DNA of 32,972 bases. Origin: a virus. The notes under the pieces were generated by a model. The model was not told where the DNA came from and made no database searches. It worked only from the letters and a program-made list of their open reading frames with translations. A program made the translations under genes and the position numbers. Positions 1 through 32,972 of this stretch are shown here, piece by piece; position 1 is the first letter of the stretch, and the number at the start of each line of letters is the position of its first letter. The stretch spans positions 1 through 32,972 of IMG/VR virus record IMGVR_UViG_3300005830_000341. One strand, written 5' to 3'.

Positions 1-524
1 ACGTGGTCGTCGACATAGGCGCATACGTCGGCACATTCTCCGTGATGGCCGCAGCGGCGGGGGTGGTGAAGGTGACGGCCTATGAGCCGAGTCCTCGGCA
101 ATTTGAGATCTTGAAGTTGAACGCGGCCGAATGGAATAATATCGTTCCCATTCAGGCCGCCATTGTCGGCACAAAAGAAAGAAGCGAGGTGTCGTTTTAT
201 CCCGGCAGGCACGGCGTCGCCGACAGCATCATAGCGTCTCGGCAGCGGAACATTCCCGTGCTTGTTCCCGCGATGGATTACTGCACCGCCACGCGTTCGG
301 CGACCGTGGTCAAAATGGATATCGAGGGAGGAGAATACTTCATTGACGACTTTGTCAGCTCCCGCAACTTGAGGGCGCTGATCGTGGACTTTCACCGCAA
401 ACCCCGGTGGGACCTGCACATGCGCGACGTGAACAGGAAGATGATCAAGGCGGGATTCAATCTGATCCTGATTCCGAATCCCGGTGCGCCCGTGACCACC
501 GCCGCCGTGTGGATGAGATCGTGA
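1..524 (+). CDS. FkbM-like SAM-dependent methyltransferase (5' partial)
   Basis: The reading frame is open from the first bases, so the true start lies upstream; the GTG at position 3 is probably internal. The visible 173 residues begin with a class I SAM-binding motif (VVDIGAYVG), followed by an acidic ribose-binding position in AYEPSP and the FkbM-type VVKMDIEGGE motif near residues 102-111. FkbM enzymes typically O-methylate sugars or other small hydroxyl acceptors; the acceptor here is unknown. The gene ends 7 bases before the glycosylase-like gene. Two more FkbM-like proteins occur at 15306 and 16559, so sugar methylation is a recurring theme. The family call is secure and the substrate is not. 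Confidence 0.8.
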   Translation, partial: VVVDIGAYVGTFSVMAAAAGVVKVTAYEPSPRQFEILKLNAAEWNNIVPIQAAIVGTKERSEVSFYPGRHGVADSIIASRQRNIPVLVPAMDYCTATRSATVVKMDIEGGEYFIDDFVSSRNLRALIVDFHRKPRWDLHMRDVNRKMIKAGFNLILIPNPGAPVTTAAVWMRS

Positions 525-531
525 GCAAATC

Positions 532-1002
532 ATGAACGACCGATTGATATTCGTGGGATTGGCACCTGGCAAGAAAGGACTGGGTCCTCACGGGCCCTTG
601 GCGGGGGGAGTTTCCGGCAGCAGGCTCGCCTGGTTGATGGGCGTCTCGCGCGAAAACTGGTTGAGATACAGGCGCGTGAACCTATGCGAACGTTGGGGAG
701 GAAAACAAGGCAAGGGAGACGCTCACGATCCCGCGGAAGCCAAACTCAATGCCCGCCGGTTGCAGCATCTTGAGGAAGCGACGCACTATGTTTTGCTGGG
801 ACGGGCAGTCGTGAAGGCGTTCGGCTTGAGGATAGCGCCGTTGCAGTCCAGCTACGTCGTCTCCCATGATCGCGTGGTTTCGTTCTTTCACTTGCCTCAT
901 CCCTCCGGCATCAATCATTATTGGAATGATCCTGCCGCCACCGAAAAAGCCATCAGAAAGCTGAATCACTTTGTCGAATGGAGCAAAATCATTACAAGGT
1001 GA
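532..1002 (+). CDS. uracil-DNA glycosylase-like protein
   Basis: This 156-residue protein has the two landmarks of the UDG-like fold: an N-terminal FVGLAPGKKGLG loop (residues 7-18), which resembles the motif-1 GEAPG of family 4/5 enzymes, and a C-terminal HLPHPSG motif (about 120-126) like the HPSP/HPSG DNA-intercalation loop. Such enzymes excise uracil or other modified bases, and small UDG-like proteins are frequent in phages. The activating acidic residue usual after the first loop is not obvious, so it may be non-catalytic or recognise another base. Its end overlaps the next gene by 25 bases if ATG 978 is used, or by a GTGA overlap if GTG 999 is used. Confidence 0.72.
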   Translation: MNDRLIFVGLAPGKKGLGPHGPLAGGVSGSRLAWLMGVSRENWLRYRRVNLCERWGGKQGKGDAHDPAEAKLNARRLQHLEEATHYVLLGRAVVKAFGLRIAPLQSSYVVSHDRVVSFFHLPHPSGINHYWNDPAATEKAIRKLNHFVEWSKIITR

Positions 1003-2153
1003 ACTTTGCTTCGCGTGAAGACGTGCCGAGCTTCGCCGAGGCGCTGAAGCGGCGCGTGACGCCCTGGCAACGCGTCTTGTCCTTTGACGCCCGCGATCCC
1101 GATCAGGCTGGCCCCTCCATACCCACCCGGGCTCCGTCCGCCCAGGTGGGATTTGGCCTGAAGTGCGAGACGTGGAGGGCGCACTGGACGGAAGACTACG
1201 AATCGGAGGACCTCATGCCCGGGCACAATCTGAGAGTGACGTTCGCCCGTCCCGCCGACAGGCGCGAATTCATGCGCCGCCTGGGCTTGCCCGAGGACCG
1301 CGTCAAGAACACGTGGTGGCCCGTCAGGCCCTACGGCAAGCACAGCGCGGATCCGGAAAGCTCCGCCGCGGAGCAAGGACGGTTTCCCGTCTATGTGATT
1401 TCAAAGGGCAGGGCCGCGCAGTCCCAGACGCACAGGGCGCTCAGGGACCTGGGCGTGAAGCACAAGGTCGTGATCGAGCCTCAAGAGGAGGCCGAATACG
1501 CCCGGCGCCTGGGAGAAAGGCATCTGCTGGTCCTGCCCTTCTCGAACTTGGGAAAAGGCTCCATTCCCGCCCGCAACTGGGTCTGGGAGCACGCGCTGAA
1601 GATCGGCGCGGAGCGTCATTGGATCCTGGACGACAACATCAACGGGTTCTATTCGTGCAATAGGAACCTGAAGCGCAGGGAGCGCAAGCTCAATCCGCTG
1701 GAGCGCATGGAAGACTTCGTGCTCCGTTACTCGAACGTGGGGCTCGCGGGCCCGCAATACGAATTCTTTGTGCCGCGCAACGAGCGCCGGCCTCCCTACG
1801 TCCTCAACACCAGGGTCTATTCGTGCATACTGATCGACAACTCGTTGCCGTTTCGCTGGCGCGGACGCTACAACGAGGACACCGACCTCTCCCTGAGGGT
1901 CTTGGAGGCCGGCCTATGCACCGTCCTGTTCAACCGATGGTTGATCAAGAAGGCGCCCACGATGACCATGCGCGGTGGCAACACCGACGAGCTCTACAAG
2001 GGAGCCGGGCGCTTGAAGATGGCCCGCTCGCTTCAACGGCAGCATCCGCGCCGCGTCAAGGTCACGTTCCGATGGGGCCGCCCCCAGCACCTCGTGGACT
2101 ACCGGCCGTTCAAGCGCAACAAACTCCTTTTCTTTTCCGGAAAAAGGAAGTAG
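978..2153 (+). CDS. TET-associated (TAGT/GREB1-like) glycosyltransferase with duplicated N-terminal module
   Basis: The 391-residue protein has two parts. Residues 5-34 and 84-113 are two diverged copies of a short module (YKVNFASREDVPSFAEAL and LRVTFARPADRREFMRRL), each ending in a tryptophan/proline-rich segment. Residues 137-370 carry a fold-A type glycosyltransferase with the signature I recall for TAGTs: VYVISKGR (138-145), VIEPQEEAEY (165-174), LPFSNLGKGSIPARNWVWEH (186-205), HWILDDNI (214-221, likely metal/nucleotide-sugar site) and RWRGRYNEDTDLSLR (293-307). Iyer and colleagues linked this family to glycosylation of oxidised or modified DNA bases; a related domain ends human GREB1. 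Acceptor and donor are not determined here. ATG 978 keeps the whole first repeat; GTG 999 would remove its first residues. Confidence 0.82.
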   Translation: MEQNHYKVNFASREDVPSFAEALKRRVTPWQRVLSFDARDPDQAGPSIPTRAPSAQVGFGLKCETWRAHWTEDYESEDLMPGHNLRVTFARPADRREFMRRLGLPEDRVKNTWWPVRPYGKHSADPESSAAEQGRFPVYVISKGRAAQSQTHRALRDLGVKHKVVIEPQEEAEYARRLGERHLLVLPFSNLGKGSIPARNWVWEHALKIGAERHWILDDNINGFYSCNRNLKRRERKLNPLERMEDFVLRYSNVGLAGPQYEFFVPRNERRPPYVLNTRVYSCILIDNSLPFRWRGRYNEDTDLSLRVLEAGLCTVLFNRWLIKKAPTMTMRGGNTDELYKGAGRLKMARSLQRQHPRRVKVTFRWGRPQHLVDYRPFKRNKLLFFSGKRK

Positions 2154-2164
2154 GATCATCCTCC

Positions 2165-2716
2165 ATGAGCAAAAGCAACGGAAACGGAAAGCTCAAAAAG
2201 ACCCCCCTGGCGGAAAAGTCCACCCCCACGCCGGGAGGCATCATCCGCAGGGGGCAACGCCGTCCCTACAGGAAGGCGACGCGCATGCGCATCGAGCGCC
2301 GCGTGGAGGAACTGGTCGCCTACATGCAAAAGAATCCGCTGGCGTCACGCTTCGCCATCTACAAGAGGTTCTGCAAACGGTGGGACGTTCATTGGCTCAC
2401 GATCGACAAGGTTTACATTATTCGGGCGCGCCAAAGGCTGAGGGAGATTGTGGGATTCACTAAGAATGAGGCGCGTGAAATTACCCTCGGTGTGGTCATG
2501 CGCGTTCTGAATGAAAAAGATCCGCGGGTGAGGCTCAAGGCTGCAAAGGCGTTCGCCGAGATCACCAATTGCATGCCTCCCAAGCGCACGGAGTTTTCAG
2601 GCCCCGAGGGAGGTCCCATCGAGATCGCCGCGTCTGCGCGTCCGCTGGTGAGCGTGTCGACCGAGCGGTTGAAGCAATTGGCCAACATGAACATTAAGCA
2701 GAAGGAGGACGAGTGA
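2165..2716 (+). CDS. putative terminase small subunit
   Basis: The frame is open from far upstream, but ATG 2165, just after the stop of the glycosyltransferase gene, gives a normal 183-residue start; the upstream part would only read through the previous gene in another frame. The protein has a very basic N-terminus (RRGQRRPYRKATRMRIERR), a helical centre that could be DNA-binding, and a FSGPEGGPIEIAA segment like the Gly/Pro-rich tail of small terminases. It sits three genes before TerL, where TerS is expected. TerS recognises the packaging site and hands DNA to TerL. The call rests on position and general character rather than an unmistakable domain. Confidence 0.6.
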   Translation: MSKSNGNGKLKKTPLAEKSTPTPGGIIRRGQRRPYRKATRMRIERRVEELVAYMQKNPLASRFAIYKRFCKRWDVHWLTIDKVYIIRARQRLREIVGFTKNEAREITLGVVMRVLNEKDPRVRLKAAKAFAEITNCMPPKRTEFSGPEGGPIEIAASARPLVSVSTERLKQLANMNIKQKEDE

Positions 2717-2901
2717 GCGAATTCAGCGGAGTGTTGATCAAGACTTCGGACAAGGCTTACTTGTTCAAGGTCTCGGACCGCGAAGTGTGGGTGCCCAGGT
2801 CAGTGATCAAATCTTGCACCAAATTCGCTCCCGACGCCGAGGGGCATCGCGAATGCATCGTGAACGTGGAGGAATGGTTTGCCGAGAAGAAAGATTTATG
2901 A
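2713..2901 (+). CDS. small conserved phage protein of unknown function
   Basis: A 62-residue protein starting at GTG 2713, which overlaps the preceding stop as GTGA and follows a good Shine-Dalgarno site (aaggagg). The sequence contains KAYLFKVSDREVWVPRSVI, a pattern I associate with tiny phage proteins of unknown role (a compact beta-strand unit with two tryptophans). The C-terminus is acidic and charged. It is translationally coupled to both neighbours. No catalytic motif is visible and I assign no function. Confidence 0.65.
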   Translation: MSEFSGVLIKTSDKAYLFKVSDREVWVPRSVIKSCTKFAPDAEGHRECIVNVEEWFAEKKDL

Positions 2902-3470
2902 AAAACATGCTCGACTCGTATCGGAATTGGGCGCGCACATGGAGTCGCTCCCAATTGTTATTCACATGGGCTTTGGCGTTGTTCCTCATGGTCATCAATT
3001 GCTACGTGGCCTGGAGGTACAGGCAGATGTGCGACTCGGTGAATTATTGGCGTGACCGCTGGGTCCAGACTCTGAAGCTGCTGATCACGGCGGCGTTGAT
3101 CGGCTCGCTGGTGATGACGGGAGCGTGGGCCGGGACTCCGGGGAAAACAGAAGTCCCTGCGGCTCCTCCCGCGGACGAATCCGGAGGCGATGTCAAGATC
3201 GAATCGTGGGCGCTCGCCGCGCTGGTGCTGACGTGCGCCGTTGCAGGCGCTGCGGTGGTGATCTACGTTCACAACAAACACAAGCGGACCATGGGGCCCG
3301 TCACGCTCGTGCTTGAAAAGTCTCCCGACAACGTGAACTGGGCGGGCGTCGCCACGAACTACAACGTGAAGTTGACGGGTGATCCCTATGAAATGTTCAG
3401 GGACGTGAGGCGGGACGGATATTCTTTCTACCGCGTGCGCACTTGCGCCGAATGCGTTCCTCCTCCGTGA
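2898..3470 (+). CDS. membrane protein with three predicted transmembrane segments
   Basis: Start ATG 2898 overlaps the previous stop (ATGA) and follows a purine-rich site (gagaagaaag); an in-frame upstream ATG at 2787 is inside the neighbour and unlikely. The 190-residue product has hydrophobic helices at about 22-41, 60-79 and 103-124, with an Ala/Pro/Glu-rich linker between the last two. The C-terminal 55 residues are soluble and contain VTLVLEKSPDNVNWAGVATN and a final YSFYRVRTC, a layout that resembles the 'S-x-D-x-W ... FYRV' end modules of secreted Verrucomicrobiota/Planctomycetes proteins. The role is unknown. Placement between the terminase genes is unusual for a membrane protein. Confidence 0.7.
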   Translation: MKNMLDSYRNWARTWSRSQLLFTWALALFLMVINCYVAWRYRQMCDSVNYWRDRWVQTLKLLITAALIGSLVMTGAWAGTPGKTEVPAAPPADESGGDVKIESWALAALVLTCAVAGAAVVIYVHNKHKRTMGPVTLVLEKSPDNVNWAGVATNYNVKLTGDPYEMFRDVRRDGYSFYRVRTCAECVPPP

Positions 3471-5005
3471 AGTCCACGCTCGAAGAATGGGATGAAGTCC
3501 TGCTCAAGAAGCGGAAGGGCAGGGCTTCGGATGACGAGTTGAAGCTCTTGGTTTGGGAGGCCAAGAAGGAACTAGCCACGCGGAGCTTTCATGAATTCGT
3601 TGTTCAAGCGTGGCGCATCGTTGAGCCGGACGAGGAGTTCGTCGATAATTGGCATATACGGGCCCTTTGCGATCACCTCGAGGCGGTGACGCGCGGCGAG
3701 ATCAATCAGCAGATATTCAACGTGCCTCCCGGCACAATGAAGTCTCTGCTCGTGTGCGTGCTCTGGCCTGCCTGGGTCTGGGCGTTTGATCCTGTCAAGC
3801 GGTTCATGTTTTCTTCCTACGCCGAGGCATTGTCCTTGCGCGATTCGATCAAGATGCGAACGATAGTTCGTAGTTCATGGTATCAAGAACGCTGGCCGCT
3901 GCTGCTCGTGAAAGAGCAGGACGGCAGGCTGGAGAACGCGAGGGGAGGATGGAGAATCGTGGGCTCCATCGGAGGCAAGGGCATCGGAGAGCATCCCGAC
4001 TTCAACGTGGCAGATGATCCTCACAACGTGCTGCAAGCTGAATCTGAGGCGGACAGAATGTCCGTCACACGCTGGTTCGAGGGTGTGTTCTGCGTTCGAG
4101 GCGAGGTGCGCGACGCGCGCAGGGTCCTGGTGATGCAGAGGCTTCATCAAGAGGATTGCACCGGCGTCGCCCTGGAAAAGGGCGGATGGTCTCACTTGTG
4201 CCTGCCGATGAGGTTTGAGAGTGATCATCCCATGGCGACCCTCGCCTCCCGTCCCACGTCCATCGGCTTTGTTGATCCCAGGAAGAAGGACGGCGATCTG
4301 CTCTGGCCCGAGGTGTACACGCCGGCCAAGGTCGCAAAGCTGGAGAACAACATGGGCATCTACGTCGCTGCGGGACAATTGCAGCAGCGCCCGTCTCCGC
4401 GCGGCGGCGGCATGTTCAAGCGTGATTGGTTCCTGGTGCAGCAAGACGTTCCCAAACTGGTCCGCGTTGTGCGCTTCTGGGACAAGGCGGGCACGCGCGC
4501 CGTGCTGGGAAAGAAAGTGCAGGGTGCAAGAACCGCGGGCGTCGCGATGGGATTGCTTCCCGGCGCGCCTGCACGCTACATCATCCTGGACGTGATCGCC
4601 GACAGGTGGGCCGCCCCCGAGCGCGAAGCGGTGATCAAAAAGACTGTGCAGGAGGACGAGGAACGCTGGGGTGTTGACGTGGAGACGTGCGTCGAACAAG
4701 AGCCGGGCAGCGGAGGAAAAGAATCCGCGGAGTCCACGATCTCGAATAATCCGGGGTATGATATGTCCGCGGTGCGTCCCACGGGCAGCAAAGTGACGCG
4801 GGCGGAACCCTTCGCATCTCAAGCATCGGTGGGCAACGTGAGGATCTTGTTCGCGCCGTGGAACAAATCCTTCCTGGACGAGGTGGAGATGTTTCCTCAA
4901 GGGTCTTTGAAAGATCAAGTGGACGGCGCGTCGGGCGCGTTCAACAAATTGTGCAGACCCTCGGTGAGGATCGGGGGGATGTTCTTCAAGAAAAGGAGCA
5001 GATAA
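3452..5005 (+). CDS. terL: phage terminase large subunit
   Basis: The 517-residue protein is the packaging motor ATPase/nuclease. NVPPGTMKS (about 90-98) is a Walker A-like loop of the terminase type, FNVADDPHN (about 185-193) supplies the Walker B acidic pair, VLVMQRLHQED follows as the coupling motif, QLQQRPSPRGGGMFKRDWF is the typical linker, and RFWDKAG (about 341-347) starts the RNase H-like nuclease with its first acidic residue. Length is normal for siphovirus TerL. The start is uncertain: ATG 3452 is chosen, but GTG 3467 would make a GTGA overlap with the upstream gene like others in this operon, and a TTG at 3443 is also in frame. Confidence 0.93.
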   Translation: MRSSSVKSTLEEWDEVLLKKRKGRASDDELKLLVWEAKKELATRSFHEFVVQAWRIVEPDEEFVDNWHIRALCDHLEAVTRGEINQQIFNVPPGTMKSLLVCVLWPAWVWAFDPVKRFMFSSYAEALSLRDSIKMRTIVRSSWYQERWPLLLVKEQDGRLENARGGWRIVGSIGGKGIGEHPDFNVADDPHNVLQAESEADRMSVTRWFEGVFCVRGEVRDARRVLVMQRLHQEDCTGVALEKGGWSHLCLPMRFESDHPMATLASRPTSIGFVDPRKKDGDLLWPEVYTPAKVAKLENNMGIYVAAGQLQQRPSPRGGGMFKRDWFLVQQDVPKLVRVVRFWDKAGTRAVLGKKVQGARTAGVAMGLLPGAPARYIILDVIADRWAAPEREAVIKKTVQEDEERWGVDVETCVEQEPGSGGKESAESTISNNPGYDMSAVRPTGSKVTRAEPFASQASVGNVRILFAPWNKSFLDEVEMFPQGSLKDQVDGASGAFNKLCRPSVRIGGMFFKKRSR

Positions 5006-5012
5006 TAGTCTC

Positions 5013-5234
5013 ATGTGCGCATTGAATCACACACATGAGAAATGTTTCGTTCTCGAAGTCTTCACGTTCGCTCCCGCGATGACGAAGCAGGAGTTTGAGC
5101 GACTAGTCGCGGAGAAGGTCCTCTTTGCCGAAATTGAACTCAACGTGGACGGTCGCCACCTAAGAGAAACTCCACCGAACGACCGAACTGAGCGACGCGG
5201 AACTGCGACGCTCAAACCACCAAAGATTTTATGA
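5013..5234 (+). CDS. small hypothetical protein (doubtful start)
   Basis: A 73-codon ORF right after terL. I do not recognise it. The first 22 codons look poorly gene-like; an internal ATG at 5079 would give a 51-residue product beginning MTKQEFERLVAEKVLFAEIE, which reads as a normal amphipathic helix start. Its stop overlaps the next ATG at 5231 (ATGA), which supports translation through this stretch. The C-terminal end is rich in Arg, Thr and Pro and looks disordered. It may be a real tiny gene or a filler ORF. Confidence 0.4.
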   Translation: MCALNHTHEKCFVLEVFTFAPAMTKQEFERLVAEKVLFAEIELNVDGRHLRETPPNDRTERRGTATLKPPKIL

Positions 5235-5464
5235 AAAAACGAAAGACGCACAACCGCGCTCGCTCCAGTGAGCTTGTTCGGCGGCGGCCCGCGACATGGG
5301 AAAAACTGACAGGCTTCCATATCCACTTCCCGGGCGGATGGCGCGCAGATGGCCAGAGTTTTTACAAGCCGGTGACGCGGGCCGAATGGAATCGTCGCCA
5401 GATGATGTCAATATGCATATATGTGGAGCCGCCGAACGGCGGAGCTAAGGCATGCCGGACCTGA
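5231..5464 (+). CDS. small hypothetical protein
   Basis: 77 residues, beginning at an ATG coupled to the preceding stop. The N-terminus is strongly basic (MKKRKTHNRARSS) and the middle contains GFHIHFPGGWRADGQSFYKP, which looks like a small folded beta unit with aromatic residues. I do not recognise a family. Near its end the DNA contains a 5-bp GC hairpin with a GAAC loop (5429-5442), probably incidental to the coding sequence. It lies in a run of four tiny genes between terL and thyX, a region typical for small accessory phage genes. Confidence 0.5.
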   Translation: MKKRKTHNRARSSELVRRRPATWEKLTGFHIHFPGGWRADGQSFYKPVTRAEWNRRQMMSICIYVEPPNGGAKACRT

Positions 5465-5470
5465 GACTTT

Positions 5471-5629
5471 ATGAAACATGAGACTCGCATAGCATTGAAG
5501 TTGCAGGCACTCCTCTTGTTGTTGTCATTGGTCTTTCTTCCCATGGATCCCATGACGGCTTTCAGAATGGCGTTCTGGATGAGCGTCGGAGTCTGGGTTT
5601 ACCATGAGCATCTGAAGTATGAAGGTTGA
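5471..5629 (+). CDS. 52-residue membrane peptide
   Basis: A short ORF from ATG 5471 to TGA 5629. The translation begins MKHETRIALKLQALLLLLS and contains one long hydrophobic stretch (about residues 8-25) followed by a second, Met/Phe/Trp-rich one (about 31-46), so a small integral membrane protein is likely. Its last bases overlap the start of the next gene by 11 bases. It follows the previous stop by 6 bases. No family is recognised. Single or double-helix peptides of this type in phages can be holin-like or superinfection-exclusion factors, but nothing here decides that. Confidence 0.5.
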   Translation: MKHETRIALKLQALLLLLSLVFLPMDPMTAFRMAFWMSVGVWVYHEHLKYEG

Positions 5630-5807
5630 TTGGAAGAAATACCGCGCGTTGAAGTTAAGCGACGTCATACGTCCCGGAGATCGCCACGTCTTGGCCGACG
5701 ATACGATGCTGCCTCCGTTCAGAAAGGGCCGGAACAGTTTTGTGGGCTTGACGGTCGGTCAAACGGGCCACTTTGCGGTGGTGCGCAGGAAAGGAAACGG
5801 AATATGA
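5619..5807 (+). CDS. small conserved phage protein
   Basis: 62 residues, MKVDWKKYRALKLSDVIRPG at the start and a conserved-looking end with FVGLTVGQTGHFAVVRRK. The pattern 'L-x-x-x-D-x-I-R-x-G-D' followed by a small beta-rich tail is one I associate with frequent tiny phage proteins of unknown role. Its stop overlaps the ThyX start (ATGA), so it is co-translated with the nucleotide-metabolism pair. No catalytic residues can be proposed. Confidence 0.55.
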   Translation: MKVDWKKYRALKLSDVIRPGDRHVLADDTMLPPFRKGRNSFVGLTVGQTGHFAVVRRKGNGI

Positions 5808-6544
5808 TTGAAAAAGGACACAAGATCACGGTGCACGAGCACGGATTCGTGCGTTACATAGACCACATGGGTTCGGACGTCTCGATCGTCGAGGCGGTCC
5901 GGGTCTCTTACAAATCCCCATCGAAGGGACCTGAAGCGGACAAGAAGCTGCTCGGCTATCTGCTCCGAAACCGGATATGCAAAGTGAAGTTCAACATCAG
6001 GATGCCGATCTTCGTGATGCGGCAATACATACGGCACCGGATGCAGAATGTCAACGAAGTGTCCGCCCGCTACACGGAATTGCCGGACGTGTTTTTCCTT
6101 CCCAAAGTCTGGAGGTGGCAGGACGTCAAGAACAAGCAGAGCAGCATGAAGGGGGAGCGGCAGCTTGAGATGCCCATGGCGCGTCGCTTGTTGGATAGGG
6201 ACGGGTGTGATTATTACACGAAAGATATCGGCGCGTGCGTGGAGGATTTCTACGAGCGCGCCTACGAATTGTATTTGCGGCTCCTCGAAGGAGGCGTCTC
6301 CCGGGAGCAGGCCTGCGTCGTGCTTCCCCTCGGCATCTACACAGAATTCTATTGTTGCTGGGACTTGAACAATTTGCTGAAATACTTTGCGCTCCGCGAC
6401 CACCCTCATGCCCAAGCGGAGCATCAAGACTACGCCCGGGCGATGAAGCAAATCACCGCGGAGGTCTTTCCCTGGACGATGGAGCTTTATGAGTCGGGAA
6501 GATTTCGGTGGAGCGCAACAATGGACGAAACCCCCACGTTATGA
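5804..6544 (+). CDS. thyX: flavin-dependent thymidylate synthase ThyX
   Basis: ThyX methylates dUMP to dTMP using methylene-tetrahydrofolate, FAD and NADPH. The start ATG 5804 overlaps the preceding stop; the open frame upstream of it is not coding. The 246-residue length is usual. The diagnostic RHRx7S motif is intact: R77-H78-R79, seven residues, then S87 within NVNEVSARYTELPD. The N-terminal VRVSYKSPSKGPEADKKLLGYLL and the preceding FNIRMPIFVMRQYIRHR also match the family. The adjacent MazG-like gene suggests a small nucleotide-pool module. Nothing in it points to hydroxymethylase activity, so ordinary dTMP supply is the best reading. Confidence 0.95.
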   Translation: MIEKGHKITVHEHGFVRYIDHMGSDVSIVEAVRVSYKSPSKGPEADKKLLGYLLRNRICKVKFNIRMPIFVMRQYIRHRMQNVNEVSARYTELPDVFFLPKVWRWQDVKNKQSSMKGERQLEMPMARRLLDRDGCDYYTKDIGACVEDFYERAYELYLRLLEGGVSREQACVVLPLGIYTEFYCCWDLNNLLKYFALRDHPHAQAEHQDYARAMKQITAEVFPWTMELYESGRFRWSATMDETPTL

Positions 6545-6828
6545 GTGACCAAACAACCAAGGACATACAAGAAACGTGCGACGAGATCGCCGCGTTGCTC
6601 AAAGCCAAGAACGAAGCATACGGAGACGCGGCGCTCTCGCCTCTGAGGATCTTCTCGCGCGCGGACGCGGAGGTGGGCTTGCGGATCCGCATCGACGACA
6701 AGCTGAGCCGGATGATGTCGGACAGCGTGACGTTCGTTGAGGAGGACACCGTCTTGGACTTGATGGGCTACCTCGTTCTGCTGCGCATCGCTCAGAAACG
6801 CCGCGCTTCCCGGTCTAGGATAAGTTGA
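6541..6828 (+). CDS. Nmad1/DUF1599 MazG-like nucleotide-modification-associated protein
   Basis: The 95-residue product from ATG 6541 (ATGA overlap with thyX; an in-frame ATG at 6508 would add 11 residues) is nearly all one domain. It has the helix-rich MazG-like pattern KNEAYGDAALSPLRIF, then VGLRIRIDDKLSRMM and EEDTVLDLMGYLVLLRIA, which I recognise as DUF1599, renamed 'nucleotide modification associated domain 1'. Related folds bind or hydrolyse nucleotides with acidic helices (here the E-D-T-V-L-D-L-x-G-Y helix). The family is enriched in phages suspected of unusual DNA bases. The exact reaction is not established. Confidence 0.75.
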   Translation: MSDQTTKDIQETCDEIAALLKAKNEAYGDAALSPLRIFSRADAEVGLRIRIDDKLSRMMSDSVTFVEEDTVLDLMGYLVLLRIAQKRRASRSRIS

Positions 6829-6877
6829 TCACTTTTTTTGCTAGTCATACGGGCCGCTCAGAGTATAACTGAGGACT

Positions 6878-8554
6878 ATGAGCAAGAAAAAGATTGTCTC
6901 CGGAGGAATTCAGAAGATGATCATCAACGCGTTCACCTCGCGCGTTCAATGGCTTCAAAGACTCATGGACCCTCGCAGGGACATAGAAGCGGAGTGTGGT
7001 CATCCTATCGTCGTCACGATCGAAGACTACAAACGGCTGTTTATGCGCGGCGACGTGGCCAATCGCATCGTCAGCCTCGTGGCCGACGAATCGTGGGTGC
7101 AGCGTCCCGAGGTCCTGGAGAACGAGGAGGACGAGGAGACCGATTTCGAGCAGGCTTGGAAAGAGCTCGATAAATCCCTGGGCGTGATCAACGTCATGCA
7201 AAGAGGAGACGTTCTGAGCGGCATCGGCAGGTTCGGCGTGATCTTGTTGGGCTTTGACGACGGTTTGTCCCTCAATGAGCCCGTCGCGTCCGGTCCCAGG
7301 CGGCTCCTCTACTTGCGCCCCTTCGACGAATCGCTCGCGACCGTGAAGTCTTTGGAGAACGACATCACCAATGAACGGTACGGTCTTCCCAAGGACTATC
7401 AGATTCAATTCACGGACGCTGAATTGCTTTCGATGTCCGATCCGGCGCAAAAGACTTTGACGACGTCGACCACGATTCACTGGACGAGGATCATTCACCT
7501 GTGCGACAATCGCTTCAGCTCGGACGTGTTCGGCGCGCCGCGCATGGAGAAGGTGCTCAACCGGTTGCTCGATATCAGGAAGATCGCCGGCGGGTCGGCG
7601 GAGATGTTCTGGAAGGGGGGCTTTCCGGGATTGAGCATCGAAGCTGCGCCCGGGCTCGAAGATCGAGTCACGTTTGACGAAGACGCCACGAAAGAGCAGC
7701 TCGAAGCCTACATGAACGGCCTTCAACGATACCTGGCTTTTGTGGGCATGCAGACGAAGAGCCTGGCGCCTCAGATCGCCGACCCAGATCCGCACGTCAA
7801 GCTTCAATTGCAACTCATCGCCACCGCGTTGGGCGTTCCTTGGAGGGTCTTGATCGGCAGCGAGGCTGCTCAACTGGCTTCGGAGCAGGACACGCGGGCG
7901 TGGAACAAACGTCTCCACAGGCGCAGGACCGACTACGTGACGCCCTACATCATCCGTCCGCTCGTGGATCGCTTGGTTGAATACGGAGTCTTGCCCGAGC
8001 CTGAAGAACTGATCGTCAACTGGCCGGACTTGAATTCTCCCAGCGACCTGGACAAAGCGGCAATCGCCGAGAAGCAAACCAACGCGATCGCGAAATACGT
8101 TCAGAGTCAATCGGACTCCCTCATACCTCCGTTCCATTTCTTCACGCGCATCTTGAACATGGAGGACGATGAGGCGGATGCGATCATCGAAGACGCCATG
8201 GATGCCGTGGATGATTCGGAGGACGACGAAGGCACCGTTGCACCGCTGCCGGAGGAAGATGACGACATTGAAGAGATGGTGGACAATGTCAGTCGGTCCC
8301 TCCAAGCTATGAACGCCAGGTTGGATCAGATGGAACGCAACAAAGAGGCGCCCCTCATTAAGGACTTGGGAGATAAACTTCAATGCCTGGCTGATCAGAC
8401 GCAGAAGGGACTCGATCGGTTGGAGCGAAGATCATCGCAACAATCTCCCATACAAATCACCGTCGAGAGTCCCAAGCAGAGCAATAAGACCATCAAGGAG
8501 ATCAACAAGTCCGACGGCTCCCGTGAATTCGTCGTGACCGAAAGCAATAAATAA
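6878..8554 (+). CDS. portal protein (DUF1073 type)
   Basis: 558 residues. The order of features fits a DUF1073 portal: N-terminal LMDPRRDIEAECGHP and DVANRIVSLVADESW, a crown/wing part with GIGRFGVILLGFDDG, the central YLRPFDESL and HWTRIIHLCDN strands, VPWRVLIGSEAAQLASEQD and the long stem-helix region with WNKRLHRRRTDYVTPYIIRPLVDRL. The C-terminal ~120 residues are acidic and contain a coiled-coil-like VDNVSRSLQAMNARLDQMER. Portals form the dodecameric DNA channel at one capsid vertex. ATG 6878 follows a GAGG site. The large antisense ORF across it is a codon-composition shadow. Confidence 0.9.
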   Translation: MSKKKIVSGGIQKMIINAFTSRVQWLQRLMDPRRDIEAECGHPIVVTIEDYKRLFMRGDVANRIVSLVADESWVQRPEVLENEEDEETDFEQAWKELDKSLGVINVMQRGDVLSGIGRFGVILLGFDDGLSLNEPVASGPRRLLYLRPFDESLATVKSLENDITNERYGLPKDYQIQFTDAELLSMSDPAQKTLTTSTTIHWTRIIHLCDNRFSSDVFGAPRMEKVLNRLLDIRKIAGGSAEMFWKGGFPGLSIEAAPGLEDRVTFDEDATKEQLEAYMNGLQRYLAFVGMQTKSLAPQIADPDPHVKLQLQLIATALGVPWRVLIGSEAAQLASEQDTRAWNKRLHRRRTDYVTPYIIRPLVDRLVEYGVLPEPEELIVNWPDLNSPSDLDKAAIAEKQTNAIAKYVQSQSDSLIPPFHFFTRILNMEDDEADAIIEDAMDAVDDSEDDEGTVAPLPEEDDDIEEMVDNVSRSLQAMNARLDQMERNKEAPLIKDLGDKLQCLADQTQKGLDRLERRSSQQSPIQITVESPKQSNKTIKEINKSDGSREFVVTESNK

Positions 8555-8568
8555 ATAATCAAAACACT

Positions 8569-8976
8569 ATGGCAAACGTTCTATACAACCCAGCAAAAAA
8601 GAAATTCCTTGACGCCGACATTGACTTGTTGGTGGACAACATCAAAGCAGTCTTGGTGGACTTGGCGGACTACACGTTTAATATCGCGGACGAATTCTTG
8701 TCGGACATACCCGTGGCGGGCCGCGTGGCGATCAGTGACAATTTGGACAATAAATCCACCACGAACGGCGTGTTCGACGCGGATAATGCCGTGTTCGCGC
8801 TTGTCTCCGGGGACGTCAGCGAGGCAGTGGTTCTTTTCAAGGACACCGGCAGTCCCGCCACTTCTCCGTTGATTCTTTATATCGACAGTGCTACGGGCCT
8901 GCCGATCACACCCAACGGGGCTAACATCAATTTGCAGTGGAACGACGGAGCGAATAAAATCTTCGCCTTGACATGA
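8569..8976 (+). CDS. conserved phage virion-associated protein, function unknown
   Basis: 135 residues. The sequence has a family look I recall from many phage structural regions: DNIKAVLVDLADYTFNIAD, FLSDIPVAGRVA, then a beta-rich half with VVLFKDTGSPATSPLILYID and a final LQWNDGANKIFAL. That composition (many beta strands, no catalytic pattern) suits a virion decoration or fibre-base protein. Its leader is A-rich with no Shine-Dalgarno site (ataatcaaaacactATG), unlike its coupled neighbours, which hints at independent and strong translation. It overlaps the next gene by ATGA. Structural role is inferred from context. Confidence 0.6.
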   Translation: MANVLYNPAKKKFLDADIDLLVDNIKAVLVDLADYTFNIADEFLSDIPVAGRVAISDNLDNKSTTNGVFDADNAVFALVSGDVSEAVVLFKDTGSPATSPLILYIDSATGLPITPNGANINLQWNDGANKIFALT

Positions 8977-10109
8977 AGCAATTCACAATCACTCGACAAC
9001 GTAGTCCGCACGGCGGCCGCCTGGAACGCTGGCTCGGCGCGCCGGTGGTGGAGCAGCTCTCACGCTCGATGCGAGACTGGTATGGACCGGCCATCGCGGT
9101 CGGCGGGGTTCCGGGCGCAGTCTTCGTGCACAAAGGCGGTGATTTCTCCGGCGTGTTAAAAAGCGGGCAGGTTCTCAATGGCTTGGATTGGGCCTTGGGC
9201 CGGATGGACAGAATCATCCAGCATTTTGGGCGTTCGCAACGTCAGCGCTGCAATGCCGGCTTTGCCTCGCTCTCGGACTTGATTGCGGAATGCACGGCGG
9301 GGAAGTGCCGTGAGTTTTTCTATAACAAAACCGGCGCGACGGGTGTCGTTGGTGTGACCAATTCTCTATGGGGACTCGGCGCTCATCCGGCGGCAGGCGC
9401 GAATGCGTCCAACGCTCCCGGCGGAGATGCTCCGACGGATGCGACGACGGGGGCGGTGGCGTTCGATAACGTGTCGCCGGATACGAGGCACGTGGTCAGC
9501 GCGTGGGTCGTGGCGAGCGTGGCGGGACAAAACCTGTTGTGTTATGATCGGATTTTTCAGGTGAACAAGACGATGGCGTCCACTGCGAACGAGTCTGTGA
9601 CCGGAGTGCCTACCCGTTATCAAAGCGTGACGCCGGGCGCGGCGGATTCCGCTGAAGGAAATTTCCTATTTGTTGAAGTGGGCGGAACCGCATTGGCGGC
9701 GACGGCGCACAATTGGGATACGTCTAATCTTTACACGAACCAAGCGGGAACGGGCAGCCGGGCTTTGCCGTCGCTCACAGGAAACTCGGGAGCCATCGTG
9801 CGGCGGCTTGACCACCCGGTGCAGCAATGGTTCGCGCCGCTGGCCTCGGGAGATACGGGTATTCAGCAACTCGATCAAATGCATTGCTCCGCCTCAGTGG
9901 CCACGGGCGTCATCAACTTCGTCATCGGTCATCCGATCTGCTGGATTCCGGTGCCGATCATCAACCTGATCTGTCAGGCGGACTACATCAACACGGCGTT
10001 CGGCTTAATTAGGATTTTTGATGACGCGGCGCTGGCCTTTCTCGAAGTGATGAAACCGGCGACGGGCGCGACGACCTACAATATCGGTGTGAGAAGCGTG
10101 GCGGGATGA
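8973..10109 (+). CDS. conserved phage structural protein (fibre/virion type), function unknown
   Basis: 378 residues, translationally coupled to its upstream neighbour (ATGA). I recall relatives in uncultured phages: CREFFYNKTGATGVVGVTN, then LCYDRIFQVNKTM, VTGVPTRYQ, AEGNFLFVEVGG, LDHPVQQWFAPLASGDTGI, and VATGVINFVIGHPICWIPVP. The text is rich in Gly, Thr, Ala and short beta strands and has no obvious enzyme motif. It ends with FLEVMKPATGATTYNIG. Its place between the portal and the head morphogenesis gene, followed by a repeat protein, suggests virion surface components. I give no precise function. Confidence 0.6.
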   Translation: MKQFTITRQRSPHGGRLERWLGAPVVEQLSRSMRDWYGPAIAVGGVPGAVFVHKGGDFSGVLKSGQVLNGLDWALGRMDRIIQHFGRSQRQRCNAGFASLSDLIAECTAGKCREFFYNKTGATGVVGVTNSLWGLGAHPAAGANASNAPGGDAPTDATTGAVAFDNVSPDTRHVVSAWVVASVAGQNLLCYDRIFQVNKTMASTANESVTGVPTRYQSVTPGAADSAEGNFLFVEVGGTALAATAHNWDTSNLYTNQAGTGSRALPSLTGNSGAIVRRLDHPVQQWFAPLASGDTGIQQLDQMHCSASVATGVINFVIGHPICWIPVPIINLICQADYINTAFGLIRIFDDAALAFLEVMKPATGATTYNIGVRSVAG

Positions 10110-11245
10110 ACAACTGGCGTTTCATCGGCAACAAGTATTGCAGCATCACAGCGTTGCAGTTTGCGCCGACGTTGACGGTTCACGATCCGAATCCGCCATT
10201 GACGTTGGAGAATCCTAGTGCGGGAGGTCTTCAGACGATTGTTTTCAACAGCATTGTCCAGTCTGTGGTCGTGGGAACGCTGATGTTGAAACAGGAAATC
10301 TATCCTGGAGATATTGTTCAAGGTATTTTCATCAGTGCTCCCTCTTTGGAATCGGGGTTGTTGCTTGGGAACGTTGCGCAGACCGTTTCAGTCAATTCTC
10401 CTATTCTGACGCAGGAGATTTATCCGGTGAGTGTTGCCCAGACGGTTGTTGCTGGCACGTCTTTATTGGAATTGAGCGTTGCTTTGAACAGCATCTCTCA
10501 AGGCATCACCGTCGGGCAACCCGTGTTGGAATTGAGTATCCGATTTGATGGTGTTGTTCAGGTTGTGTCGGTGGCAAGTCCCACGTTGGAATTAAACATA
10601 TTCTTTGACAGCGTTCCTCAAGGCCTTGTTGTCGGGCAGCTCACTCTGGTTCAGAGCATCTCATTTGATAGTCTCGGACAAATCGTGTTCCCGGGAAGTC
10701 CCGCGTTGGAGTTGAGTGTTCAGTTTGTCAGCGTGGTTCAGCCTACTGAGATCGGAACGCCGACTTTATTCGTGGAGGGAGGAGCCGGGACGCAGACCAT
10801 TTCATTTGATAGCGTGGTTCAGTTCGTGTTTGTGGGAACGCCGATTCTGTCTGTGCAGACCGAGCCGGAGCCCGAACCGCCGTTGATCCGTTTCGGCAGC
10901 GGCGGAGGTTGGGTCCGTCCTCTGAAATTGAAAGAGGAACCAGAGCCTCCGGCGCAGATAATTTCCGTTCCTTCGGTGATTGTTGTTACGGAGGTGGGCA
11001 GTCCCACTTTGATGCAAGATGTTCTGTTTGTTTTTCCGACTTTTGTGGGATTGCGGAGTGAAAGATCCGACGAGATTCCGCCGGCGGCAAAAGCGAAAGT
11101 AATTCATTCGATTCAACCGGTGGTCCTGTCTATTCAAACGATCAAGATGAGGTCTTGTTCGTTGAAAGCGGATTACGGAATACCCCGTTTGCGTCAGGAA
11201 CTTAATGTGGGAGAATTGATCGCCTTGCTGGAAATGATTGAATAA
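10106..11245 (+). CDS. repeat protein with eleven 20-residue units (putative fibre or surface protein)
   Basis: 379 residues. After a 42-residue head, residues 43-222 are nine back-to-back units of exactly 20 residues, consensus Q-x-I-x-F-D-S-V-x-Q-x-V-x-V-G-x-P-x-L-E. After a 7-residue spacer comes a tenth unit (230-249), and after a 34-residue Pro/Glu and Gly-rich linker an eleventh (284-303). Fixed length, alternating hydrophobic residues and a conserved Gly-x-Pro turn suggest a beta-solenoid or stacked beta-hairpins. The motif resembles the 'I-A-S-A-E-A-F-G-T-P-T-V' repeats I recall from other phage virion proteins. No signal peptide is evident. The gene is coupled to its upstream neighbour by ATGA. 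Confidence 0.72.
   Translation: MNNWRFIGNKYCSITALQFAPTLTVHDPNPPLTLENPSAGGLQTIVFNSIVQSVVVGTLMLKQEIYPGDIVQGIFISAPSLESGLLLGNVAQTVSVNSPILTQEIYPVSVAQTVVAGTSLLELSVALNSISQGITVGQPVLELSIRFDGVVQVVSVASPTLELNIFFDSVPQGLVVGQLTLVQSISFDSLGQIVFPGSPALELSVQFVSVVQPTEIGTPTLFVEGGAGTQTISFDSVVQFVFVGTPILSVQTEPEPEPPLIRFGSGGGWVRPLKLKEEPEPPAQIISVPSVIVVTEVGSPTLMQDVLFVFPTFVGLRSERSDEIPPAAKAKVIHSIQPVVLSIQTIKMRSCSLKADYGIPRLRQELNVGELIALLEMIE
10232..11014 (+). repeat. 60-bp-period coding repeat array
   Basis: Eleven 60-bp units encode 20 residues each: nine contiguous units from 10232 to 10771, one at 10793-10852, and one at 10955-11014. The DNA copies have diverged strongly while the protein pattern (…Q…VG.P.L) and the length have been kept, so the array is old and selected at the protein level rather than a recent slippage product. 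Copies 7, 8 and 10 are the most alike (ttyTTTGAYAGYS-type core for F-D-S). Confidence 0.8.
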
Positions 11246-11248
11246 ATT

Positions 11249-11407
11249 ATGAACAATGTTGTTGACACTGTTTCTTCGACTTTTTGCAATCCAACATGCG
11301 ATTCAACGTGCTTCAAGGAAGTGTTGAGTCAGGAAGTGTCGAGTCCTTATGAAGATCTCCTACTGATGATACTGAAGGAATCTCTCGAATTGACCCAGCG
11401 TGTTTAG
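11249..11407 (+). CDS. 52-residue hypothetical protein
   Basis: A short ORF, ATG 11249 to TAG 11407, 3 bases after the repeat-protein stop. The product begins MNNVVDTVSSTFCNPTCDST and ends in a Leu-rich helix (EDLLLMILKESLELTQRV). It has three cysteines in the first half (C13, C17, C21, spaced by three residues each), which is unusual for a small phage protein and could bind metal. No family is recognised. The location directly after a co-directional gene makes it plausible as a real small gene. Confidence 0.42.
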   Translation: MNNVVDTVSSTFCNPTCDSTCFKEVLSQEVSSPYEDLLLMILKESLELTQRV

Positions 11408-11413
11408 CAACTT

Positions 11414-11533
11414 ATGATGTATCATCTTTTGATTTGCCGGGTGGCGTTGCGGAGGTTTTTCGGTCTTCGTTTCCCTTCGCGGGTCATCCGGCAACCTTGT
11501 TGGTCGGCGAATCATTGGAAGAGTCTAACGTAA
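11414..11533 (+). CDS. 39-residue basic ORF, doubtful
   Basis: An ORF from ATG 11414 whose TAA is immediately followed by the ATG of the next gene. The product is highly basic, with about eight arginines, and Trp/Phe-rich (for example VALRRFFGLRFPSRVIR). The stretch also contains an imperfect inverted repeat (ttgccgggtg near 11437 against catccggcaa near 11486). The ORF may be translated as a leader that re-initiates at 11534, or may be chance. I weigh it as doubtful. Confidence 0.25.
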   Translation: MMYHLLICRVALRRFFGLRFPSRVIRQPCWSANHWKSLT

Positions 11534-12538
11534 ATGCCTTACACTATCGAACATCGTCCGGCGAAAGGGAAGCCACCTTGGGTGAAGGTGGACGCCGACG
11601 GTCATATCGTCTCGAGGCACAAGACCAAAGCCAAAGCGGAGGCGTCCATCCGCGCTTACTATGCGAACAACGCGCGGCGTCCCAATCCTCTGAGGGTTGA
11701 TCCCACCCGCACCAGCACCCTACGGCGCCGGTTCATGACCGAGGTGCGCAAGCGATTCAGAAAGATCATAGCTCAGCTGAGAGACTTTATCGTGGAGAAG
11801 GACGCACTCGCTCTGCGCGAACGCAAGACGCTGCTGACGATGGCCCTGGAGCGGGAGTTTGAGTTCAGAACGGACGCGGGGAAGCTGGAAGCGTTCAATG
11901 ATTGGTTACAGACTCAGATCGAAGCCGAATTGATCTCGCCTGTTCCTGGTGGAAGGGCCGATCAGCCCTGGACCATTGAGTTCATCGAATCGGCCTACAA
12001 AAAGGGACAGCTCAATTCTTACCTATCGTCGAAACAAAGTCAGTTGTTCGAGGACTTGGGAGTCGGCGAGATGAGTCAGGAAGAGTTTCTGCGCAGCGCG
12101 TTCATCGTGCCCGAGGCAAGGTCCAAGGTGCAATTGCTCGCAACGCGGACGCTCGAAGATTTGAAGGGCGTGAGCCGCACGATGGCGACCCGAATGAGCA
12201 GGATTTTGAGTCAGGGTCTCATCGACGGAAGTGGTCCTGAGGTCATCGCCAAAGAGATGACGGCCCAGATCAAGTCGTTGACGAAAGCCAGGGCTTTGAC
12301 CATCGCCCGGACCGAGATCATCAACGCGCACTCTGAAGGACAACTCGACGCGTTTGAGAAATTGGGCGTCGAAGACGTGGGCGTGAGAGCGGAATGGTCG
12401 ACGGCGCTGGACGACCGCGTGTGTCCCGAGTGCGAGAAGAACGAGGGCACTGTCTTCACTATTGATGAGGCGAGGGGATTGATCCCGTTGCATCCTAATT
12501 GTCGTTGCGCCTGGATACCTTTCGTGCCCGACAGATAA
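11534..12538 (+). CDS. head morphogenesis protein, Mu gpF / SPP1 gp7-like
   Basis: 334 residues. The C-terminal MuF-type domain is clear: KARALTIARTEIINAHSEGQ (251-270), then DDRVCPECEKNEGTVF (293-308) and IPLHPNCRCAWIPF (317-330), with the CxxC and HPxCRC cysteine/histidine set at C297, C300, H320, C323 and C325. These proteins are minor head components that bind the portal during procapsid assembly. The first ~47 residues (VKVDADGHIVSRHKTKAKAE then RAYYAN) look like a separate small module that I have also seen as free-standing phage proteins, so the gene may be a fusion. The middle is helical and charged. Confidence 0.88.
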   Translation: MPYTIEHRPAKGKPPWVKVDADGHIVSRHKTKAKAEASIRAYYANNARRPNPLRVDPTRTSTLRRRFMTEVRKRFRKIIAQLRDFIVEKDALALRERKTLLTMALEREFEFRTDAGKLEAFNDWLQTQIEAELISPVPGGRADQPWTIEFIESAYKKGQLNSYLSSKQSQLFEDLGVGEMSQEEFLRSAFIVPEARSKVQLLATRTLEDLKGVSRTMATRMSRILSQGLIDGSGPEVIAKEMTAQIKSLTKARALTIARTEIINAHSEGQLDAFEKLGVEDVGVRAEWSTALDDRVCPECEKNEGTVFTIDEARGLIPLHPNCRCAWIPFVPDR

Positions 12539-12546
12539 TAGCGTGA

Positions 12547-13266
12547 ATGGATCCTAATCAGAAAGTGACTTTGACGATCACGCATTGGAACCGCTTCCCG
12601 ATGCTGGTCGAGTGCGTCGCCGGGGTGAGATCGGATCCCAGGATCGGCGAGATCGTGATTTCGGATGACGCTTCGACGGACGGGTCGTGGGAGCAGATGC
12701 AGGAGTTTTTCAAACACAACGACAAAGTCAAATTGTTCCGCAACGAGACGAATCTGGATTGCTACAGGAACAAGGCCGAGGCGTTGAGGCGTTCCCAGGG
12801 ATGGTGCATTCTTTTTGATTCGGACAACATCATCACGGCCGATTATTTGAATGTGCTCTATGCCTTGCCCGTGTGGGACGCGAAGATGGCCTATTGTCCC
12901 GACTTCGCCGAGCCCGAATTCGACTATCGTTCCTTTGCGGGAATGACTTTCGATTTGAGGAACATCTCCCTTCACGCGCTAGACCGCCGCTTCCGGTGCG
13001 CGTTGAACACGGCGAACTATTTCATGCACAGGGATGACTACCTGGAGGTCTGGGACGGCACGGTTGATCCTCACACGGCGGACAGCATTTACCAAAACTA
13101 CAACTGGATCAAATCCGGCAGAAGACTTCACATCGTCAAAGGACTTCGTTATCGTCATCGAGTGCACGATCAGAGTCATTACAAATTGAACATCGGCAAG
13201 ACGGGTCGTTTTCATCAAGAAGTGGAGATGAAGTTGTTGCAATTGAAACCTCAGAAATCAAGATGA
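12547..13266 (+). CDS. family 2 glycosyltransferase
   Basis: 239 residues with the GT-A/GT2 plan: TLTITHWNR at the start, EIVISDDASTDGSW (35-48) for the nucleotide site, and CILFDSDNII (87-96) giving the DxD-like metal site. The second half holds acceptor-side sequence (HALDRRFRCALNTANYFMH). It opens the sugar cassette nine bases after the head morphogenesis gene. Donor and acceptor are unknown. It overlaps the following fucosyltransferase-like gene by ATGA, which implies co-translation. Confidence 0.88.
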   Translation: MDPNQKVTLTITHWNRFPMLVECVAGVRSDPRIGEIVISDDASTDGSWEQMQEFFKHNDKVKLFRNETNLDCYRNKAEALRRSQGWCILFDSDNIITADYLNVLYALPVWDAKMAYCPDFAEPEFDYRSFAGMTFDLRNISLHALDRRFRCALNTANYFMHRDDYLEVWDGTVDPHTADSIYQNYNWIKSGRRLHIVKGLRYRHRVHDQSHYKLNIGKTGRFHQEVEMKLLQLKPQKSR

Positions 13267-14030
13267 GAAAAATAGGAATGGTTCGGCCCAGGACATACGG
13301 AAGAATGGGTAACTTTCTTTTTCAAGTCGCCTGCGCCGCGGCGTATGCCTGGCGTCACGGCATGCCTTTCACCGTGCCGAGCACCACCCGGGATCCGAAA
13401 TGGAATCCGATTTACTTGCAGCACTTGGTTGATCCGTTGTGGGATCCCAAGCTGCGTGAATTGCGTCTCGAAGAAAAGGTTTTCTCCTATTACGAATTGC
13501 CGTTCAAAGAGGAGTGGCGCGACAGGAACATCATACTCGATGGTTATTGGCAAAGCGAAAAGCATTTCATTGAATACAGGGATCGAATTCTGCAGACGTT
13601 CGGTTTTGATTGGCAAATGATGCCGGGCTTGGTTTCGGTGCACGTTCGGCGCGGAGATTATTTGACCATTCAAAAGGGGGGCATGTTCAAGCATCCTCCC
13701 GTACCCAAGGAATGGATCGAAGCAGCGATGAGGCGGTTCGACGGCGCCAAGTTCAGGTTCTTCTCGGACGACATCGCTTGGTGCAAGGAGCAATTCGGAG
13801 GAAGAAGTGACTGCGCTTTTTCGGAGGGGCAGGACGAAGTCAAAGACTTGGAGCACATGAGTTGGTGCGAGCATCAGATCTGCAGCGCGAGCACCTTCAG
13901 CTGGTGGGGTGCTTGGCTGAACCGGAATCCCAAGAAACGGATCATCATGCCCAATCATTGGCTCACTCCGGGTTGGAACGGAGGGCTGGACACGAAGGAC
14001 GTCGTGCCCGAAACATGGGAGAGACTCTGA
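13263..14030 (+). CDS. GT11 alpha-1,2-fucosyltransferase-like enzyme
   Basis: 255 residues with the full GT11 signature: GRMGNFLFQ (13-21), LDGYWQSEKHF (92-102), VSVHVRRGDY (124-133), FRFFSDD (164-170) and ICSASTFSWWGAWLN (206-220). HVRRGDY is the GDP-binding motif of the alpha-1,2/alpha-1,6 fucosyltransferase superfamily. GT11 enzymes use GDP-L-fucose, but fucosyltransferases can also take GDP-L-galactose, its 6-hydroxyl analogue. The epimerase at 17195 would be a source of that donor, and no GDP-fucose synthesis genes are visible. The start overlaps the preceding stop (ATGA). Confidence 0.92.
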   Translation: MRKIGMVRPRTYGRMGNFLFQVACAAAYAWRHGMPFTVPSTTRDPKWNPIYLQHLVDPLWDPKLRELRLEEKVFSYYELPFKEEWRDRNIILDGYWQSEKHFIEYRDRILQTFGFDWQMMPGLVSVHVRRGDYLTIQKGGMFKHPPVPKEWIEAAMRRFDGAKFRFFSDDIAWCKEQFGGRSDCAFSEGQDEVKDLEHMSWCEHQICSASTFSWWGAWLNRNPKKRIIMPNHWLTPGWNGGLDTKDVVPETWERL

Positions 14031-14554
14031 TGCCCCTTCCCAGCGTGGAATTCTTGAAGAGTTTCAGAAACACCAGTCACATCTTCGTCGAAACGGGCAG
14101 TCATCAAGGCGACGGGATCCAAATGGCCCTCGACGCGGACTTCCTGGCGATCTACAGCACGGACGTCTCGGCTTATGCCTACGGCTATTGCTGCGGCCGT
14201 TTCAGGGACCAACGCACGGTCGTGAATCTGTTCAATTTGGATTCGAGGATCTTCCTGGAGCAATTCCTATCCCACTTGACCGCGCGGGCGGTGTTTTGGA
14301 TTGACTCGCACTGGTGCAATACGGACGGAGGCAGGCAGGAAGACGTGCCTTTGATGGAAGAGTTGACGATCATGAGGAAACAAGAGCTCACGGGACACAC
14401 GCTTCTGATCGACGACGTGAGGTTGTTCGGCACAGATCATTACCCGAATTTGAAGCGCGTGGTGTCCAAGATCATGGCCATGAATCCAGGTTACGTGATC
14501 AGCTTTCATGACGGATTGGAATTCAAAAACGACATACTCGTCGCAAAAATATGA
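14030..14554 (+). CDS. Rossmann-fold methyltransferase-like protein
   Basis: Start ATG 14030 (TGATG overlap) gives 174 residues. The start FVETGSHQGDGIQMAL (about 19-34) resembles the glycine-rich SAM loop, YSTDVSAYAYGYC the following acidic strand, FWIDSHWCNTDGG the motif-4 region with a D-x-H, and HTLLIDDVRLFG the last conserved strand. This layout is seen in methyltransferase and cephalosporin-hydroxylase-like (CmcI) relatives of unknown substrate in polysaccharide clusters. It is coupled to the GT25 gene by ATGA. Catalytic ability is not certain; it may be a sugar O-methyltransferase. Confidence 0.62.
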   Translation: MPLPSVEFLKSFRNTSHIFVETGSHQGDGIQMALDADFLAIYSTDVSAYAYGYCCGRFRDQRTVVNLFNLDSRIFLEQFLSHLTARAVFWIDSHWCNTDGGRQEDVPLMEELTIMRKQELTGHTLLIDDVRLFGTDHYPNLKRVVSKIMAMNPGYVISFHDGLEFKNDILVAKI

Positions 14555-15309
14555 TCATCGAAAACAGTTACATCAGTTACGTCAATCTCGATCACCGGAC
14601 GGATCGGCTCAAACACATGAAGGAGATGATGGCGCGGGTGGGTTTGAACGCCGTCAGGACCCGGGGCATGCTTCCCGAAGAGGTCGTGAGGAACGGATTG
14701 GCGTCGCCCGACAGGCTGCGCGTGATGCAGAACCGCACGCCGGGCGCAATAGGTTGCCACTTCAGCCAGGTGAGCATCATGAAGGAAGCACTCGCCCGCG
14801 GTCAACATGCCTTTGTGATGGAGGATGACTTGGTGTTCTGCAAAGACTTCAAGGAAAGAATGAAGATCGTGGACGTGTTCTTCAATCAGCGTTCTTGGGA
14901 CGTGCTCTGGTTGGGAGGCACGGTGCACATTAGTCCCCCCTGGTGGCACAAGACCACCTTGGGAAGAGATTTCGATTTGACCGACAATCCCAGGATGATC
15001 AGGACCTATGGCGCATTCTCGACGCACGCCTACATCGTGAATGTTGCCAGCATACCCATGGTGCTGAAAGGACTGGACGACATCTTGCACTTGAGTATGG
15101 GCATAGATTGGGCGTTCATACAGATGGAGCCTAATATGCAGACTTTCATGTTTGTCCCTGGCTGCGTTATTCAATACGATAATACTTCGGACATCGGGCG
15201 CGGAGTGACGACCTTCAGCGGATTCAAGAAATTGGGCGCTCATTGGTATGCGGAACGGATGGAAGATTTTGATCCTGAAACCTATGATTGGAGTGTGAGA
15301 CTAAAATGA
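14551..15309 (+). CDS. family 25 glycosyltransferase (LPS/LOS-type)
   Basis: 252 residues. The family 25 marks are present: YVNLDHRTDRLKHM (10-23), GAIGCHFSQVSIMKEAL (65-81), and AFVMEDDLVF (87-96) with the EDD metal site. GT25 enzymes include LgtB/Lex-1 galactosyltransferases of bacterial lipooligosaccharide and collagen beta-galactosyltransferases. In this cassette it would add a later sugar, perhaps galactose. The gene overlaps both neighbours by ATGA and so belongs to the same translation unit. Confidence 0.85.
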   Translation: MIIENSYISYVNLDHRTDRLKHMKEMMARVGLNAVRTRGMLPEEVVRNGLASPDRLRVMQNRTPGAIGCHFSQVSIMKEALARGQHAFVMEDDLVFCKDFKERMKIVDVFFNQRSWDVLWLGGTVHISPPWWHKTTLGRDFDLTDNPRMIRTYGAFSTHAYIVNVASIPMVLKGLDDILHLSMGIDWAFIQMEPNMQTFMFVPGCVIQYDNTSDIGRGVTTFSGFKKLGAHWYAERMEDFDPETYDWSVRLK

Positions 15310-16010
15310 CTGCACAAGAAATGTTGAAATCGTTGCCTTCTGAATTCGCCGCGCTTTACGGCGAAGTCGTGACGTTGGATATTTACAAGATCAGGAACCT
15401 ATCCTTTGTTCCCGACGTGGTGGTGGACGTCGGCGCGAACGTGGGCTTTTTCACTGGTTTTGCGCGGGAGTTGTTTCCCGATGCGCTCATAGTCGGGCTT
15501 GAACCCCATCCTGCCAACTTTCAATATTTGGAGCGTTGGTGCGCGGGTGCGAACACGATCTTGATCAACAAGGGATTGGGATGCGGCCGACTTTACCGGG
15601 CTACGACCGCGGCCAATGGCTCCGGAGAATCCTATTTCTCGAGCGGCTTGGGCTATCCTTATGAGATGGTATCTGCCGCCGTGCGTAAGCGGTTGAACGT
15701 GGAGGACACCAAGGTGCAATCTATCACGCTGGAGCAATTGTTCCTGGATCATTGTCCCGAAGGCGCGAAAGTCCTGCTGAAGGTGGATTGCGAGGGCGCG
15801 GAGAACAGCATCTGGGAGGATCCGTTCTCGTTCGACGCGTTGGCGTCCTCGACTTACATCGCCATGGAGCTTCATGATTACGGCATGACTCAATATGAGG
15901 CTTCGGAGGTGATGCGCATCACCAATCAAGCCTTGGTCAAATTGCACAGAACGCATCACGTCGAACGAAACGGCGTCTACCTGTGGGCGCTGAAGCACAG
16001 GATCACTTGA
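15306..16010 (+). CDS. FkbM family methyltransferase
   Basis: Start ATG 15306 (ATGA overlap); 234 residues. SAM site VVVDVGANVGFFTGFA (about 39-54), EPHPANFQYLERW as the next conserved strand, and the FkbM hallmark LLKVDCEGAENSIWED (about 161-176). This is a typical full-length FkbM O-methyltransferase, likely acting on a sugar hydroxyl. It is followed after 3 bases by another methyltransferase-like gene. Compared with the FkbM gene at 16559 it is only distantly similar, so the two probably methylate different positions. Confidence 0.88.
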   Translation: MTAQEMLKSLPSEFAALYGEVVTLDIYKIRNLSFVPDVVVDVGANVGFFTGFARELFPDALIVGLEPHPANFQYLERWCAGANTILINKGLGCGRLYRATTAANGSGESYFSSGLGYPYEMVSAAVRKRLNVEDTKVQSITLEQLFLDHCPEGAKVLLKVDCEGAENSIWEDPFSFDALASSTYIAMELHDYGMTQYEASEVMRITNQALVKLHRTHHVERNGVYLWALKHRIT

Positions 16011-16013
16011 ATT

Positions 16014-16565
16014 ATGAACGAGATTAAGCATCGCAGTGAGTTGTGGAAGCTGCTTGAGGACAGAGCGGATGATATTGTGCGCATCGCCGAGATCGGAGTG
16101 GCCGAGGGACGTTTCAGCGCCGAGATCATCAATTGGCCACTGCCTTACAAACGCGTCTACCTGGTCGACAGGTGGATGCAGCATGAAGGACAAAAAGGCG
16201 ATGGAGGATTTCCTCAAACGTGGCACAACCGGAATTTCGAGCAAGTCAAGGAGCTCTGCTCCCGCTACACCTTTGCTCAATGGTTCAAGATGGATTCGGT
16301 GAAGGCAGCCGGAAACTTTCCCAACGGAAGTTTTGATCTCGTTTACATTGATGCCAATCATGTGGAAGTGGCGGTGCTGGCCGACAGCGAGGCCTGGTAT
16401 CCGAAAGTGAAACGAAATGGGTTCATGGCCTTTCACGATTACGAAAACAGGAATTACGGCGTGAACAAAGCCGTTCGGCTCTTCGCAAAGAAACATGGCT
16501 TTGAGATTCATTCCATTCCCGAAAACCATTCCAATGATGCAGGAGCCTGGTTTCAATTATGCTAA
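16014..16565 (+). CDS. class I SAM methyltransferase (Methyltransf_24-like)
   Basis: 183 residues. IAEIGVAEGRFSAEI (about 24-38) is the SAM loop, RVYLVDRWM the acidic strand, FDLVYIDANHVEVAVLADSE (about 108-127) the family-typical YIDANH motif, and GFMAFHDYE the following strand. Methyltransf_24 proteins are common in antibiotic and glycan clusters as O-methyltransferases, some of them metal-dependent. It overlaps the next FkbM gene by 7 bases (ATGCTAA). Substrate unknown, likely a glycan or nucleotide-sugar. Confidence 0.8.
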   Translation: MNEIKHRSELWKLLEDRADDIVRIAEIGVAEGRFSAEIINWPLPYKRVYLVDRWMQHEGQKGDGGFPQTWHNRNFEQVKELCSRYTFAQWFKMDSVKAAGNFPNGSFDLVYIDANHVEVAVLADSEAWYPKVKRNGFMAFHDYENRNYGVNKAVRLFAKKHGFEIHSIPENHSNDAGAWFQLC

Positions 16566-17185
16566 TTCCTTTTGATCATCTTTTCGAGCACTACAACATA
16601 CGTCCTTCCGGGGTGCTTCATCTGGGCGCCAACACGGGACAAGAAGCCGAAGTCTATCATGGACGAGGTGTCAAACGGGTGATCTGGGTCGAGGCCATTC
16701 CCGAGTTGTTTGAGAAGCTGAAGCGCAACGTCGCGCGCTGGCCTCAGGACATCACTTATTGCGCATGCGTGAGCGACGTCAATGATGAGCGCGTGCGGTT
16801 TCAAGTCGCCAGCAACGGCGGGCAATCATCTTCATTTTTGGAATTCGGGACTCACGCGGTGGCTCATCCGTCAGTCAGATTCATTCGCAATTTCTTCGCC
16901 ACCACGATCAGAGTCGACAGACTCCTGGCCGAGGAGGAGATCGAAGGCAGTTGGTTCCTCAATGCTGATCTTCAGGGTGCGGAACTCAAAGCGTTGATCG
17001 GCATGGGTCAGTTGTTGTGGAAGTTCGATCATGCCTACATCGAAGTGAACGAGGACGAGCTTTACAAAGGCTGCCCACGCACGAAGGACGTGGACGAATA
17101 CCTGGCTCAATTTGGATTCGTCGGCGTGGAGACCAAGATGACGGGCGCGGGCTGGGGGGACAAATACTACGTGAGGACGAGATAA
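16559..17185 (+). CDS. FkbM family methyltransferase (second copy)
   Basis: 208 residues. It begins MLIPFDHLFEHYNIRPSG and has VLHLGANTGQEAEVYH as SAM loop, VIWVEAIPELFEKL as the acidic strand, and NADLQGAELKALIGMG where FkbM proteins have D-x-E-G-x-E, so the usual glutamate of that motif is replaced (D-L-Q-G-A-E). Other phage and cyanobacterial homologues share this L-Q-G variant as far as I recall. The role is likely glycan O-methylation. A 9-base gap with an AGGAG site separates it from the epimerase. Confidence 0.82.
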   Translation: MLIPFDHLFEHYNIRPSGVLHLGANTGQEAEVYHGRGVKRVIWVEAIPELFEKLKRNVARWPQDITYCACVSDVNDERVRFQVASNGGQSSSFLEFGTHAVAHPSVRFIRNFFATTIRVDRLLAEEEIEGSWFLNADLQGAELKALIGMGQLLWKFDHAYIEVNEDELYKGCPRTKDVDEYLAQFGFVGVETKMTGAGWGDKYYVRTR

Positions 17186-17194
17186 TAGGAGCAT

Positions 17195-18202
17195 ATGAGA
17201 GACTTTACACTGGTGTGCGGCGCGGGAGGCTTCATCGGAGGCCACCTCGTGAAACGATTGATTGAATTGGGAATGGACGTGCGTGCCGTTGACGTGAAAC
17301 CGTTGGACAGATGGTTTCAATATTCCGGATTTGCGCAGAATTTACCCGAATGCGATCTGCGTAAGTTGTCCGTGTGCGATGACGTGATGCGGAACGTTCG
17401 TCACGTCTACAACCTGGCAGCGGACATGGGAGGAATGGGCTTCATCGAGTGCAACAAAGGGTTGTGCATGCTCTCGGTCCTGATCAACACGCATTTGCTG
17501 ATCGCAGCCCAAAAACACGAGGTCGAGAGGTATTTCTTCGCGTCGAGCGCGTGCGTCTATAAAGCCGAGGCACAATGCCTGGAAGATCCCAAACCACTCG
17601 TTGAATCGGACGCCTATCCCGCAATGCCGGAGGACGGATACGGCTGGGAGAAATTGTTCAGCGAAAGGATGTGTCATCACTTCACCCAGGATTTCAACCT
17701 AGAGACGCGGGTTGCGAGATTGCACAACGTCTATGGTCCGATGGGCACATTCAGGGGAGGACGCGAGAAGGCGCCAGCCGCGTTGTGTCGGAAGATCGCC
17801 TGGGCAAAACTGAACGGCGTCAGCGAGATCGATGTCTGGGGAAACGGGCATCAGACCCGCACGTTCACGTGGATCAACGATTGCGTCGAGGGCATCTTGC
17901 GCATCATGGCGAGCGGCGTCGTCATTGAACCGATCAATTTGGGAAGTTCCGAAATTGTTTCGATCAATAACCTCATCGATATCATCGAGGGCATCGCCGG
18001 CTACCGCGTGAAGCGGCGTTATATTTTGGATGCTCCGAAAGGCGTGCGCGGACGCAGCAGTGACAACACGAAGATCAAGGCCCTGCTCAATTGGGAGCCC
18101 TCCATGAACTTGCGGACGGGAATGAATATCACCTATGACTGGATTGAGAGTCAACTAAACATGGACAACCAGAGAGTCTATGGAGAAACACAAAGCAGCT
18201 GA
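17195..18202 (+). CDS. GDP-mannose 3,5-epimerase-like sugar-nucleotide epimerase
   Basis: 335 residues of the extended SDR family. GAGGFIGG (9-16) binds NAD; AADMGGMGFIECN (76-88), SSACVY (117-122), the catalytic YxxxK as YGWEK (149-153), and LHNVYGPMGTFRGGREKAP (176-194) match plant GDP-mannose 3,5-epimerase closely, as do the later NGHQTRTFTWINDC and GVRGRSSDNT segments. That enzyme turns GDP-D-mannose into GDP-L-galactose (and GDP-L-gulose). It carries a good SD (taggagcatATG). In this cassette it would supply the donor for the GT11 enzyme. C131/K203-type catalytic partners should be compared by alignment, since I place only the main motifs by eye. Confidence 0.9.
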   Translation: MRDFTLVCGAGGFIGGHLVKRLIELGMDVRAVDVKPLDRWFQYSGFAQNLPECDLRKLSVCDDVMRNVRHVYNLAADMGGMGFIECNKGLCMLSVLINTHLLIAAQKHEVERYFFASSACVYKAEAQCLEDPKPLVESDAYPAMPEDGYGWEKLFSERMCHHFTQDFNLETRVARLHNVYGPMGTFRGGREKAPAALCRKIAWAKLNGVSEIDVWGNGHQTRTFTWINDCVEGILRIMASGVVIEPINLGSSEIVSINNLIDIIEGIAGYRVKRRYILDAPKGVRGRSSDNTKIKALLNWEPSMNLRTGMNITYDWIESQLNMDNQRVYGETQSS

Positions 18203-18335
18203 TCGGAAACAACGGAAGCAGGGCGCGTTCGTGGTGGCGACCGAGGAGCAAACCGAAGCCCGCCGCACTTACGTCGCCGTCATAAGGAAGGTCGCCGAGG
18301 AGATTTGGAAGAGGAAGACACCATGTTCTCATTGA
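18180..18335 (+). CDS. 51-residue basic hypothetical protein
   Basis: A short ORF from ATG 18180 to TGA 18335 that overlaps the end of the epimerase gene by 23 bases and the start of the next glycosyltransferase by 13. The product is charged and helical (MEKHKAADRKQRKQGAFVVA at the start, ending with VAEEIWKRKTPCSH). The frame bridges an otherwise empty 120-base stretch, which is why I think it may be real. No family recognised. Confidence 0.42.
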   Translation: MEKHKAADRKQRKQGAFVVATEEQTEARRTYVAVIRKVAEEIWKRKTPCSH

Positions 18336-19147
18336 CGACCATCACCCCCTATTGGAGACGGCCGGCGACTCTGAGATTATGGCTCAACGCGGTGAGTGAT
18401 GCTTTGCTTCCCGGGATGAAAAGCATGGTGGTGTTCGTGGGGGATCCTATTCCGGACTGGGTGCGACCGTGGCGTGAACTGCCTCAATTCGTCTTCGTTC
18501 ATACCAAAGACGTTCCCGGAGATCGCAGCATTGCTCATTATCACAACTTGGGCGCCGCGCAAGCTGATACGGAATGGATAATGAAGCTGGACGTGGACAC
18601 GTTTCCGCACGTAACGTATTTTCATCATCTGGAGTCCATCGTGCAGACGGCCGGAAAGTGCGAATGGTTCAACGGCGGCATGATGTATCTGACGCAAGCG
18701 GCGTCCTCATCATATCTTTGTCAGCCCATCCTGGAAGAGGATTATGACCACATCGTTCACAACTGGTCGAGTTATTCGTCGAACGGTTACCCGCATCCCG
18801 CGGCGACCAATTTTGTTTGCAGACGGAAAGACTACTTGTCGTTTGGTGGTTGCGATTCGAGGTTCAAAGGCTATGGTTGGGAGGATTACAGTCAAATTTA
18901 CATGCTCGAACGTCATCAATTGGGAAATGATCCCTTGCCTGGGCCCATCACCCTTCAAAACGTCACTCAGCGGTGCCGCGATGAGATCAGTCGCAGAAAG
19001 GCGTTGGAGTTGTTTAGGAGGAACGGCAAACTCTGCTTGTTTCATCATTGGCATCCCACGAATACGGATCAATTCTATCGCAACGCCAGGATCATGGGTG
19101 CGAATCGGCTGGTGCTGCTGGAGAACATACTCACTTCGCGCAAATGA
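18323..19147 (+). CDS. galactosyltransferase-like (GT7 C-domain) glycosyltransferase
   Basis: Start ATG 18323, with GAGGAAG upstream; the TTG at 18305 is less likely. The 274-residue protein has the N-terminal GT-A start FSLTTITPYW, a DVD metal site (IMKLDVDTFP, about 86-95), WFNGGMMYLT, and a C-terminal block FGGCDSRFKGYGWEDYSQIY (174-193) that matches the galactosyltransferase 7C pattern (G-x-D-x-R-F-x-G-Y-G-x-E-D) of chondroitin-polymerase-like and beta-1,4-galactosyltransferases. A sugar transferase role is secure; the sugar is likely Gal or GalNAc. It closes the cassette. Confidence 0.82.
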   Translation: MFSLTTITPYWRRPATLRLWLNAVSDALLPGMKSMVVFVGDPIPDWVRPWRELPQFVFVHTKDVPGDRSIAHYHNLGAAQADTEWIMKLDVDTFPHVTYFHHLESIVQTAGKCEWFNGGMMYLTQAASSSYLCQPILEEDYDHIVHNWSSYSSNGYPHPAATNFVCRRKDYLSFGGCDSRFKGYGWEDYSQIYMLERHQLGNDPLPGPITLQNVTQRCRDEISRRKALELFRRNGKLCLFHHWHPTNTDQFYRNARIMGANRLVLLENILTSRK

Positions 19148-19551
19148 AAGTCACTGACCAAACTGTCCTGGCCCGTTACAAACTTACGGGTATGAAAGAT
19201 CACATGATCGCTGAGAAGATGGGCATCAGCGTCGCCGAGGTTCAGAAATTATGGACCGAAATGCGGGAAGCCGCGCACGCATCCGATCCGTCGGGTTACC
19301 AGGATTTGATTGCGCACATGAATGTCTTGTGTTATCAATACCAATTGTTCGGAGAGTCTTTGAAGGCGATCTGCAGACAGCTCGGATGTACCGTCACAGC
19401 GTCGGACCTCAAGGCCCAGATCGTGAAAGATGACCCGGACAAGACCGCGTCCAACATTCTTCAGCACTACATAGTCACCAAGGCTTTCGTCAAAACCGAC
19501 CCGGTGGAGGCGCTTGAGAAGCATCTCCACAGGATCATCGAGGGGAACTAA
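19144..19551 (+). CDS. small HTH-like protein of unknown function
   Basis: 135 residues from ATG 19144 (ATGA overlap with the glycosyltransferase). The first part (VLARYKLTGMKDHMIAEKMG then ISVAEVQKLWTEM) looks like a small helix-turn-helix of the RNA polymerase sigma or homeodomain-like class. The remainder is helical with a mid-region QYQLFGESLKAICRQLGC. A regulatory role or a packaging accessory role would both be possible. It lies just before a 61-base gap leading to the protease gene. Confidence 0.55.
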   Translation: MKVTDQTVLARYKLTGMKDHMIAEKMGISVAEVQKLWTEMREAAHASDPSGYQDLIAHMNVLCYQYQLFGESLKAICRQLGCTVTASDLKAQIVKDDPDKTASNILQHYIVTKAFVKTDPVEALEKHLHRIIEGN

Positions 19552-19612
19552 GGTTCCGGTTCAAAAGATTTTGCTGTACGACTTGTTCAGGTTGTTGTAA
19601 AAGGCAGCCATT

Positions 19613-21103
19613 ATGAACGAACGGTTTACTCGGTTAGTTTGTAACCTACTCCCGTCAGGCTGCCGTTTCGAGACCCTCGAAGATCGTGAACACATCGTTG
19701 TCCCCATGGTGATCCTTACTGAGGGCGTTCACGCGGGTTCGATGGGGCCACTTTACTACCCGAACGGCGAGCTTTCAAAGACGCCCGAGGTGTGGAACCA
19801 CAAGCCCATCGTCGTATATCATCCTTCGATGAACGGACAATCAGTCTCGGCGTGCGATCCTGTTATCCTCAACAGCCGCAAGGTGGGCGTAATGCTCAAC
19901 ACTAAATACGAGAAAGGGAAATTGAAGTCCGAGGCTTGGATCGAAAAGACGCTCGCCAACAAAGTCGATGACCGCGTGATGACGGCCATCGAGAACAAGC
20001 AGATGATGGAGCTTTCGACGGGAGTGTTCATAGACGTGGACGATGAGTCGGGCTCCTGGAAGGAAGAAGAATATGTCGGGGTCGCGCGCAACTTTCGTCC
20101 CGATCATCTCGCGTTGCTTCCAGATCAGATCGGAGCGTGCTCAATCAAAGACGGCGCCGGGTTCCTGCGTAATCAACGGGGCCAGGACATTCGCAGGGTT
20201 GACAACGAGATGTCTTTCTCGAACGTTCACTCGGCGTTGTGCAAGGCGCTGAAGGAGAAGTTTCCCGACAACGGCATTTCGTATGCCTACATCTGTGACG
20301 TTTATGCTGATTTCTTCATTTACGACTACAACGGCAAACTGTGGCGCTTGGGCTACGCGATGGACGGCGACAAGGTCACGGTCTCGGACGAGGCGCCTGT
20401 TGAGGTCGTGAGGGCAACTGAATACCGGACTGTTGATGGTGCCTACGTGGGCAACCGGAGCCAGTCCACCAACCAAAACAAAACCAACATGAACAAAAAA
20501 GAAATGGTGGATGCCATCATTACGGCCAACGCGGGTTGGGCAGAAGCTGACCGTGAGTCGTTGATGGCACTAAATGAGGGCCAGTTGAAGCTCATTCAAT
20601 CGGCCGCAACTCCGAAAAAGAAAGACGAAGAGGACATGGAGGCTGATGAGGCCAAGAAGAAAGGCGCCAAGGCTTCCAACTCCGCTCAGCCGGCTCAAGC
20701 TCCCGTCACCGCGGCAGCCGCGCCCGCGCCCGCAGCCGCTCCTGCGGCCGCTCAGGCACCCAACGTGGTCTCGATTCAAGACTACATCCGGCAAGCTCCG
20801 AAGGAGATGCAGGAAGTCTTGAACAACTCTCTCGACGTTTACAACGCCGAGAAGGTGAAGTTGATCGACGCCATCATCGCGAACAAGAACAACGCGTTCA
20901 CGAAGGAGGACCTCAACGCTCGTCCGCTCAATGAGCTGCGCAACATCGCGCGACTGGCGGTGGTCGAAGTGAGTGCACTGGAGCACAACCGACTGATTCC
21001 CAATTATGCCGGTCAGGCACCCGTGATCGCTCAGGGTGGAGGAGAAGAACCGCTGGAAGTTCCGGTGTTGAACTTCACGCGGAACGGCGCCAACAAAAAC
21101 TAA
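19613..21103 (+). CDS. prohead protease (DUF2213-like) fused to scaffold
   Basis: 496 residues. N-terminal ~185 residues: NHKPIVVYHP (62-71), ELSTGVFIDVD (133-143) and RPDHLALLPDQIGACSIKDG (162-181) are the DUF2213 prohead-protease pattern. Residues ~200-280 form a second small domain (ISYAYICDVYADFFIYDY). From M293 onward comes a helical, charged part, a Pro/Ala-rich linker (about 351-383) and a final helix-rich domain, as expected for a scaffold. Proteases of this type cleave capsid and scaffold during maturation. The 61 bases upstream hold an aaaagg site and no clear promoter. Confidence 0.83.
   Translation: MNERFTRLVCNLLPSGCRFETLEDREHIVVPMVILTEGVHAGSMGPLYYPNGELSKTPEVWNHKPIVVYHPSMNGQSVSACDPVILNSRKVGVMLNTKYEKGKLKSEAWIEKTLANKVDDRVMTAIENKQMMELSTGVFIDVDDESGSWKEEEYVGVARNFRPDHLALLPDQIGACSIKDGAGFLRNQRGQDIRRVDNEMSFSNVHSALCKALKEKFPDNGISYAYICDVYADFFIYDYNGKLWRLGYAMDGDKVTVSDEAPVEVVRATEYRTVDGAYVGNRSQSTNQNKTNMNKKEMVDAIITANAGWAEADRESLMALNEGQLKLIQSAATPKKKDEEDMEADEAKKKGAKASNSAQPAQAPVTAAAAPAPAAAPAAAQAPNVVSIQDYIRQAPKEMQEVLNNSLDVYNAEKVKLIDAIIANKNNAFTKEDLNARPLNELRNIARLAVVEVSALEHNRLIPNYAGQAPVIAQGGGEEPLEVPVLNFTRNGANKN
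20471..20488 (+). promoter_or_regulatory. A/C-rich leader for an internal scaffold start
   Basis: The 18 bases before ATG 20489 contain only A and C and lack any Shine-Dalgarno match. The same kind of leader, with a CAAAACA core, precedes the genes at 8569, 21149 and 21635. Confidence 0.45.
20489..21103 (+). CDS. probable nested scaffold protein from an internal start
   Basis: In frame inside the protease gene, ATG 20489 (M293 of the long protein) is preceded by an A/C-rich, SD-less stretch (aaccaaaacaaaaccaac) that looks like the leaders of other structural genes in this window rather than ordinary coding sequence. Initiation there would give a 204-residue product containing only the helical scaffold half. 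The lambda C/Nu3 arrangement is the known parallel. The protein sequence across the leader (NRSQSTNQNKTN) is low-complexity, as expected if the DNA is also serving as a leader. Confidence 0.55.
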   Translation: MNKKEMVDAIITANAGWAEADRESLMALNEGQLKLIQSAATPKKKDEEDMEADEAKKKGAKASNSAQPAQAPVTAAAAPAPAAAPAAAQAPNVVSIQDYIRQAPKEMQEVLNNSLDVYNAEKVKLIDAIIANKNNAFTKEDLNARPLNELRNIARLAVVEVSALEHNRLIPNYAGQAPVIAQGGGEEPLEVPVLNFTRNGANKN

Positions 21104-21115
21104 GTCTGGCGAGAA

Positions 21116-21148
21116 ACAGAAATCAACAGCAACAATCAAAACAACATT
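21116..21148 (+). promoter_or_regulatory. A-rich, SD-less translation leader of the decoration gene
   Basis: The intergenic region before the decoration gene is almost purine/C only (…caacaatcaaaacaacattATG) and carries no GGAG-like site. An unstructured A-rich leader is known to drive translation by S1/A-rich contact in groups such as Bacteroidota. Confidence 0.45.
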
Positions 21149-21589
21149 ATGAGCTTATTGAGCACAGACCCAAAACGGATTCACCTGCGCGGTGACGCCA
21201 TTCACGAAGAGGCGACCGCGGGCGGAGCAATTCGCCCCGGAGATCTGCTCGACGTTGACACCAACGGCGAGGTGATTGTACATCCCACAGCGGGTGGATG
21301 GGCCGAAAAAGCCTTCGCGCTGGAAGATGCGCTTCAAGGTAACAGCATCGACGACAATTATGCCGCCGATGACTTGGTGAGCTATATCATCGCCCGGCCG
21401 GGAGACATAATCTATGCCTGGCTGTCGGGTGGCGAAGTGACCACGAAGGATGACTTCCTTACCAGCAACGGAGACGGTGCCCTCAAGGTGGCTACCTCGA
21501 CGGACATCCGCATCGCCAAGGCACTCGAAGCGGTAGATGCGAGCGATAGCAACGACGTTGACGAAAGGATCCGCGTCCGCATCCTGTGA
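21149..21589 (+). CDS. capsid decoration/stabilising protein
   Basis: 146 residues directly upstream of the major capsid gene. The chain is a beta-rich small domain: GGAIRPGDLLDVDTNGEVIV, KAFALEDALQGNSIDDNYAA, DLVSYIIARPGDIIYAWLSG and ATSTDIRIAKALEAVDAS. The pattern 'G-D-L-L … A-L-E-D … G-D' and the position suit head decoration proteins such as DUF2190-like or gpD-analogue proteins that bind after expansion. No catalytic motif is seen. Its leader is the A-rich type described above, consistent with high expression. Confidence 0.75.
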   Translation: MSLLSTDPKRIHLRGDAIHEEATAGGAIRPGDLLDVDTNGEVIVHPTAGGWAEKAFALEDALQGNSIDDNYAADDLVSYIIARPGDIIYAWLSGGEVTTKDDFLTSNGDGALKVATSTDIRIAKALEAVDASDSNDVDERIRVRIL

Positions 21590-21634
21590 TCCAGGACAAA
21601 GCAAAACAACCAAAAAACTCAAACACGAAACAAT

Positions 21635-22690
21635 ATGGACTTGATACTAAATGGACAAGCACAAGGGAGCGTGGCGGCGACGTTGTTGCAGAACAACTTC
21701 AACCCCTCGGTCCTCCGTCCTTGGATCGGAAAGGATGGGCGTTCGTACATCGCTCGGAATGATGGCGGCAAATTGATCGCCTCCCCGACGATGGTCAACA
21801 ATGCAACCCTCCGCAAGGAAGAGTGGAAAATCCTCGACGAAGCGGTTGTCATGGCAGCGAAGGAACGCCTTCGCGTCGTCGCCGACTTGCGCGCCGCGGG
21901 ATTGACCTACAACATTCCCAACGGCATGGCCAAGACCATCCTTGAAACTGAGACGGTCTCGGACATCACCGGGGCGACGATCAGCATGGATCCGGCCAGA
22001 AAGAGCGAAGGAGATCGCCCGGAGTATGACCTGACCGGTCTGCCTCTGCCCGTGATTCACAAAGACTTCTACTTCAATGCGCGGCAGATTGCGACGAGCC
22101 GCAACATTGGGTCGGGAATCGATGTGACCATGGCGCAGCTCGCAGCGCGGCGGGTCAGCGAGGAAGCGGAGAAACTGGTGCTCGGCACAACCGGGACATT
22201 CACCTACGGTGGCGGTACAATCTATGGATTGACCAACTTCCCGTCCCGCATCACTCGGTCCCTGATCTCTCCGCTGGAAAGTGAATGGGTGCCTTCGCAG
22301 ACCGTTCAGAACATCCTGGCGATGCGTCAGGACAGCGAAGACGCGTTTCACTACGGCCCATGGGTTCTTTACAACTCGCCGGCGTGGGACCAATACCTCG
22401 ACGACGATTATTCGTCGGCCAAGGGTGACAACACCCTGCGACAACGCATCGAGGCGATCAACGGCATTCAAGGCGTTCGGACGGCGGACTACTTGACGGG
22501 TTACCAGTTGATCCTCGTTCAGCAATCCACGGATGTGATCCGCGAGGTCATCGGCATGGACGTCACCACGCTGCAATGGGAGACCGACGGTGGGATGCGG
22601 TTGCATTTCAAAGTCATGGCCATCCTGGTGCCGCAACTCCGCGCCGATTACAACGGCAATTCGGGTGTCGTGCACGGCACGGCGCCCTAA
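21635..22690 (+). CDS. major capsid protein (HK97 fold, encapsulin-like)
   Basis: 351 residues, right after the protease/scaffold and decoration genes. Central features are VIHKDFYFNARQIATSRN (about 145-162), the E-loop/spine-like RRVSEEAEKLVLGTTGTFTY with the following IYGLTNFP, then HYGPWVLYNSPAWDQYL (about 243-259) and the late A-domain strand YQLILVQQSTDVIRE. The combination of 'G-I/L-x-N' and 'H-x-G-P' elements resembles encapsulin-type (Linocin_M18) shells, which share the HK97 fold. Leader is A-rich without SD (acacgaaacaatATG). An N-terminal scaffold/delta domain is absent, fitting a separate scaffold. Confidence 0.88.
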   Translation: MDLILNGQAQGSVAATLLQNNFNPSVLRPWIGKDGRSYIARNDGGKLIASPTMVNNATLRKEEWKILDEAVVMAAKERLRVVADLRAAGLTYNIPNGMAKTILETETVSDITGATISMDPARKSEGDRPEYDLTGLPLPVIHKDFYFNARQIATSRNIGSGIDVTMAQLAARRVSEEAEKLVLGTTGTFTYGGGTIYGLTNFPSRITRSLISPLESEWVPSQTVQNILAMRQDSEDAFHYGPWVLYNSPAWDQYLDDDYSSAKGDNTLRQRIEAINGIQGVRTADYLTGYQLILVQQSTDVIREVIGMDVTTLQWETDGGMRLHFKVMAILVPQLRADYNGNSGVVHGTAP

Positions 22691-22702
22691 TCGAATCACG
22701 TT

Positions 22703-22735
22703 GGATGCCGGAAGGAGCGTGAACTTCCGGCATCC
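22703..22735 (+). terminator. 12-bp perfect hairpin after the capsid gene
   Basis: ggatgccggaag (22703-22714) pairs perfectly with cttccggcatcc (22724-22735), with a 9-base loop gagcgtgaa. It lies 12 bases after the capsid stop. There is no U-run downstream (ggctcaaccc), so an intrinsic terminator is not fully supported; a partial terminator or an RNA-stabilising/processing hairpin that keeps capsid mRNA high is as likely. Confidence 0.6.
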
Positions 22736-22760
22736 GGCTCAACCCACAACGAAAGGCAAA

Positions 22761-23030
22761 ATGAACGCATACAGAGTCAACGCCGGGATCCATATTGATG
22801 GCCCCACCGGCAAGCAATACAAAAAGGGACAAATCATCAAGAGTCATCAGGACCTCATCAAGATGTTTCCCGAGAAGTTCACTGACTTGGGAGACGTGGA
22901 GGAATTGCCGAAAGTCAAGTCGAAGGCCGTAGAGGCCCCGGCGGAGAAAACCAACAAACCTGTCAATGAGTCCTCCGAAACCTCCCCCAAAGGGAAGTCG
23001 AAGAAAGGGACTACCGACGAATGGGATTAA
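22761..23030 (+). CDS. small basic protein downstream of the capsid gene
   Basis: 89 residues from ATG 22761 (upstream aaaggcaaa may act as a weak SD). The first half is a compact beta-like region (MNAYRVNAGIHIDGPTGKQY) that ends at PEKFTDL; the second half is Lys/Glu/Pro/Ser-rich and disordered (KPVNESSETSPKGKSKKG). Small proteins like this are common between capsid and connector genes in siphoviruses. I assign no precise function. Confidence 0.62.
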   Translation: MNAYRVNAGIHIDGPTGKQYKKGQIIKSHQDLIKMFPEKFTDLGDVEELPKVKSKAVEAPAEKTNKPVNESSETSPKGKSKKGTTDEWD

Positions 23031-23036
23031 ACCGTC

Positions 23037-23444
23037 ATGGCGCGAACCACCTCAGCCTCGGTAGAAGCAATCATCGAAGTTGATGCTTCGATTTCATTGA
23101 CGCCCTTCATCGAAGCGGCCAATGCCTTGGTGGAGGAGATCGCCTCAGATTCGGGACACAACAATGCACGTCTTGAACTGATCGAACGTTGGCTCGCTGC
23201 CCACTTTTACGCGATGCGTGATCCCCGGGTCACGTCCGAACGCGCAGGACCAGTGGGCGCGAGCTACCAATCCGCAGTGGCGTTGAGGTTAAACTCATCG
23301 CAATACGGACAAATGGCGATGACGCTGGACACAAGCGGCTTGCTCAACACGATCAACGCGGGCAAAATTCAGGTGAAGGCTGTTTGGTTGGGAACACCGC
23401 TCGAACAAAGCAGGGTCGAAGGACAACTTGATGAGGAGGTTTGA
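23037..23444 (+). CDS. head-tail connector (adaptor) protein
   Basis: 135 residues in the position of the first adaptor after the capsid. IEVDASISLTPFIEAANALV at about 13-32, then a helical stretch ELIERWLAAHFYAM (about 46-59) followed by RDPRVTSERAGPVGASYQ, resembles DUF4054/gp6-like adaptors, whose alpha-helical bundle docks under the portal. It is overlapped at its end by the next gene (TGATG), preceded by a strong gaggaggt SD. The match is by general pattern and position. Confidence 0.7.
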   Translation: MARTTSASVEAIIEVDASISLTPFIEAANALVEEIASDSGHNNARLELIERWLAAHFYAMRDPRVTSERAGPVGASYQSAVALRLNSSQYGQMAMTLDTSGLLNTINAGKIQVKAVWLGTPLEQSRVEGQLDEEV

Positions 23445-23962
23445 TGAATGCGTCTCGGGCAGGATATACAATCCATTTGCTGAAGAAATTGACAAAGGAA
23501 GCTGACGAAGAGGATGTGCTTCAATTCTTCCGTTCATCAACATCGCCCGTTGATCCACCAGGAGATCTCGAACGGCCGGCGCTTCATTTGGACACCACCA
23601 CCAAATTAGTCTATGAGTGGAATATCAAGAATCAAATGTGGCGAGTTGAGACTGCGCACCGGCACTACACGAAAACGGAGGTGATTTCACCGGAGCTTCC
23701 TTATTCTTTGTTGGCTCCCGTCAGATTGGTCATTGAAGTCATCTTCACTTTGAATCCTACCGCGACAAAACCCGCAGTGCTCACTGTCAGCCGTAGTGGA
23801 GGAATTTCGGACGTTTCTATTAGTGCGATGGGCACGTTGAATGATCCCACGCGTCATGCTTCCTTTCGCGTCTCACCAGGAGACATGATCACGTTCACTG
23901 ACGCTTCGGAGGCTCCCGCGGTTGCCACAATTGATCTGCTCATCATCTTTGAGGAGGAATGA
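23444..23962 (+). CDS. hypothetical protein, beta-rich C-terminal half
   Basis: ATG 23444 (TGATG overlap) follows a strong SD (gaggaggttt) and gives 172 residues. Residues ~40-75 (PVDPPGDLERPALHLDTTTK and VYEWNIKNQMWRVE) look like a small beta unit with Trp residues, as in fibre or carbohydrate-binding modules. The second half (RLVIEVIFTLNPTATKPAVL to FEEE) is Thr/Val-rich beta sequence. It is not a connector I recognise. It may be a virion surface or neck accessory protein. Confidence 0.55.
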   Translation: MNASRAGYTIHLLKKLTKEADEEDVLQFFRSSTSPVDPPGDLERPALHLDTTTKLVYEWNIKNQMWRVETAHRHYTKTEVISPELPYSLLAPVRLVIEVIFTLNPTATKPAVLTVSRSGGISDVSISAMGTLNDPTRHASFRVSPGDMITFTDASEAPAVATIDLLIIFEEE

Positions 23963-24798
23963 ATTTACCCTTTGACCTACATAAGGAATTGATGAAACTC
24001 CGGAGACTTGAATTGAAGGCTTTGGAAGCGGACAATGCCGTTCTTAGGCAACGGTTGAAGATTTTTCCTCCCGTCGAAGAGGAAGTCAAAAAAGCCTTGA
24101 CAGGTATGGATCGGATCAGGAGTGAGGCGATCGAAGATGCTGTTAAGCGCAATGGAACTTTCACCGAAGCCGCCAAAGAGTTAGGCATAGGTCGTTCGAC
24201 GGTTTATGGATATTACAGAGGGAAGAAGAAAGTGAACGGAGTCGCGCGCGTCATGGTCAGTTTGCTCATAGTGATGATTTCGTTGATCGGTTGCGTCTCG
24301 TCGGGATCCAAGTTCGCATACTCGTTGTCATCGATGTCGACGCCTTCATTCTTGCTGCCTAGTTTGACGCGAGTTTCTGCTATGTCTTTGTCTTCGGAAG
24401 ACACAGGACTGATTCCGCCTCCCGCCACGGCCAGGGTCATCGTCGCATGGGATCCATCGCCTGATTCTACGGTCACCGGTTACATATTTCACTACGGAGG
24501 AACAACGAGAAATTACACCAACGTGACGGACGTTGGAAACAGTCTCAGCATAACGGTCACGAACATGGTGATCGGAAGCACCTATCACTTTGCGGCGACC
24601 GCATACAACCATATCGGACTTGAGTCGGTGTTCAGTGATGAATTGATCTACACCATTCCTCCGTCAAAACTTTGGATTACTCTGCTGGGAAGCGATACGT
24701 CGGACGGAGGCTGGACGCCGATCTCCACGAACTCCGTTGTGCCCACGGCGCCGATGCGATTTTTCATTCAACAGATCAAATGGAGCAACTCGCCATGA
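23959..24798 (+). CDS. HTH - lipoprotein signal - FnIII fusion protein
   Basis: 279 residues, continuous and in frame. Residues 1-50 form a charged coiled-coil helix. Residues 56-90 match a Fis/NtrC-type helix-turn-helix (AIEDAVKRNGTFTEAAKELG then IGRSTVYGYYRGKK). Residues 98-112 are hydrophobic and end in the lipobox LIGC (C112). Residues 157-234 are a fibronectin type III domain (VIVAWDPSPDSTVTGYIFHY and YHFAATAYNHIG). The end (WTPISTNSVVPTAPMRFFIQ) resembles modules of secreted Verrucomicrobiota proteins. An internal GTG 24232 after gagggaagaagaaa would yield a free lipoprotein of 188 residues with a normal signal peptide. Confidence 0.65.
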   Translation: MNLPFDLHKELMKLRRLELKALEADNAVLRQRLKIFPPVEEEVKKALTGMDRIRSEAIEDAVKRNGTFTEAAKELGIGRSTVYGYYRGKKKVNGVARVMVSLLIVMISLIGCVSSGSKFAYSLSSMSTPSFLLPSLTRVSAMSLSSEDTGLIPPPATARVIVAWDPSPDSTVTGYIFHYGGTTRNYTNVTDVGNSLSITVTNMVIGSTYHFAATAYNHIGLESVFSDELIYTIPPSKLWITLLGSDTSDGGWTPISTNSVVPTAPMRFFIQQIKWSNSP

Positions 24799-25532
24799 TG
24801 ATCAAAAAGAAACCTTTGGGTAGCTATGCCCACCAACTTTGGTTTCCGTCGAAAGAATGGAACGGTCAAAAAGCGTTCTTGATCGGCGGAGGTCCTTCGT
24901 TGACGGGTTTTGATTTCAGTGTTTTGAAGGGTCGAAACACGATAGGATGCAATGATGCATATCATCTGGGAAGCGAAGTGATAAAATTCTGCGTGTTCGG
25001 CGATGCGAATTGGTGGCAGCACAATAAGTTCAAACTCGAGAAGTTCGAAGGACGTCTCGTGACGAACGCCCCTTGTTTGATGCATCTCAATTTGCCAAAC
25101 ATCCATCGCACCAGGCGTTTGCGGGACGGCATTCATAGCGGCAATACATTGGGATGGAATTATTCCACGGGAGCACTCGCCATCAACGTCGCCGTTTCAT
25201 TGGGCGCGTCCGACATCTACCTATTGGGATATGACCTCACGAACAAGGGCGATCAATCCCATTGGCACAATCACAATGGCAAAAAGACTCAGGAGTTTGC
25301 CTTCGCGCGTTTCACCAGGGGCTTTGCGTGCGTCAGGGCGTCGCTTCCAGAAGGCGTCAGAGTCTTCAACGTCACTGACGGATCATCCCGTTTGAATAGC
25401 TTCGAGCGCATATCCTTCGCCGATCTTTACAAAGTCTTGATTGATGGGATCCGCGTCGAGATCAAACCAGAGGTTCAACCTATTTTGTCTCCTGCAACGG
25501 GCGTGGACGTTCGTTCCGATCTGGCTATATGA
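24795..25532 (+). CDS. DUF115 / sialyltransferase-like Rossmann protein
   Basis: 245 residues from ATG 24795 (ATGA overlap). KAFLIGGGPSLTGFDFSVLK (26-45) and NTIGCNDAYHLG (48-59), then FGDANWW (68-74), GWNYSTGALAINVAVSLGAS (120-139) and DIYLLGYDL (140-148) match the motif order of DUF115/MAF-type and GT42 (CST-I) sialyltransferase-like proteins found near flagellin glycosylation and capsule genes. Phages carry similar ones as 'norphogenetic'-type unknowns. It could add a nonulosonate or be a structural relative. Its place between connector and neck genes shows glycan chemistry also enters the morphogenesis line. Confidence 0.68.
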   Translation: MMIKKKPLGSYAHQLWFPSKEWNGQKAFLIGGGPSLTGFDFSVLKGRNTIGCNDAYHLGSEVIKFCVFGDANWWQHNKFKLEKFEGRLVTNAPCLMHLNLPNIHRTRRLRDGIHSGNTLGWNYSTGALAINVAVSLGASDIYLLGYDLTNKGDQSHWHNHNGKKTQEFAFARFTRGFACVRASLPEGVRVFNVTDGSSRLNSFERISFADLYKVLIDGIRVEIKPEVQPILSPATGVDVRSDLAI

Positions 25533-25603
25533 AACCACGGGAATCGCATCAAAAGTCGCTAGGAACGAAGGCTACGAAAGGCGCCGCGCTCTTACGGATA
25601 TGA
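25529..25603 (+). CDS. 24-residue coupling ORF
   Basis: ATG 25529 overlaps the DUF115-like stop and TGA 25601-25603 overlaps the next ATG, so a complete 24-codon ORF (MKPRESHQKSLGTKATKGAA then LLRI) exactly bridges two genes. It fits the ATGA rule of the operon at both ends, so translational coupling is the likely purpose. Nothing else can be said about the peptide. Confidence 0.4.
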   Translation: MKPRESHQKSLGTKATKGAALLRI

Positions 25604-25944
25604 GCATCATACGCAAAATGCGGAAGCAAAAGGCGGTTTGGTGGAGACGCGGATCATCGCCGAACACGTTCGGCGAATACACTTTCGATGAGCCAGTGGA
25701 GGTGGATTGTAGGTGGGATGATGTGACAGAAGAATTCTTGAATCCGTTGGGCGAGCTTGTGAATTCGCGCGCCGTCGCATACGTCGACAGGGTGATGTCG
25801 GTGGGGGACCGATTACGGCGCGGAGATATCATATCGGATGAGCCCGTTGATCCCTTGGAGTTGGACACGGCGTTCGAGATAAAACGATTCGATCAGAATC
25901 CCAATTTGAAGGCGACGGAGACGTTGTTGACGGCATATATGTGA
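25600..25944 (+). CDS. head-tail joining (head closure) protein
   Basis: The likely start is ATG 25600, giving 114 residues; the frame is open further upstream but that part has no homologous look. MSIIRKMRKQKAVWWRR, then FGEYTFDEPVEVDCRWDDVT and VNSRAVAYVDRVMSVGDRLR form the short beta-barrel pattern of SPP1 gp16/lambda FII-like stopper proteins. ETLLTAYM closes it. These proteins plug the portal and join the tail. Position between connector and HK97 gp10-like genes agrees. Confidence 0.75.
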   Translation: MSIIRKMRKQKAVWWRRGSSPNTFGEYTFDEPVEVDCRWDDVTEEFLNPLGELVNSRAVAYVDRVMSVGDRLRRGDIISDEPVDPLELDTAFEIKRFDQNPNLKATETLLTAYM

Positions 25945-25945
25945 T

Positions 25946-26359
25946 ATGGCATCAGTCAGAGCAATACTAGGCGTCGAAAAGGTTCTGAAGAACATCAAGC
26001 GGCGCAGCGACGAGATGGAATTGAACGTCTCCGTCGCGCTGAAGCGTGCGGGTTTGAAATTGCAACGCGCGAGTCAGGGATTGGTGCCCGTCGACCTGGG
26101 TAACTTGAAGGCCAGCGCGTTCACGCGCGCCGAGGGCAGCGGTTTCAAAACTCAAGTGCGAGTGGGCTACACTGCTTTTTACGCCCTTTACGTTCACGAA
26201 GCTGTCGCGATGAAATTGAAGGGACTGCCAAGGGGCAAAGGAAGGGGCTTTTTCTGGGATCCTCAGGGCAAGGCTCAAGCCAAATTCCTCGAGGAGCCAG
26301 CGCGAACGCTCCGGCCTGAATTGAGGAGAAACATCAGGGAGGCCACCAAGATCAAATGA
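25946..26359 (+). CDS. HK97 gp10-like neck/tail protein
   Basis: 137 residues, one base after the previous stop. GLVPVDLGNLKASAFTRAEG (about 45-64) and VGYTAFYALYVHEAVAMKLK (about 72-91) are the HK97 gp10 family marks ('P-V-D-T-G-x-L' and 'Y-A-x-Y-V-H-E'). FFWDPQGKAQAKFLEEPART and the helical end (LRPELRRNIREATKIK) follow. The family forms the neck or tail-proximal ring. It overlaps the next gene by ATGA. Confidence 0.87.
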   Translation: MASVRAILGVEKVLKNIKRRSDEMELNVSVALKRAGLKLQRASQGLVPVDLGNLKASAFTRAEGSGFKTQVRVGYTAFYALYVHEAVAMKLKGLPRGKGRGFFWDPQGKAQAKFLEEPARTLRPELRRNIREATKIK

Positions 26360-26790
26360 GTACTCCGGCGCAAATCATTCACCAGTTATTGACCGACTTG
26401 AATCTGGTTGAACAGAGCGGCGCGTGGCCCGCGTTTATTTCATTCATGCCCGAGGAGCTTCCCGATGACGCGGTCTGCGTCTACGATACGGCCGGAACTT
26501 CTGATGGACGGATTATGCGGACGGGAGAGCGGATTGAGCACAGCGGAGTTCAGATCAGGGTGCGTGGACGTCATCACAAGGACGTCTGGAACAAAACCAA
26601 CGAAATCGCGCTCGCCTTGGATCAACAGGTTCAGAATACCTTGGTTTCGACCGCGTCCGATCTGGTTTACAGAATCGCAAACATTTCAAGGACAGGGACG
26701 ATTATTCCTGTCGGAATAGAAACGGACGGCGCGAGGCGTCGGTTTAATTTCACCATCAACGCGCTCGTGACTTATGCGTCAGTTGATTAA
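26356..26790 (+). CDS. tail terminator / minor capsid protein
   Basis: 144 residues. It starts with an amphipathic helix (PAQIIHQLLTDLNLVEQSG) and has the beta-sheet pattern of small tail-terminator proteins: ELPDDAVCVYDTAGTSDGR, SGVQIRVRGRHHKDVWNKTN and a final RRRFNFTINALVTYASVD. Such proteins cap the tail tube and join it to the head. Position between the gp10-like protein and the tail tube protein is the standard slot. Confidence 0.75.
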   Translation: MSTPAQIIHQLLTDLNLVEQSGAWPAFISFMPEELPDDAVCVYDTAGTSDGRIMRTGERIEHSGVQIRVRGRHHKDVWNKTNEIALALDQQVQNTLVSTASDLVYRIANISRTGTIIPVGIETDGARRRFNFTINALVTYASVD

Positions 26791-26812
26791 CCAACAACCA
26801 TGAAAGGTACCT

Positions 26813-27268
26813 ATGCCAGTCAATGAAAGACTCGATGACGGTTTCTCAACCATCATCACGCTAGCAAACATCCCCACCGTGAAACTGTATGAGAAGGAAG
26901 TGACGCCTCCGGGCATCACCGCGGGTGGGCCCATCGACACGACCACCATGCGGAATCTGACTTGGAGGACCATGTCTCCGAGGGCGTTGAAATCCCTCAC
27001 TCCCGTCAGCGCCACGGTGGCTTTCGCGACGGAGTCCATTCCGATCGTGATGGGCCAGATCAAAAACAATCAACTCATCACAGTCACCTTTCCGGACCAG
27101 TCCACGCTGGTGTTCTGGGGCTGGTTGGAGGAATTCACAATCGGGGCCATGACCGAGGGCGAGCAGCCCACGGCGACCATCTCCATCAATCCGGGGAACG
27201 TTGATGATGACGGGCAAGAAGTCGCGCCCGTTTACACAGCGCCTGACTTGTCGTCCGGTGCAGTCTAA
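26813..27268 (+). CDS. major tail (tube) protein
   Basis: 151 residues directly before the tail chaperones, the standard tube position. Beta-rich sequence: VKLYEKEVTPPGITAGGPID (about 23-42), RNLTWRTMSPRALKSLTPVS (about 47-66) and the domain-typical VFWGWLEEFTIGAMTEGEQP TATI region (about 102-125, the tube 'G-E-x-P-x-A-x-x-x-I' strand). A little ATG-led 8-codon ORF (26800-26826) overlaps the start. Tubes of siphoviruses have this length and the T/A-rich strand composition. Confidence 0.83.
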   Translation: MPVNERLDDGFSTIITLANIPTVKLYEKEVTPPGITAGGPIDTTTMRNLTWRTMSPRALKSLTPVSATVAFATESIPIVMGQIKNNQLITVTFPDQSTLVFWGWLEEFTIGAMTEGEQPTATISINPGNVDDDGQEVAPVYTAPDLSSGAV

Positions 27269-27309
27269 TCTGAAATCAAACACAAACACAGAACGAGAAA
27301 GGCAAAACA

Positions 27310-27666
27310 ATGAGCGAGCACATATTCAAATTGTCACGGGTGAAAGAGATGGTGACGTTGGAAACTGCGGAAGGACAGACAGAACAATTCGAGATATTCG
27401 AGATGACTGCCGCAATCAGAGACGTTTACTTGGACACACTGACGCAACGGGTCACGCTGGATCCCAGCGGACGTCCCACGTCAGTGAAGAAGTTCAAAGG
27501 CATGCAAGCGGACCTGCTCGTCCTGTGTTTGAAGCGGAAAAACGGCGTCGAGTTGACCGTTGACGAAATTCAAGGGTGGCCTTCGTCCGTTGTTGCTCAA
27601 CTCTATGAGTTGGCGCAACGGGTCAATCAACTCAGCAAGACGGACGAAACGCCAAAAAACGATTGA
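27310..27666 (+). CDS. tail assembly chaperone, upstream ORF (gpG-like)
   Basis: 118 residues, 43 bases after the tube protein gene. The sequence is a helical chaperone: FKLSRVKEMVTLETAEGQTE, then EMTAAIRDVYLDTLTQRV, VKKFKGMQADLLVLCLKRK and WPSSVVAQLYELAQRVNQLS. It ends in a hydrophilic tail (KTDETPKND) whose last codons carry the slippery heptamer. Tail chaperones load tape measure proteins, and in lambda G/GT is the model. The upstream site gagaaagg serves as SD before ATG 27310, and the leader still has the CAAAACA element. Confidence 0.85.
   Translation: MSEHIFKLSRVKEMVTLETAEGQTEQFEIFEMTAAIRDVYLDTLTQRVTLDPSGRPTSVKKFKGMQADLLVLCLKRKNGVELTVDEIQGWPSSVVAQLYELAQRVNQLSKTDETPKND
27654..27660 (+). 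promoter_or_regulatory. programmed -1 frameshift slippery site AAAAAAC
   Basis: Codons of the upstream chaperone read CCA AAA AAC GAT TGA, so the heptamer A_AAA_AAC is in the correct X_XXY_YYZ phase. After a -1 slip, translation continues CGA TTG ACG … to 27971, giving a 220-residue G-GT-like product (117 residues of the upstream frame plus 103). Confidence 0.88.
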
Positions 27667-27971
27667 CGGGTGAGGTGCTATGCTGGTACAGGGTAGCATC
27701 TCACCTTCATCGTCCGGTGTCCGAATTGAAGATGAGCATAACTTTCTCAGAGTTTCTCGAGTGGTGCGAGTTTCTGAATTGGGAAGATGAACGGCAGACC
27801 AAACTCGACACATATCTGGCGCAGATCGCTGCGGAGATTAGACGTGGTCAGGTCAAACATCCGAGGAACGTGAGGATTTCGGACTTGTTATTGACAAAAG
27901 CAAAAAGAAAAATCGACTCGAAGGCAGTTTGGTTGGCGCACATGTTTACGGCAATTAAACCGAAAAAGTGA
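27660..27971 (+). CDS. tail assembly chaperone, frameshift extension (gpT-like)
   Basis: The second chaperone ORF is in the -1 frame and shares the last bases of the upstream gene; its only upstream candidate starts are weak (TTG 27663), so it is best read as the C-terminal half of the frameshift product. The 103 residues include RVASHLHRPVSELKMSITFS, EFLEWCEFLNWEDERQTKL and a basic tail (RNVRISDLLLTKAKRKI). Such extensions bind the tape measure protein. The tape measure gene begins 4 bases after this stop. Confidence 0.85.
   Translation, partial: RLTGEVLCWYRVASHLHRPVSELKMSITFSEFLEWCEFLNWEDERQTKLDTYLAQIAAEIRRGQVKHPRNVRISDLLLTKAKRKIDSKAVWLAHMFTAIKPKK
27669..27705 (+). promoter_or_regulatory. 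frameshift-stimulating hairpin
   Basis: ggtgaggtgcta (27669-27680) pairs with tagcatctcacc (27694-27705) over 12 base pairs with one G-U wobble, loop 13 bases. The spacer to the slippery heptamer is 8 bases (27661-27668), the distance typical for stimulatory structures. Hairpin and site together make a textbook -1 frameshift signal. Confidence 0.8.
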
Positions 27972-27974
27972 TCT

Positions 27975-30116
27975 ATGGAAACCGCGCACGGAACCGGATC
28001 GTTGGGATCGTTATCCGTCCTGCTGACGGCTGACGCGACTAAGTTGATCAAGGGAATGAACAAGGCGGAGATCGCCGTCGCCTCATCGTCGGACAAAATG
28101 GTCACGTCGTTGAAAACTGCGTCTGGTTTCATCATCGGGGCTTTTGCGGCCATGGCCGCGGCAGCTGCGGCTTTGACAAAGAAATCGATTGACTCCGCGG
28201 ACGCGCTGACTAAACAAGCTCAGATCGCCGGGCAGTCCGTCGAAAAATTCTCCGCGCTGTTGTATGCGGCGAATTTGGCCAACGTCAGTCAGTCTGAACT
28301 CGCAATAGCTTCAAAGTTTTTAACGTTGTGGATGGAGAAGAACAACATCGCTGCGAAAGATTTGACCGAGTCCATCATTCAACAAGCTGACGTGTTCGCG
28401 GCCATGAAGGACGGCCCCGACAAAATTAGGATGGCCTATGAGAGATTCGGACGGTCTGGTGCTCAGTTGATCCCGTTGCTGAATCAAGGCTCTGCGGCCT
28501 TGAGACTTCAAATGCAGGAGGCGAAGGCGTTGGGTTTGGTCATAGGTCCAGAATTCGGTCACAATTCTGAGCTCTTCAACGACAACATCATACGGATTCA
28601 AGGTTTCTTGACCGGCGTGTTCAACATCGTCGCCGACAAATTGCTCCCGGCTTGGATCGAGATGCAGGAACGCTTCTTGGAATGGGTCAAGCAAAACGAT
28701 GCGGCCGTGAAGGCGGCCGATGCCTTGCTCAAGTCCTATGAAGCACTCACGGTGACCGTGAAGGTGTTCGCCCTGGGATTGATGACCATCTGGACGGCGC
28801 TGAAAAGCATAGCAACTTTGATAGCGACAAGTGTCTTGGTGCAATTTGAATTCTGGAAGAATGCCATTTTGACTTACATCGAGATTTCCAAACCATGGAT
28901 CAAAGTCATCAAGGCAGTCACGGATGGTATTGTGCAGATGGGCAAGTCGGCCGGCGATGTTGCGACGATTCTCTTGTCTTTGTTCAAACGAGACTTTATT
29001 GCGGCCGCGTCCGCGGCGATGAGAGTGAAGGATAATTTCACGGACGCGTTCAGCGATATTATTTTGTCGGTCGAAGAGGCGTCGGTTCAGTCTGCCAAGG
29101 CCGCTCAAGCAGGAGTCTCCAGGACGATGGACGTCACTTTGGGTTTGGTGAAAGAAGGACTGGGAGACATTGAGGAGGCGTGGGACGCCTGGCTGACCGC
29201 GGGAGACAAGTTAATGAAGCCCATCGAGGTGAGGGCGCGAGAGGCGAGCGACGCCACGAAGAAAGCCTTGTCGTCCATCGAATCGGATTCACAGCGGGTG
29301 AAGGAGATATTGGAGAAATTGGGAATGCCTCAATTGGGAGCACTTGATCCGTTCACGTCTCAGCTGACGGGTTTGGACAGAGAATTGGAGGAGAATCAAA
29401 AGAAGCTCAAGGTTCTGGAGGATTTGGCCGCGCAGGAATTGCAGCTGACGGACGAAGTGAACGCGATGAAGGTGAAGGCGCTGGAAGCCTACAACAAGAA
29501 ACTCGCCGAATTGCAAGCCGCGCAGCAAATCATTGTCGTTCAATCTGCCCAGAATATGTTCGACGCCCTGGGAACCGCTGCGGCGGGATTTGCTGGCGAG
29601 CAATCGGCGATCTACAAGGCCATGTTTGCGGCGTCAAAAGCGTTTGCGATTGCGGAGTCCATCATCAAGATTCAGCAGGGCGTCGCCAACGCCTTGTCGT
29701 TGCCGTTTCCCGCAAACTTGGCCGCGATGGCCTCGGTCGTGGCGGCAGCAGCGAATATAGTCTCGACGATCCAATCGACTCAGATGGTTATTTCTGGTGA
29801 ACGGGCCGAGGGTGGTCCGGTGTCGAGCGGCAAATCGTATCTCGTGGGAGAGCAGGGTCCTGAAATCTTCACTCCTTCTTCCAGTGGGGGGATTATTCCC
29901 AATGATCTGATCGGAGGAGGCAACAACGTCCGCGTCAACATCAATAACTACACGGACGTGAAACCGGAAGTCCGGGAGCGTGACGACAACGGAACGAAAG
30001 TGATTGACGTGATCATTCGGCGCGTCAAAGGCGAATTGAGTTCCGAAATCCGTGACGGTCGTGGCGACGTTTCAAAATCACTCGAATCAAGTTTCGGGTT
30101 GAGGAGGGGGAGATGA
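27975..30116 (+). CDS. tail tape measure protein
   Basis: 713 residues, the largest gene in the window, immediately after the chaperones. The N-terminus LSVLLTADATKLIKGMNKAE is a tape-measure start, followed by the Ala-rich hydrophobic helix FIIGAFAAMAAAAAALTKK, long helical coiled-coil stretches, hydrophobic segments at about 255-300, and the C-terminal AEGGPVSSGKSYLVGEQGPE and NNVRVNINNY motifs typical of lambda/mycobacteriophage-type tape measures. Using ~0.15 nm per residue, the tail would be about 100 nm. It overlaps the next gene by ATGA. No peptidase motif was noticed. Confidence 0.93.
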   Translation: METAHGTGSLGSLSVLLTADATKLIKGMNKAEIAVASSSDKMVTSLKTASGFIIGAFAAMAAAAAALTKKSIDSADALTKQAQIAGQSVEKFSALLYAANLANVSQSELAIASKFLTLWMEKNNIAAKDLTESIIQQADVFAAMKDGPDKIRMAYERFGRSGAQLIPLLNQGSAALRLQMQEAKALGLVIGPEFGHNSELFNDNIIRIQGFLTGVFNIVADKLLPAWIEMQERFLEWVKQNDAAVKAADALLKSYEALTVTVKVFALGLMTIWTALKSIATLIATSVLVQFEFWKNAILTYIEISKPWIKVIKAVTDGIVQMGKSAGDVATILLSLFKRDFIAAASAAMRVKDNFTDAFSDIILSVEEASVQSAKAAQAGVSRTMDVTLGLVKEGLGDIEEAWDAWLTAGDKLMKPIEVRAREASDATKKALSSIESDSQRVKEILEKLGMPQLGALDPFTSQLTGLDRELEENQKKLKVLEDLAAQELQLTDEVNAMKVKALEAYNKKLAELQAAQQIIVVQSAQNMFDALGTAAAGFAGEQSAIYKAMFAASKAFAIAESIIKIQQGVANALSLPFPANLAAMASVVAAAANIVSTIQSTQMVISGERAEGGPVSSGKSYLVGEQGPEIFTPSSSGGIIPNDLIGGGNNVRVNINNYTDVKPEVRERDDNGTKVIDVIIRRVKGELSSEIRDGRGDVSKSLESSFGLRRGR

Positions 30117-30493
30117 CGCTGACTGTTATCAACTCATGGCCCTCAACCATACCTCTACCCAGGGTGGATTTTACTGGAGGGCCCGTAAATAGTGCCCTGG
30201 TGTCCGCGACTGAAGGTCCTGGTCTTCAACGGAGACAAAGATGGATCCGGTCCTACGCTGTCGCTTCAGTGTCTTGGATCCTTACTCAAACTGAGTATGA
30301 GTTGTTTGAGACCTTTTTCCTGAACACTTTGGGCATGGGGATAGCAGTATTTGACATTCAATTACGATATCCTCTGAACAGCGCGTTGACGCATTGGGCC
30401 GTCCGTTTTCAAGGTGATTATGAATCTGAAAAAGATGACACGATGCACAACGTCCGGGCAGTTCTCGATATTGTGAACCCAATCACATTTTGA
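30113..30493 (+). CDS. distal tail / minor tail protein (paralogue 1)
   Basis: 126 residues: INSWPSTIPLPRVDF, then RRQRWIRSYAVASVSWILTQ, TEYELFETFFLNTLGMGIAV, FDIQLRYPLNSALTHWAVRF and a beta-rich end. The 'W-P-x-x-[IL]-P-x-P … V-x-W-x-L-[T]-x-x-[EQ]-[YF]-x-x-F' pattern is shared with the protein at 32328, so the two are paralogues. Phages often place such small tail proteins after the tape measure. It is coupled to the tape measure by ATGA. Confidence 0.68.
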   Translation: MTLTVINSWPSTIPLPRVDFTGGPVNSALVSATEGPGLQRRQRWIRSYAVASVSWILTQTEYELFETFFLNTLGMGIAVFDIQLRYPLNSALTHWAVRFQGDYESEKDDTMHNVRAVLDIVNPITF

Positions 30494-30495
30494 TC

Positions 30496-30918
30496 ATGAC
30501 AGGACTAGAACAAAGAGAAGCATTGATTAGAGTTCGAGAAGGTCTTTCACAAAGGAAGACGACGACCTCCCGTGTGTTGGTCGTGGGTTCTTGCGCAGAA
30601 GAAATGTATCCGATGTGTCAGAGACTTCGTTCGTTCGGATGGGATTTGATGTGTTGCTCTTCGATCAGCGCGGCGGAAATACATATTGCAGAGGTGAATC
30701 TCGCTATTGTTTTTCTCGATATGCAACAATGGGCGGACACTTTTCATCTGATCAAGCACGTCAAAACAACGCGTCCCGATTGTTTCGTGATCATCCTGAC
30801 TGGACGGTCTGACGTGGATTATCGAGAGTGCAAAGAAGCTCTCGTGCTGGGCGCGGACGCAATCATGCTCAAACCCATGACCGATGAACAACTCTCCATG
30901 TTATTTAATCGTACATGA
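30496..30918 (+). CDS. degenerate response-regulator receiver domain protein
   Basis: 140 residues from ATG 30496 (TTG 30490 is also in frame); no strong SD. A receiver domain covers residues ~26-137: RVLVVGSCAEEMYPMCQRLR, VNLAIVFLDMQQWADTFHLI with the phospho-acceptor-like D75, CFVIILTGRSDVDYRECKEA with T102, and LGADAIMLKPMTDEQ with K126. The acidic pair at strand 1 is replaced by G31-S32, so Mg binding and classical phosphorylation are unlikely. No output domain is attached. Host receiver mimicry, or a receiver fold used structurally in the virion, are alternatives. It overlaps the next gene by ATGA. Confidence 0.78.
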   Translation: MTGLEQREALIRVREGLSQRKTTTSRVLVVGSCAEEMYPMCQRLRSFGWDLMCCSSISAAEIHIAEVNLAIVFLDMQQWADTFHLIKHVKTTRPDCFVIILTGRSDVDYRECKEALVLGADAIMLKPMTDEQLSMLFNRT

Positions 30919-31232
30919 CGCAAGAAACAGAACAACAAATTTTGACGACTCTCAAAGAGTTGAGGGAAGAAACGACGACCCTCAGGACTCACCTCGTGGG
31001 AGATCGGTTGAAAAATATTGTGGGCATCGTGGACATTCTTGAAACCCACCGACGTGAGCTGTATGGTGATGACAAGACGCGGGACGTTGGAATGAAAAGT
31101 CAGTTGCATCATCAGCATGATCGGCTGAAGTCCTTGGAGAATGACCGAGTTAAGATACTGTCCTGGAGCGCAGGCGTGTCAGCTGCCATGATGGCGATTT
31201 GGACGCTCATCAAAGACATCTGGCACAAGTAA
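30915..31232 (+). CDS. coiled-coil, single-TM protein (possible holin/XhlA-like)
   Basis: 105 residues. Residues 1-80 are highly charged and helical (LTTLKELREETTTLRTHLVG then HHQHDRLKSLENDRVKI); residues 81-100 form one transmembrane helix (ILSWSAGVSAAMMAIWTLIK) followed by a short DIWHK tail. This soluble coiled-coil plus C-terminal anchor layout recalls XhlA-type hemolysin/holin-associated proteins. It starts the likely lysis region, but no endolysin is seen. Confidence 0.58.
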   Translation: MTQETEQQILTTLKELREETTTLRTHLVGDRLKNIVGIVDILETHRRELYGDDKTRDVGMKSQLHHQHDRLKSLENDRVKILSWSAGVSAAMMAIWTLIKDIWHK

Positions 31233-31241
31233 AAACAACAT

Positions 31242-31640
31242 ATGAAAAACAAACACATCAATGGGCTACTGCTGATGGCGGTGGCGTCACTCATCCTTCC
31301 TGGCTTAGTGCTAGGTCAAACAAACGCGACAGTGTTTCCTGATATTTCAGGCAACGCACTACCCAGCACTGTTTCGGACTATTGGAAATGGGCGATCGCT
31401 GGCGTGACGCCTATGCTGGTCGCTGGTGTCAATTCGCTCGTGCCTAAAATTCCGAAGGTGCTGTTGCCGTTAAGCACGCCGCTGCTCGGCATCGGTCTTG
31501 GAGCGGGTTTGAATGCCCTAACGTCCGCAAATTTGACTTGGGTGGATATGGCCCAGGCTGGGGCGTTGGCGGTGTTCGTTCGCGAAGTCGTGAATCAGGC
31601 GGTCAAGGCGAGGTCATCGGCTGAAGGCCCGACGTCGTAA
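31242..31640 (+). CDS. membrane protein with signal sequence (possible holin)
   Basis: 132 residues after an A-rich SD-less leader (aaaaacaacatATG). Residues 8-25 are a signal/TM helix ending in LVLGQT, then DYWKWAIAGVTPMLVAGVNS, VLLPLSTPLLGIGLGAGLNA and WVDMAQAGALAVFVREVVNQ make three more hydrophobic segments. Multi-TM small proteins next to XhlA-like genes are holin candidates. Cleavage of the N-terminal signal seems possible after LGQ. Confidence 0.55.
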   Translation: MKNKHINGLLLMAVASLILPGLVLGQTNATVFPDISGNALPSTVSDYWKWAIAGVTPMLVAGVNSLVPKIPKVLLPLSTPLLGIGLGAGLNALTSANLTWVDMAQAGALAVFVREVVNQAVKARSSAEGPTS

Positions 31641-31673
31641 AAATCCGACAGAAAAACAGAAACAAAAAAACAC

Positions 31674-32012
31674 ATGAAGCACTACCTACTCATGACGATA
31701 GCCTGTTTGGGACTGATTGTGTTCACTCCAGGCATGACCTGCCGGAATGGCACAACCTCGGCGGGCGTCGCAGCCAGGACGCTGCAAGGCGTTCAGACGG
31801 CGGTGGATTCGGCAATGCGCGTTTATGGCACTGCTGTTGTCACCGGAAGGGTGTCAGTTGAGAAACAAGTCCAGATTGATGCGGCTCACGCAAAATATCG
31901 CGAAGCATTCCGCCTTGCGTTGACGGCGTCCCAAGGCAATTTGGACTTCACCGCGCCTGAGAACGTGATTCAACTGGCGTCTCAACTGCAAATTCTTATC
32001 ACATCACTGTAA
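31674..32012 (+). CDS. exported, possibly lipid-anchored small protein (spanin candidate)
   Basis: 112 residues with an A-rich leader (gaaacaaaaaaacacATG). The N-terminus KHYLLMTIACLGLIVFTPGM is a signal peptide followed by TC (C23); the lipobox GMTC is non-canonical, so lipid attachment is uncertain. The mature part is helical (LQGVQTAVDSAMRVYGTAVV then EKQVQIDAAHAKYREAFRLA). An outer-membrane spanin partner or a host-envelope protein would suit a lysis cassette; evidence is only the topology and place. Confidence 0.5.
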   Translation: MKHYLLMTIACLGLIVFTPGMTCRNGTTSAGVAARTLQGVQTAVDSAMRVYGTAVVTGRVSVEKQVQIDAAHAKYREAFRLALTASQGNLDFTAPENVIQLASQLQILITSL

Positions 32013-32014
32013 TT

Positions 32015-32227
32015 ATGAATCCAGTTATCGCAGCAGCCATCTCTCAAGGATTGAGCGCACTGATTCAAATCTGGGCGCAAAACGCAAGCAAACCAGCTGG
32101 GTGGACTCCTACGCAAGAGGAGATCGACGCCATGCTGAAACTGAATGAAAAGACGGCGGATGATTACAAAGCCGAGGCGGCAGCCTTGTTGGGCATTCCT
32201 TGGCCTCCACAATCGCCTTCGACGTGA
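32015..32227 (+). CDS. small hypothetical protein
   Basis: 70 residues, beginning two bases after the preceding stop with the short hydrophobic AIAAAISQGLSALIQIW-type start (MNPVIAAAISQGLSALIQIW). The middle, GWTPTQEEIDAMLKLNEKTA, resembles a helix commonly seen in tiny phage proteins after holin genes. The end LGIPWPPQ is proline-rich. Function unknown. It is followed by a ~100-base non-coding gap. Confidence 0.55.
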   Translation: MNPVIAAAISQGLSALIQIWAQNASKPAGWTPTQEEIDAMLKLNEKTADDYKAEAAALLGIPWPPQSPST

Positions 32228-32245
32228 CGCGTTTCCTGAACGGCG

Positions 32246-32307
32246 CGAAATGTTGAGGGTCTCCGTGGGTGGTCGGTATACTGCCTTTCTACTGGCCACC
32301 CATTTCG
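32246..32307 (+). other. structured intergenic region
   Basis: tgggtggtc (32266-32274) pairs with ggccaccca (32294-32302, one G-U), and cgaaatg (32246-32252) with catttcg (32301-32307), nested around it and sharing two bases. No U-run follows. The pairing overlaps the candidate -10 box, so only one of RNA structure or promoter may be meaningful. Confidence 0.35.
32253..32282 (+). promoter_or_regulatory. candidate sigma70-like promoter
   Basis: TTGAGG (32253-32258), an 18-base spacer and TATACT (32277-32282) stand in the only sizeable gap near the window end, before a new tail gene. Matches are 4/6 and 5/6 to the usual boxes. Confidence 0.4.
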
Positions 32308-32327
32308 TCAACTGTATAGGATGATTT

Positions 32328-32723
32328 GTGGATAGTAACACGTCAGTCTGGCCCACCGCTCTTCCGGTGCCCATGGTGGGTGCACGAGTGAACATTGTGA
32401 CCTCGAACAATAGGACTATGTTTGAGACAGGCAGGGTTCGAAATCGGAGGAACTTCCAGGATCCGATCAAGTATGTAGACGTTGTTTGGAATTTTACCGA
32501 AGATCAGTTCAGCACATTCAAAAGCTATTTTGAAACCGAATTGGAGAACGGCACGTTGTCGTTCATCATTGAACTGTTCGGGACGGACACCGAGGTGTTC
32601 TTTTTCGATTGCAGCTATTCATTCAGTCGTTCGGATAATTTATTCTCAGTCCAAGCGTTCCTGCAATACACTGTCTTGACTCAGACCGTCACACTTTCGG
32701 TCACATTGGAGCAGATCGCATGA
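32328..32723 (+). CDS. distal tail / minor tail protein (paralogue 2)
   Basis: 131 residues from GTG 32328, preceded by a gtataggat site. It carries SVWPTALPVPMVGARVNI, then RNRRNFQDPIKYVDVVWNFT, EDQFSTFKSYFETELENGTL and SFIIELFG, the same layout as the gene at 30113 with low identity. A tail-tip or distal-tail role is likely for both. It overlaps the following gene by ATGA. Confidence 0.66.
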   Translation: MDSNTSVWPTALPVPMVGARVNIVTSNNRTMFETGRVRNRRNFQDPIKYVDVVWNFTEDQFSTFKSYFETELENGTLSFIIELFGTDTEVFFFDCSYSFSRSDNLFSVQAFLQYTVLTQTVTLSVTLEQIA

Positions 32724-32972
32724 TGAATCGAGGTTTTGAATCTACGCTCAGAGTAACCGTCGCAAATGCGTCCAACACGGTCGCGACGGGTGTCGTGGCG
32801 ACTTTGACGTTGCCTGAGAGTTTCTTATTCATCTCCACCACTGCGGACAATCATGAATTGAGTTCTACAAACGTGATGACGGTGTCGTTGGGTTCGGTTG
32901 AACCTGGCACGACTTCGTTTGATATCGTGGTGACGCCGACTGAGGTGGGCTCCTTCAATGTGACCGAAAGTG
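32720..32972 (+). CDS. Ig-like/DUF11-type repeat protein (3' partial)
   Basis: An open frame from ATG 32720 runs off the window end (84 codons seen). The start MMNRGFESTLRVTVANASNT is followed by VVATLTLPESFLFISTTADN, VMTVSLGSVEPGTTSFDIVV and VTPTEVGSFNVTES, the classic DUF11/CARDB-like beta-sandwich order ('N-x-G … A-T-[GN]-V … L-P … L-G-x-L … G … F'). These domains occur in large adhesins and phage tail fibres. A tail fibre or baseplate-tip protein is likely. Confidence 0.7.
   Translation, partial: MMNRGFESTLRVTVANASNTVATGVVATLTLPESFLFISTTADNHELSSTNVMTVSLGSVEPGTTSFDIVVTPTEVGSFNVTES

Follow-up and report, generated by a model that had tools for sequence, protein, structure and literature searches.

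A glycosyltransferase and methyltransferase cassette among the head genes of an uncultivated phage recurs in several phage lineages and may act on virion proteins

In the mycobacteriophages Che8 and Corndog, phage enzymes glycosylate the capsid and the tail tube, according to reports on these systems (PMC12363180, PMC11600133, PMC12619734; Freeman et al. 2023 as cited therein). These reports describe glycosylation of the Che8 capsid (PMC12363180), glycans attached C-terminally to capsid and tail tube (PMC12619734), and three transferases adjoining an O-methyltransferase in Corndog (PMC11600133). The Che8 proteins gp108-110 belong to the classes GT2 plus Methyltransf_24, GT2/PF10111-like and GT25, and their genes lie in tandem at the right genome end. 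Related gene sets are found in cyanomyophages. In S-CAM9, a GT11 gene adjoins a gene for an epimerase resembling GDP-mannose 3,5-epimerase (GME), and S-SRM01 carries FkbM, GT2, GT25 and GT11 together.

The window analysed here is the whole IMG/VR record IMGVR_UViG_3300005830_000341, a linear record of 32,972 bases from an uncultivated phage, which probably represents a fragment of the phage genome. Between a MuF head protein and a head protease it contains a plus-strand run of genes (12547-19147, Table 1), in which tandem GT2- and GT25-class glycosyltransferases stand together with methyltransferases, as in the Che8/Corndog type. All classes of Che8 gp108-110 (GT2, GT25, PF10111-like, Methyltransf_24) occur in this cassette. 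In contrast to the Che8 genes, the cassette lies among head genes, and it contains GT11, GME and FkbM, none of which was matched by the three Che8 genes. The likeness to Che8 appears to be one of class, as tblastn of the cassette against the Che8 glycosyltransferases including gp110 revealed no similarity and hhalign of the window GT25 with gp110 yielded a part-length match (47 columns, E 1e-4, probability 57). Moreover, the Che8 acceptor has been demonstrated, whereas that of the window cassette is predicted. With the cyanomyophages the cassette shares the pair of GT11 and GME seen in S-CAM9 and the four classes assembled in S-SRM01. However, the cyanomyophage clusters (S-CAM9, S-SRM01, S-SCSM1; 30-43% identity) are located among auxiliary metabolic genes and not among head genes, and the methyltransferase set of the window was not seen in the two regions compared.

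Table 1. Positions of the cassette genes and their borders in the window, with the matches on which the assignments are based.
Feature	Position	Strand	Support
MuF-type head morphogenesis protein (left border)	11534..12538	+	PF04233 9e-18
GT2-type glycosyltransferase, DxD-like LFDSDN	12547..13266	+	Pfam PF00535 3e-15
GT11 (alpha-1,2-fucosyltransferase superfamily)	13263..14030	+	PF01531 2e-22; phrog_2644 5e-36
ORF 3, predicted SAM-dependent methyltransferase-fold protein	14030..14554	+	AF2 model; start set at 14030
GT25 glycosyltransferase, MEDD motif	14551..15309	+	PF01755 1.5e-6
FkbM methyltransferase (first)	15306..16010	+	PF05050 2.6e-9; ATG 15306 overlaps GT25 stop
Methyltransf_24 protein	16014..16565	+	PF13578 3e-13
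FkbM methyltransferase (second)	16559..17185	+	PF05050 9e-14
GDP-mannose 3,5-epimerase (GME)	17195..18202	+	Epimerase 2e-37; plant GME 2c59 6e-85
Tiny ORF, probably no gene or not conserved	18180..18335	+	no support
GT-A glycosyltransferase, PF10111-like, last in cassette	18323..19147	+	PF10111 1e-7
Small HTH-like protein closing operon block	19144..19551 (about)	+	weak phrog_686 0.008
Head maturation protease (right border)	19613..21103	+	DUF2213 2e-5; phrog_2229 head maturation protease 1.5e-5

The sequence-only reading had described ten ORFs forming one coupled unit between the head morphogenesis protein and the protease. The coupling is confirmed by the overlaps and short gaps at the junctions (in order -4, -1, -4, -4, +3, -7 and +9 nt), and nine of the ten ORFs are well supported in the order given before. 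The tiny ORF is not; it has no homologue in the relatives compared and no Pfam or PHROG family above the cut-off, and in the related locus L178 the GME gene directly overlaps that of the last transferase. It should therefore be treated as unproven. The HTH-like gene between cassette and protease overlaps the last transferase gene by 4 nt and is kept beside the cassette in relatives. A blastn search of the cassette against cultured phages gave no matches.

The Pfam families and folds, together with the shared orientation of the cassette and the flanking capsid genes, agree with the earlier proposal of a unit for sugar-chain synthesis and methylation, and the cassette is very likely the maker of a methylated sugar chain. 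As before, we infer an ordered, methyl-capped oligosaccharide. GT11 possesses the motifs HVRRGD and FSWWGAW. ORF 3, formerly labelled a Rossmann protein, has no Pfam match and belongs to a family without a Pfam model (homologues 46-51% identical); its AF2 model (pLDDT 86), with Foldseek matches to TrmR and O-methyltransferases, assigns it to the SAM-methyltransferase fold. The last ORF, previously called GT7C-like, is indeed a glycosyltransferase and can be refined to a GT-A enzyme on the basis of PF10111 and of Foldseek matches to chondroitin polymerase (K4CP), WrtF and GalNAc-Ts (AF2 pLDDT 93; motifs KLDVD and GYGWEDY). A PDB sequence search returned nothing useful for GT11, Methyltransf_24 or FkbM.

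The epimerase was correctly recognized in the sequence-only reading. Its match to plant GME far exceeds that to the next family (about 3e-24), and the equivalents of C145, Y174, K178 and K217, which we take to be the catalytic residues of plant GME, are all present in the alignment, which identifies it as a true GDP-mannose 3,5-epimerase. The predicted product is GDP-L-galactose/GDP-L-gulose. Unlike its plant counterpart, this enzyme is encoded by a phage and within a glycosyltransferase operon.

Relatives were picked by the major capsid protein (MCP) and by GT11 and compared with the window proteins, which gave ten clade members including the window (lineage A). GT11, Methyltransf_24, the second FkbM protein and the last transferase were found in all ten. 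GT2 and GT25 occur in five of the nine relatives, the ORF 3 protein in three and the first FkbM protein in two, and GME is found at the same position in the window, L178 and L184. This comparison of gene order, which had been suggested along with the original description, showed that a homologous core is kept as a block. As this core stands at the same position in relatives, the arrangement is not due to chance. The site also exists in an empty state: in L031 the gap between MuF and protease genes is about 1.3 kb and holds one short plus-strand ORF, and the region is similarly compact in L167, both being more distant relatives with the same head genes and no cassette. In G022, a distant and divergent relative, the cassette is located after a tail gene. 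The divergence of MCP, portal and cassette inside the clade is star-like. A search of genome contigs for the host matched MAGs only, with contigs assigned to Bacteroidales, Planctomycetaceae, Thermoplasmata and other groups; the nearest matches were on short contigs.

The proteins encoded at 8569-11245 were considered as acceptors acquired together with the cassette. This was rejected; in the relatives, the neighbourhood of the cassette yielded no homologue of them, and these proteins are therefore not required. One protein of this stretch (10106-11245, 379 aa) consists of repeated beta-like units (VVQ..VVG.P.L) and has neither a PHROG match nor a homologue in the loci searched. MuF-type head proteins with long C-terminal or inserted domains were seen in the relatives L023 (975-3311), L184 (13-3123) and L170 (22-2244); by eye, L023 seems to combine MuF with toxin-like domains and L170 to contain an intein-like insert in MuF. 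Between the capsid and tail genes of the window, an MptE-like protein (24795-25532; phrog_4603 'alpha-2,3-sialyltransferase') is encoded, which is kept in 27 relatives, some of them without the cassette, and is perhaps an older virion glycosyltransferase. A single ORF at 23959-24798 has an HTH-like N-terminal part together with a lipoprotein-like signal and an FN3-like domain and possibly represents two genes or a misplaced start. In the tail region, a receiver-domain-like (CheY-like) protein (30490-30918; assigned by eye) has a relative in G009.

The cassette is not peculiar to the window phage; homologous blocks occur in several lineages. A scan with a profile of the second FkbM protein, followed by clustering of the neighbouring genes, gave 79 module loci, in which the families of GT11 (67 loci), Methyltransf_24 (62), GT25-like proteins (55), GT2 (52) and GME (50) recur; an exostosin-type GT47 joins the module in some lineages. 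Grouped by our own clustering of head genes, about 20 loci belong to lineage A, 28 to B, 11 to C, one (L228) to D, two (L198 and L199, the latter from record G024) to E and three to F; 13 others and the divergent G022 remain. The portals of the lineages fall into different PHROG families (A 146, B 6547, C 11226, D 7376, E 15528-like). None of the phages that carry the cassette in a head module is cultured. The combination of GME and GT11 recurs in independent phages, cyanophages among them.

The placement of the module varies between lineages. It lies between MuF and protease genes in A, between TerL and portal genes in B, between the genes for a ClpP-like head protease and the portal in C, beside the portal gene on the opposite strand in D, upstream of a portal-like protein gene in E, and between a TerL-like gene and an apparent tape measure gene in F. 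In 51 of the 79 loci, at least one flank of the block has a hallmark head gene no more than three genes away, and in 32 both flanks do; many of the remaining loci are truncated or have head genes outside the marker set. In Maribacter phage Panino and Flavobacterium phage elemoA, which are cultured and related to lineage B, TerL and portal genes adjoin (distance 3-8 nt), whereas about 5.7 kb separate them in L203; the block was therefore probably inserted in lineage B or lost in these relatives. The FkbM and GT11 trees cluster mainly per lineage with some exchange: FkbM of E is nested inside C, and B, C and E are intermixed in the GME tree, where the window, L178 and L184 form one group (100/100) away from the B/C/D set. 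Thus, the block passes mainly by descent inside each lineage, with some exchange among lineages.

Phage DNA, a virion protein and a host surface glycan had been put forward as acceptors. The virion is favoured because, in several lineages that differ in their portals, the module sits among virion genes and because the Che8 capsid-glycosylation genes fall into the same Pfam classes; the empty sites point in the same direction. This recurrent placement suggests that these phages put sugar onto their own particles. On the other hand, the position in a late operon could merely time expression, the classes GT2, GT25 and Methyltransf_24 are widespread, and the G022 cassette after a tail gene as well as the cyanophage GT11 and GME outside the head module speak against it. 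On balance, it is rather likely that the cassette glycosylates a virion protein.

Among the alternatives, remodelling of a host surface glycan (LPS, capsule or S-layer glycan), for example for a block of superinfection or for release, survives best and is nevertheless unlikely. The cassette classes are typical of LPS/O-antigen pathways, late expression could serve such remodelling too, and GME and GT11 of cyanophages have been interpreted as cell-wall modification (PMC9602691). However, none of the cassette proteins resembles a membrane protein or shows transmembrane segments, and neither an initiating lipid-carrier transferase (PF02397) nor a Wzx flippase (PF01943, the flippase type that the search covered) was found in 21 records. 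The lack of such membrane machinery weakens this option, and repeated placement inside head genes would not be expected from it.

Less probable still is an extension of sugars on modified bases of the phage DNA, once a TAGT has acted on hydroxymethylated pyrimidines. In T2 and T6, gentiobiosyl-hmC is made by TAGTs (PMC13216743), and the window encodes a strong TAGT match (PF20691, 3e-41) beside the terminase; this TAGT is 35-45% identical to relatives in phages such as T2/T6 and Aeromonas T4-like phages. It is located about 10 kb from the cassette and occurs independently of it: G002 and G009 have the cassette without a TAGT, as do all 15 further records tested, and G010 has a TAGT without the cassette. 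This dissociation in both directions weakens the DNA option. In addition, no TET (searched without a positive control) and no ThyA-type hydroxymethylase were found in the relatives searched, whose records may be partial. The region 3-6544 around the terminase, with FkbM (3-524), a UDG-superfamily protein (532-1002), the TAGT (978-2153) and ThyX (5804-6544), is likely a separate DNA-modification locus, and because of these genes the DNA of the window phage may well be modified. Finally, it is very unlikely that the block is mobile cargo carried in the late operon solely for expression, with a tail fibre or a soluble metabolite as its target instead of the head. In most lineages its neighbours are portal, protease or terminase genes, even if the G022 block after a tail gene and the lineage F block beside the apparent tape measure would agree with this reading.

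If a virion protein is the acceptor, the cassette would act as a cytosolic glycan-building module that is co-expressed with late head genes. Its epimerase would convert host GDP-mannose to GDP-L-galactose (or GDP-L-gulose), which the fucosyltransferase-like GT11 could take as an analogue of GDP-L-fucose. GT25, GT2 and the GT-A enzyme might start and extend a chain, presumably short and ordered, on the virion protein during its synthesis, candidates being capsid, portal or another head or tail protein, and hydroxyl groups of this chain would be capped by the FkbM, Methyltransf_24 and ORF 3 methyltransferases. Such a glycan would alter the particle surface and may thereby influence adsorption or stability or help the phage to escape surface-binding defences. 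More tentatively, the cassette could be a transferable head-operon module that several phage lineages acquired at different sites and that places a multiply methylated glycan containing L-galactose or L-gulose on the capsid or portal; if true, this would be a virion glycan chemistry that is not known from phages.

Glycosylation of phage virions has so far been documented for a few mycobacteriophages. The module points to an unusual sugar donor and to specific, testable phage groups, some of them related to cultured phages of Flavobacteriia; the portal of lineage B is related to those of Flavobacterium and Cellulophaga phages. If virion proteins are indeed the target, sugar-coated virions would be far more common than these few cases suggest, given that the module recurs inside head genes in several lineages.
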